Of a stretch of 64,000 nucleotides of DNA, positions 1-64,000 are shown piece after piece. A program made the translations under genes and the position numbers. Every line of letters starts with the position of its first letter. The first letter of the stretch is position 1. Below the pieces are notes generated by a model that was not told the origin of the DNA, ran no database searches, and saw nothing but the letters and a program-made list of their open reading frames with translations. This DNA comes from Polytrichum commune. Taxonomy: Eukaryota; Streptophyta; Polytrichopsida; Polytrichales; Polytrichaceae. The stretch is from assembly GCA_950295325.1 (NCBI GenBank), contig OX485803.1:70137554-70201553 (forward strand), written 5' to 3'.

Positions 1-2490
1 CCAAGGGCATGGAGATGTCCCTCAATGTGGTAAATACTAAAAATCTGAATCAACAAAAATTAGATTGTGCTATGTTGGGCTATATGCCATGGATTTATAA
101 ACCTTTGATGACAAGATGATTGATTTCAAAATCCACAAGAGGAATGTTAATCTTACTACTCAAACAAGAGTTACTAAGTGCTCAAAATTAGGATAATGGC
201 TTTGAGGGATACACAAAGAACTTAAACCAAATAATTCATCACCTAATTGAGAGGTTATGTGTAACAAAACCTGGGGAATGGACTTCCATTAGTCCTTAGG
301 TTTTGTCCACTTTACCACACATTTCCACAGGTGATGCTTAAATTGCCCTAATTAATTTCCCTGTGGGATGCAAGAAGAGATGAATGCTTGGAGTGGTGAA
401 CTCAATGATCCAAGTTATAATTTGAAGAGGAACCAAACAACTAAATACATCATGAGTCCATTCAAGTGGTTCGCAGTCCGGTCCCCAATTTAGTGAGTCC
501 GGACAATTAGTTTAGGTGTTCTCAATGCTGACAAGTTGCACGGTCAAGGCTCAAGTGCTCTCAACTACTGCAAAGTGTTCTCTACGCGGCCCGTGCAAAA
601 CTCTGCAAATGGATTAAACTCTTCGGCTGTTCAAGCAACAAGGACAAATCATGAAGACGTCAAGCCTGATGACACGATTTCGGGTGTCCTCAAGGAGAAA
701 TCCCCTGCAAAAGTTGCAGCTTTTGTGTTGTCAAGATCAGGTGATTAATATGAGGTGATGCCAAATTATAGAGAGGACCCAAGCGAAATTATCATCAAAA
801 TCAACCGCACAGCCCGGATCAGCAACCGCTAATTCCAAGTGGACGCGTGCAAGCCGTATGCATGATTCTGTCTATGATTATGGAAAGGTTCGGGTCACAG
901 AAAAGATGGCGTCTTCGATCAATTCAATTGCATCCAAATCCTTTCTAATGCAGTCACAATTATTTCTCACAATCATAGAATTTCAGCCAGCTACCATTCT
1001 GACCTACCCACTTATTTTCATCTAGAGATTAACAGTGAGCTCTTTCTTTCTTTTCTTTTTCTTTTTCTTGGAGACAAGTGAAAAAATTTACTTCTATCAA
1101 CAGTGATCTCACTAGTCTTCCATACTCAATTTGTCACGAGTGAAATATCCTGTTACAGCGCACGCCTCTGATAAACCAAGATTCAGTCGCTGAGTGTACA
1201 ATCGTGGTCACGGTCAAGTTGCAATACGAAACAGGGTATACTTGTTTTATAGAAAGCGAGATGAGGCTGTAGGCTTGATGTATATTCAGGCTCGTCATAC
1301 ATTTGTTAGCTGACTGGGACGAATACAAACTGCTCATCAACCCCTCATTGGCAAATTAAACCACCAAGAGTGAGCTTCTGCAAGTAGGATATTGCTGAGT
1401 TTGAAGTGACGGCAATTATTGTTTCGCTACAGATTAAACTTGCAGAGTATGATATGTCTCAACATCTAGAATAAACCTAGATTGGGAAAACACATGAAGT
1501 CCAACAGCTCCTCCTTAATCCTCTGGCACTTGCATGACTCATCATTGCAATAAACAGCGGACATGTTTCGAAACTCACTGTGAGCTTGCACTCTCCTTTC
1601 AAATAAATTCATTCCAACATAATAATGCATGTTCATGTAGGTGCTCCACAAAGGCTCCAACCACAGAATCTCAAACCTGAAAAACCACGCTTTCATCAAT
1701 TGGGCATGATCAAGTGACATATCAACTCAATCAAGTGCTTTAACTTTTCATATAAGTGAATTTGTGTAGTACCTGGACCTTCAGTATCCCCCCTGACCAA
1801 TTAATTCTTCATTCCAGACACCACTGATCAGAAATTGCCCATCTCTGACGAAACGATCGTCGACAACAACCTTCTTTTCCGGTAAGGACACACATACAAC
1901 TATAGTACTACAAAATGAATGAGTTATGCCCATGAATTAATGCCGTCGCCTGGTTGTGGACCCTGCCAGCAGCTACCCCCTGCCCACCTCCTTTCATCGA
2001 CCCTACGTCCACCACATGTACCGCTTGGTACCAGTGTTGCATAGGTGAATGCATGGTATCAATATTCGACATCAATAATGGAATAAAGAGCCTACCCATA
2101 TGTATCAAAAATGTGATACCAATCAAATATCGATGTTTTGGTAGGTATCTCAAGGGGAGAGAATATTTGTAAACTTAAGTTATTATTTGGGTCAATACCA
2201 TTCTAAATCATATTGACACTAGGGTGATTTTAATTTTTGCCTAACTATGATTCAAAAGACTCTGGGTTGGTATATAGACTTGAATGGTATCAAAAACAAA
2301 AGTACCATTACTACCCATACCCTACTGGTATAAGATATGTGAAATGCTCATTATAGATACTCGATGGTTATCAAATAAAAACAATAGTAGTCCAACACTG
2401 GTTGGTAACAACAAGAAGATTGTCTCCAGTAATTATCAGCACATGCATGGCGCAGCTACCTGCAACCCCTACTGCATCCAACACACAGTT
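1..2490. other. Left flank, no supported gene
   Basis: AT-rich host DNA. All open frames are short and show no recognisable domain or consistent coding character. I see no RNA gene or clear transposon end. The last 200 bases lead into the lipid-transfer protein promoter. Confidence 0.6.
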
Positions 2491-2500
2491 CCCACCACAC

Positions 2501-2510
2501 TTATATAAAG
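2501..2510 (+). promoter_or_regulatory. TATA box of lipid-transfer protein gene
   Basis: TTATATAAAG lies about 195 bases upstream of the lipid-transfer protein ATG. Transcription would be expected to start about 25-35 bases downstream, giving a 5' UTR of about 170 nt. The start site is inferred. Confidence 0.6.
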
Positions 2511-2705
2511 ATCGTAGCTCCGTCTCCCTTGTCATCCACCGCTAGCAGCTAGCCTTCAGCAGTTGTCAACTTGAAGTTTCCAGCTCCGAATTCGCACTTT
2601 CAGTTAAGTCTACCCTATACTGGGTTGGTCTAGTGTTGCGATCTGCAGCTTGCTCTTCTTCGTTGACGGTGTTGGTGGATTGAATATTTTGTGTGAGCTT
2701 GCACA

Positions 2706-3654
2706 ATGGCCAAGTCCAGCAACATGGGAGTGGCAGCATCAGTCTGCCTGGGACTCGTCCTGGCGATGGCGATGGTGGCCGATGTGAAGGCGGCTTGCAG
2801 CATTGCGACCATGCAGCCATGCCTGCCTGCTGCACAGACAGGGGCTTTCCCCTCCAGTGGATGCTGCTCTGCGGTGAACAGCATGGGTGCAGGTGCCGGG
2901 GGACCCAGCTGCCTCTGCTCCCTGGCCACTAGCACCATCGCAAGAGCCAATGGCGTCAACGTCGACTTGGCCATGGGCATTCCCCAGAAATGTGGATTCG
3001 CTGTCCCCCGCGGCTTCACATGCAACAGTATGTGATCTCCCTGTCATAAATCACACATGAATACCTTCATTTCCCCTTCCCCCCCCCCTCTCTCTCTGTG
3101 CCACACAGAGCTTGAGCCTAAACTCTGTTTGGCTGGCCCTTCAGAGTCTATCAATGCACAATATTCCTCGTCAACAGAAGCGCATTTTGAGCGAACGTTG
3201 CAGTTATGCGCATTTGGTGCCATCCTGTTGCGTTGCCAAAGAGATTTTACCTTCAGATTATGATCTAGTATTCTTGGGCTCCACATTAATTATCTCTCAT
3301 TGCTATATGCATTCATTCTTGACATTGTCTTCATGCTCAAAGTCTATGGCTTAAAATATGACTACGAAGCGTTGATGATCTCGAGCTGTGATATATGGTC
3401 AAGCTCAGATATACATAGGGTGCTCTGCTACTGACATAATTACACATAACTACTCAACGTGCGCATACTTTCTAATCCGGAAATCGGGTAATCATTTGGG
3501 AGGACTTGATCAGCTATGCATTTGCTGTGGAAAGATTTCCGAGAACTGGCAATATGGACATGGATAACACATGGTGTCGCAAGCTCATTTGCAAACTGAT
3601 CTAATTTTGTGTGTTTGCTTCTGGTGTGCAGACAAGTTGGTCCCTGGCGCGTGA
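2706..3654 (+). CDS. Non-specific lipid-transfer protein (eight-cysteine, secreted)
   Basis: Small secreted protein that binds and shuttles lipids at the cell wall or apoplast. Residues 1-29 form a signal peptide with an uncharged core, cut before ACSIA. The eight-cysteine motif is complete: C31-X7-C39-X13-C53C54-X14-C69-L-C71-X24-C96-X9-C106, which is the four-disulfide nsLTP fold with Leu between the CXC cysteines. Read without splicing, the frame ends CNSM at 3035. I prefer a spliced model, exons 2706-3027 and 3632-3654, with a 604-bp GT-AG intron and a pyrimidine-rich acceptor. It changes the tail to CNNKLVPGA and gives 114 aa, and an intron just after the last cysteine codon is common in nsLTP genes. 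The ATG at 2706 is the first after the TATA box and sits in a good context (GCACAATGGC). The nsLTP identity is secure; the exact type and the intron are inferred. Confidence 0.85.
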
Positions 3655-5139
3655 ATGACGAGACTTTGTGCAGTTTCCCCTCACATAAGTGCAATTTTGT
3701 ACAGCTTTGGGTTGGCCACACCTACTTGTGACTGAGTTGTTACAGGCTGAATCCTGATGGAATGTTAGGTAAGTGAATTTCTCATAAGCAGCGATGTTTT
3801 ATAGATCTATTTTGGTACCTCGACAGTTCATGTAGTAGGAACTTCACCTGGTCAACGACTACTGTTGACGTGTTGTATATTTTTTATATATACTTAAAGT
3901 GTGGGCAATAACACCTGCGACGTCATATCTTCTCTTTAATTATGTATGTCGGTGCAACAATGTCATCCTGTTGTCCACACTGTCCGCAGTATTTGTTGAT
4001 GATCAGCGCCCAGTATCCATATGCCTAGCTAGCTGTTCTTGATTTGATCTTCCAATCTGCAACTTTTTGAAAAGTTTCATGTGTGCTGATCGATAATTGC
4101 TAGAGACTTCAAAACTGTTCCAGAATTTGCAGGAATGATTGTTTTAAGGCAGTTATCCAAGGAAATGCACTCAGTGACCTCCTAGACTTCCTAGACATGA
4201 ATCAAATGGGATCACTTTAACATTCATATCGTCTAATGAAGTCGATTACATTACGATGCTAATAGGATGGTTTAAAGGATATACATAGCTATTTAATCTC
4301 AGCAACTGAAAACTGGATCTTCTGTGTATTATATTCAATCACAACGAGGTAAAAATTTCTCGGTTGTTCATGAGTTGACGGATCGAATCGTTGGCAAAAG
4401 TATGGTCAATCCAGTGACAACAAAAAACTTGGAAACATCGAACCTCCAGGATGTGCAACAACACACTGCGTTTTTATATGGGAGCCAGTATGAAATTCTG
4501 AGTAAGCCTATCCTGGCACGTTGACATTAAGAAAGCTGTGAAGAGCTCTAAATTACTTATATCCACAACCTTCAAATAACAACAGAAATTTGGCATGAAT
4601 GATTAATTTGAGCGACTATGCCATGGCTGTCCACCTCTTTCTGTGCTTTAAAAACAAAGGCTCTATAAAGTTCAAGCATTTCTATTGGATGGTTGTAGTA
4701 TTAATTACTCAATTACCACTATTTGATCTTCACCACATCACCACGGCCCTATATCTATTCATTTGAATCATGTGAGCAGCTCTAAGTTCTGCCCCTCTTC
4801 AGTGATAAGCGGTACCTTACATTTAGCTAGCTACACTAAGAATGCAGCTGTTGAGGAATTACTGCTTCAAACAATCATGACAGTGGCTGAAAGTACCTGC
4901 TACCGTACAACAATGCATGCACATGAGTTACATAGCTTCAGATGTCGTGAAGGAACCAAAAGAAACCCGACAGTGAACCGTCCATATCTGATATAATATA
5001 TATATAAATATATGCCAGGTGGACCCCCGGAATATATAATAATTGTAAGTGGATGCCTGGGAGTTACACTTACTCGCTTGTTTTAAAGTCCCGAGAAAGT
5101 ATGTTCTACGTAGTGATTCTCTATGCCATTCATTCCTGT
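3655..5139. other. Intergenic, nothing recognised
   Basis: AT-rich DNA downstream of the lipid-transfer protein gene, including its 3' UTR. Open frames here are short and without recognisable content. There is a short TA-rich run near 4995-5015. Confidence 0.5.
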
Positions 5140-6150
5140 GGGATTAGAATAGAGGTCTGGATCAACCATTGCCAAGTTATTTACCAATTGCAGTATCACA
5201 ATTTATTATCACCACTGGTGAAACACATACATATGTTAAGACCTTGCTTCCATATGAGCTTGCTAATCAACAAGTAAGAATACCAACAACAAAGTAGTAC
5301 TACGTATTGCACATCTAGAACCTGTCATAAGACCACCATAAACTTACAGATATATTTCCGTGCTGTAAGCTTCACAAATGTGCTAGCTGGCCATACAGTA
5401 TATAATCTACTTGTTGTAGGGTATTGAAGCAAATCTTTGTAGCTGATCTTCAACTGCTTGATTAACTAGTGACTCTATATACCACTCTTTGCGACCATGA
5501 GATTAAGTGTAGATCAAGCAATGTTGACAAATCATTGCAGCATCACAAATCATAATCACTTATGCTGAATCAGTCATAAATGATGAGAACTTGCTTTCAT
5601 ATATCAAATTGCTAAGTAAGATGTAAGAATTATGACAACAAAGCATAAGTACAACATAATGCAGATTTAGCAGCCATAAGACCACCACAAATCGATTGAA
5701 TCCATGTTGTAAGCCTTATACATGATGTGTTAGGTGGTCATACAGCATGTCTTCTTGTTGTAGGTCATTGAAGTAATCTTTGCACTTTCTCCTAATCAAC
5801 TACTTAATTTGACCTGATTCTCTTCACCACTCTTTGCGGTGATGTGATCATTAGATCTGATCATGCATAGTAGAAAAATTCGAGAATCACAAATCATCAC
5901 TCCTTGTGGTGAAACACTTGCCAATGATTATACAAAATTGCTTTCATATTAATTTGCTACTAAACATGTAATTAACAATGTCAACAACAAAGTAATATAA
6001 CTTAATGCAGATCTAGCAGTGATAAGATCAACCATGACACAAACGGGTTGAAGCCGTGCTGTAAGTCTTATACATGTGCTATCTGATCATACAGTATATT
6101 GGTTTGTTGGAGGCCATTGAAGTAAATCTCTGCACCTGCTCTTCAACTGC
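5140..6150. repeat. Tandem array of diverged ~350-bp units
   Basis: A block starting AACAACAAAG recurs at about 5284, 5634 and 5983, a period of 349-350 bp. Each is followed in the same order by a CATAAGACCACC-like segment, a TGTAAGC...ACATGTGCTA-like segment, a CATTGAAGTAAATC-like segment and, in the first two, a CACTCTTTGCG segment. A partial earlier unit begins near 5140, so there are about 2.9 copies in all. The copies are clearly diverged, with many substitutions and small indels. No coding frame runs through them. Confidence 0.75.
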
Positions 6151-7511
6151 ACCGCTAGACATACGAGGTCGCAGAAGATTTGGCTTATAGACATGGAAGA
6201 GTCGGTTTGCTGTGGAGGACTACTAGATGCTCACCTTGGACAGGTGCCCCATAAAATTAATGGGTGATGCAACGGGCAGGAAAGGCATGGGCCCATGATT
6301 GTGTGAATATTTAAATAAAAATTTCCTGAGCCCAACATTGATTATTGTACTGTACCAGAACGTACAATCTTGCACGGTGTAAACTCCTTTGATAGCACAT
6401 AGGTGCTTTGGGCGAGAGGCAGCTACAAAATTATCAATTTCGGCAGACAATTGGTTCAGGTCACTCTCGCCATCACTTTACATTCTGCAACCTTCCGTGC
6501 TGCGTGCAAAAAGAGATCATGGATGCAGTATGGCCAATGGTTCACTGCTACATCACTTTCGGACAACACATAGGGACAGATCACCCTACCTTTTAAAAGG
6601 GACGACTTCTTCATGGACAGTGAAGCCCACTACAACACGGTTACCTTACCTTGGTAGGTTCGAATCACAATTTAAACCCCAACCACATCTCTTTCGAGAT
6701 TGATCCATACATTACTGAATGTGGAGGATTCACCTCGGTTATTCTTCCGAGTCAATCAATCTCAAAACCTAGGAGGACAAGTAGTGGCAAAATTTTGGGG
6801 TGATCCCATTATGGCCCCTGATGATGGTCAATGTTTGGCATCATGATTGTAAGACATCACCAACGCTTTCAACAAGAGACTTTATTACATAGCATCACCA
6901 GAGAAAAGCAAGTTTTGATCCCGCTGTGCTTTAGTGGTGTACTATACAATAAAAAGTATCAACTATAATAGTATCAACTATATAATAAAAAGTGCCCTTC
7001 ATCGCTTTCAGCACTTCTCAATTCGAACCTTGTGAACAGTAGTGGGATAGTAGCTGAATCCCAGAGCTCTTGAGACTACTTAGTTTTCCATTTTTTGAGA
7101 GACGTGTTCCAGATTCGAATTGGTGATGTTGACGATTGGCATTGTGGAGAAAGCTGCATAATTTAACATATCAATTCTGTAGGAATATTCAGCAGGAGCA
7201 CGACTAGAATATTGTCACCGTCTAGTCCAAATAGTTAGCCTGATGTTCTCCCTGCAGAATTCTGCCTCCAGAAAAGCATATTAATTAGCACGAGTACCTA
7301 TGTCAATAGAATTCCCCTCATGTATGTGTAATGGATTTGCAGCACTTGGTGTATTTAATGTTCCATCTTTTGCTGTATTTGTGATCCATTTCGCCATGTC
7401 CAGTGTCGTCATTCCTGGATAATGTAAAGCATAGCAGAGCTAGTCATAGCTTAATATTGTGGTAACTGTGATCTTGTCCTCATAATAATTCTTCAAGGCT
7501 TAGTGCCAAGC
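6151..7511. other. Intergenic, nothing recognised
   Basis: Host DNA with several short overlapping frames around 6220-6700 on both strands, none with a recognisable domain. A GGTTCGAATC string near 6657 looks like a Pol III B box but has no tRNA fold around it. Confidence 0.4.
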
Positions 7512-7925
7512 ATGTTCAAAATTCGGTTTGTGAAGAAGACTAGGGTTCCGCAGGTTGCTTCTTCCGGCACTAGTACTGCACAGCATGTAGACATCGAAGC
7601 TATCAAAGCGAAGCTGGACAAGAGACTCGGCAGAGACATCGGCATTCCGAGGCATCGTCATCAGGAGCTCCCAAGAGTACAGCTCGCCAAGGTTCAATCG
7701 AAGCTGCAATTGGACGTGGAGGCGTCTACATCGGTCAAGGAAGCTCACCTCATGTCGAGCAAGCTCAGCAAGCGCTTCAAGCTGCCATCTCTAATTTGTG
7801 GCACCAAGCACATTGAACGCCATGCCAGCATCATTGAATCCTCATGTGATTCGCATTATTCGGCGAGTTCATCAATTTTCAGCTCTTCCCAGGAAACTAA
7901 TCATAGCAAGTCTAGTGATGATTGA
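7512..7925 (+). CDS. Hypothetical Lys/Ser-rich ORF
   Basis: An uninterrupted frame of 137 aa from ATG (MFKIRFVKKTRV...) to TGA. The middle is Lys/Arg-rich and the last 35 residues are Ser-rich (SASSSIFSSSQ). The stretch is less AT-rich than its surroundings, which is the main reason to list it. I recognise no domain, signal peptide or membrane segment. No TATA box or splice site clearly belongs to it. It could be a small gene, a terminal exon, a broken gene fragment or chance. Confidence 0.3.
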   Translation: MFKIRFVKKTRVPQVASSGTSTAQHVDIEAIKAKLDKRLGRDIGIPRHRHQELPRVQLAKVQSKLQLDVEASTSVKEAHLMSSKLSKRFKLPSLICGTKHIERHASIIESSCDSHYSASSSIFSSSQETNHSKSSDD

Positions 7926-10900
7926 CATGCGTGTGATCTGCCCCATATGATGATTTGTCAGGGATAACCAGGACACACCGACTAGAATAGGGAATCAGTA
8001 CACCTTCCAGTGTATCAATTCATCAACAATTTATTAGAGTTTCAGATATATTCATTATGGTAGCGTCTCCATGCATCATGGTTGTTGCGATGATCCACAA
8101 AATCTTCTTCAGTTTCTCATCAATTAATGTGCAACCATGTTATTTCCATTTTTCGATAAACTCAGGCTTCACATGACCACTTGACATCACCAAACATGTT
8201 CATTCATAGCTCCTGGGATATATTTATGTATGTCATCTGAGGCAGTGATTGTATCTTGTAATGTTCTCATTATACTCAATGAATTCATGCTCTCCCACAC
8301 ATCTCATCAAGATTCTAAAGCTCGATCATCAACATGCCTCCAGTGATTACCTTGCAGCTCAATATTACATTTTGCACACTGCCCCTTACCCTGCTTCACG
8401 TGTACATCAGGAACTTGCAGCTTGACCTCTAGAGTCTATCTTCTCAGCATCTTCCGCACCTACTACTACGTGCAAGGACAATCCTAGATGTCCTTGATTC
8501 AATACATAAAAGAATACAGAAAGACCCATGTTAAATCTTTGAAGCTTTTACCTCCTTTGAAGATTCGGAGCTTTTTGAATTGGAGTCCTTCAATTTGCCT
8601 AGTAGGAGCTGGACAGAATCCACTTGGTAATTTAATTTAGGCCTTGGGTTAAGAGATTGTTCCCGGTGACCAGCATATTTTTAATTTAGACAACCTGCAG
8701 CATGTTGTACTCATAATTCAATCTGTAGTATTTCATCTCCCTTAATTTCTACCCCATTCTCGCCCTCTCCTCAAACTCCAGATTTCTGTAATAATGAAGA
8801 ATGCGTTCATTAGGTTGATCCTGAATCAAGGCAGGTTCAAGTGATTCTTCTTCATTAAGAGTTTGTTCACAGAAAAACAAATCTGTTTTAATACAACCTG
8901 ATTCTCTGGTTTCTCTCAGAATTTTCAACACTGTAGTCGTCGGGTCAAGCGATTTTGCAGACTATTCCACATTGAATACGAAGCAACAAATTATCACCCA
9001 TAATTGATGACCTTTTTATGATTTGACCACTACATATAATAATGAACACATGTCACCCTGCCATTAGTTCTAATAGGGATATTGTCTCATCCTTTCATTG
9101 AATAGCCACATATCATTAATATTGAACCTTTTAACCTTAAACCACCTCAACATATATTCAATATTGACCTTCTATCCATTTGACTAACTCGTCTAAAGAA
9201 GTATCACACATAATTGAGGACAGTTGCTTATGTAATGTGAGGGTGGCCCTCTTATTTTACTAAATTTATTATTATTATTATTATTATTAATTTTTATGAG
9301 AAATTCTAATTTTATAAAGCCCATCTAGTGTAGTTTAAATTTACCTGGGATTTTCGAAAGCAACTATCATAAAGAAAGACTAAATGGTTAGCAATAAGTG
9401 TCTTGGATTTCATTTTGACCACATAGATGTGCCGCACGATCACATGACCTATCATAATTTGAACAATTCTAGTTGTAAGCTAAAATATTAAGAAAATATA
9501 TTTTTTTGCTCATCTTCATGTGTGCAACAAAAAAATCAAATTTTGACATGTCATGTGACTCCCCAACACATCTTGGGGTCGTTTATATAAAATTGTGCCC
9601 CAATTGTAGGGTAACATGCCAGTACATGCTATCATGTTCTAGTACCTAAGACAAATAACATACCCATGTTGACCTTCAACAAGCCCAATACTTTTGGGCT
9701 CATAATCGTAGAAACAACGCAGTGTGCAATTGTCATGAATGTGGCACTGTAGATGTGTGAGGCAAGTTTTGCAAGAACCATCCATGTATGGATTGAATCC
9801 ATGACCATGGCTCGTCCTTGTTAAACATATCATTGAGGTGGAAATGGTGGGGTTCGTTAGGATGCAAGCATTTACCTAAAACAATGTAGGATTTGCCCCC
9901 AAACCATGCACGTTGGACCATGGGGCTAGATGGCAGACGTGGTGGTTGGTTGACCTCAATGGAATATGTTCTACAAATTTTATGATGCAAACACTCCCCC
10001 TTTAAGCCCACCCCGTGTTGAAAAGAGGGATTTCTGTGGCGGAACGGGGCATGGTCTAAGCTGATGGGGTCTCCTTTTGCAATTGAGAATCTGAGGAAGA
10101 GAGATGGTTAATTCGAGGTGGGGTCCGTACATAGGGGCTTGGAGTGGTCAAGCAAGTGCATAATGCTCCACAATGGCTCTGTGCCACCCTTCTATAAATC
10201 CTTGCCATTGTGGCCATCAATGTGGGGGGGGGGGGTTTGTTGGATGGGGGGCTCATTGAGGAGAACCCTATCTTGGACTCTCATTCTGGGACCCAAGAAC
10301 CAAATGCGGGCCATTCAAGTGCCAAGGAGAATGTGCCAAAATGAATGTTGAAGAATTAGGGGTTGACGTTGTGAGTGTTTAAAGTTTAATGTTTGGTGCC
10401 ACCCCCTTAATGGAAGGAAACCTTTGTGGCAAGTAACCTCCCTTCAAGGTTGCCTTCAAACACTTTGCACCCGAAAACCAAATATTGGGTGCATTGAAAT
10501 TTTGCACAAAGGCATCGGAGGTCAGCCACAAGGATTTCCAAAAATTTAAATATCAAAAGCAATTGGAAGAAATCAAGGAAGGCATGACTAGTGACATTGA
10601 AAGAGGTTACGTAATAATCAAAATGTAGAGGACCCTAACAAACACATGCTTCTTGGGCCATTGAAACAACGAAGGTGCCTCAAATCAAGTCAAATAGCTA
10701 GGGTGTTAATATGGCAGGCAAATCCAACAATGGGCCAAGCAAAATCTCACACAAGTCCACATTCTCAAGCCATGATTACTCAACTTCCAATTAAATTTGA
10801 AACACATGCAACAACACATGCATCAATGCCACTTGAACAAGAAACCTAAAATTGGAGGCATGTTGCCCACATGAAAACCAAAACGACATCAAATGGTAGA

Positions 10901-12187
10901 AACAACTTGTGAGAGCAAAAATGAGAACATTCACAAGTTTCAAGAGATTGGAATTGAAACCCACTTGAAGAAATTGGAGCTCCAAATGCCACCACAACTC
11001 TCCCAACTACTCCCCCGCAAAGAGATACACCCAAGATACACAATTTAATGACAAAAACCAAAATTGCCAGAATGTGGAACTGCAAAGGGCTCGGGGAGGT
11101 GACTATCAGAATTTTAGAAACCACGTGAGAGAAGAAAAAAAATAGAGTCAATTTAATTCATTGAAGGTAAAAATTATAAATACATTAGATCTACCATAGC
11201 ATTGGAAATATGTCCCCTACATGATTATATGTAAAATAGGGTGGTGAATAATTCCTTCGTTAAATAATCAATAGAAAAAAAATAGGGTTATAGATATTGG
11301 ATCCCCCTAAAAGTGTGTAGTAGGATCAATACTATAATTATGGCTTTTGTATTTGGCTTTCTTGTATTTGAATGCAAATTTTTTTTTTGGAGTAGGTAGT
11401 TGTGCAAAATTCTATGTCTTGTCACAACTGATTGTAATTCTTGTTTTGTTCTATCCGTGTTTACAACTTGCCTATGTGCTTGTATATTTTGTTATTTCCA
11501 TGTTTATTGATAACCCTTTAACTAGTACCCAAATGCTATTAGTTGTGTATTGAATGATACTTTGAATGATTTAGGATTGGTATAATCAATTGAAACCAAT
11601 TGAATGACAAGATAGATGGTATGGAATGTTTGTTGCTCACATAGTCAATTTTGCAATGCTATAATATTTCGTCCACTATTTGGTACTTGTATGATTTGTA
11701 ACAAAAAGTAGCCTCTCTAAATAATTACAAATAAATATAGGGTGCTAAAAAATACGTCAAAGTAGCTTTATATCTACAAATAGGGCGGGAAAAAATATTG
11801 AGAGGTGCATAAATATCCCCCCATTAAATACCCCATTATTACACGTGGTTACAAAATGTAAGGGGGTGTGATCGCCCCGAGGCAAAGGGTAGATTCATTG
11901 CCACAATTCGAGTTGTTGGGGCTCATAATATGAACCTTGGATCACGCCTATCAGGCTCACCATGAATTTGCAACATGCCACTTCAATGTAGCAACCTACC
12001 GTCGTCATTTACCAACCTTCCAATGTGGGAAGGTACCTACCTTTCACCTTGTGATGTGGCATGCCAAGAATAAACCCTATTGCCTCCCGTATACATGGGA
12101 GCGATGTGTTGGTAGTACAAAGGGTTTTCCCCCAATTGATGGAAGCAACAATGCACCAGCTTGCCACTGGCAAGTCCCCAGTATGGG
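7926..12187. other. Intergenic left of the LINE block
   Basis: AT-rich host DNA without a supported gene. It contains a TTA microsatellite (9265-9290) and a G-run near 10220. The final 250 bases (11937-12187) are less AT-rich and are the left half of the site that the outer LINE entered. Confidence 0.5.
9265..9290. repeat. (TTA)n microsatellite
   Basis: About eight uninterrupted ATT/TTA triplets. Confidence 0.9.
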
Positions 12188-12200
12188 CCACTACCCAATA
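12188..12200. repeat. Target-site duplication of E1, left copy
   Basis: CCACTACCCAATA, directly next to the 3' end of E1. The identical 13-mer is at 53909-53921 on the far side of the block. A 13-bp perfect match at both predicted ends of the outer element is strong evidence that everything between entered as one insertion plus later nested ones. Confidence 0.9.
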
Positions 12201-12440
12201 GATAGATAGAAACTCCGGTCCCTTTTAGGGGCCATCGTGAATAGAGTGTCCGTTCGTAATGCCAACAACCCGATGCCCACAGGACATGGGGAAGTTGGGA
12301 CAAGACTACTCTCCTCTTTCGAGGATGGACACTATAGTAACCGAGAAACAAATAACATGGGCCGATCATGGCCCACGGGGGGTGCATGCCTTTTAAGTAT
12401 AGTTGGTGTTTTTGTGATGAGAGCGAACACCAGGTCATGA

Positions 12441-12494
12441 TTCCTCGGTTGGTTGTGGGAGGATGTTTGAGTTAAGACGTTCCGGGTTCGATTC
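12441..12494 (+). promoter_or_regulatory. Pol III A/B-box-like segment, antisense in LINE 3' UTR
   Basis: On the strand opposite to the LINE, a TTGGTTGTGGGAGG stretch resembles a tRNA A box. About 30 bases later, GGTTCGATTC matches the B-box consensus. The same layout is kept in E2 (B box 20546-20555, GGTTCAATTC) and E3 (53140-53149). Flanking stems are poor, so this is not a tRNA gene. It may be a tRNA-derived or SINE-like remnant. Confidence 0.35.
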
Positions 12495-12641
12495 GAGTCG
12501 AGTCCGTATGATCGTTTTAAATTTAAGACGTGACTTGGTGCTGCAAGTGAGTAAAAGGCAGGAAATTTGTACCAACCAACCGGCATCAATCCCTCATTCT
12601 GAGCTGTAAATAGATATTAAATATTATATAAGTTTTGGGTT

Positions 12642-15600
12642 TTATGGAGGGTCTAAGTTTTGGGGGAGCGGTTGGTGGTTTTCAATTCTCCTCTTATGGA
12701 GGAGGATGGACATGGCATATTGTATTGCAATGGTATTAATGTTTTTAAAGGTGTTTTTGATGGTAACCATGGGTATTTTGAGATTTTCTTCTAGTATTTT
12801 CATAGATGGGATGTGGGCCGTAGCTCGGGCCCCAGCTGTGATGACAATAAGTGGTTCGATTTTCCATCCTCTGGAAGCGATACTATCAATCAATGGTTTG
12901 TATTTGTTGTTTTTTGCTTCTATTGCTTCTGGGGAGAATCTGTCGTTACAATATGTGAATTCAATAAATTGTATGGTGAGGTTAGGGTCAATTTCAATGG
13001 GAGGGTCATTTTGATATGGTAATCCTTTAACGCAGAGTATATCAGGTCGAAATCTTGCGTTACAATGACATCTTTGTGTGTTACATGTGCAGGGGAGTAG
13101 CCAATTGGGGACAGTATTTTCTTGGGGATTATTATTGAAGGTATTGGCATTCATGAGAGTAAAACAACGGGATTTTTCGGACGAGATTAGGAGCTTCCTA
13201 ATTTCTCCAACTGCTTTGTTATGTCTTTTAATTCGTAGTGAGTGTATATGTTGTTGGTTACATTTTAGTAGTACATGTAGCCAAGTGTCTGGATCATTTG
13301 AATTACATATAGGGCACGTGGTAGAGGGGTATCTTTGTTGACCGAAGAACATTTGTTTTCTAGCATTACCCATGTATGTTCCTATGCGGAATTTAATAAG
13401 GCAGGTTTTTTGTTTGTCTGTGATTAAGGGATTTGTCCAGAATTCGTTGGACAGTTCTTTGTCAATGTCTATATTTTTTGTCCATTTACGCGTGTTGGGG
13501 GTTTGTGTGGCCATGATTGCTATATTGGTTTCCCTATCATATTTTTTAATTTGTTTTTCTAAGAATCTTACTGGGCCTTTGTCTGGGACGTCTGCCATCG
13601 AGGCCCAAACGCCCTTTTGATAATAGTACGGGGTGGCGTGGGCATGTTCATATGGGTGGATGGCAATTCTGTGTTCTAATTCTAACCCGTCTTTTGCTAG
13701 TTTATCTGTTTTTTCATTACCATCAATGTTGACGTGTGCTCTGACTTTGTATAGTGTGATTGGTTGTGTACGGTCCTGAAGGATTTTTACCATGGAGTTG
13801 AGTGTGGTTTGGTCTGGATGATTATTATGGAGAGTGGGGTGTTTAATTTGTGTGTTGAGTAGGTATAATACGTTTAGACTGTCTGTGAATATAAATGCGG
13901 GTTCATTAGGGAATTGTGTATTGATGATTCTTAGTGTTTTGTGTATAGCCATCATTTCTGCACGTAGTATGTTTTGATGCCCATGAAGTCTTTTGGCGAT
14001 GTTTAAGCCTTTGGGGCTATAGATACCGTATCCAGCTCTTTCTCTTCTCCATACCCCAGGGGCAATTTCTTTGGGTTTTATAAAGGATCCATCTGTGTAG
14101 TAGCTAAATTGGGGGTGGAATTTTAGCGGTAAGTTAGTTTGGTAGTTTGGAAGTTGTGGGGTGGGGTTATTATTGTATAGGGGTGTGTTTGGGTAGTTTG
14201 ATTTAGCCCATTTTTTACTAGGGTTAACGGTGATGTTCGGAGGGGTGGGTGGTGCAATTTGAGTGTGGCTTTGTAGTATTTGGAGGTTATTTGCTGTGTC
14301 ATTTATTAACTTCATTTGTTCGTAGGTACCTATGTTATTATTTTGGTGATGGATACAGAATATTTGCATGGTAGATGGTTCTTTCCTTGTGATATTGAGC
14401 TCGGGGGGTATTGTTGGTTCTTCGTATGTGATTGTGTCAGCAGCAAAATGGGCAATGACATGTGTGTCTGGGAATGGGCCTGTGTGTGGGTTCGAGTTTT
14501 GGTACCAATCAGTGTCTGGGGATATAATTATAGTAATTGTGTAAGGGTCATTTTGGGCCGCCATGCGTGCCCAGTGGATGGCTTGTTGTAGGTCTGTTGA
14601 GTTGTGAGGATGTGCGTATCCGATTCCTTGCCATTTATAGTCAAACACTTTTCCTAAGGATCCAAATATTATGTCTCGTGAGAATGGTGAGTAGAATTGG
14701 GTGAATTGTGTAGGACATGTAACTGGGGATGAAAAATATGAGTGGTTAATATTGAATGTTGTAATTAGTAGATCCAGTATTTGAGTTGGTATTGTATATT
14801 GGGCTCTTTTGAGTGGGTCGTTTTTTGGGATACGGTATTTGTATCTTTGGTATAGCCAAACAATTTCAGTTTCGAATGATTGGGTAGATGGTTCTAGACC
14901 GTGTGTGTTATTTTTTGCCAATTGGTATTGTTTCCATAGCCATGTTAGTCTAGCTTTCGGGATGGTGATGAGATGCCTTCCATTGTCTTCGTATATGTGT
15001 GCGACATCAAATTGTGTTTGGATAGTATCAGAGTTTGTTTCAATGTCGTTTTCTGGGTTGCATTCACTAATAGAGATATGTGCTAGCGGAATTATTGTGA
15101 TTGGTGTGACGTATATTGTGTCTCGGTGTTGTTCTGTGGAGAAGTAGGCGTTAATGATGTTTGAAAAATGATTGTGTTGTCTTTTTGTGTAATATTGGAT
15201 AAGCAAGTTTGTGTTGTGGTTGCATATGTGGGCTTCACAGTAGGGGTATAGGTCCCTTTGGGTTCGCCATTTATTATATGTGTTGTTATTTGTTGTGGTC
15301 CATTGACATAGGTATGACGTGACTGTTCTTTTTATTCCATTGTGGTCATTAGATTGTTTTTGTTTGTGATCGAGTATTTTGTGTATGGGGAATTGTCGGG
15401 GGGTCTTTAAGCATGTTGTTGGGGGGAGGAGGTAGATGGGGGATGGGGAGGTTAGGGGGGTGTACGGGGGCGGTCGGTGTGTGAGGTAGGATGTTGTGAT
15501 TTCTTATTATATATTTGTTTTTTAGGGATCTTGTTGGGTGATGTTGTTGGCAAGGTAAGGGGCATTGATTGCAGGGGGGGTGGCAGAATAGTTGATTAGC

Positions 15601-18600
15601 TATATTAAGTGCGCTTTGGATAAGTTTAGAAGGAGTGGAGTGGTAGTTTTTGAATTCGTCCTTGTTCATCAGAGTGGTACCATTAGGCAAGGTAATTTGG
15701 TCTAGTGTGATTATATTATATATAAGTAATTTGTGTAGTAGTTTAAGTGAGGTGTTGGGGTTTAGGCCATGTAGCATTTGTGCTTCTTGCATTCATGCAG
15801 TTTCTAATGGGGATGGGGTTAGTAGAAAGTTATTTATTGTGTTTTTTAGATGGACTCCGGCTTTATGTTTGAGCAAGAACAATGTTCTAGTGATGGGTGA
15901 TCTAACACAGTGGTGGTATTTAATGCGAGTGATTTCTTGAGAGCCCCCATATTTGGCGAGTATGAATTGTAATAGACCAGTATATATTTTCTCAATTCTC
16001 CCTTTGTCATTGAGGGCATTTTGTAGTTGTTCTCCAATGCATCTTAGATAGGCATTTTGTAGTGAGAAAGCTTCGATTCCAAATAGGTTGTGTGGGAGTT
16101 GTGTAGCATTGTTAGATGTGCATTTGGGTATCCCGCAAATCGTTTTATGAAGTGCTATGATTTTTTTATCTAATTTTTTGATAGCTGGTATGGAGTAAGG
16201 TACTGCGTAGAAGCTGTATGCTATTCCAGCGCGTATGACTGTATCTGCCATGTTTATTTTTTGTTTCATAGTAGCTGGGCATGTTGCAAGGGCTTGACAT
16301 TGTTTGATGACTTTAGCTGTAGTAGTATTTATTTGTGTTTTCCATTTGAGTGATGGTGCAAGGTTTATTCCTAGATACGTGTATGGTTCATGTTGGTTTA
16401 AGACTGGTATAGGTTGATTCCTGTAGTTTATATTGGTGGATTGGATTAAGGCTTTAAAGGTTGTGGGGTGAAGTTTGGATTTGTTTGGGCAGCCAGTTAC
16501 TGCATACTTGGGTATTCCAAGGTTCATTCTTGCCCATTCGCAGAATTTGTCTAGTTTGTTGAGTTGTGTTTGCAGTGTCTCTAGTTTATTGGCGATGGCT
16601 GCAAGATCATCTGCATATGCAGATGATGAGATTTTTAACTTAGATGTGCCAAAAGTGTATCCATTATTTCCTTGTTGTAGCCATCTGATGAGGGGTTCTA
16701 GGAATATGATAAATATATATGGGCTAAGGGTATCCCCTTGTATTGTACGTCTTTGAATAGGGATTGGTGAGGTTTTTCCGAAGTGTTCGCCAGTGAATAT
16801 TGTTGAGGATTGTGAGTATATGTTTCCTATGAGGTTTATGGAATCAGTGGGATATCCCAGATCTTTCATTATGGCTAGAAATCTGGCGTGATCAATGGAG
16901 CCAAGGCGTTTTTGAAGTCAATGTAGAGGATATATATATATCTTGGTTCGTGAGTCTTGCGTCTTCAAGCGCTCCGATGAGTAGTTGGATTTGTCTAGAA
17001 ATGTTTCTCTCTGCTCTGAAGCCTTTTTGACTGTCATGTAATATTTGGTATTTTTCCCCATATGTTGATAGAATAGAAGTTAGTGTACTCGTGTAGAATT
17101 TATATATGGTATTAGCTAGCGCAATAGGTCTGTGGTTTGTTAGTTGTGATGGGTGTCATTTTTTATATAGTAATATTATTAGACTGGTTTTCCATGATGC
17201 GGGAATTTGTTTTTATTTGTAACAGTGTTTAAAGAATAGAAAGAGTAATTTGTGGAAGCGTGGAGGCATATTTTTTAGAATTGAGTTAGGTATTTTGTCT
17301 GGGCCTGGGACTTTGTTATTACTTAGGTTTTTAAGACAAAAGTCGTATGTTTCTTGGTCAAAATACGTGTGTAGAGGGGTGTGGGGTTCTCCTCGTTTGT
17401 CAATTATGTATCCGTCTAAGTCATGCCATGGATATTGTCGGACTCCACATGTGTAGTATAGTGGATGTGTATTTTGGTATTGGCATGTGGGGACTGTAGG
17501 ACGGTTGCTGATGGATTGTTGTATGTAGATTTCTGATGCGATGTCTTCTGGGTTGGTTAGTATATTGTTTTGTCTATCTATGATGGAATCCAGGGGTGAG
17601 GTTTCATTGTTCTTGAAGACTTTCCGGTTTATTTTTTGGGGGCTTTTTTCGTACATTTGTCTGTATTTTGATACGGCTTTTAGAACGCAGTCTTTGGTGT
17701 ATTTTATGGTGATTTTTCTGGCTTCTTTATTTATTTTTTTTGCTATGGTTGCTATGGTATTAATCCACTCAGTAGGAGGTACCGTTGTGATAGGTGGGTG
17801 TGGAATGTTTGTGTGTTGGTGGTTTCGTATATTGTTTAGGATGGGGTGTGCTTGCCAGAGTGGATCGTGTTGTGCAATGTATATGGTTTTTCTTATGAGG
17901 TGGTATGTGTTGAGGTGTCTTTTCCATTCTCTAGCCAGTTTTCGTGGCAGAAAACCCCCTTATTGTGATGTTCTGCTCGTAAGGTTTGGTAGCGGGTCTG
18001 GTTTACATGTTTTTTCAATTGTTTCTGAAATTTTGTTTACAATATGGTCAAATGTTGTACAGGCTTCTATCCATTGATCCGGGCTTAAGTGTTGATGGTT
18101 TTCTAGTAATGTGGTAAGGATTTTTATTTGGGCAGAGTTTTCTTCGAAGAATGTTATGTTGAATTTTTCAATATTTTCTGGTGGTATTGGGTTTAGTATT
18201 CTAGATGGTGACGTGTTCGTGGGGGGTGGGGATCTGGCTATAAGGGTGTTGTGGGGGATATGTAGTGCAACTGGATAATGGTCTGAGTTTAGATTCATAT
18301 TTGTATTTGTGATGGAGATAAATTTGCTGTTGTCTGGTGAGTGGATGTAGAATCCATCTATTAGACTTGTTGATGTGTAATTATAGCCTCCTTGTCTGGA
18401 GATGCGAGTGTTAGTTGGGATATATTCTAGGTTGAGTGATGCAGTAAAAGTTTTCCATTGGTGGTCTTCTTCTTGTGGGGGGGTGTTAATGTTGTTATTT
18501 TGCCTGCCGCTAAGTGCAATATCTCGGTTAAAGTCGCCACATAATGTGTATATGTGGTTGGGGTTTATAGTGATTTGATTAGTAATTTCGTTTTTAAGGT

Positions 18601-20262
18601 ATGGGATGAGGTGTATGTCTTCTAAGTGTGTAGGCATATACATGTGTATGATTAGCCAAGGTATTAGTGGGTGATTGTTTATTTTAATTATTTGTAGGTA
18701 TGGGGAGATATTTACTGGTGTGGGAATTTTGGTAATATTCCCAGGGAATGCATATTTCTTGTGGATAAGTGTGAGTAGGCCTCCTCTCCCGGGTGTATAG
18801 GGCATTCTTTGTTGTATGCATCTTGTAAGTGCATGTGTGTTGTTGAAAATGAGTTTAAATTCCGGAAATAGATTTTGTATGTATTTTGTAGATTTTTTTG
18901 CAATTAGTTTGGTTTCTTGGATATGTATGATTGCTGTGTTGTTTAGCGAATTGTTTATTAGGCTTTGTAGGTTTGGCAGTGAAGTGTTGAATGATGATGC
19001 ATTCCATGTTATTATGTTTGTTTCGTGTACAGTGTCTGTGTTGATTCTTATGGTTGGTGCGGGAGTAGCTGGGGGTGGGGGTGGGTGCGAGTATTCGTTT
19101 ATGCTTTCTAGGCATCGAAGTGCTTCAGTGATAAGTTGATTTGGGAGGAAGGCAAATTTGTTTTGGAGGGTGATGGGTGTGGGTGTAGTATCTTGGTTGT
19201 GAATGAATTCATATATTTCTGCGTGTATTGAATTTTTTGGGAATATTATATCTTGATTGTTTCCTACAAATGTTGTGTAGGGGTGATGTGTCGATATGTG
19301 CCTTTCGAGGGGGTTGGTGAGGTTAGCTAGTCTAATAATTAATGTGTTGGTCCATATGTCGTTAAAGTGGTAATTTTGGGGGTGGGCTAGTATGCTATTG
19401 CATGTGTCTATTGAGGGGTGGATGGTGATGACTATAGCGTATAGCATATGGGTTAGTGGTGATTGTCTTTGTGTTTGGATGTATTGGTGTAGATGTGGGT
19501 GGGTATTTATTGCTTGGTGGTGTAGTGGGTGTGTATTTTTTAGTATGGGAGCAAATGTATTTGCTATGTGTTGGTATTCAGGTTGTAGTTTTATAGTGTT
19601 TGGGATGAAGTATATGTTGGCTCTCTTTTTGTGTGTAGCAGGATGTGTATGTAGGATGTTAGGCATTGGTCCGGGATTGGATTCTATATCCCCGCATTTT
19701 AGTAATTCTAGTTTGGTAATGAAGTAGTATCCGTGGAAGTGGATTATTTTTGGATTCTTCATGTTTGTTTTTAGATATATTGTGATTGTGAATTTGGTTG
19801 TGGTAAAGAGGTTAGGTATAGCGGGTATGGTGTTTTCTATTTGTATGGGTGAGAAGTGTGGTTTTGTATTATTTATAGATTTTTGGCTTGTTATTGAGTT
19901 AGGTTTCCAATTATTTATGAAGTGGTATTTGATATTGTTTGTGTGGCGAGGCCGGTAGGCCGAGGCCATTGTGTTTTTTGAGTGGGATTGGTGTTTTGTA
20001 TGAGGGCTTAATAGGTTTTTGATTTTGTGATGGTGTTTGAAGTTAGGGTGGGATTTATTTTTGGAGCATTTGTTTTGTAGGTATGCTTTGGTGTTTGTTG
20101 AGAGGTGAGGTTGGAAGGTTGAGGTTGCTTTGTTTTTCGGGTTGAGTTTTTGTTTAGTATGCAAATGTAGTTTTGAGTAGGGGTGGTTTCTGGGGAATGA
20201 TTTGTGGTTTTGGTGGGTGTTATAGTTGGTTAAGAGGTATGTATGGGAGTTGTCTTGGAGTA
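12642..20262 (-). pseudogene. E1 ORF2 (2A-APE-RT-RNH-RLE), broken
   Basis: Polyprotein gene for target-primed reverse transcription. In reading order: 2A peptide ELLKCGDIESNPGP (19708-19667); APE endonuclease (about 19030-18262) with QETK, GDFNRDI and SDHYPV; reverse transcriptase (about 17340-16500) with YADD at 16617-16606; RNase H (about 14110-13700) with YTDGS, RAEMM, FTDS and HVNIDGN; CCHC finger CPIC...H...C; RLE-like domain RPDIL...FIEFTY...KNNKY (about 13060-12830). Compared with E2/E3, at least seven lesions are visible. They include CAA-to-TAA stops at 17960 and 17213, a TGA near 17150, a lost T near 16905, TGG-to-TGA at 15793 and a gained base near 15400. Several positions that are broken in E2/E3 are intact here (CAA, GGA and CGA codons), so the lesions arose separately. 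The frame as it stands runs on into E2's 3' UTR at 20494, which is an accident of the nesting. Confidence 0.85.
20252..20262. repeat. Target-site duplication of E2, 3'-side copy
   Basis: GTCTTGGAGTA (TACTCCAAGAC on the minus strand), next to the 3' end of E2. Its partner is at 39615-39625, beyond the spacer and facing the opposite way. It is also the point where E1's ORF2 is split. Confidence 0.85.
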
Positions 20263-20715
20263 GATAGATAGAAACTCCGGTCCCTTTTAGGGGCCGGCGT
20301 GAATAGAGTGTCCGTTCGTAATGCCAACAACCCGATGCCCACAGGACATGGGGAAGCTGGGACAAAACTACTCTCCTCTTTTGAGGATGGACACTATAGT
20401 AACCGAGAAACAAATAACATGGGCCGATTATGGCCCACGGAGGTGCATGGCTTTTAAGGATAATTAGTGTTTTTGTAATGAGAGTGAACGCCAAGTCATG
20501 ATTCCTCGGTTGGTTGTGGGAGGATGTTTGAGTTAAGACGTTCCGGGTTCAATTCCAGTTGAGTTCGTATGATCGTCTAAAATGTAACACATGACTTGGT
20601 GTTGTAAGTGAATAAAAGGCAGGAAATTTGTACCAACCAACCGGCACCAGTCCCTCATTCTGAGCTGTAAGTAGATACTAGATATTATATAAGATATTAT
20701 ATAAGTTTTTGGGTT

Positions 20716-23700
20716 TTATGGAGGGTTTAAGTTTTGGGGGAGCGGTTGGTGGTTTTCAAGTCTCCTCTTATGTAGGAGGATGGACATGGCATATTGTATT
20801 GCAATAGTATTAATGTTTTTAAAGGTATTTTTGATGGTAACCATGGGTATTTTGAGATTTTCTTCTAGTATTTTCATGGATGGGATGTGGGCCGTAGCTC
20901 GGGCCCCAGCTGTGAGGACAATAAGTGGTTCGATTTTCCATCCTCTAGAAGCGATACTGTCAATCAGTGGTTTGTATTTGTTGTTTTTTGCTTCTATAGT
21001 TTCTGGGGAAAATCTGTCGTTACAATATGTGAATTCGATAAATTGTATGGTGAGGTTAGGATCAACGTCGATGGGAGGGTCATTTTGATATGGTAATCCT
21101 TTGACGCATAGTATGTCAGGGCGAAACCTTGCATTGCAATTACATCTTTGTGTGTTACATGCACAGGGGAGTAGCCAATTGGGGACAGTATTTTCTTGGG
21201 GATTATTATTGAAGGTACCGGCATTCATGAGGGTAAAACATCGGGATTTTTCGGACGAGATTAGGAGCTTCCTAATTTCTCCAACTGCTTTGTTATGTCT
21301 TTTAACTCGTAGTGAGTGTATATGTTGTTGGTTACATTTCAGCAGTACATGTAGCCAAGTGTTTGGATCGTTTGAATTGCATATGGGACACGTGATAGAG
21401 GGGTACCTCTGGTGACCGAAAAACATTTGTTTTCTAGCATTACCCATGTATGTTCCTGTGCGGAATTTAATAAGGCATGATTTTTGTTTGTCTGTGATTA
21501 AGGGATTTGTCCAGAATTCGTTGGACAGTTCTTTGTCAATGTCTATATTTTTTGTCCATTTACACGTGTTGGGGGTTTGTGTGGCCATGATTGCTATATT
21601 GGTTTCCCTGTCATATTTTTTAATTTGTTTTTCTAAGAATCTTACTGGGCCTTTGTCTGGGACTTCTTCCATTGAGGCCCAGACGTCCTTTTGATAATAG
21701 TATGGGGTGGCGTGGGCATGTTCGTATGGGTGTATGGCGATTCTGTGTTCTAATTCTAACCCGTCTTTTGCTAGTTTATCCGCTTTTTCATTACCATCAA
21801 TGTTGACGTGTGCTCTGACTTTGTATAATGTGATAGGCTGTGTACGGTCTTGGAGGATTTTTACCATGGAGTTGAGTGTGGTTTGGTCTGGGTGACTATT
21901 ATGGAGAGTGGGGTGTTTAATTTGTGTGTTGAGTAGGTATAATACGTTTAGACTGTCTGTGAATATAAATGCGGGTTCATTAGGGAATTGTGTATTGATG
22001 ATTCTTAGTGTTTTGTGTATAGCCATCATTTCTGCACGTAGTATATTTTGATGCCCATGGAGTCTTTTGGCGATATTTAAGCCTTTGGGGCTATAGATAC
22101 CGTATCCAGCTCTTTCTCTTCTCCATACTCCAGGGGCAATTTCTTTGGGTTTTATAAAGGATCCATCTGTGTAGTAGCTAAATTGGGGGTGGAATTTTAG
22201 TGGTAAGTTGGTTTGGTAGTTTGGGAGTTGTGGGGTGGGGTTATTATTGTATAGGGGTGTGTTTGGGTAGTTTGTTTTAGCCCATTTTTTACTAGGGTTA
22301 ACGGTGATGTTCGGAGGGGTGGGTGGTGCAATTTGAGTGTGGCTTTGTAATATTTGGAGGTTATTTGCTGTGTCGTGTATTAGCTTCATTTGTTCGTAGG
22401 TACCTATGTTATTATTTTGGTGATGGATACAGAATATTTGCATGGTAGATGGTTCTTTCCTTGTAGTATTGAGTTCGGGGGGTATTGTTGGTTCTTCGTA
22501 TGTGATTGTGTCAGCAGCAAAATGGGCAATGACATGTGTGTCTGGGAATGGGCCTATGTATGGGTTCGAGTTTTGGTACCAGTCAGTGTCTGGGGATATA
22601 ATTATAGTGATTGTGTAAGGGTCATTTTGGGCCGCCATGCGTGCCCAGTGAATGGCTTGTTGTAGGTCTGTTGAGGTGTGAGGATGTGCGTATCCAATTC
22701 CTTGCCATTTATAGTCAAACACTTTTCCTAAGGATCCGAATATTATGTCTCGTGAGAAGGGTGAGTAGAATTGGGTGAATTGTGTAGGACATGTAACTGG
22801 GGATGAAAAGTATGAGTGGTTAATATTGAATGTTGTAATTAGTAGATCCAGTATTTGAGTTGGTATTATATATTGGACTCTTTTGAGTGGGTCGTTTTTT
22901 GGGATACGGTATTTGTATCTTTGGTATAGCCAAACAATTTCAGTTTCGAATGATTGGGTAGATGGTTCTAGACCATGTGTGGTATTTTTTGCCAATTGGT
23001 ATTGTTTCCATAGCCATGTTAGTCTAGCTTTCGGGATGGTGATGAGATGCCTTTCATTGTCTTCGTATATGTGGGCGACATCGAATTGTGTTTGGATAGT
23101 ATCAGAGTTTGTTTCAATGTCGTTTTCTGGGTTGCATTCACTAATAGAGATATGTGCTAGCGGAATTATTGTGGATGGTGTGACGTATCTTGTGTCTCGG
23201 TGTTGTTCCGTGGTGAAGTAAGCGTTAATGATGTTTGAAAAATGATTGTGTTGTCTTTCTGTGTAATATTGGATAAGCAGGTTTGTGTTGTGGTTGCATA
23301 TGTGGGCTTCACAGTAGGGGTATAGGTCCCTTTGGGTTCACCATTTATTATATGTGTTGTTATTTGTTGTGGTCCATTGACACATATATGACGTAACTGT
23401 TCTTTTTATTCCATTGTGGTCGTTAGTTTGTTTTTGTTTGTGATCGAGTATTTTGTGTATGGGGAATTGTCTGGGGTCTTTAAGCATGTTGTTGGGGGGA
23501 GGAGGTAGATGGGGGATGGGGGGGTTAGGGGGGTGTACGGGGGCGGTCGGTGTGTGAGGTAGGATGTTGTGATTTCTTATTATATATTTGTTTTTGAGGG
23601 ATCTTGGTGGGTGGTGTTGTTGGCAGGGTAGGGGGCATTGATTGCGGGGGGGGGGTGGCAGAATAGTTCATTAGCTATGTTAAGTGCGCTTTGGATAAGT

Positions 23701-26700
23701 TTAGAAGGAGTGGAGTGGTAGTTTTTGAATTCGTCCTTGTTCATCAGAGTGGTACCATTAGGCAAGGTAATTTGGTCTAGTGTGATTATATTATATATAA
23801 GTAATTTGTGTAGTAGTTTAGGTGAGGTGTTGGGGTTTAGGCCATGTAGCATTTGTGCTTCTTGCATCCATGCAGTTTCAAGTGAGGATGGGGTTAGTAG
23901 AAAGTTATTTATTGTGTTTTTTAGATGGACTCCGGCTTTATGTTTTAGCAGGAACAATGTTCTAGTGATGGGTGATCTAACACAATGGTGGTATTTAATG
24001 CGAGTGATTTCTTGAGAGCCCCCATGTGTGGCGAGTATGAATTGTACTAGACCGGTATATATTCTTCCAATTCTCCCTTTGTCATTGAGGGCATTTTGTA
24101 ATTGTTCTCCAATGCACCTTAGATAGGCATTTTGTAATGAAAATGCTTCAATTCCAAATAGGTTGTGGGGGAGTTGCGTGGCAATATTAGATGTGCATTT
24201 AGGTATTCCGCATATTGTTTTATGGAGTGCGATGATTTTTTTGTCTAGTTTTTTGATGGCTGGTATGGAATATGGTACTGCATAAAAACTATATGCTATT
24301 CTAGCACGTATGACTGTGTCTGCCATATTGATTTTTTGTTTCATAGTAGCTGGGCAAGCTACGAGGGCTTGACATTGTTTGATTACTTTAGCTGTGGTGG
24401 TATTTATTTGTGTTTTCCATTTGAGTGATGGTGCAAGATTTATTCCTAGGTATGTATAGGGTTCATGTTGGTTTAAGACTGATATAGGTTGGTTTCTATA
24501 GTTTATGTTAGTGGATTGAATTAGGGCCTTGAAGGTTGTGGGGTTAAGTTTGGATTTGTTTGGACATCCAGTCACTGCACATTTTGGTATACCTAGGTCC
24601 ATTCTTGCCCATTCACAGAATTTGTCTAGTTTGTTTAATTGTGTTTGTAATGCTTCTAGTTTGTTGGCTATTGCTGCAAGATCGTCTGCATATGCTGCTG
24701 ATGAGATTTTCACTCTGGACGTACCGAAGGTATATCCATTATTTCCTTGTTGCAGCCATCTAAGTAGGGGTTCCAATAATATGATAAATAGATATGGGCT
24801 AAGGGTATCGCCTTGTATTGTACCTCTTTGGATGTGGATTGGTAGAGTTTTCCCGAAGTGTTCGCCGGTAAATATGGTTGATGATTGTGAGTATATGTTT
24901 CCTATGAGGTTTATGGAGTCATTGGGATAACCCAGGTCTTTTATTATAGCTAATAGTCTGGCGTGGTCAATGGAGCCAAAGGCGTTTTTAAAGTCAATAT
25001 AAATAATGTATATATCTTGGTTTGTGAGTCTGGCGTCTTCAAGTGCTGCAATTAGTATTTGGATTTGTCTAGAGGTGCTTCTTTCTGCTCTGAACCCTTC
25101 TTGGCTATCGTGTAGTATTTTGTATCTTTCTCCGTATGCTGATAGGATAGAAGTTAATGTGCTTGTGTATAATTTATATATATTGTTAGCTAGTGCAATA
25201 GGTTTGTGATTTGTTAGTTGTGATGGGTTACCTTTTTTATATAGTAAAATTGTTAGGCTAGTTTTCCATGATGTTGGGATTTGTTTTTGTTTATAGCAGT
25301 GTTTAAAGAATAGAAACAATATTTTGTGAAAGCGTGGAGGCATATTTTTTAGAATTGAGTTGGGAATTTTGTCTGGGCCTGGGACTTTATTATTACTTAG
25401 GTTTTTAAGACAGAAGTCGTATGTTTCTTTATCAAGGTATGTGTACAAGGGGATTTGGGGTTCTCATCGTCTGTCGATTGTGTATCCATCTAAGTCGTGC
25501 CAAGGGTATTGCCTTACTCCACATGTACAGTGAATTGGATGTGTATTTTGATGGTGGCATGTGGGGACTGTGGGGCGGTTACTGATGGATTGTTGTGCGT
25601 AAATCTCTGAAGCAATGTCTTCAGGGTTGGTTAATATGTTGTTTTGTCTATCAATGATGGAGTCAAGAGGTGAGGTTTCAGTGTTCTTGAAGACTTTCCG
25701 ATTTATTTTCTTGGGGCTTTTTTCATACATTTGACGGTATTTTGATACGGCTTTTAGGATGCAGTCTCTGGTGTATTTTGTGGTAATTTTCCTGGCTTCT
25801 TTATTTGCCGTTTTTGCGATAGTTGCTATGGTGTCAATCCATTCGACAAGAAATGTTGTTGTAGTAGGTGGGTGCGGGATGTTGACATGTTGGTGGTTTC
25901 GGATATCATTTAGGATGGGGTGTACTTGCCAGCTTGGATCATTTTATACAATGTAAATGGTTTTCCTGATGAGGTGATATGTGTTGAGGTGTCTTTTCCA
26001 TTCTCTAGCTAGTTTGCGTGGTAAAAAACCACCTTGTTTTGATGTTTTGTTTGTGAGGTTGGGTAGAGGGTCTGCTTTGCAGGTTTTTTCAATTGTTTCT
26101 GAGATTTTGTTTATAATGTATTCTAATGATGTGCAGGCATTTTGCCATTGATCAGGTGTTAAGTGTTGGTTGTCTTCTAATAGTGTGGTAAGTTCTTTAA
26201 GTTGGGTGGAGTTTTCTTCGAAGAATGTTATGTTAAAGTTTTCTAGGTTTTCCGGTGGTATCGGGTTCAGTATCCTAGTTGGTGTGGTGTTTGTAGAGGG
26301 CGGAGGTCTAGCTATAAGTGTGTTGTGTGGGATGTGTAATGTGACTGGGTAGTGATCTGAATTTAGATTCATGTTTGTGTTTGTAGTGGAGGTAAATTTG
26401 CTGTTGTCAAGGGAGTGAATGTAGAAACCATCTATTAGGCTTGTTGATGTGTAGTTGTAGCCACCTTGTCTGGAGATACTAGTGTTGGTAGTGATATATT
26501 CTAAGTCGAGAGATGTGGTAAAATGTTTCCATTGGAAGTCCTCTTCTTGTGGGGGGGTAGTAGTGTTGTTATTTTGTCTGCCCCTAAGTGCAATATCTCT
26601 GTTAAAGTCACCGCACAGTGTGTATATGTGATTGGGGTGTGTAGTGATTTGTTTAGTGATTTCATTCTTAAGGTGTGGGATAAGACATGTGTCTTCTGGG

Positions 26701-29700
26701 TGCGTAGGCATATACATGTGTATAATTAGCCAAGGTGTTAGTGGGTGGCTGTTTATTTTTATTACTTGTAGGTACGGGGAGATGTTTGCTGGAGTGGGAA
26801 TTTTGGTGACATTTCCCGGGAATGCATATTTGTGATGGATAAGTGTGAGTAGGCCACCTCTTCCGGGGGTATAGGGCATTCTTTGTTGGATGCACCTCGT
26901 GAGTGCGTGTGTGTTGTTGAAAGTGAGTTTGAATTCTGGAAATAAGTTTTGTATATATTTAGTAGATTTGTTTGCAGTGAATTTGGTTTCTTGGATATGA
27001 ATGATTGCTGTGTTATTTAGAGAGTTGTTGATTAAGTCTTGTAAGTTTGGTAGTGATGTGTTGAGCGATGACGCATTCCAAGTTATTATGCTTGTTTCGT
27101 GCTCGGTGTTAGAGTTCATTCTTGTGATTGGTGTGGGAGCGGCCGGGAGTGGGGGTGGGTGTGAGTATTCGCTTATATTTTCTAAACATCTAAGTGTTTC
27201 GGTTATTAACTGGTTTGGAAGGAAGGGGAATTCTTTCTTGAGGGTGATTGGTGTGGGTGTGGTGGCTTGGTTGTGGATGAAATCGTATATTTTGGTGTGT
27301 ATTGAGTTTTGGGGGAGTATTATATGTTGATTGTTTTCTATGAATACTGTGTAGGGGTGCGGTGTCAGTATGTGTCTTTCGGGGGGGTTGGTGAGGTTAG
27401 CTAGTCTAATAATTAGTGTGTTGGTCCATATGTCGTTAAAGTGGTAGTTTTGGGGTTGGGCTAGTATACTATTGCATGTGTCTATTGAGGGGTGGATGGT
27501 GATGACTATAGCATATAGCATATGGGTTGGTGGTGATTGCCTTTGTGTTTGGATGTATTGGTGTAGATGTGGGTGGGTAATTATTGCTTGATGGTGTAGA
27601 GGGTGTGTATTTCTTAGTATGGGAGCAAATGTATTTGCTATGTGTTGGTATTCGGGTTGTAGTTTGATAGTGTTTGGAATGAAGTATATCTTGGCTCTCT
27701 TTTTGTGTGTAGCAGGATGCGTATGTAGGATGTTAGGCATTGGTCCGGGGTTGGATTCTATGTCTCCGCATTTTAGTAATTCTAGTTTGTTAATGAAGTA
27801 GTATCCGTGGAAGTGAATTATTTTGGGGTTTTTCATGTTTGTTTTTAGATATATTGTGATTGTACATTTGGTTGTGGAAAATAGGTTAGGTATAGCGGGT
27901 ATGGTTTTTTCTATTTGTATGGGTGAGAAGTGTGGTTTCGTATTATTTGTAGATTTATGGCTTGTTATTGAATTAGGTTTCCAATTATTTATGAAGTGGT
28001 ATTTGTTATTCTTTGTGTGGCGAGGCCGGTAGGCCGAGGCCATTGTGTTTTTTGGGTGGGGTTGGTATTTTATATGAGGGCTTAATAGGTGTTTGATTTT
28101 GTTATGGTGTTCGAATCTAGGGTAGGGTTTATTTTTGGAGCATTTGTTTTGTAGGTGTGCTTTGGTATTTGTTGAGAGGTGAGGTTGGTATGTTGAGGTT
28201 GCTTTGTTTTTCGGGTTGAATTTTTGTTTAATATGTATATTTAGTTTTGGGTGGGGGTGGTTTTTGGGGAATGGTTTGTGGTTTTGGTGGGTGTTGTATT
28301 TAGTTGTTAGGTGTGTATGGGAGTTGTCTTGGAGTACGTGTTTTGTGGTTGTGCTTGGTTTCCATTTGGTTGTGATAGGGTTTGGTTTGTGGTGAAGATG
28401 GTAGGTCACGGTCATTTCGTAGTTTTGACATAATTTGTTTTTCAAGTGGAGGTTGGGTTTGGAGCTAGGGTATGGTGTGCTTTTTGAGCTTAGGTTGGGA
28501 TGTATTTTAGATAGTGGATGGGGCTCTAGGTTAGGTTGGTTTTCTTGCTTTGGGTGGGTATTATGTTTTGGGCATTGTTGTGGATGCACTTTGTTTTTTA
28601 GGTAGAGTTTAACTTTTGAGTGTATTCTATATTTCGGATGAAGTTTATTATTTGGATGAGAGATGTGTCTTAGATGGAGTCTATGTTTTGGATGAGGTAT
28701 GTATTGTGGGCGAAGTTGGGGGTGTTTGTGGTTTGGGGATAGTTTGGTTTTTGGATGAAGTTTGTGTTTTAGGTGGACTTTGTAATTTGGGTGTAGCTTG
28801 TTTCTTGGATGGAGATTGTGCTTTAAGTGGGGACTATATCTTATGTGAGGGTAGTATATTGGGTGGGGCCGTGGTGGTTTTTGTTTTGGGTGGGTATGTT
28901 GTTGTGGGGGGGATGTTGTATTTCTTAGTTGATTGGGTGGAGGATAATTGATTAGGTTAGGGTAGGTTCCTAGTTCATAATGTGGGTTATGTTTTGGATG
29001 AGATATGTATTTTGGGTAGTTTATGTATTTTGGATGGGATCCGTGTCTTGGATGAAGGAGGTGCCTTGGATGTGGTATGAATTTTGAGTATTTAACGGAG
29101 TCCGGGTTGTGTATTATGTTATTTGATTGTTTAGGTGTGAGGGAGGGATTTAGTTTTGAGTACGTCCTTTGTTTAGGATGCAACTTATATTTTAGATGTG
29201 GTTTGGATGTAAGATGGAGTTTGTTTGTTGGTATGGTGAAGGTATCTTTGATTTGGATGCATGATGAAGGTATCTTTGGTTTGTTCTTGTTTGATTTGTG
29301 GTATTTGTTTGGTGTGTATTTTGTTGTAGGGGGGGTGATGGGTGGGGTGGGTATAATGTTTTTTAGTTGTTTAGGTATGGATTGTAATTTTGTATGTTTG
29401 CTTGTAGTTAGGTTAGTTCCCCAATATTGTGTAAAGTTATTTTTGTATTTAGTTTTATGGCGAGGCCGGTAGGCCGAGGCCATTTTATTTTTTGGGTATT
29501 TGTAATTTGAGTGGTAGTTTGGTGTTGAGAACGGTAGTTTATTAGGTATGGGTTGTGTTTTGTATGTTGGGTGGGGTTTGTATTTTTGGTGGGGATTATA
29601 TTTTGGGTGTAATATGTATTTTGTGTGGGGTTTGTATTTTGGGTGTGTATATTGTTTCGTTTGAGTTCTGTCTTTGTGCATGTGTAAAGTAAAGTGATTG

Positions 29701-30431
29701 TATTTATATTTCATATGGTATTTTGGCCGTTGTATGGTATCATGGCTAGTATGATGGTATCTTTTATTATAGAGTACGGACTTTGTTGTAGGCGTGTGTA
29801 TGATGTTTGGGTATGGTCGGGTTTTAGTCTTATTTATTCTTTGGTTTTTTATGATCATGTTTTTGTTTATAGTGAAAGGGTTAGTTTTGGCGGGTGTTAT
29901 GCTTTTTATTTGTTTGAGTAGGGAGTATGTGTATTTTGGATTAATTGTATGGTATTTGTATTTTGTTTGAGTATAATGTTTTGTTTGGGTGTTGTATTTT
30001 GCTTGAGTGTGGTATTTTGCTTGAGTATAACATTTTTCTTGAGCATGGCATTTTGCTTGAGTATGGTATTTTGTTTGAGTATGGCATTTTGCTTGAGTAT
30101 GGTTTTTTGCTTGAGTATGATATTTTGTTTGTGTATGGTATTTTGTATGGTATTTTTCTTGGGTATGGTATTTTGCTTGAGTATGGAATTTTGCTTGAGT
30201 ATGGAGTTTGTTTTCGTATAAAGTAGATAACTTGTATTTCATATGGTATTTTGGACATTGTGGGATACTATGAGTAGTACGATGGTATCTAGTATTTATT
30301 CTAGGTGAAATAGTATATAGAATACTATGTGTAATACTATGTTTAATACTATGTCTACATATGTGTATGTATCTAAGATGTATTGAAGTAAATACTTTTG
30401 TTTTACCCGGCGTTTTGTGGTCAATCCACAT
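20716..30431 (-). pseudogene. E2 ORF2 (repeat N-terminus, 2A, APE, RT, RNH, RLE)
   Basis: Mirror copy of the E3 ORF2 (domain detail is given there; positions here are 73695 minus the E3 position). Main landmarks: hexapeptide repeats 30208-29955, 2A 27782-27741, YADD 24692-24681, RNase H about 22180-21745, RLE-like domain about 21130-20885. The coding frame is broken by three in-frame stops (25946, 25466 and 23340, first base on the minus strand) and by a length change in a C-run near 23650. E3 has exactly the same four lesions. The longest intact piece, 30431-25944, covers the N-terminus and APE (1,495 codons). Confidence 0.88.
27741..27782 (-). other. 2A ribosome-skipping peptide in E2 ORF2
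   Basis: ELLKCGDIESNPGP, matching the 2A consensus D(V/I)ExNPGP. The next residue is Met (PMPN). It separates the low-complexity N-terminus from the enzymatic domains. Confidence 0.88.
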
Positions 30432-32178
30432 TTGGCAGGTCTTTGATCATAAGATTTGGATTTACCAACCCAGTAATTTGTTGCATCCCGGTAAGTGCCA
30501 TGGTTAATGTGCTTTGGATGTCCAACATTTGCTTCTTCAATTTTTCGTTGATGTCATCTACATAGTTGTGGGCCTCTTTGACTATGTCATCCTTCAAGAC
30601 CTTCATCTCTTCGTGTAGTTCAAGCTTGAGTTTCTTGTTGCCTTCTTCAATGGCCTCCTTCATGATGGAAAAAACTTCGCTTTTGGTGGCATTCTTCTCC
30701 CCTTGGTTTTGGTTTTGGATTGCTTCAATGGTGTTCACCAAGCAAGTGTTAGTATCCTCAAATCCAAACTTGATCAACAAATCTTTGGAGGGTTTGTCAA
30801 TACCATCAAGACTTCTACGGTGTGGAGTGATTTCCACATGATAAACACCAATTTTTTCCTCTTTTCCTACAAACTTTTTGTATACAAAGGGGTTGAGGCA
30901 TTCAACATTTGCACTACCATTGTGTCTAATTCCATCTTGCTTATGGAACCAAATGGAGACAACATTCTTGGTTCCAATTATCTTGCAAATTTCAAGAGAT
31001 GTGTCATCAATGCTCATCAAGATGGGAAGGTTGTAGAGGGTGAGAGTTAGAGCTTCTTTCCTTTGTTTTTGCTCCAAGGTGAGAGAAGGCCCTTTGTTCA
31101 CTTGTCCTTCCAAAATTTCATGGTGTGTTGCAACTTGGAGTTCTTGAATTTTCTTGGCTTGTGCGGGGGTCGGTGCAACAATGTAAGCATGGTTGTTGGA
31201 AGTGCCCTTTTGCACCTCTACAATCTCAAATTCATAACCTCTCCTAAAACTATTCTCTAGAACATCTTTGAAGAGCATGTGTGAAGAGACATCAATCAAA
31301 GTTTCACTAGTGATTTTGATTGAGAGGTTGTTGTTCCTAGCTATGGAGTGGTAAGTCTTACATATCTTTCCAAGAGTACCTTGGGTTGATTTGGGATCCA
31401 ATTGTAGTATGAATGGTCTAAGTCCTTTCAACAAGGCCACACCATCAATTTCGGGGTGGAGAAGGTGGAGTTTGGCAATACCCGCCCAAACTCCTTTCTC
31501 TCCACCTCTCTTGACACTCATGCACATAATAGATATGGGCTCAATAAGGTTAGTACCAAGTGGTATTTGCATCAACTCAAGTCTTTTCCTTACTAGTTCT
31601 TTCACATGGTTATGGAGGAGAGGGGTGTTGGGTAGTTGAAATTCAATAGCAACATGGAAGTCCAAAGAGAGACATGTATTGGGATCGATTGGGATATCAT
31701 ATGGAATTTGTGTTAGGTTGAGGTGTTGTCCAAGGACACCATCCTCCCTCTTACCTGGGTAATAGATTTGGGGTATCCTTGGGAAGGATATTGTGACCCC
31801 CTCCATCTCTTCCGCTTCCTTCCTTGGTACACCCCTAAGTACCCTATCTTCAATGGATTCACCATCAAAGAGCTCTTCCAACCCCTCTTCCATAGCCAAT
31901 TTCTCCATGTTAGTGAAACCATACCAAAAATTTTGACGGAACCTTCGTTCCGGGAAAATGGAATTTACTTGTGTGGCTTGTGGGCGTCGTTGTGGGGTTT
32001 GGTGTAGAGACTTGTTCGGTGTTGTCTTCTCCCGGGTCCTCTTGGTGCCTATTTCCTTCGAAGCTTGATTCTCCTTTGCCTTCTCCGCTAAGAGCCGCAT
32101 GAGGTTTTGTGTGGGTGAGTCTACCTCCATGTTGTCATCATCACCAAAAACGGTTCGGAATGTGGAGGGTGATGCCAT
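30421..32178 (-). CDS. E2 ORF1 protein (RRM plus coiled coil)
   Basis: Intact 585-aa frame, identical in sequence to the E3 ORF1. ORF1 proteins of LINEs coat the element RNA and form the RNP. Residues about 374-460 fit an RRM: TLTLYNLPI as RNP2-like strand, an SIWFHK strand, HNGSANVEC as RNP1-like strand and a VYHVEITPHRR last strand. Residues about 505-570 are charged and heptad-like (EEGNKKLKLELHEEM), a probable coiled coil. The N-terminus is acidic then basic and looks disordered. Its stop TGA overlaps the ORF2 ATG by 11 nt. Base use is balanced, unlike the G-poor ORF2 beside it. Confidence 0.88.
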   Translation of the reverse strand: MASPSTFRTVFGDDDNMEVDSPTQNLMRLLAEKAKENQASKEIGTKRTREKTTPNKSLHQTPQRRPQATQVNSIFPERRFRQNFWYGFTNMEKLAMEEGLEELFDGESIEDRVLRGVPRKEAEEMEGVTISFPRIPQIYYPGKREDGVLGQHLNLTQIPYDIPIDPNTCLSLDFHVAIEFQLPNTPLLHNHVKELVRKRLELMQIPLGTNLIEPISIMCMSVKRGGEKGVWAGIAKLHLLHPEIDGVALLKGLRPFILQLDPKSTQGTLGKICKTYHSIARNNNLSIKITSETLIDVSSHMLFKDVLENSFRRGYEFEIVEVQKGTSNNHAYIVAPTPAQAKKIQELQVATHHEILEGQVNKGPSLTLEQKQRKEALTLTLYNLPILMSIDDTSLEICKIIGTKNVVSIWFHKQDGIRHNGSANVECLNPFVYKKFVGKEEKIGVYHVEITPHRRSLDGIDKPSKDLLIKFGFEDTNTCLVNTIEAIQNQNQGEKNATKSEVFSIMKEAIEEGNKKLKLELHEEMKVLKDDIVKEAHNYVDDINEKLKKQMLDIQSTLTMALTGMQQITGLVNPNLMIKDLPNVD

Positions 32179-32829
32179 GTTTGAATTGTTGTGTCCGAGT
32201 TCTCCTACAGCCTTGGTTCTCCTCCAGTAGCTCCTCGCCCGCAGCTCCCTCTAAATTTCCAGCAGCTCCTTGCCAACGGGTCTCGGTGTTGAAGTGTCTT
32301 TTGCAGAACTTGTAGTGTAGCACCTTGTTTAGAAAAACTTCTGGTTCGAAGCAGTCAGTAGCTTAGCCTGTTCTTCGTCCGCAACAACCCCTGGCAATAA
32401 TTCCCCAGTAGTAGGCAACAATTTTTTCTGATCAGCAGTCTTCCTTTGCGGCAGCAGGTGGCGTCTCCCTCTCGGTAACAAGCAACACCAATCAGCTTTC
32501 CCCGGGCAGCAATAGTCTTCTCCCTCGGCAGCAGGTGGTGTTTCTCCCGGGTAGCAGCAGTCAGTTTTTGTTTGTAGCTATCAGTGCCGGTGGGCAGTAG
32601 TGGGTGGCGGTAGAATTGTTATTAGTCTGGGTGTTTAGCTAAAACACCGGTCGTGGGGTGTTCACAGGGTCCTAATGATCACAGGGTGTTTCAACTTCGA
32701 TCGTGATGCAGCAACCGAATCCACTTGCCTTCGATATCTAGCTTCGGTGTATGGCTTCGGTGTGGCAGTAGGAGCCTTAGTTGTCAGTAGATGAGGTTCG
32801 GTGCGGCTAGTTCTTTGATGTTCGTGGAG

Positions 32830-33590
32830 CTCTGCGATTTAATCGCAGAGTACTCAGAGTGCCCAGATCACAAAGTGCCCAGGTTGATCGCAGAGTGTCC
32901 AGATCGCCGGAAGCGATCTCAAATTGATCACCGATTACTCCTGAAGTGAACTCAGAGTGCCAGATCACCGGAAGCGATCTCAGATTGATCGCCAATTGCT
33001 CCTGGAGTGAACTCAGAGTGCCAGATCGCCGAAAGCGATCTCAGATTGATTGCCGATTACTCCTGGAGTGAACTCAGAGTGCCAGATCGCCGAAAGCGGT
33101 CTCAAATTGATCGCCGATTACTCCTGGGGTGAACTCAAATCGCCGAATCGCCGGAAGCGATCTCAGATTGATCGCCAATTACTCCTGGAGTGAACTCAGA
33201 GCGCCATATCGCCGAAAGCGATCCCAGATTGATCGCCAATTACTCCTGGAGTGAACTCAGAGCGCCATATCGCCGAAAGCGATCCCAGATTGATCGCCGA
33301 TTACTCCTGGGGTGAACTCAGAGTGCCAGATCGCCAAAAGTGATCTCAGATTGATCGCCGATTACTCCTGAAGTGAACTCAAAGTGTCAGATCGCCGAAA
33401 GCGATCTCAGTTTGATCGCCGGTTATTCCTGAAGTGAACTCAGAGTGCCAGATCGCCGAAAGCGATATCAGATTGATCGCCGATTACTCCTGGAGTGAAC
33501 TCAGAGTGCCAGATTGCCGAAAGCGATCTCAGATTGATCGCCGATTACTCCTGGGGTGAACTCAGAGTGCCAGATCGCCGGAGTTTCACG
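32830..33590 (-). repeat. E2 5' UTR tandem monomers (~61 bp x ~12)
   Basis: About 12 head-to-tail copies with a 60-61 bp period, each including GAACTCAGAGTGCCAGATCG and CGAAAGCGATCTCAGATTG. Each unit carries GATCGC-CGAAA-GCGATC, a 6-bp inverted repeat. The layout resembles the promoter monomers of rodent L1 5' UTRs; promoter activity is an inference. Confidence 0.85.
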
Positions 33591-34021
33591 GAGTGTCCGA
33601 TCTGCTCGATCTCACTATCTTCTTCAGCAGCTACTTTGGTAGTTATTTGGTGTACTCTCTCGGCAGCGACGTACTTCTTCAGCATTGACTTTGATCGTTG
33701 TGGGGTGTTGTGTATTTGTAGAGTGCTCGGTGAGGATGAGCTCGCGTACGCTTCGGCACTTGTAGTTCAAGTATCTGAAGTGTGGTGGTGGACGGTGTTC
33801 ATAGGTCCCGAATGAAGAGCGCTCCTGGTGCGGGCCTCCAGCTGCTTTCAGAATTAGGTCACCGCGTTTCCAACTTTTCCAGGAGCGGCTACATCCTCAT
33901 TCTTCTTGGGTCCATGTACACTTTCCACTATCACAACATCGCTTCCTCGAACTCCCTAGTGCGTCCGGCACCGAGCTCTCTCACCGGGCGCAGAGCTTTC
34001 ACGCTTCGTTCATCGGCCCTC

Positions 34022-34041
34022 CGTGACGCTCAAGCAAGTAC
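34022..34041 (-). other. 20-bp non-shared 5' leader that belongs to E3
   Basis: On the minus strand GTACTTGCTTGAGCGTCACG, lying between the TTGTACGATCT target duplication and the first shared LINE base. Once the spacer is turned round it is the 5' end of E3. It is unlike the 48-bp leader of E2. Confidence 0.6.
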
Positions 34042-34052
34042 AGATCGTACAA
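34042..34052. repeat. Target-site duplication of E3, 5'-side copy
   Basis: AGATCGTACAA, the reverse complement of TTGTACGATCT found right after the 3' end of E3 at 53433-53443. It now sits beside E2 instead of E3, which is part of the case for spacer inversion. Confidence 0.85.
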
Positions 34053-34304
34053 CATTAAGGAGGAGCCACAGGCCCCTTCTTGCTCTCATATTCATTGCAT
34101 GCACATCTCTCTTGTTCCTCCAACCTAGTAAAGGTACTTGCATTACTGTCCCAGTGCCACATAGTAGATGGTCACAAATCCAGCATGCTCTCTGTGGAAC
34201 TAACCCATGCAGACACCCATTAGCCCAAGACCCAGCGGTTCTACAACAACATGAACTGCAACGCCGCAAGGGCCAACCCCGAATCGCACACACCGAATCG
34301 CACA

Positions 34305-34850
34305 CACCACAACATCGAATCACAGACAATGCGCACGGAGATCTTCACCGACCCAAGATCAGCATAAATCAAGCAAGCTGCGCCGAGGGAGGAGTAACCG
34401 ACTGTGCTACACCGAAACAACCCAGGACCGAAACAAGGAAAGACTCACAACATCGAATCACAAACAATGCACACGGGGATCTTCACCGACCCAAGATCAG
34501 CATACAAGCAAGCTGCGCCGAGGGAGGAGTAACCGACTGTGCTACACCGAAGCAACCCAGGACCGAAACAAGGAAAGACTCACAACATCGAATCACAGAC
34601 AATGCGCACGGGGATCTTCACCGACCCAAGATCAGCATAAATCAAGCAAGCTGCGCCGAGGGAGGAGTAACCGACTGTGCTACACCGAAGCAACCCAGGA
34701 CCGAAACAAAGAAAGACTCACAACATCGAATCACAGACAATGCGCACGGGGATCTTCACCGACCCAAGATTAGCATAAATCAAGCAAGCTGCGCCGAGGG
34801 AGGAGTAACCGAATGTGCTACACCGAAGCAGCAGATCTACACCGAAGCAG
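34305..34850 (+). repeat. E1 5' UTR tandem monomers (~137 bp x 4)
   Basis: Four copies with a 136-139 bp period (marker ACAATGCGCACGG at about 34326, 34463, 34599 and 34738). Each has an AGCAAGCTGCGCCGAGGGAG block and a CTGTGCTACACCGAA block. They share no visible similarity with the 61-bp monomers of E2/E3. The open frame that crosses them on the plus strand is an accident of repeat length and starts inside E2. Confidence 0.85.
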
Positions 34851-35065
34851 AGCGACACCGAAGAGACAATACCACCCTGCACCGAATCTGCACCGAACTA
34901 CACCGGAAGGACACCGAGGAAGGAGCGCAACGGCGAGTACACAGAGCGGTATTGCATCGGGTGAAAGGCCTAAGACCTAAGCCCGTAGTTGTGGCCCACG
35001 GAGAAAGCAACCAACTAGCGGACACCGGAAGAATGACCACTCAGAAAGCCTCCCACCGGAAAAGC

Positions 35066-36815
35066 ATGGGGGCCGAAAATGGAAGCCTAGCCCCCATAGC
35101 CCTAGCAAGGATTTTCGGGGAAGATGAGGACATTATGGAGATAGACTCTCCAGCTCAGAGCCTAAAGAGACTTTTAGAGGAAAAAGCAAAAAATCAAAGC
35201 AAAAGGGGAGCTCAAGGTAAACGAACTAGGGAATTCACCAAGGCATCACCAAGTCAAAAGGACCCAGCTGAAGAGTCCGCTTCCGCACACCTACCCAAAT
35301 TCAAATTTTGGTTAGGCTTTGAGGCCATGGAGAGGATTGCTAAGGAGCAAGGCCTAGAGGAGCTCTTCACGGATGAGACCATCGCCGACAGAATTACAAG
35401 AGGCATCCCCCGCAAAGAGGCCGAAGAGTTAGAGAGTGTAAGTATCTCTTATCCAAGAGTCCCTCAAACCCTTTACCCGAGTGAGAGGAGCGATGGCATA
35501 ATGGGACAACACCTTAATCTAACCCAACTCCCGCAAGAGATAGAAATGGATCCTATCTCTAAACTCTCTAAGGATTTTTCACATTGCTATCCACTTCCAA
35601 CTACCCAACAACCCTCTCATACACAATCATGTCAAAGACCTAGTTACGGAGAGGCTAAATGAGATGAAAATCCCGTTAGGAACCAACCTCATAGAACCTA
35701 TCTCGATTCTATGCATGAGTGTAAAGAGGGGAGGAGTAAAGGGAGTGTGGGCCGGGATTATTAAGCTTCACCTCCTCAACCCCCACATTGACGGGATTGC
35801 CTTACTTACCGGGCTTAGGGCCTTCATCCTCCACCTTGAGCCTCATTCAAGTGTTGGTAGCCTAGGGAAAGTGTGTAAGTCCTACCATACTATTGCTAGG
35901 AATAATAACCTATCAACAAAAATTACCAATGACACACTAGTGGGTATAACCGCCCACGACCTCTCTCTAGACGTCTTAGAAAATAGTTTTAGGAGGGGTC
36001 ACAATTTCGAAATTGTGGAAGTCCAAAAGAGTGTCGCTAATAACCACGCCTATCTTGTCGCTCCTACCCCCTCCCAAGCAAAAAAGATACAAACCCTCCA
36101 AGCTGCTACCAACCATCTAATCCTAGAAGGTCAAACTAAGAAGGGTCCCTATCTTACCTTTGAACAAAAGGCTAAGAAAGAGGCCCTCACTCTTACCTTC
36201 TACAACCTACCTATACTTATGAATATTGTAGATACTACCCTAGAGATCCGTAAAATCCTAGGGGCCAAAAACGTAGTGTCAATATGGTTTCATAAGGAAG
36301 ATGGCCTAAGGCATAACGGGAGTGCTAATGTAGAGTGCCTCAACCCCTTTGTCTATAGGCAATTTGTAGGTAAAGAGGCTAAGATAGGGGCCTACCACGT
36401 AGAAATTACCCCACACCGGCGAAGTCTAGAGGGTAGTGAAAAACCCTCTAAAGAGTTACTAGTCAAATTTGGGTTTGAAGACCCCAATACGTGTTTGGTA
36501 AACACGATCGAGGCTATCCAAAACCAAACAAAAGAAGAAGCAAAAGTTACTAAAGGGGATGTTTTTATCGTGATGAAAGAGGCCATCGAGGAAGGGAATA
36601 AAAAACTTAAACTCGAACTTCACAAGGATATGAAGGAGCTAAAAAATGACATTGTGAGAGAAGCGCATATGTACGCGGATGAAATCAACGAAAAACTCAA
36701 AAAACAAATGATGGATATTCAAAGCACCCTAACCTTGGCGCTTACGGGCATGCAACAAATTACGGGAGTGGGTAAATCAAACCTATTGCTCAAAGATCAA
36801 CCAAATGTGGAATGA
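35066..36815 (+). pseudogene. E1 ORF1 (RRM plus coiled coil), frameshifted
   Basis: Starts at ATG 35066 (MGAENGSLAPI) and ends at the TGA that overlaps ORF2. It is homologous to E2/E3 ORF1 along its length: an acidic EDEDIMEIDSPAQ segment near the start, the KRGGVKGVWAGI block, RRM strands (TLTFYNLPI, HNGSANVEC, YHVEITPHRR) and a C-terminal coiled coil (EEGNKKLKLELHKDM). One extra T in a T-run near 35577 throws the frame, so the protein is split at about 35660. Otherwise it is well preserved. Confidence 0.85.
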
Positions 36816-39625
36816 CCACAAATCGCCTAGAAACAAAAAAAGTATTTACCTTAAAAATATATTATACGTATATACGTATATGTACAAATAAAATACATAC
36901 ATACTACAATAAACACAATATATTATACAAAAGGTATTATACAATACCAAAAAAATCGTATGACATACAAATACAAAATACGACTTCTATGCCCAAATAA
37001 ATACAATACACAACAAAAGACCACTTACCATATACTCATACCAAAGTACAATACTCCAAACAACCATATGATACACAAATACGAAACACGCTCCACATAC
37101 CCAACAAAATACAAAATACAACAAAAAATTACTAATCCACAAATTACTCAACCAATACCCAAGCCAAAATACAAAATCCACACACAAAACAAAAAACATA
37201 TACAATACCATCATACGCTACACAACAAAGACCCAAACCACCCCTCTAACCCAAAATACTTCCAACCACATTCAAAGACCAATCTTCAAACAAAACACCG
37301 AAAATACCTAAAACAAACACTTCATCCAACTAACAAAATACACCCAAAAGACACATTTTTTCCAAAACAAAGCTCACATCCAAAACAGGAAATACACCCT
37401 AGCCCAAAAACATACCCACAAAATAAACTACACCCTAAACACAACCCGCATCGAACCCCCAAACAATGTCCTCCCACAAAACCCAAATCACACTCAAACC
37501 ACAAAAGATACCCAAAAAATAAAGTGGACTTGGCCTACCCCACACCTAGAAAACTAGAAAACATAACACCCAACCCACCCATCACCTCCCCAATAACAAA
37601 ACCTACACAAAACAAATACCAAAAATCAAAAAATCAAAAAACAACAATACCTAAATATACTACATCTAATACACATCAAGACCAACCAAAAAACACAACG
37701 CATATCCTACCCTACCCTATCACCCTAGCTACAACCGAATGTATAACAAACCTAACAATACACAAAACAAAACAAAAAATAAACAAAATCCACCCCTACT
37801 CAAAACTAAACTTCCACACTAAACAAAAATCCCACCCAACACCCAAAGCAACCTCAACCTATCGACTTCGTCACCCAACAAACGCCAAAAGACACCTACA
37901 AAACAAATACTCCGAAAATAAACCCCACCCTAACTCCCAACACCATCACAAACTCAAACACCTATCAAACCCTCATCCAAAATACCAACCCTACCCAAAA
38001 AATACAATGGCCTCGGCCTACCGGCCTCGCCACACAAATAATAAATTCCACTTCATAAACAAACGGAAACCTAACAATAAATACAAACACAACCTCACAC
38101 ACTATTGTAAAACTAAATCAACAACAAACAACTATACAAAACTACACCTCATACCTAAACAAATAAAAAACACAATACCCACCCCATACACCACCCATCC
38201 TACAACAAAACATGCACTAAAAATATTACAAAAATCAAAAAAGAAAAAACCAAAGATACTTAACCCATATAAATACCATTTCACCACATCAAATGCATCA
38301 AGCACGCATCAAAAACCTCACACAATAACAACGAACACTCCTATAATCAATCCATCCCCCCCCCCCCCGGTACATTTAGACAATTAAGGAAGATGACACA
38401 CACTTTACCAAACCCTACCAACATAACTAAAACCAAAAGCACAACAAAGCAAACACTTAAATACTATGTGAACTCACATCCCTTCCCTATACGACAAGAA
38501 ATCATTTTACCCATCCTAAAACACACCTTCTTTACAACAAAACTCGCACTCATTAAATACCAAGAATTAACCTCAAGTACAACGAACATAAAATATACAC
38601 AAAACAAGCACAAAAAATCAAGAAAGAGAAATCCAAGAAACACTACATCAAATACCCATCATGGGCTTCTCGCAAAGTACACCCCTATTGCCAACACATT
38701 CCCTCCACCTACATCTAGACAACCAAAAAATATAACACAATCCCTACCCCACCCTACCATCATAAATACAACCAAAAGTATAACAAACCCAACAAAACAC
38801 AAAACAGAACAAAAAACAATCAACAAAAATTATACTCAATACCAATCCACAAGCAAATGGATACCTAACAGAACAAATAAAAATCACACTTACACACAAT
38901 ACACACCCTCAAGACACATAAAATCCATACCCATACTCATTCCACCCCAAAAAACCAATAAAAACCAATATCAAACACTCAACTCACACCAAAACATTAA
39001 CCCAAATTTTTACCTCAAAAAACAACTCCATCCCCACACTAGGCACAAAATTGCACCCAAACACAAAAAGGTTTTAGCCCACCGGCCACGCCATAAAAGT
39101 TATAAATACCAATCTACAAACGAAGAGAAACCAAAAGTAATAACAATCTACAACACACACCTCCTACCCAAACAACTTAAAGAAATCACACTCATCCTAC
39201 ACTACAATGCCCATCCAACCCACAAACACCCCCAACCTCACCCAAAATACATGTCACATACAAAACATAGACTCCATTCAAGACACAACTCTCATCCAAA
39301 GAATAAACTTCAACCGAAATATAGAATCCGCTCCAAACTTAGACTTTACCTTAAAAACAAAGTGCATCCACAACAATGCCCAAAGCATAATACCCACTCA
39401 AAACAAGAAACCCAACCTAACCTAGAACCTCACCCACTATCTAAAAAGCACCCCAACCTACGCTCAAAAAGCACACCATACCCAAGCTCCAAATCAAACC
39501 TCCACTTGAAATACAAATCATACCAAAATTACAAAACGCCCTTGTCCTACCATCTCCACCACAAGCCAAACCTTATCACAACCAAATGGAAATCACGCAC
39601 AACTACAAAGCATGTACTCCAAGAC
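36805..39625 (+). pseudogene. E1 ORF2 N-terminal repeat region, broken
   Basis: Begins at ATG 36805, overlapping the ORF1 stop (ATGTGGAATGA), the same arrangement as in E2/E3. The encoded sequence is rich in Lys, His, Thr, Pro, Asn and Tyr with degenerate HPKxK-type repeats. It carries a MASAYRPRH module at 38006-38032 and a decayed one near 39077. The frame is lost early (stop at about 36889) and changes register again near 36960 and 38390. It ends where E2 entered, and the continuation is at 20262-12642 on the minus strand. Confidence 0.75.
39615..39625. repeat. Target-site duplication of E2, 5'-side copy
   Basis: TACTCCAAGAC, partner of 20252-20262. It now lies beside E3 because the spacer is inverted. 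Confidence 0.85.
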
Positions 39626-39673
39626 GTCCGAGGAAAGCATCTGGGACGTGTTGATTTGTGAATGAAAACAAGC
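39626..39673 (+). other. 48-bp non-shared 5' leader that belongs to E2
   Basis: Begins GTCCGAGGAAAGCATCTGGG and lies between TACTCCAAGAC and the first base shared by both arms. By target duplication it is the 5' end of E2. It could be leader transcribed upstream of a source copy, or sequence added by template jumping during insertion. Confidence 0.6.
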
Positions 39674-40104
39674 GAGGGCCGATGAACGAAGCGTGAAAGC
39701 TCTGCGCCCGGTGAGAGAGCTCGGTGCCGGACGCACTAGGGAGTTCGAGGAAGCGATGTTGTGATAGTGGAAAGTGTACATGGACCCAAGAAGAATGAGG
39801 ATGTAGCCGCTCCTGGAAAAGTTGGAAACGCGGTGACCTAATTCTGAAAGCAGCTGGAGGCCCGCACCAGGAGCGCTCTTCATTCGGGACCTATGAACAC
39901 CGTCCACCACCACACTTCAGATACTTGAACTACAAGTGCCGAAGCGTACGCGAGCTCATCCTCACCGAGCACTCTACAAATACACAACACCCCACAACGA
40001 TCAAAGTCAATGCTGAAGAAGTACGTCGCTGCCGAGAGAGTACACCAAATAACTACCAAAGTAGCTGCTGAAGAAGATAGTGAGATCGAGCAGATCGGAC
40101 ACTC

Positions 40105-40865
40105 CGTGAAACTCCGGCGATCTGGCACTCTGAGTTCACCCCAGGAGTAATCGGCGATCAATCTGAGATCGCTTTCGGCAATCTGGCACTCTGAGTTCAC
40201 TCCAGGAGTAATCGGCGATCAATCTGATATCGCTTTCGGCGATCTGGCACTCTGAGTTCACTTCAGGAATAACCGGCGATCAAACTGAGATCGCTTTCGG
40301 CGATCTGACACTTTGAGTTCACTTCAGGAGTAATCGGCGATCAATCTGAGATCACTTTTGGCGATCTGGCACTCTGAGTTCACCCCAGGAGTAATCGGCG
40401 ATCAATCTGGGATCGCTTTCGGCGATATGGCGCTCTGAGTTCACTCCAGGAGTAATTGGCGATCAATCTGGGATCGCTTTCGGCGATATGGCGCTCTGAG
40501 TTCACTCCAGGAGTAATTGGCGATCAATCTGAGATCGCTTCCGGCGATTCGGCGATTTGAGTTCACCCCAGGAGTAATCGGCGATCAATTTGAGACCGCT
40601 TTCGGCGATCTGGCACTCTGAGTTCACTCCAGGAGTAATCGGCAATCAATCTGAGATCGCTTTCGGCGATCTGGCACTCTGAGTTCACTCCAGGAGCAAT
40701 TGGCGATCAATCTGAGATCGCTTCCGGTGATCTGGCACTCTGAGTTCACTTCAGGAGTAATCGGTGATCAATTTGAGATCGCTTCCGGCGATCTGGACAC
40801 TCTGCGATCAACCTGGGCACTTTGTGATCTGGGCACTCTGAGTACTCTGCGATTAAATCGCAGAG
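40105..40865 (+). repeat. E3 5' UTR tandem monomers (~61 bp x ~12)
   Basis: Mirror of the array at 32830-33590, with the same unit and the same order of variant units. Identical variant order shows that the two arrays have not expanded or contracted separately. Confidence 0.85.
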
Positions 40866-41516
40866 CTCCACGAACATCAAAGAACTAGCCGCACCGAACC
40901 TCATCTACTGACAACTAAGGCTCCTACTGCCACACCGAAGCCATACACCGAAGCTAGATATCGAAGGCAAGTGGATTCGGTTGCTGCATCACGATCGAAG
41001 TTGAAACACCCTGTGATCATTAGGACCCTGTGAACACCCCACGACCGGTGTTTTAGCTAAACACCCAGACTAATAACAATTCTACCGCCACCCACTACTG
41101 CCCACCGGCACTGATAGCTACAAACAAAAACTGACTGCTGCTACCCGGGAGAAACACCACCTGCTGCCGAGGGAGAAGACTATTGCTGCCCGGGGAAAGC
41201 TGATTGGTGTTGCTTGTTACCGAGAGGGAGACGCCACCTGCTGCCGCAAAGGAAGACTGCTGATCAGAAAAAATTGTTGCCTACTACTGGGGAATTATTG
41301 CCAGGGGTTGTTGCGGACGAAGAACAGGCTAAGCTACTGACTGCTTCGAACCAGAAGTTTTTCTAAACAAGGTGCTACACTACAAGTTCTGCAAAAGACA
41401 CTTCAACACCGAGACCCGTTGGCAAGGAGCTGCTGGAAATTTAGAGGGAGCTGCGGGCGAGGAGCTACTGGAGGAGAACCAAGGCTGTAGGAGAACTCGG
41501 ACACAACAATTCAAAC

Positions 41517-43274
41517 ATGGCATCACCCTCCACATTCCGAACCGTTTTTGGTGATGATGACAACATGGAGGTAGACTCACCCACACAAAACCTCATGCGG
41601 CTCTTAGCGGAGAAGGCAAAGGAGAATCAAGCTTCGAAGGAAATAGGCACCAAGAGGACCCGGGAGAAGACAACACCGAACAAGTCTCTACACCAAACCC
41701 CACAACGACGCCCACAAGCCACACAAGTAAATTCCATTTTCCCGGAACGAAGGTTCCGTCAAAATTTTTGGTATGGTTTCACTAACATGGAGAAATTGGC
41801 TATGGAAGAGGGGTTGGAAGAGCTCTTTGATGGTGAATCCATTGAAGATAGGGTACTTAGGGGTGTACCAAGGAAGGAAGCGGAAGAGATGGAGGGGGTC
41901 ACAATATCCTTCCCAAGGATACCCCAAATCTATTACCCAGGTAAGAGGGAGGATGGTGTCCTTGGACAACACCTCAACCTAACACAAATTCCATATGATA
42001 TCCCAATCGATCCCAATACATGTCTCTCTTTGGACTTCCATGTTGCTATTGAATTTCAACTACCCAACACCCCTCTCCTCCATAACCATGTGAAAGAACT
42101 AGTAAGGAAAAGACTTGAGTTGATGCAAATACCACTTGGTACTAACCTTATTGAGCCCATATCTATTATGTGCATGAGTGTCAAGAGAGGTGGAGAGAAA
42201 GGAGTTTGGGCGGGTATTGCCAAACTCCACCTTCTCCACCCCGAAATTGATGGTGTGGCCTTGTTGAAAGGACTTAGACCATTCATACTACAATTGGATC
42301 CCAAATCAACCCAAGGTACTCTTGGAAAGATATGTAAGACTTACCACTCCATAGCTAGGAACAACAACCTCTCAATCAAAATCACTAGTGAAACTTTGAT
42401 TGATGTCTCTTCACACATGCTCTTCAAAGATGTTCTAGAGAATAGTTTTAGGAGAGGTTATGAATTTGAGATTGTAGAGGTGCAAAAGGGCACTTCCAAC
42501 AACCATGCTTACATTGTTGCACCGACCCCCGCACAAGCCAAGAAAATTCAAGAACTCCAAGTTGCAACACACCATGAAATTTTGGAAGGACAAGTGAACA
42601 AAGGGCCTTCTCTCACCTTGGAGCAAAAACAAAGGAAAGAAGCTCTAACTCTCACCCTCTACAACCTTCCCATCTTGATGAGCATTGATGACACATCTCT
42701 TGAAATTTGCAAGATAATTGGAACCAAGAATGTTGTCTCCATTTGGTTCCATAAGCAAGATGGAATTAGACACAATGGTAGTGCAAATGTTGAATGCCTC
42801 AACCCCTTTGTATACAAAAAGTTTGTAGGAAAAGAGGAAAAAATTGGTGTTTATCATGTGGAAATCACTCCACACCGTAGAAGTCTTGATGGTATTGACA
42901 AACCCTCCAAAGATTTGTTGATCAAGTTTGGATTTGAGGATACTAACACTTGCTTGGTGAACACCATTGAAGCAATCCAAAACCAAAACCAAGGGGAGAA
43001 GAATGCCACCAAAAGCGAAGTTTTTTCCATCATGAAGGAGGCCATTGAAGAAGGCAACAAGAAACTCAAGCTTGAACTACACGAAGAGATGAAGGTCTTG
43101 AAGGATGACATAGTCAAAGAGGCCCACAACTATGTAGATGACATCAACGAAAAATTGAAGAAGCAAATGTTGGACATCCAAAGCACATTAACCATGGCAC
43201 TTACCGGGATGCAACAAATTACTGGGTTGGTAAATCCAAATCTTATGATCAAAGACCTGCCAAATGTGGATTGA
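41517..43274 (+). CDS. E3 ORF1 protein (RRM plus coiled coil)
   Basis: Intact 585-aa frame starting MASPSTFRTV after CAAAC, a reasonable start context. It is the same protein as E2 ORF1. Order: acidic N-terminal patch (GDDDNMEVDSP), basic disordered stretch, conserved block VKRGGEKGVWAG, RRM-like fold (about residues 374-460), coiled coil (about 505-570). There is no CCHC knuckle. It probably acts as the RNA chaperone and coat of the element RNP. The TGA at 43272 falls inside the ORF2 start (ATGTGGATTGA), so ORF2 is probably reached by termination-reinitiation. Being intact while ORF2 is broken, it could still be expressed. Confidence 0.88.
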   Translation: MASPSTFRTVFGDDDNMEVDSPTQNLMRLLAEKAKENQASKEIGTKRTREKTTPNKSLHQTPQRRPQATQVNSIFPERRFRQNFWYGFTNMEKLAMEEGLEELFDGESIEDRVLRGVPRKEAEEMEGVTISFPRIPQIYYPGKREDGVLGQHLNLTQIPYDIPIDPNTCLSLDFHVAIEFQLPNTPLLHNHVKELVRKRLELMQIPLGTNLIEPISIMCMSVKRGGEKGVWAGIAKLHLLHPEIDGVALLKGLRPFILQLDPKSTQGTLGKICKTYHSIARNNNLSIKITSETLIDVSSHMLFKDVLENSFRRGYEFEIVEVQKGTSNNHAYIVAPTPAQAKKIQELQVATHHEILEGQVNKGPSLTLEQKQRKEALTLTLYNLPILMSIDDTSLEICKIIGTKNVVSIWFHKQDGIRHNGSANVECLNPFVYKKFVGKEEKIGVYHVEITPHRRSLDGIDKPSKDLLIKFGFEDTNTCLVNTIEAIQNQNQGEKNATKSEVFSIMKEAIEEGNKKLKLELHEEMKVLKDDIVKEAHNYVDDINEKLKKQMLDIQSTLTMALTGMQQITGLVNPNLMIKDLPNVD

Positions 43275-43486
43275 CCACAAAACGCCGGGTAAAACAAAAG
43301 TATTTACTTCAATACATCTTAGATACATACACATATGTAGACATAGTATTAAACATAGTATTACACATAGTATTCTATATACTATTTCACCTAGAATAAA
43401 TACTAGATACCATCGTACTACTCATAGTATCCCACAATGTCCAAAATACCATATGAAATACAAGTTATCTACTTTATACGAAAACA

Positions 43487-43740
43487 AACTCCATACTCAA
43501 GCAAAATTCCATACTCAAGCAAAATACCATACCCAAGAAAAATACCATACAAAATACCATACACAAACAAAATATCATACTCAAGCAAAAAACCATACTC
43601 AAGCAAAATGCCATACTCAAACAAAATACCATACTCAAGCAAAATGCCATGCTCAAGAAAAATGTTATACTCAAGCAAAATACCACACTCAAGCAAAATA
43701 CAACACCCAAACAAAACATTATACTCAAACAAAATACAAA
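43487..43740 (+). repeat. 18-bp coding repeats (YHTQAK hexapeptide)
   Basis: About 14 units of the type CATACTCAAGCAAAATAC, each encoding a Y/H-T-Q-A-K hexapeptide, kept in frame. The mirror copy is at 29955-30208. Farther on, the pattern grades into looser HPKxKL hexapeptides as far as about 45150. Confidence 0.9.
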
Positions 43741-45912
43741 TACCATACAATTAATCCAAAATACACATACTCCCTACTCAAACAAATAAAAAGCATAACA
43801 CCCGCCAAAACTAACCCTTTCACTATAAACAAAAACATGATCATAAAAAACCAAAGAATAAATAAGACTAAAACCCGACCATACCCAAACATCATACACA
43901 CGCCTACAACAAAGTCCGTACTCTATAATAAAAGATACCATCATACTAGCCATGATACCATACAACGGCCAAAATACCATATGAAATATAAATACAATCA
44001 CTTTACTTTACACATGCACAAAGACAGAACTCAAACGAAACAATATACACACCCAAAATACAAACCCCACACAAAATACATATTACACCCAAAATATAAT
44101 CCCCACCAAAAATACAAACCCCACCCAACATACAAAACACAACCCATACCTAATAAACTACCGTTCTCAACACCAAACTACCACTCAAATTACAAATACC
44201 CAAAAAATAAAATGGCCTCGGCCTACCGGCCTCGCCATAAAACTAAATACAAAAATAACTTTACACAATATTGGGGAACTAACCTAACTACAAGCAAACA
44301 TACAAAATTACAATCCATACCTAAACAACTAAAAAACATTATACCCACCCCACCCATCACCCCCCCTACAACAAAATACACACCAAACAAATACCACAAA
44401 TCAAACAAGAACAAACCAAAGATACCTTCATCATGCATCCAAATCAAAGATACCTTCACCATACCAACAAACAAACTCCATCTTACATCCAAACCACATC
44501 TAAAATATAAGTTGCATCCTAAACAAAGGACGTACTCAAAACTAAATCCCTCCCTCACACCTAAACAATCAAATAACATAATACACAACCCGGACTCCGT
44601 TAAATACTCAAAATTCATACCACATCCAAGGCACCTCCTTCATCCAAGACACGGATCCCATCCAAAATACATAAACTACCCAAAATACATATCTCATCCA
44701 AAACATAACCCACATTATGAACTAGGAACCTACCCTAACCTAATCAATTATCCTCCACCCAATCAACTAAGAAATACAACATCCCCCCCACAACAACATA
44801 CCCACCCAAAACAAAAACCACCACGGCCCCACCCAATATACTACCCTCACATAAGATATAGTCCCCACTTAAAGCACAATCTCCATCCAAGAAACAAGCT
44901 ACACCCAAATTACAAAGTCCACCTAAAACACAAACTTCATCCAAAAACCAAACTATCCCCAAACCACAAACACCCCCAACTTCGCCCACAATACATACCT
45001 CATCCAAAACATAGACTCCATCTAAGACACATCTCTCATCCAAATAATAAACTTCATCCGAAATATAGAATACACTCAAAAGTTAAACTCTACCTAAAAA
45101 ACAAAGTGCATCCACAACAATGCCCAAAACATAATACCCACCCAAAGCAAGAAAACCAACCTAACCTAGAGCCCCATCCACTATCTAAAATACATCCCAA
45201 CCTAAGCTCAAAAAGCACACCATACCCTAGCTCCAAACCCAACCTCCACTTGAAAAACAAATTATGTCAAAACTACGAAATGACCGTGACCTACCATCTT
45301 CACCACAAACCAAACCCTATCACAACCAAATGGAAACCAAGCACAACCACAAAACACGTACTCCAAGACAACTCCCATACACACCTAACAACTAAATACA
45401 ACACCCACCAAAACCACAAACCATTCCCCAAAAACCACCCCCACCCAAAACTAAATATACATATTAAACAAAAATTCAACCCGAAAAACAAAGCAACCTC
45501 AACATACCAACCTCACCTCTCAACAAATACCAAAGCACACCTACAAAACAAATGCTCCAAAAATAAACCCTACCCTAGATTCGAACACCATAACAAAATC
45601 AAACACCTATTAAGCCCTCATATAAAATACCAACCCCACCCAAAAAACACAATGGCCTCGGCCTACCGGCCTCGCCACACAAAGAATAACAAATACCACT
45701 TCATAAATAATTGGAAACCTAATTCAATAACAAGCCATAAATCTACAAATAATACGAAACCACACTTCTCACCCATACAAATAGAAAAAACCATACCCGC
45801 TATACCTAACCTATTTTCCACAACCAAATGTACAATCACAATATATCTAAAAACAAACATGAAAAACCCCAAAATAATTCACTTCCACGGATACTACTTC
45901 ATTAACAAACTA

Positions 45913-45954
45913 GAATTACTAAAATGCGGAGACATAGAATCCAACCCCGGACCA
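45913..45954 (+). other. 2A ribosome-skipping peptide in E3 ORF2
   Basis: ELLKCGDIESNPGP at ORF2 residues 884-897. The 2A core D-I-E-x-N-P-G-P and the upstream LL..G are present. Known 2A peptides release the chain between Gly and Pro without stopping translation. Here this would free a repeat-rich basic protein of about 896 aa from the enzymatic part starting PMPN. Confidence 0.88.
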
Positions 45955-48900
45955 ATGCCTAACATCCTACATACGCATCCTGCTACACACAAAAAGAGAG
46001 CCAAGATATACTTCATTCCAAACACTATCAAACTACAACCCGAATACCAACACATAGCAAATACATTTGCTCCCATACTAAGAAATACACACCCTCTACA
46101 CCATCAAGCAATAATTACCCACCCACATCTACACCAATACATCCAAACACAAAGGCAATCACCACCAACCCATATGCTATATGCTATAGTCATCACCATC
46201 CACCCCTCAATAGACACATGCAATAGTATACTAGCCCAACCCCAAAACTACCACTTTAACGACATATGGACCAACACACTAATTATTAGACTAGCTAACC
46301 TCACCAACCCCCCCGAAAGACACATACTGACACCGCACCCCTACACAGTATTCATAGAAAACAATCAACATATAATACTCCCCCAAAACTCAATACACAC
46401 CAAAATATACGATTTCATCCACAACCAAGCCACCACACCCACACCAATCACCCTCAAGAAAGAATTCCCCTTCCTTCCAAACCAGTTAATAACCGAAACA
46501 CTTAGATGTTTAGAAAATATAAGCGAATACTCACACCCACCCCCACTCCCGGCCGCTCCCACACCAATCACAAGAATGAACTCTAACACCGAGCACGAAA
46601 CAAGCATAATAACTTGGAATGCGTCATCGCTCAACACATCACTACCAAACTTACAAGACTTAATCAACAACTCTCTAAATAACACAGCAATCATTCATAT
46701 CCAAGAAACCAAATTCACTGCAAACAAATCTACTAAATATATACAAAACTTATTTCCAGAATTCAAACTCACTTTCAACAACACACACGCACTCACGAGG
46801 TGCATCCAACAAAGAATGCCCTATACCCCCGGAAGAGGTGGCCTACTCACACTTATCCATCACAAATATGCATTCCCGGGAAATGTCACCAAAATTCCCA
46901 CTCCAGCAAACATCTCCCCGTACCTACAAGTAATAAAAATAAACAGCCACCCACTAACACCTTGGCTAATTATACACATGTATATGCCTACGCACCCAGA
47001 AGACACATGTCTTATCCCACACCTTAAGAATGAAATCACTAAACAAATCACTACACACCCCAATCACATATACACACTGTGCGGTGACTTTAACAGAGAT
47101 ATTGCACTTAGGGGCAGACAAAATAACAACACTACTACCCCCCCACAAGAAGAGGACTTCCAATGGAAACATTTTACCACATCTCTCGACTTAGAATATA
47201 TCACTACCAACACTAGTATCTCCAGACAAGGTGGCTACAACTACACATCAACAAGCCTAATAGATGGTTTCTACATTCACTCCCTTGACAACAGCAAATT
47301 TACCTCCACTACAAACACAAACATGAATCTAAATTCAGATCACTACCCAGTCACATTACACATCCCACACAACACACTTATAGCTAGACCTCCGCCCTCT
47401 ACAAACACCACACCAACTAGGATACTGAACCCGATACCACCGGAAAACCTAGAAAACTTTAACATAACATTCTTCGAAGAAAACTCCACCCAACTTAAAG
47501 AACTTACCACACTATTAGAAGACAACCAACACTTAACACCTGATCAATGGCAAAATGCCTGCACATCATTAGAATACATTATAAACAAAATCTCAGAAAC
47601 AATTGAAAAAACCTGCAAAGCAGACCCTCTACCCAACCTCACAAACAAAACATCAAAACAAGGTGGTTTTTTACCACGCAAACTAGCTAGAGAATGGAAA
47701 AGACACCTCAACACATATCACCTCATCAGGAAAACCATTTACATTGTATAAAATGATCCAAGCTGGCAAGTACACCCCATCCTAAATGATATCCGAAACC
47801 ACCAACATGTCAACATCCCGCACCCACCTACTACAACAACATTTCTTGTCGAATGGATTGACACCATAGCAACTATCGCAAAAACGGCAAATAAAGAAGC
47901 CAGGAAAATTACCACAAAATACACCAGAGACTGCATCCTAAAAGCCGTATCAAAATACCGTCAAATGTATGAAAAAAGCCCCAAGAAAATAAATCGGAAA
48001 GTCTTCAAGAACACTGAAACCTCACCTCTTGACTCCATCATTGATAGACAAAACAACATATTAACCAACCCTGAAGACATTGCTTCAGAGATTTACGCAC
48101 AACAATCCATCAGTAACCGCCCCACAGTCCCCACATGCCACCATCAAAATACACATCCAATTCACTGTACATGTGGAGTAAGGCAATACCCTTGGCACGA
48201 CTTAGATGGATACACAATCGACAGACGATGAGAACCCCAAATCCCCTTGTACACATACCTTGATAAAGAAACATACGACTTCTGTCTTAAAAACCTAAGT
48301 AATAATAAAGTCCCAGGCCCAGACAAAATTCCCAACTCAATTCTAAAAAATATGCCTCCACGCTTTCACAAAATATTGTTTCTATTCTTTAAACACTGCT
48401 ATAAACAAAAACAAATCCCAACATCATGGAAAACTAGCCTAACAATTTTACTATATAAAAAAGGTAACCCATCACAACTAACAAATCACAAACCTATTGC
48501 ACTAGCTAACAATATATATAAATTATACACAAGCACATTAACTTCTATCCTATCAGCATACGGAGAAAGATACAAAATACTACACGATAGCCAAGAAGGG
48601 TTCAGAGCAGAAAGAAGCACCTCTAGACAAATCCAAATACTAATTGCAGCACTTGAAGACGCCAGACTCACAAACCAAGATATATACATTATTTATATTG
48701 ACTTTAAAAACGCCTTTGGCTCCATTGACCACGCCAGACTATTAGCTATAATAAAAGACCTGGGTTATCCCAATGACTCCATAAACCTCATAGGAAACAT
48801 ATACTCACAATCATCAACCATATTTACCGGCGAACACTTCGGGAAAACTCTACCAATCCACATCCAAAGAGGTACAATACAAGGCGATACCCTTAGCCCA

Positions 48901-51900
48901 TATCTATTTATCATATTATTGGAACCCCTACTTAGATGGCTGCAACAAGGAAATAATGGATATACCTTCGGTACGTCCAGAGTGAAAATCTCATCAGCAG
49001 CATATGCAGACGATCTTGCAGCAATAGCCAACAAACTAGAAGCATTACAAACACAATTAAACAAACTAGACAAATTCTGTGAATGGGCAAGAATGGACCT
49101 AGGTATACCAAAATGTGCAGTGACTGGATGTCCAAACAAATCCAAACTTAACCCCACAACCTTCAAGGCCCTAATTCAATCCACTAACATAAACTATAGA
49201 AACCAACCTATATCAGTCTTAAACCAACATGAACCCTATACATACCTAGGAATAAATCTTGCACCATCACTCAAATGGAAAACACAAATAAATACCACCA
49301 CAGCTAAAGTAATCAAACAATGTCAAGCCCTCGTAGCTTGCCCAGCTACTATGAAACAAAAAATCAATATGGCAGACACAGTCATACGTGCTAGAATAGC
49401 ATATAGTTTTTATGCAGTACCATATTCCATACCAGCCATCAAAAAACTAGACAAAAAAATCATCGCACTCCATAAAACAATATGCGGAATACCTAAATGC
49501 ACATCTAATATTGCCACGCAACTCCCCCACAACCTATTTGGAATTGAAGCATTTTCATTACAAAATGCCTATCTAAGGTGCATTGGAGAACAATTACAAA
49601 ATGCCCTCAATGACAAAGGGAGAATTGGAAGAATATATACCGGTCTAGTACAATTCATACTCGCCACACATGGGGGCTCTCAAGAAATCACTCGCATTAA
49701 ATACCACCATTGTGTTAGATCACCCATCACTAGAACATTGTTCCTGCTAAAACATAAAGCCGGAGTCCATCTAAAAAACACAATAAATAACTTTCTACTA
49801 ACCCCATCCTCACTTGAAACTGCATGGATGCAAGAAGCACAAATGCTACATGGCCTAAACCCCAACACCTCACCTAAACTACTACACAAATTACTTATAT
49901 ATAATATAATCACACTAGACCAAATTACCTTGCCTAATGGTACCACTCTGATGAACAAGGACGAATTCAAAAACTACCACTCCACTCCTTCTAAACTTAT
50001 CCAAAGCGCACTTAACATAGCTAATGAACTATTCTGCCACCCCCCCCCCGCAATCAATGCCCCCTACCCTGCCAACAACACCACCCACCAAGATCCCTCA
50101 AAAACAAATATATAATAAGAAATCACAACATCCTACCTCACACACCGACCGCCCCCGTACACCCCCCTAACCCCCCCATCCCCCATCTACCTCCTCCCCC
50201 CAACAACATGCTTAAAGACCCCAGACAATTCCCCATACACAAAATACTCGATCACAAACAAAAACAAACTAACGACCACAATGGAATAAAAAGAACAGTT
50301 ACGTCATATATGTGTCAATGGACCACAACAAATAACAACACATATAATAAATGGTGAACCCAAAGGGACCTATACCCCTACTGTGAAGCCCACATATGCA
50401 ACCACAACACAAACCTGCTTATCCAATATTACACAGAAAGACAACACAATCATTTTTCAAACATCATTAACGCTTACTTCACCACGGAACAACACCGAGA
50501 CACAAGATACGTCACACCATCCACAATAATTCCGCTAGCACATATCTCTATTAGTGAATGCAACCCAGAAAACGACATTGAAACAAACTCTGATACTATC
50601 CAAACACAATTCGATGTCGCCCACATATACGAAGACAATGAAAGGCATCTCATCACCATCCCGAAAGCTAGACTAACATGGCTATGGAAACAATACCAAT
50701 TGGCAAAAAATACCACACATGGTCTAGAACCATCTACCCAATCATTCGAAACTGAAATTGTTTGGCTATACCAAAGATACAAATACCGTATCCCAAAAAA
50801 CGACCCACTCAAAAGAGTCCAATATATAATACCAACTCAAATACTGGATCTACTAATTACAACATTCAATATTAACCACTCATACTTTTCATCCCCAGTT
50901 ACATGTCCTACACAATTCACCCAATTCTACTCACCCTTCTCACGAGACATAATATTCGGATCCTTAGGAAAAGTGTTTGACTATAAATGGCAAGGAATTG
51001 GATACGCACATCCTCACACCTCAACAGACCTACAACAAGCCATTCACTGGGCACGCATGGCGGCCCAAAATGACCCTTACACAATCACTATAATTATATC
51101 CCCAGACACTGACTGGTACCAAAACTCGAACCCATACATAGGCCCATTCCCAGACACACATGTCATTGCCCATTTTGCTGCTGACACAATCACATACGAA
51201 GAACCAACAATACCCCCCGAACTCAATACTACAAGGAAAGAACCATCTACCATGCAAATATTCTGTATCCATCACCAAAATAATAACATAGGTACCTACG
51301 AACAAATGAAGCTAATACACGACACAGCAAATAACCTCCAAATATTACAAAGCCACACTCAAATTGCACCACCCACCCCTCCGAACATCACCGTTAACCC
51401 TAGTAAAAAATGGGCTAAAACAAACTACCCAAACACACCCCTATACAATAATAACCCCACCCCACAACTCCCAAACTACCAAACCAACTTACCACTAAAA
51501 TTCCACCCCCAATTTAGCTACTACACAGATGGATCCTTTATAAAACCCAAAGAAATTGCCCCTGGAGTATGGAGAAGAGAAAGAGCTGGATACGGTATCT
51601 ATAGCCCCAAAGGCTTAAATATCGCCAAAAGACTCCATGGGCATCAAAATATACTACGTGCAGAAATGATGGCTATACACAAAACACTAAGAATCATCAA
51701 TACACAATTCCCTAATGAACCCGCATTTATATTCACAGACAGTCTAAACGTATTATACCTACTCAACACACAAATTAAACACCCCACTCTCCATAATAGT
51801 CACCCAGACCAAACCACACTCAACTCCATGGTAAAAATCCTCCAAGACCGTACACAGCCTATCACATTATACAAAGTCAGAGCACACGTCAACATTGATG

Positions 51901-53432
51901 GTAATGAAAAAGCGGATAAACTAGCAAAAGACGGGTTAGAATTAGAACACAGAATCGCCATACACCCATACGAACATGCCCACGCCACCCCATACTATTA
52001 TCAAAAGGACGTCTGGGCCTCAATGGAAGAAGTCCCAGACAAAGGCCCAGTAAGATTCTTAGAAAAACAAATTAAAAAATATGACAGGGAAACCAATATA
52101 GCAATCATGGCCACACAAACCCCCAACACGTGTAAATGGACAAAAAATATAGACATTGACAAAGAACTGTCCAACGAATTCTGGACAAATCCCTTAATCA
52201 CAGACAAACAAAAATCATGCCTTATTAAATTCCGCACAGGAACATACATGGGTAATGCTAGAAAACAAATGTTTTTCGGTCACCAGAGGTACCCCTCTAT
52301 CACGTGTCCCATATGCAATTCAAACGATCCAAACACTTGGCTACATGTACTGCTGAAATGTAACCAACAACATATACACTCACTACGAGTTAAAAGACAT
52401 AACAAAGCAGTTGGAGAAATTAGGAAGCTCCTAATCTCGTCCGAAAAATCCCGATGTTTTACCCTCATGAATGCCGGTACCTTCAATAATAATCCCCAAG
52501 AAAATACTGTCCCCAATTGGCTACTCCCCTGTGCATGTAACACACAAAGATGTAATTGCAATGCAAGGTTTCGCCCTGACATACTATGCGTCAAAGGATT
52601 ACCATATCAAAATGACCCTCCCATCGACGTTGATCCTAACCTCACCATACAATTTATCGAATTCACATATTGTAACGACAGATTTTCCCCAGAAACTATA
52701 GAAGCAAAAAACAACAAATACAAACCACTGATTGACAGTATCGCTTCTAGAGGATGGAAAATCGAACCACTTATTGTCCTCACAGCTGGGGCCCGAGCTA
52801 CGGCCCACATCCCATCCATGAAAATACTAGAAGAAAATCTCAAAATACCCATGGTTACCATCAAAAATACCTTTAAAAACATTAATACTATTGCAATACA
52901 ATATGCCATGTCCATCCTCCTACATAAGAGGAGACTTGAAAACCACCAACCGCTCCCCCAAAACTTAAACCCTCCATAAAACCCAAAAACTTATATAATA
53001 TCTTATATAATATCTAGTATCTACTTACAGCTCAGAATGAGGGACTGGTGCCGGTTGGTTGGTACAAATTTCCTGCCTTTTATTCACTTACAACACCAAG
53101 TCATGTGTTACATTTTAGACGATCATACGAACTCAACTGGAATTGAACCCGGAACGTCTTAACTCAAACATCCTCCCACAACCAACCGAGGAATCATGAC
53201 TTGGCGTTCACTCTCATTACAAAAACACTAATTATCCTTAAAAGCCATGCACCTCCGTGGGCCATAATCGGCCCATGTTATTTGTTTCTCGGTTACTATA
53301 GTGTCCATCCTCAAAAGAGGAGAGTAGTTTTGTCCCAGCTTCCCCATGTCCTGTGGGCATCGGGTTGTTGGCATTACGAACGGACACTCTATTCACGCCG
53401 GCCCCTAAAAGGGACCGGAGTTTCTATCTATC

Positions 53433-53443
53433 TTGTACGATCT
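53433..53443. repeat. Target-site duplication of E3, 3'-side copy
   Basis: TTGTACGATCT, directly after the terminal CTATCTATC of E3. Its partner, reverse-complemented, is at 34042-34052. Confidence 0.85.
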
Positions 53444-53908
53444 ATTGTCTGATAGTATGTTCCTGGCTCAGTAAAGTGTTCGGGGATATCAGGGTGTTTG
53501 AGTCTTGGGTACTTTACTCCCTCATCAAATGTGTTGCTATAATCACAGATCTAACAAATCAGCAAGTGGATAAATAAAAGTTAACAATCACAATGATCAT
53601 AAAAAACCCCAGCTCATCAGACTGCTTCTTAACTTTGAGATCTAACAATCATTCACACATGCTACATTCCTTGGATCTGATATTTGAGCATTCACATGTA
53701 CCCCTGCCAACACAAAAAGCCCTCTCCAAACACCCTGACCATCTGTTTCGCAAATGTATGTGGGGTAGCTGCAAGTCCAGCCTCTTGCAGCACACACATT
53801 CCTCTACAGTGGCTAAGTCCTCAAACACTCACCTCACCAGGAAATACGGAGCTCTCTAGCAGTCCCTCATCCTCGAGTCCTGTTGTCGAACCCTTGCAGG
53901 TGGACACC
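53444..53908 (-). mobile_element. E1 5' tip
   Basis: First 465 bp of E1, cut off from the rest by E3. On the minus strand it starts GGTGTCCACCTGC next to the 13-bp target duplication and ends at the E3 target site, where it would continue into AGATCGTACAACATT (34042 onward). No coding frame is recognised; it is 5' UTR. Total E1 length, summing its three parts, is about 14.1 kb. Confidence 0.75.
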
Positions 53909-53921
53909 CCACTACCCAATA
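53909..53921. repeat. Target-site duplication of E1, right copy
   Basis: CCACTACCCAATA, identical to 12188-12200. Host DNA resumes with CACTAAGCCCAACC. Confidence 0.9.
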
Positions 53922-56340
53922 CACTAAGCCCAACCATATCACCTTGTTTTTTTTAGTTTTTTATATTAAGGTTGGCCTTTAATTTTAGAGTGGAACCATT
54001 CATGTAGTTGAAGAATGTTGATAGTGTTATGGCACATTCACATCACACTAAATCCAACACACCCATAATATGGTGAGAATTTGATTTATTTTCTACTCGA
54101 TTCTTAACTTTAAATTAATTATGTAAATGACGAAATAACATTTGGTGTTGTCTAATACCACTTACATCTCATGCCATGTCCATTGTCATCCGAATCTATG
54201 CAGGTTTGATTGTTTATTCCCATTGGCAATGTTGCAAACACACACAATATTAACCAATTTTTTAATACCTATTTGCCACTACGCGTGGATAGAGTGGCAC
54301 TAAGATGTTTACTTTGTTAATTCCCAATTGTTCAAAGTCTCCCAATAACTTGATCGTTTTGTGAACCAAAGAAACATATAGAGCCAAGTCCACATGTTTC
54401 CTTGGGAATGAGAATAAGTAGATGCATCAAAATTTGAGAACATATAGGCGTAAGTCTTGGGATATTACTCTTGTTTTTGGCAATTTTCAAACCGAAATTG
54501 GAAATTATAAAGGGAAGGGGGGAGTGTATCTTCTTTAGTGCATGTAAAGAGAACTTAAAACCTAAATGATTGGGTATATTTTCACAAAGTCAAGGCACTG
54601 CATATGCGTAGATTTAGTTAGTTCATTGGAAGGAGCAAAAAATTCTAAAGTAAAATCCTACATAAGTAGGCTAAATGTACATTGAAGCTATAACCATGAT
54701 TTCATGTGATTGGATCATATTTGGATTAGTTATGATTTGTTGCATGTAAAATAAATGAAAATAAATATATTGTAAGCACAAAATTTCATCCAAATTTTCA
54801 CTTGTGGTAGAGATACAATGCAGTCATATTAAGTAGGTAGGAAGTTGCAGAGGAAAAAAGTTACAAGCGGCACAAGATTGAAGCATCCCTAGAATTTGAT
54901 TTGCATTTTGGGCACTTGAATTTCAATTTTCTCAACGGTGTAAAATCTACAATTCAAGTCTTTTGCTCAATCTCAGGAGTCAACTGTGTCATAACCTAAC
55001 TTAAACATCTTGTGAAAGGAGTATCTCTAACAATGGTTTGAATATTGATGATTTGGCTCTTTGAGCAGGAACCAACCACTTTGTGGTCACCCAAGGATGT
55101 ACCAGAGCTTAAAATAATCTTTGCTAATTGAAGAAACAATGTCCATTGAGTTATCTTATGAGAGTCAAGGGTGATTCGATCCGAGGCATGAACTCAAATC
55201 TCATGTGAACCCTGAGGTTGAGTTGCTTAAGGCCAAAATATCGTAGGCTGATAGAATGTTGTCTGGAATTTTTTTTTAAAAATCAACCTTTTTTGGGGAA
55301 ATTAATGTGTGAAATGGCCTAAATTGAAGGAAGACCAATAAAATTTAGGAAATTTAGGAAATATCTCAACACTCAATAATCTCTCATTCTTGTCAATGGG
55401 ATGGAACATATGATTGAATTGCCTCAGTTTCTTAGCCCTGCTTGCAAATTCTCAAGCCACCTCTACTAAACATGAGCACAAAATGATAGGAAAGATTGTT
55501 CACACTAAGAAAGCTTAACCTAAACTCTAAAGGTTAACATTGCGTACTTAACCGCCATGATAGAATGAAAAATAAGTTACAAGACACGGATTTGTATGTA
55601 GGATATGTTACGTGCCTAAATAAATAATCACATGTATACATATTTGCCTAATTTTTCATAAATGTTTTTATGGACCGCCTAATTAAGCCTTATTTTGAAA
55701 TTAATTAAATATTGGGCATAATTTGTCCAACCTACATAATCTAGTGCTTGGATGGTCGATCTTCCTACGATTTGAATTTTGTGCACCCTATCACTATGGT
55801 CCACCTAATCATTAGCAATGGCTCATCCAAGTGGAAAGCACTTCCAACAACGCTCTTGTGTTATTATGTTCACATAGAGGACATTTCATTCATTACCCGT
55901 AGCAGACCGGTATGTCCCATAATGGGTGAGAATTGATAGATGTCACTTGTTAGCCACTCTCTTCTAACATGTCATGTAGTCCACAGTGGCACATGTGAAC
56001 TGTGAGCCCAAAATGGTGCCCACATGTGGTGATTAACTCTTCGAAACCAATTTTAGTTTGACTTTGAGGTGTTATGATTATTCACAAAACATAAAAAGAG
56101 TGAAGTGTGGTGTGGATTTAAGTTTAGGCATTAGAATGTGTTGTGTGGTTATTTCAAGGTTTGATTTCAATAAGAGAATGCCTTGATTATGTGAGTAAGG
56201 GATAAGGTGAGGCAAGGTGAGCTTCGCGGGTTAAATGCCCACTTTTGGATCCACCTTGTTGGTTTAGGAAGGAGGAAGCTTGGTGGATGGGGATTAGTCC
56301 CTACTTTGGAGGAGAAGGTTAAGGGATTGTGATTGGAGGT
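53922..56340. other. Intergenic right of the LINE block
   Basis: AT-rich host DNA. Short frames only, none recognisable. Confidence 0.5.
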
Positions 56341-56875
56341 GCTAATCCTCTCACCCTATCCTCACCTCTCTCCCCCTCTCTCCCTCTCTCTCTCTTTGCT
56401 ACTTAAGGTGTTTTTCTCTCATTTTACCTCTCTCTCTATCAAGTGCTCTCAAGAGAGCGAGCTCTTAAGAGCTTGAGCCACGTGTGTGGGTTGATTAGTT
56501 TTTAGTGAAGTGAAGGAGTTAAGCTCTCTCTCTCGTCCTCTCAAGGAGGTGAGCTCTTAGAGCTTGGAACCACGTGTGTAGATTAGTTAATGTTGTTAGT
56601 TAATTAGTTAGTTTATTAGTCAAAGAATAAAAGAGTTATCCATTGTCCGATTAAGCATCTTGAGAGGATTACATTTAGTGTGTAGTTGAAAGGCTCGCAT
56701 GTGGGCCTTTGACTAATTAGGTGATTAGGTGGATTGTGGTAAATTTTAGTTCGGCTTGATTAAGCTTCTGGGTTACTGAGGTCTGGGCTAAGGCCCCTGG
56801 ATCACCGAGACTGGGCTAAGCCCTTGCAGCACCGAAGTCTGGCTTAAGGCCCCTGGAGCGCCGAAGTTGTAGGCT
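56340..56875. repeat. Cluster of local repeats: CT tract, ~100-bp duplication, ~35-bp units
   Basis: Three repeats lie close together. There is a CTCTCTCTC-rich tract at about 56360-56435. A duplicated segment of about 100 bp (56459-56604) has both copies containing GAGCTCTTA(A)GAGCTTG followed by CCACGTGTGT. About four units of 33-36 bp (56767-56875) have the pattern CTGG-ACCGAAGTCTGGCTAAGGCC. CCACGTGT contains a CACGTG core. No gene is evident. Confidence 0.6.
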
Positions 56876-57896
56876 AGTTAAATTAAAAGGTTACCTGGTT
56901 GGGTAAACCATTTACATTTAATTAAGCTAAGAGGCTACTCGAAGTTGGAACTAATCAATAAGGCACAAACATATTCTAGCATCTATCACATTAGATTCCC
57001 TAAAACCTTAATTAGCCATGGGAAAGTAGTTAGGACTTTTAGTATAGTTAGAATTAAGGGTGGCCGCAAGGCAATTGTGTGGGAGCGTGTTTAACCATTA
57101 AGGGAGTGTTTTTCAACACTTACATCCTTTTTGGTAGAAAATCGATCACTTATAAAAAAAATGGAGAAAGCGGAGGACATCCACATTGGCGAGACAAAGG
57201 AGGTTAGGCCGATGGAGAAAGCGGAAGACTCTAGCAATGGTCAAGTAACGAAGAGAATAATCAAAGGCCAAAGGGGGATATCCTTGAGAGCTTGTGTTGC
57301 CAAGGCCGCCAGTTGGACCCTTGAGAAGGCCAACGCGGCCCAAAGCCAAGAGGCTACCACTAATAAACAAAGTGACTCAAAATGATATGAACGCCTTTGG
57401 GTGCAAAGAGATCATTCTTCCGATACAAACAATACATGTGATTCTCAACACCATCACCCGGACTAGGACGCTTAAGGGTGGTGGGTTTGGCCTCACATGA
57501 ACCAATCTTTTGAATTAACCCTATAGGAAACTAGGGTTTGTCCTTAGTAAATAGTAAGTATGGAATGGCTTGTCCTTGTTTTTCATCTTCGGTAACGCAA
57601 TATCTAATTCTCATGCTCTTCGCTTTGCAATTACATATAGCATTAGACTAACTTGGAGATGAAGCAACACCATGCATGGTTCTCACCCGGAGCAACATTG
57701 GAGTCGTGATTCTTTTTTCTCTCTTTCTTATAAGAGATTTTGATCTTAAAAATATAATATATTGTTTCTTTGCAGTGGGCATGTGACATGGGAGAGTGAA
57801 TCCATTAGTGAATCTCACAAGGGCACGAACCATAGCAACTGGGGGAGCTACAGTAGTTTCAGATTTACATATTTTCATTCATCCATTTTATGAACT

Positions 57897-58773
57897 ACTA
57901 CACCGTTTATGGTGTTTAGTGACACATGTGTAATAGTGCCACTAACCCTACACTCTAACCTGCTTATTATCATGCATGTGGCAACTAAAGTGCATGTGAT
58001 ATTAAGGAGGTCTGTAATGTTAATATGGATGTGTGATAATATAGAATTAGTGTAGCATGCAACATTGTGGAATAGCACACAGTCGACATTACAATAATGA
58101 CAATGATGACAACGTGATGTGTGCGAGCTTGTGGTTTGAATTCTTTGGTGGATGATTTTCATGTCAAAACATGTGATATATGGGAGGAACATGTGACAAC
58201 AAGGAGGGATAGTTAAATCCACCACATCCGTTCCTAGGATTTTAGGATATAAGAGATGGGGTGACATTATGGAGGTCAGGGTGTATTTTGAGACGTATGT
58301 TGGGTTACACAGATAATTAACAACTTCACCATAAGCGTCACCCCATGCCACTTGACATTGAAGTGCACTGACTAATATTTTGGCATGAGCATGCTCAATA
58401 ATGTTATGAGGTGCATGCCTATGTTAAGCTCACACAATGGTCTACAAGTTGACTAAAGTGTACACAAATGACAGTTGCCATTAGTATGCTCAAGAATATC
58501 TTGCTCTTGCATACTAAAATGTAAACATATGACACTTGCCATTACTACCCTTAAAAATACCTTCCCCTTGCATACTAAAACGCAAGACCATCTAAAGTAT
58601 CCCAATCTGCTACTCTAAATTTTATGATGTAATTATTTTTTCCTCTAAAGAAGTTACTTGTGTTGACATATGGAATCATATTGGCAATTAGCATGTGTGA
58701 CATTTTGAGACCTCTGGGCATCTAGTTTGGGCCCTTCACAAATAGTGACACTAAATACCATAAATGGTGTAGT
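57897..58773. mobile_element. Non-autonomous TIR element (877 bp)
   Basis: The ends are inverted repeats of 29 bp with 26 matches: the left begins ACTACACCGTTTATGGTG and the right, reverse-complemented, ACTACACCATTTATGGTA. There is no transposase-like frame inside. The ends resemble the CACTA type, but no clean target duplication is visible, so the superfamily is uncertain. Confidence 0.6.
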
Positions 58774-61407
58774 GACGTAAGTTTTTATTTTATTTTTCAT
58801 TTTAATATGGTAGCCTAAGTGGCACTCACCATCATAGTGACATTCCTAATCCATGGAATTACTTGTGGAGAGGGTGTGTCAACATTCACCCATAACACTA
58901 CCAACAATAACATCATATGACATATGCATATTTTTTACATTTTTAAGATGAAAAAATTGGCTTTTTTTTTTGGAGATTTGATATCGCCAATTTGATAAAT
59001 GGTATCCCCAGGGGGGTGGACTCTTCCTTGGAAACCTAAATGAATCAAGCCCCCTATATACGAGAAGCTTATAGAGGAAAAAACATGTATATGTGCTAAC
59101 GGTAGGCTAGAAAATGGACTCGCGTGTTTATACTAAGCTTTTCAATGCAATATATTAAATGCCTCTAGTGCATATACAAAATAGAAACCTTGAATTAAGT
59201 AAGCATTTATTGCATATAAAATTCCACTTTCACTTTCCAATAAGAAAGTCATTGAACCATTTTCATTTATAGCATGTAACTCAATGATTTGCAACAAGCA
59301 ATTAAAGACAAGAGAGCACAATAAGTTAGCCACACTCCAAAGAGCAAAACTCAAGGGAGCCCATGAGCTCCGTGAACCTCGAGTTTGTGAAATCCTAGAA
59401 TTCAAATGCAAGCTTCAACAAGAATGGACAAGGTAGTCATTGACAACTTACCATATGACATCAATGAATGAAAATGTGAATTGGATGGACTAACACATTC
59501 ATTGTCAAATTATTCTCTAAACCCTAAGGGCCCCTTTTGTACATCTCCCTTTACTTCAACATTCTGAATAACCTTTTTTTAAATGTACACACCCTAGAGA
59601 AAAATATTACCTCTCCCTTATGTATATTGTCTATGCTAATGCCTCAAATAATACTCCTTCTTACACTCATGTTAGTTCATATGTGGTAGGAAGAGTCCAT
59701 CCCTTGGGATAGTATCATTAAGACGTCCACCTTTGAAAGAAGATAATATTATTCAAAGTTTCTCTAATTCTTGGAATGTTCATTTTAAGGATTATATGAC
59801 CATCTGTGACTCAAATCTCAATAACGTGTCATCCTTTTGTTCACTCAAACCAAAAAAGATTCGACACCATAACCAAGCCTCTTCATTGACAAAATTTTGT
59901 AACGAACTCCTTCATTGACAAAACAAGATGCGCGAATCTCTGCTTAATTAACATTCACATGTAACCCTTGACTTCATTAAAATAATTCACCCTCTAGATT
60001 TCATCCATCTCAATTGTTCATCCACATATGGCTATGCATGGTCATCATCGAGAGGGCAAGGTGTACAAGGAGGTATAGCCTCAATGCTAATGTGCCTTGG
60101 CTAAATCTTGTAATCCTCGCCCTCTCGATGGTTACTAGTCCATAACTTAGAATTAGACTAACTTGTAACTGAAGCAACACCATAATTCAAGCTAGTGGTA
60201 ACATGGTCATCATTCTCTTTCTCTTCCCTTTTTCCTTCTTACGAAGAGTGGTTTTTAAATTGGCTATCTTTCACGTATTTGTGATTCTAAAATAATGGAC
60301 TAATAATCAAATATTCCATTATCATGGTAGAACCGTGAGGCTTTGTCCTTTATTATGAAAGACTGTAACTGTAGTTGTCCACTTTGCTCATGCCAGTCCA
60401 TGGCTATTTACTATACCTATAACCAAACCTTTCTTGGATTTTGTGCACCTTCTTCTCAAATGCGGGTCAAGGACTGAAGCTACTCATTTATCACCCAAAA
60501 AATTTAAAATAAATAATTAACAACTGCCAAAATAAGTATATTTAACTAGATTTTTTTCAATACACTTTAGGGAGAAACTATAGTTAATTAGTTAATTATA
60601 TATATATATATATAGTTAACATCCACATTAATTAAATTGGGCCAAAAATAGCAAGAACAAGGAACGTCCAAGTGTGAACTCAAAGTGGTCAGGAAATTTG
60701 TTCTTGAAACAAAGGAGTTGATGCATAGCTTCTGTCCTACAAAAAAAGCCAATAAAAAATGAAATATTTGATTATTAGTCCATTATTTTTTGTGAATAAA
60801 ATAAAATAAATCTTCTAAAATCATAAATGTTGAATGAAATTGCCAACTTTTGAGTGAGTGTGTACACACTTGGATGAAAAATTGTATAAGATAGAAATAT
60901 CATAACCCATTAACCACCTTGTAGCTGTGCACTAGACCGCCGTCATAATGGTGAAGTGCCATTCTAAAACTAATCATGGCTCGGCGGCAACTTCAATGCG
61001 TGTACACTTAGTGTAGCCAATGAGAGTCAAGTGTTAATGTACTCATGAGGTAACCGATTTAGGTGATGTTTTGTATGGAAATGCGGATTACCGTGTTCGG
61101 TGTAGGGAGAATCTAGTGAATGAGTAGGGGTTTGGACAACTTTCCACTTTGAAAAATTGTAGCATTTTTTGTATAGGGCAGAAAAATATGAAACAACTTG
61201 CATTCTTCATGAACCCTACTCGTCTATCTTGGAAAATTATCTCATGATTGTCAAACCAAATCTTCAATGCGAATCACCTTATTTTCATGGGTTATGGTAT
61301 TTCTACCTTAGTCATCCATATGTGGCTTCGTCACTCCAATGGTTGAAGCCAATGCTCCTCTCTTGAAATTTTGGAATAAAAATCACTCCTTATGAGACAT
61401 TAGAGTG
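58774..61407. other. Intergenic, nothing recognised
   Basis: AT-rich host DNA with a TA dinucleotide run near 60597-60615 and scattered homopolymer tracts. No supported gene. Confidence 0.5.
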
Positions 61408-61793
61408 AGGGCCGGTTCACACTATGCCCAAGTTGAGAGGAGAAGCGTCACTTTTCTGGACCAAACTGTGTCGAGAGGAGAAGCCTTTGGGCTGAAAACG
61501 TATATTGTAATAATCCACTGACAAAATTTGAATATTTTAATGAAAAAAAAGTTCGGCATCTTGACGGAAGTTTGGGTTGAGCATTTTGCTCGACCCAAAC
61601 TTGGCTCGAGAGGCCGAACTCTTGGCCCCATAACTTCCTAAAAGTGCTGCCACCTAGGCTCTTTTGGAGGCGACATCCTTTGGACTTCAGCCTCTAGTGT
61701 GAAGGCCGAGAGGACGGACTTTGGACATTTCTGCATTTTCATTGGTCCAAACGCTTCTCCTCTCGAAGTTTGGCCATAGTGTGAACCGGCCCT
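61408..61793. mobile_element. MITE with AGGGCCGGTTCACACTATG ends (386 bp)
   Basis: Left end AGGGCCGGTTCACACTATG; the right end, reverse-complemented, is identical over these 19 bases. A looser match then extends through a GAGAGGAGAAGCG block to about 50 bp. It is internally non-coding, with further GAGAGGAGAAGC copies and a short inner palindrome (GTTTGGGT...ACCCAAAC). The GGGCCGG end recalls hAT MITEs. A target duplication is not clear. Confidence 0.75.
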
Positions 61794-63124
61794 GAGTCAC
61801 TGCCAGTGTGGAGTGTGTACTTAAGAAATAAAATATCTTTTGTTGTACTTCAGTGGGCAGGTATAGGGGAGTGAAGTCCTTAGTCTCTACATGGCCTCAC
61901 TCCGGAGCAGATTCTAACATAGCCTGCATCTCTCCTTCTCTTGTCACTGGTGCTCTCGCCGCTCAACTTGTCGAGGATTCTCCACATCAATTCCGAAGGT
62001 TCGTGCTCCAAGCTCGTCATGTCCTCATCCTCGCAATCCCCTGCTCACCTTCAAGTACTTCAATTTGCTTGAACCATGTAATTTTGGAGCCACAATTGTC
62101 TTTACTCTAAATCACACGCTTTGAATTCCATCTCCATTTTGTTGCAGTCATGCTTTTTTGATTGTGTTGAGAAGTTTCCTTGTGCAGGAGAATCTCGGTA
62201 CTGGATATGTTTGTCTCCTGTTCCTGTGTGTTTTCTTTGTGGGTCGATTCTTAGGTCTAGTTTTCGGTTGGCTTTGTTGTTAGAGGTTTAGGGCTATTTT
62301 GATTCTTGTACTTAATTAGATTTGTACTAATTGGGTTATGTTTCTGGAGTGTGTGTGGTGGCTGCGGCAATGCTTGCTCCCCAAGTTTCATACCTTATGG
62401 AGTTGGATGGCTTGGTGCATTTGTTGGTTGTCTGGAAAAAAATTGCATTGCAAGATGCTCGGTGGCTATCTAGTGCTAATTGTTCAAGCTTCAATTTTAG
62501 CTCAATTGGGGAGATGGGGTTCTTTCTATGCCTTTCCTATTCCTCCAGAAATCATATATGAAGGTCACAATCATCTGGCTTCCTTAATTCACCGTAACAT
62601 TTTGTCGGTAGAACATATTCATAATTTCTTCTTCCATATTGTAGGTAGGCCTTTATCCAATTTTAAACTTTCACTTGTGATTACTGAAGGGTTTAGACTA
62701 TCCCTAAGTTTGTACTGACAATAACACTTGTGAGGATGGAATGCCCTCTGCGCATGTGCCTATGCACACCATTTGTTTATGCATTCTACTGTTCGGTATA
62801 CATTCAAAATCTTCTACTTGAATACAATTCGACAATGCCACTTAACATCTTGTCGGTAAATCATCTACGTATATTCTTCTTCCATGTTGTAGGTAGTCTT
62901 TGTTCAATTTTTGGACTTCACTGTTATTACTAAGGGTTTAAACTATCCGTAAGTGTGTCCTCACAACAATACTTGTGAGGATGATATTTCCTTTGTGTAT
63001 GTGCCTAATATATGTCACTCCAATTATTTATCTAACCAATTCTTTCGATACACATTCAAAGTCTGAATCTATCTGTATTTGATCTGATAAAGTCATTTGA
63101 CATCCTGTATGCAGTTTTAACAGG
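61794..63124 (+). other. Upstream region and probable 5' UTR/intron of erlin gene
   Basis: The part from about 61880 to 62060 is less AT-rich and pyrimidine-rich, and could be a non-coding first exon. Several AG acceptors precede the coding start, the nearest being TTTTAACAG at 63115-63123. No TATA box is clear. The exon structure here is a guess. Confidence 0.35.
62594..63115 (+). repeat. Diverged ~250-bp tandem duplication before erlin
   Basis: TAACATTTTGTCGGTA (62594) and TAACATCTTGTCGGTA (62843) start two units about 250 bp long, and a partial third begins at 63098 (TGACATCCTGTATGCAG). Shared blocks in order are TTCTTCTTCCATRTTGTAGGTAG, GGGTTTARACTATCC, CTTGTGAGGATG and ATACATTCAAA. The third unit start lies within 30 bp of the erlin ATG. 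Confidence 0.7.
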
Positions 63125-64000
63125 ATGGACGGAAGTAGGGTTGTCCCAGGGCCAACAGCCCGGCCAGTTACAAGACCAGATCCACCTGGACCAAGCTTAA
63201 CTTCCATGTTTGTCCTTTGTCTAGCGGTATGCTTCATTGTGTGTATTGTAGAATGATAAACGTCCATATTGTAAAGTACCAAAAAATATATGACCTAAGC
63301 ATTGTTTAGTCATGTAACAACTCTCTTATTTGTCTCAACACTCATGTGAAGAAGTCCTTCTATTCCCCCTTTTGATAAGCTTTTCCTCATTCTGATGGTG
63401 CTTAGATTTCAGGGTTGCCAATGCTGTAAGTTTGCGCTGTACTGCTCAATCCTGGTGATCAATTTCTGACAAAAGTTTAGCACAGAAACTTGATGGATTC
63501 TACTCTGAAGATAGATCTAAATTTTAAATCTGTGATAGTCTTGACAATCAGGTGACTCTGTTTTATAATTGATTAATCACTTCGTCCACAGATATTGGTG
63601 CCTGTGGCGGTTGCAGGTACGAATCTGGCAATCCTGCATCAAATACCTGAAGGGCATGTTGGAGTTTACTGGCGAGGTGGTGCCCTCCTGAAGACAATTT
63701 CTGAGCCTGGTTCGTCTGTACAACTTACTACTGCTACTTAAAAGTCTGTACTTTACATCTTTGTTTGTGTTCCTCTCACTCCCTTGTGATTTTTTGCCTT
63801 TCAGTTTTCTAACTCTATTTGAAAATGATCTATGCCTACTCGCAAGCCATTTTGTCCAATTTCTACCAAAGTTTGAGGAACAGTTCAGAAATCTCAGCCC
63901 TAACTTTTTTCTTTTTTGGTAATTGAGAGTTTTGGGTTGTGTTTGTTTTATGGAAAATTTTCAGTCTGGATTCCATCTTGCAGGATTCCATCTTATGACT
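63125..64000 (+). CDS. Erlin-like SPFH/band 7 protein, N-terminal exons (partial)
   Basis: Erlins are ER-membrane SPFH proteins that form large rings and serve in ER-associated degradation and lipid control. Exon 1 is 63125-63226 (34 codons, MDGSRVVPGP..., Pro-rich, ending SMFVLCLA). Exon 2 is 63592-63709 (ILVPVAVAGTNLA, then ILHQIPEGHVGVYWRGGALL). Exon 3 begins at 63984 (GFHLMT) and runs off the window. Introns are GT-AG (63227-63591, 63710-63983), with phases that join without a break. The junction of exons 1 and 2 makes a membrane anchor of about 20 residues, as in erlins, followed by the family-typical PEGHVGxYWRGGALL start of the SPFH domain. About 12% of the usual 330-360 aa is missing nothing up to this point; the remainder lies outside. 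The ATG choice rests on length and on the lack of an upstream in-frame candidate. Confidence 0.85.

Follow-up and report, generated by a model that had tools for sequence, protein, structure and literature searches.

Which way round did the DNA between two facing LINE copies lie when those copies inserted, and was its present orientation produced in the genome or during assembly? The window, i.e. the whole stretch analysed, comprised 64,000 nucleotides of Polytrichum commune (GCA_950295325.1, OX485803.1, positions 70,137,554 to 70,201,553, forward strand); coordinates below are window positions. Two identical LINE copies (E2 and E3) face each other across a 5.7-kb spacer (5,652 bp). As judged from the sequence, the orientation of 34022-39673 as written is different from that at the time of E2 and E3 insertion, because turning this segment repairs both the swapped target duplications and the continuity of an older relative, E1. 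The arms and spacer were delimited as follows.

20262 to 34021, minus strand: left arm, body of LINE E2; 0 mismatches to 39674-53433; first base within a target duplication
39674 to 53433, plus strand: right arm, body of LINE E3; perfect match to the left arm; last base within a target duplication
34022 to 39673, no strand: spacer, as written in non-ancestral orientation; holds the E1 middle, and each end carries a target duplication and a 5' extra
34022 to 34041, minus strand: 20-bp 5' extra between duplication and body, E3's after correction; window matches of at most 10 bp
39626 to 39673, plus strand: 48-bp 5' extra between duplication and body, E2's after correction; window matches of at most 12 bp

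The arms were found by window self-comparison to be perfect inverted repeats of 13,760 bp with 0 mismatches (100% complementary). Both breakpoints are thus occupied by like elements in opposite orientation, E2 (minus) and E3 (plus), and, the arms being identical, the two bodies offer no diagnostic site at which a crossover could be mapped. The 5' extras lie beyond the arms at the element 5' ends and are unlike each other; no source was found for either, short matches alone being present within the window. Rfam (gathering scores) and tRNA scans of the whole window found nothing. A segmental inverted duplication, or an artefact of fold-back during sequencing, would also give perfect inverted arms, but these arms stop at element boundaries, their outer flanks and 5' extras differ, and each copy has a separate and different target duplication. 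Such an origin was rejected as very improbable.

The duplications of E2 and E3 were located at the following positions.

20252 to 20262, minus strand: TACTCCAAGAC, 3' target duplication of E2; exact 11-bp match to 39615-39625
39615 to 39625, plus strand: partner of TACTCCAAGAC, now 5' of E3; exact 11-bp match to 20252-20262
53433 to 53443, plus strand: TTGTACGATCT, 3' target duplication of E3; exact 11-bp match to 34042-34052
34042 to 34052, minus strand: partner of TTGTACGATCT, now 5' of E2; exact 11-bp match to 53433-53443

A preliminary description of this DNA held that the two elements carry each other's duplications, and this was borne out. Crossed flank pairs matched over 11 bp in 2 of 2 cases with zero play, against 1 and 0 bp for the own (as-written) pairs; with 6 bp of play the own pairs shared at most 3 bp (E2) and 2 bp (E3), flank ends having been chosen with the 11-mers already known. 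The description was corrected in that 20 and 48 bp of unlike sequence separate the 5' duplication from the body. Each extra remains next to its 5' duplication, which is what a crossover within the arms demands.

From base composition, two places compared in a fixed register would agree at all 11 positions with a probability of 3.5e-7. Random flank pairs, with one place per flank outside E1, reached 11 bp in 0 of 200,000 trials without play, 0 of 100,000 with 2 bp of play and 0 of 20,000 with 6 bp (0 of 320,000 pooled). Random window places at least 100 bp apart gave an 11-bp match in 9 of 200,000, 7 of 100,000 and 2 of 20,000 trials at the same settings. TTGTACGATCT occurs at its two duplication sites and nowhere else in the window, and TACTCCAAGAC has two further sites, 28326 (minus) and 45359 (plus), where E2 and E3 have the homologous site. 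The concern that such 11-mers might be common near the junctions was checked and found not to apply; coincidence was ruled out by the register probability, the random controls and the rarity of both 11-mers in the window.

E1 was found in three pieces.

12188 to 12200, minus strand: TATTGGGTAGTGG, 3' target duplication of E1; exact 13-bp match to 53909-53921
12201 to 20251, minus strand: E1 3' piece, 8,051 bp; 90.4% identical to E3 over 8,079 aligned bp
34053 to 39614, plus strand: E1 middle piece, 5,562 bp, with ORF1; opposite to the other two pieces
53444 to 53908, minus strand: E1 5' piece, 465 bp; limits set by the E1 and E3 duplications; no self-match above 100 bp
53909 to 53921, minus strand: TATTGGGTAGTGG, 5' target duplication of E1; exact 13-bp match to 12188-12200

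As written, the pieces run minus, plus, minus within one 13-bp duplication, in agreement with the earlier observation that the E1 middle faces opposite to its 3' part. Turning 34022-39673 gave each LINE its 11-bp duplication and made E1 continuous, as had been proposed; E1 is then a single element of 14,100 bp in total, near E2 (13,779) and E3 (13,807). The end of the middle piece (34053-39625, plus) and the start of the 3' piece (20262-12201, minus) hold the same 11 element bp (45359-45369 in E3), and identity to E3 is 87% on one side of the break and 90-92% on the other. Since both pieces are broken at these 11 bp and remain similar to E3 across the break, the sequence points to one E1 insertion cut by E2. 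The contrary case, two halves from separate insertions, was raised in the preliminary description and is contradicted by the same break and the continuous identity. A chimera with another locus was considered unlikely, because the outer 13-bp duplication joins both flanks and the crossed duplications join the spacer to the flanks.

It could also be supposed that nothing was inverted, E2 and E3 having inserted as written without duplications, with the 11-bp matches and the reversed E1 middle due to coincidence or separate insertions. Some LINE insertions do lack target duplications, which counts for this reading. Against it stand two exact in-register 11-bp matches (each at the chance given above and never reached by the random flank pairs) and the fall of the E1 break on the same 11 element bp, and its probability was taken to be negligible.

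In the ORF1 region the E1 middle is 71% identical to E3 (1,480 bp), and its last 411 bp are 87% identical; bins before about 35250 gave 37-52%, barely above chance. In 200-bp bins of E3 the E1 comparison was a mosaic, with 90-95% at 45.4-46.3 kb, 80-89% to 49.5 kb and 90-98% beyond. Changes between E1 and E3 in 50200-52979 numbered 28, 15 and 73 at codon positions 1, 2 and 3. Since they concentrate at third positions, most divergence of the 3' block seems to have arisen under selection. The mosaic may reflect recombination among active ancestors. Local gene conversion involving E1 and the arms was weighed as an alternative source of the mosaic, and the third-position bias was weighed against it.

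Coding content was assigned as follows.

41517 to 43274, plus strand: E3 ORF1, 585 aa; E2 copy at 30421-32178 (minus); no Pfam family found at E 0.01
43264 to 50115, plus strand: E3 ORF2, with a 2A-like motif at 45931, a weak endonuclease match and reverse transcriptase; E2 copy at 23580-30431 (minus)
47749 and 48229, plus strand: stops interrupting E3 ORF2; present in E2 by identity
50700 to 52979, plus strand: E3 ORF3, listed open part, with a PCIF1_WW match, RNase H and a Cys/His-rich C-terminus; E2 copy at 20716-22995 (minus)

The reverse transcriptase is of LINE type (RVT_1, E 2.8e-27), its best solved relatives being R2 proteins (E 1.5e-30) and then LINE-1 (E 6.6e-16), and RNase_H matched at E 2.1e-13. 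Target duplications vary in length (11, 11 and 13 bp), and window self-comparison found no repeat above 100 bp linking the two ends of one element. E1, E2 and E3 class as non-LTR retrotransposons (LINEs). The Exo_endo_phos_2 match was weak (E 0.0011; 19.3 bits, under the 27.4 cut-off), and among solved structures the endonuclease region found exodeoxyribonuclease III no better than E about 0.8, with a heat shock protein ranking higher (0.076). For a restriction-like endonuclease no solved relative was found up to E 10, and the model of the ORF3 C-terminus was unusable (pLDDT 35.5). The Dualen/RandI group, in the available portion of its description (PMC4640811), likewise combines reverse transcriptase with RNase H and possibly two endonuclease types, whereas here the first endonuclease is weakly matched and the restriction-like second unmatched. 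Searches of viral and prokaryotic collections confirmed 0 relatives among 1 + 89 pattern matches in viral_contigs and 0 among 585 in genome_contigs.

E2 and E3 share stops at 47749 and 48229 (ORF2) and at 50355 (ORF3 frame); E1 has sense codons at all three. The last lies before the listed open part of ORF3 and would be a lesion only in case ORF3 starts upstream of it. With about 3.5% of random changes there creating stops, three stops correspond to about 0.77% decay and about 212 expected differences between independently decaying copies, and two stops to about 141; 0 were observed. Because the common stops imply many differences and the arms have none, decay of E2 and E3 independently since insertion fits the sequence very badly. 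One possibility is that gene conversion, a process that also produces inversions, keeps the arms alike; the other is that E2 and E3 are recent copies of a source that was already dead. A recent dead source would leave little time for inversion (95% bound about 11,000-109,000 generations if mutation rates of 1e-8 to 1e-9 are assumed), and assembly error would gain.

An assembly error would mean that the DNA is in its insertion-time orientation and that the assembler crossed the identical arms the wrong way. Given 13,760 bp of identity, an assembler can validly take either orientation where no read crosses a whole arm, and an orientation picked arbitrarily at so long a perfect repeat would give the same picture. 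A simple model with 30x haploid depth predicts about 1 read across an arm for a mean length of 12 kb, about 3 for 15 kb and about 7 to 9 for 18-20 kb. Both arms are complete in one N-free sequence, which suggests long reads, and the common stops favour recombining arms, provided the source was not already dead. Real inversion by recombination between the E2 and E3 arms was favoured over assembly error, with a probability of roughly 0.55, the error keeping a smaller yet considerable share. The preliminary description had left both open, a position supported by the identity of the arms and the single sequence available. It added that junction PCR could not decide, the arms being too long; this verdict was too strong. 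In the window BglII has no site within the arms, the nearest sites being 16860, 34340, 34834 and 53548; the computed fragments measure 17,480 and 18,714 bp as written, against 22,002 and 14,192 bp with the spacer turned.

As read from the sequence, E1 (14.1 kb) came in first, on the minus strand and with a duplication of 13 bp; E2 then inserted in the ORF2 region of E1 on the same strand with an 11-bp duplication, and E3 465 bp from the E1 5' end on the opposite strand, also with an 11-bp duplication. The E2 and E3 insertions made the inverted repeat with its 5.65-kb spacer. Under real inversion, gene conversion through arm recombination would have kept the two identical, and an odd number of arm crossovers would have inverted the spacer, so that the 5' duplication and 5' extra of each element now stand at the other one. 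The written orientation would be the derived state, and the locus may flip repeatedly.

Both the mechanism (recombination between opposed elements) and the diagnostic (mismatched target duplications) are already known. According to the portion of Lee et al. (2008, PMC2603318) available, target duplications mismatched within elements mark the derived state in human/chimpanzee L1 and Alu inversions, and like elements in opposite orientation lie at the breakpoints, as here. There, however, the other orientation was known from a second genome and hybrids could be aligned to their parents, whereas here the arms are identical and one genome is at hand; the present elements are also 13.8 kb long and nested within a third. 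The same portion records one locus discarded as an assembly error.

Flipping is known in inverted repeats that undergo homogenisation (PMC9731477 and PMC3723533). In the Saccharomyces flip/flop region, as excerpted (PMC9731477), the repeats are kept alike by conversion and inversion is a proposed by-product. The 0 differences and common stops of E2 and E3 fit such homogenisation, and also fit a dead source. That region spans 24 kb with gene repeats of about 4 kb, whereas here the arms are LINEs and the spacer measures 5.7 kb; both orientations are seen in yeast, one here. Some diploid yeast isolates are heterozygous in the same excerpt. In the human Y palindrome P6, 3 inversions against 56 conversions are given for 83 phased chromosomes (PMC3723533, in part); its arms are likewise conversion-homogenised and its inversions rare, but the arms exceed 100 kb on a haploid chromosome and are not described in that part as transposon copies. 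Coexistence of both orientations in the sequenced individual or population, the window being one of them, overlaps with real inversion and follows from the favoured recombination mechanism, but none other than the written orientation was seen in this single sequence; it was considered unlikely. Tentative, and less likely than not, is a self-made flip/flop, in which two insertions of a LINE family into one of its own older copies built the palindrome, the arms staying identical by conversion (stops included) and the centre inverting in natural individuals.

The three nested insertions keep a clean record of the original order of the locus and expose a different written order. If the error is in the assembly, swapped target duplications can reveal wrong orientations that read mapping may miss. 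If the inversion is real, conversion and inversion between large identical transposon copies could be measured against each other here, at a locus of small size.

A perfect palindrome (20262-34021 against 39674-53433, inverted copies of 13,760 bp with 0 mismatches) was found, with 5,652 bp between the arms. The arms are formed by two non-LTR retrotransposons, E2 and E3, each with ORF1, a long ORF2 containing reverse transcriptase and ORF3 containing RNase H. Both are inserted within E1, an older relative. The elements and the flanking duplications of E2 and E3 are:

20263-34041, minus strand: E2, apparently full-length, 13,779 bp
39626-53432, plus strand: E3, apparently full-length, 13,807 bp
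32891-33580 (E2) and 40115-40804 (E3): tandem array near the 5' end, 61-bp unit, 11.3 copies
34022-34041 and 39626-39673: 5' extras of 20 and 48 bp
20252-20262: TACTCCAAGAC, 3' side of E2
34042-34052: TTGTACGATCT, 5' side of E2
39615-39625: TACTCCAAGAC, 5' side of E3
53433-53443: TTGTACGATCT, 3' side of E3

The otherwise identical copies differ at their 5' ends, where the unlike extras lie between target duplication and element body; a template switch or 5' transduction is a possible origin. A 626-aa reading frame (33782-35662, plus strand) spans the junction of left arm and spacer and is present only in the written orientation; it is unlikely to be a gene.

Target duplications were confirmed to be swapped between E2 and E3, as a preliminary description had claimed. 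Pairing the 5' and 3' flanks of one element as written gave 1 and 0 bp in common at zero play, rising to 3 and 2 bp when 6 bp of play was allowed, whereas crossed pairs (a flank of E2 with a flank of E3) shared 11 and 11 bp at every play setting, flank ends having been chosen with the 11-mers already known. The chance of an 11-bp match in fixed register is 3.5e-7. Random pairs with one place per flank outside E1 reached 11 bp in 0 of 200,000 (no play), 0 of 100,000 (2 bp) and 0 of 20,000 (6 bp) draws, so the 11-mers are not common by chance near the junctions. Across the whole window, with places at least 100 bp apart, the counts were 9 of 200,000, 7 of 100,000 and 2 of 20,000, some of these no doubt due to the window's own repeats.

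E1 was traced in three pieces:

53908-53444, minus strand: 5' piece
34053-39614, plus strand: middle piece
20251-12201, minus strand: 3' piece
53909-53921 and 12188-12200: target duplication of E1, 13 bp, TATTGGGTAGTGG
34308-34830: tandem array in the 5' region, 138-bp unit, 3.8 copies

The middle piece indeed faces opposite to its neighbours, and turning the spacer (34022-39673) repairs the layout as proposed: all three pieces then lie on the minus strand and E1 is continuous (14,100 bp). This collinearity means that the common history of E1, E2 and E3 is explained by the turned, not the written, spacer. Origin of the E1 halves in different insertions is contradicted by their break on the same 11 bp of element (end of the middle piece, start of the 3' piece; 45359-45369 in E3), with identity to E3 of 87% across the last 411 bp before it and 90-92% across the first 400 bp after. 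No match longer than 100 bp links the 5' piece to E2 or E3, and alignment to them barely exceeds chance over roughly the first 1.2 kb of the middle piece, so the 5' piece was assigned solely by the two duplications that bound it. Chimeric joining to a different locus is improbable, since the two outer flanks are tied together by E1's 13-bp duplication and the spacer is tied to each of them by the crossed duplications.

Tandem arrays differ between the 5' regions (61-bp unit in E2 and E3, 138-bp unit in E1). Identity between E1 and E3 (20262-12201 against 45359-53432, 200-bp bins) is mosaic, jumping from 92 to 80% near 46.3 kb and from 86 to 94 to 98% near 49.5 kb.

In a comparison with solved structures, the reverse transcriptase scored better against R2 proteins (E 1.5e-30) than against LINE-1 (E 6.6e-16). 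ORF2 of both lineages carries a 2A-like motif, GDIESNPGP (45931, plus strand, E3; 19690, minus strand, E1), upstream of an endonuclease-like region whose match is weak and under the Pfam cut-off. ORF3 matches PCIF1_WW above the cut-off, adjoining RNase H:

50700-52979, plus strand: ORF3 of E3, PCIF1_WW E 4.1e-11
20716-22995, minus strand: ORF3 of E2
12642-15206, minus strand: ORF3 of E1, PCIF1_WW E 8e-12

The PCIF1_WW family takes its name from a cap-adenosine methyltransferase; NPPF, the catalytic motif of PCIF1, was not seen in ORF3 by eye. A search of the ORF3 C-terminus for a restriction-like endonuclease, a trait that would point to the Dualen group, gave no relative among solved structures up to E 10. 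Of eight flank frames scanned, only one had a Pfam match at E 0.01, a plant-type lipid-transfer-protein-like frame (2706-3032, plus strand; LTP_2, E 6.2e-11), which would fit a land plant as the host.

We favour a real inversion of the spacer (probability about 0.55). Assembly error in the written orientation is a less probable but serious alternative; the preliminary description rightly left both open. Presence of both orientations would overlap with real inversion. Sequence alone cannot decide here. Spanning reads must exceed ~14.2 kb, and a simple read-length model at 30x predicts ~1 such read for a 12-kb mean, ~3 for 15 kb and ~7-9 for 18-20 kb.

Stop codons offer a clue. Where E1 has sense codons, E3 carries three stops: two in the ORF2 frame (47749, 48229) and one in the ORF3 frame (50355), the last a lesion only if ORF3 starts upstream of it; E2, being identical, shares all three. 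Read in E3's ORF2 frame, E1 has five other stops, two beyond its own frame-shifting indels. As a random change in these frames makes a stop with ~3.5% probability, three stops point to ~0.77% decay, with wide error. Separate decay since insertion predicts ~212 differences between E2 and E3 (141 for two stops); 0 were observed, and the best likelihood drops ~370,000-fold (5,100-fold for two stops). The stops therefore probably predate the parting of the copies, a dead source having been copied twice, or the arms were homogenised by conversion. Inverted repeats flip when they are homogenised in this way. If the copies are merely young (at most ~11,000-109,000 generations for a mutation rate assumed at 1e-8 to 1e-9), the spacer is less likely to have inverted since then and assembly error gains. 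The question of arm age is therefore tied to that of whether the inversion is real.

In yeast, both orientations are described alongside homogenised inverted repeats (PMC9731477). For human palindrome P6, 3 inversions and 56 conversions are given among 83 phased chromosomes, at 1.36-1.72e-5 inversions per generation (PMC3723533). Mismatched target duplications of L1 and Alu elements served as the sign of inversion between like elements in human and chimpanzee; this type accounted for 49 of the 252 inversions there, and a chimpanzee locus was dropped as an assembly error (PMC2603318). The diagnostic is already known and the present locus is a further case of that kind, in which the arms are long and identical and a third element is part of the nest.
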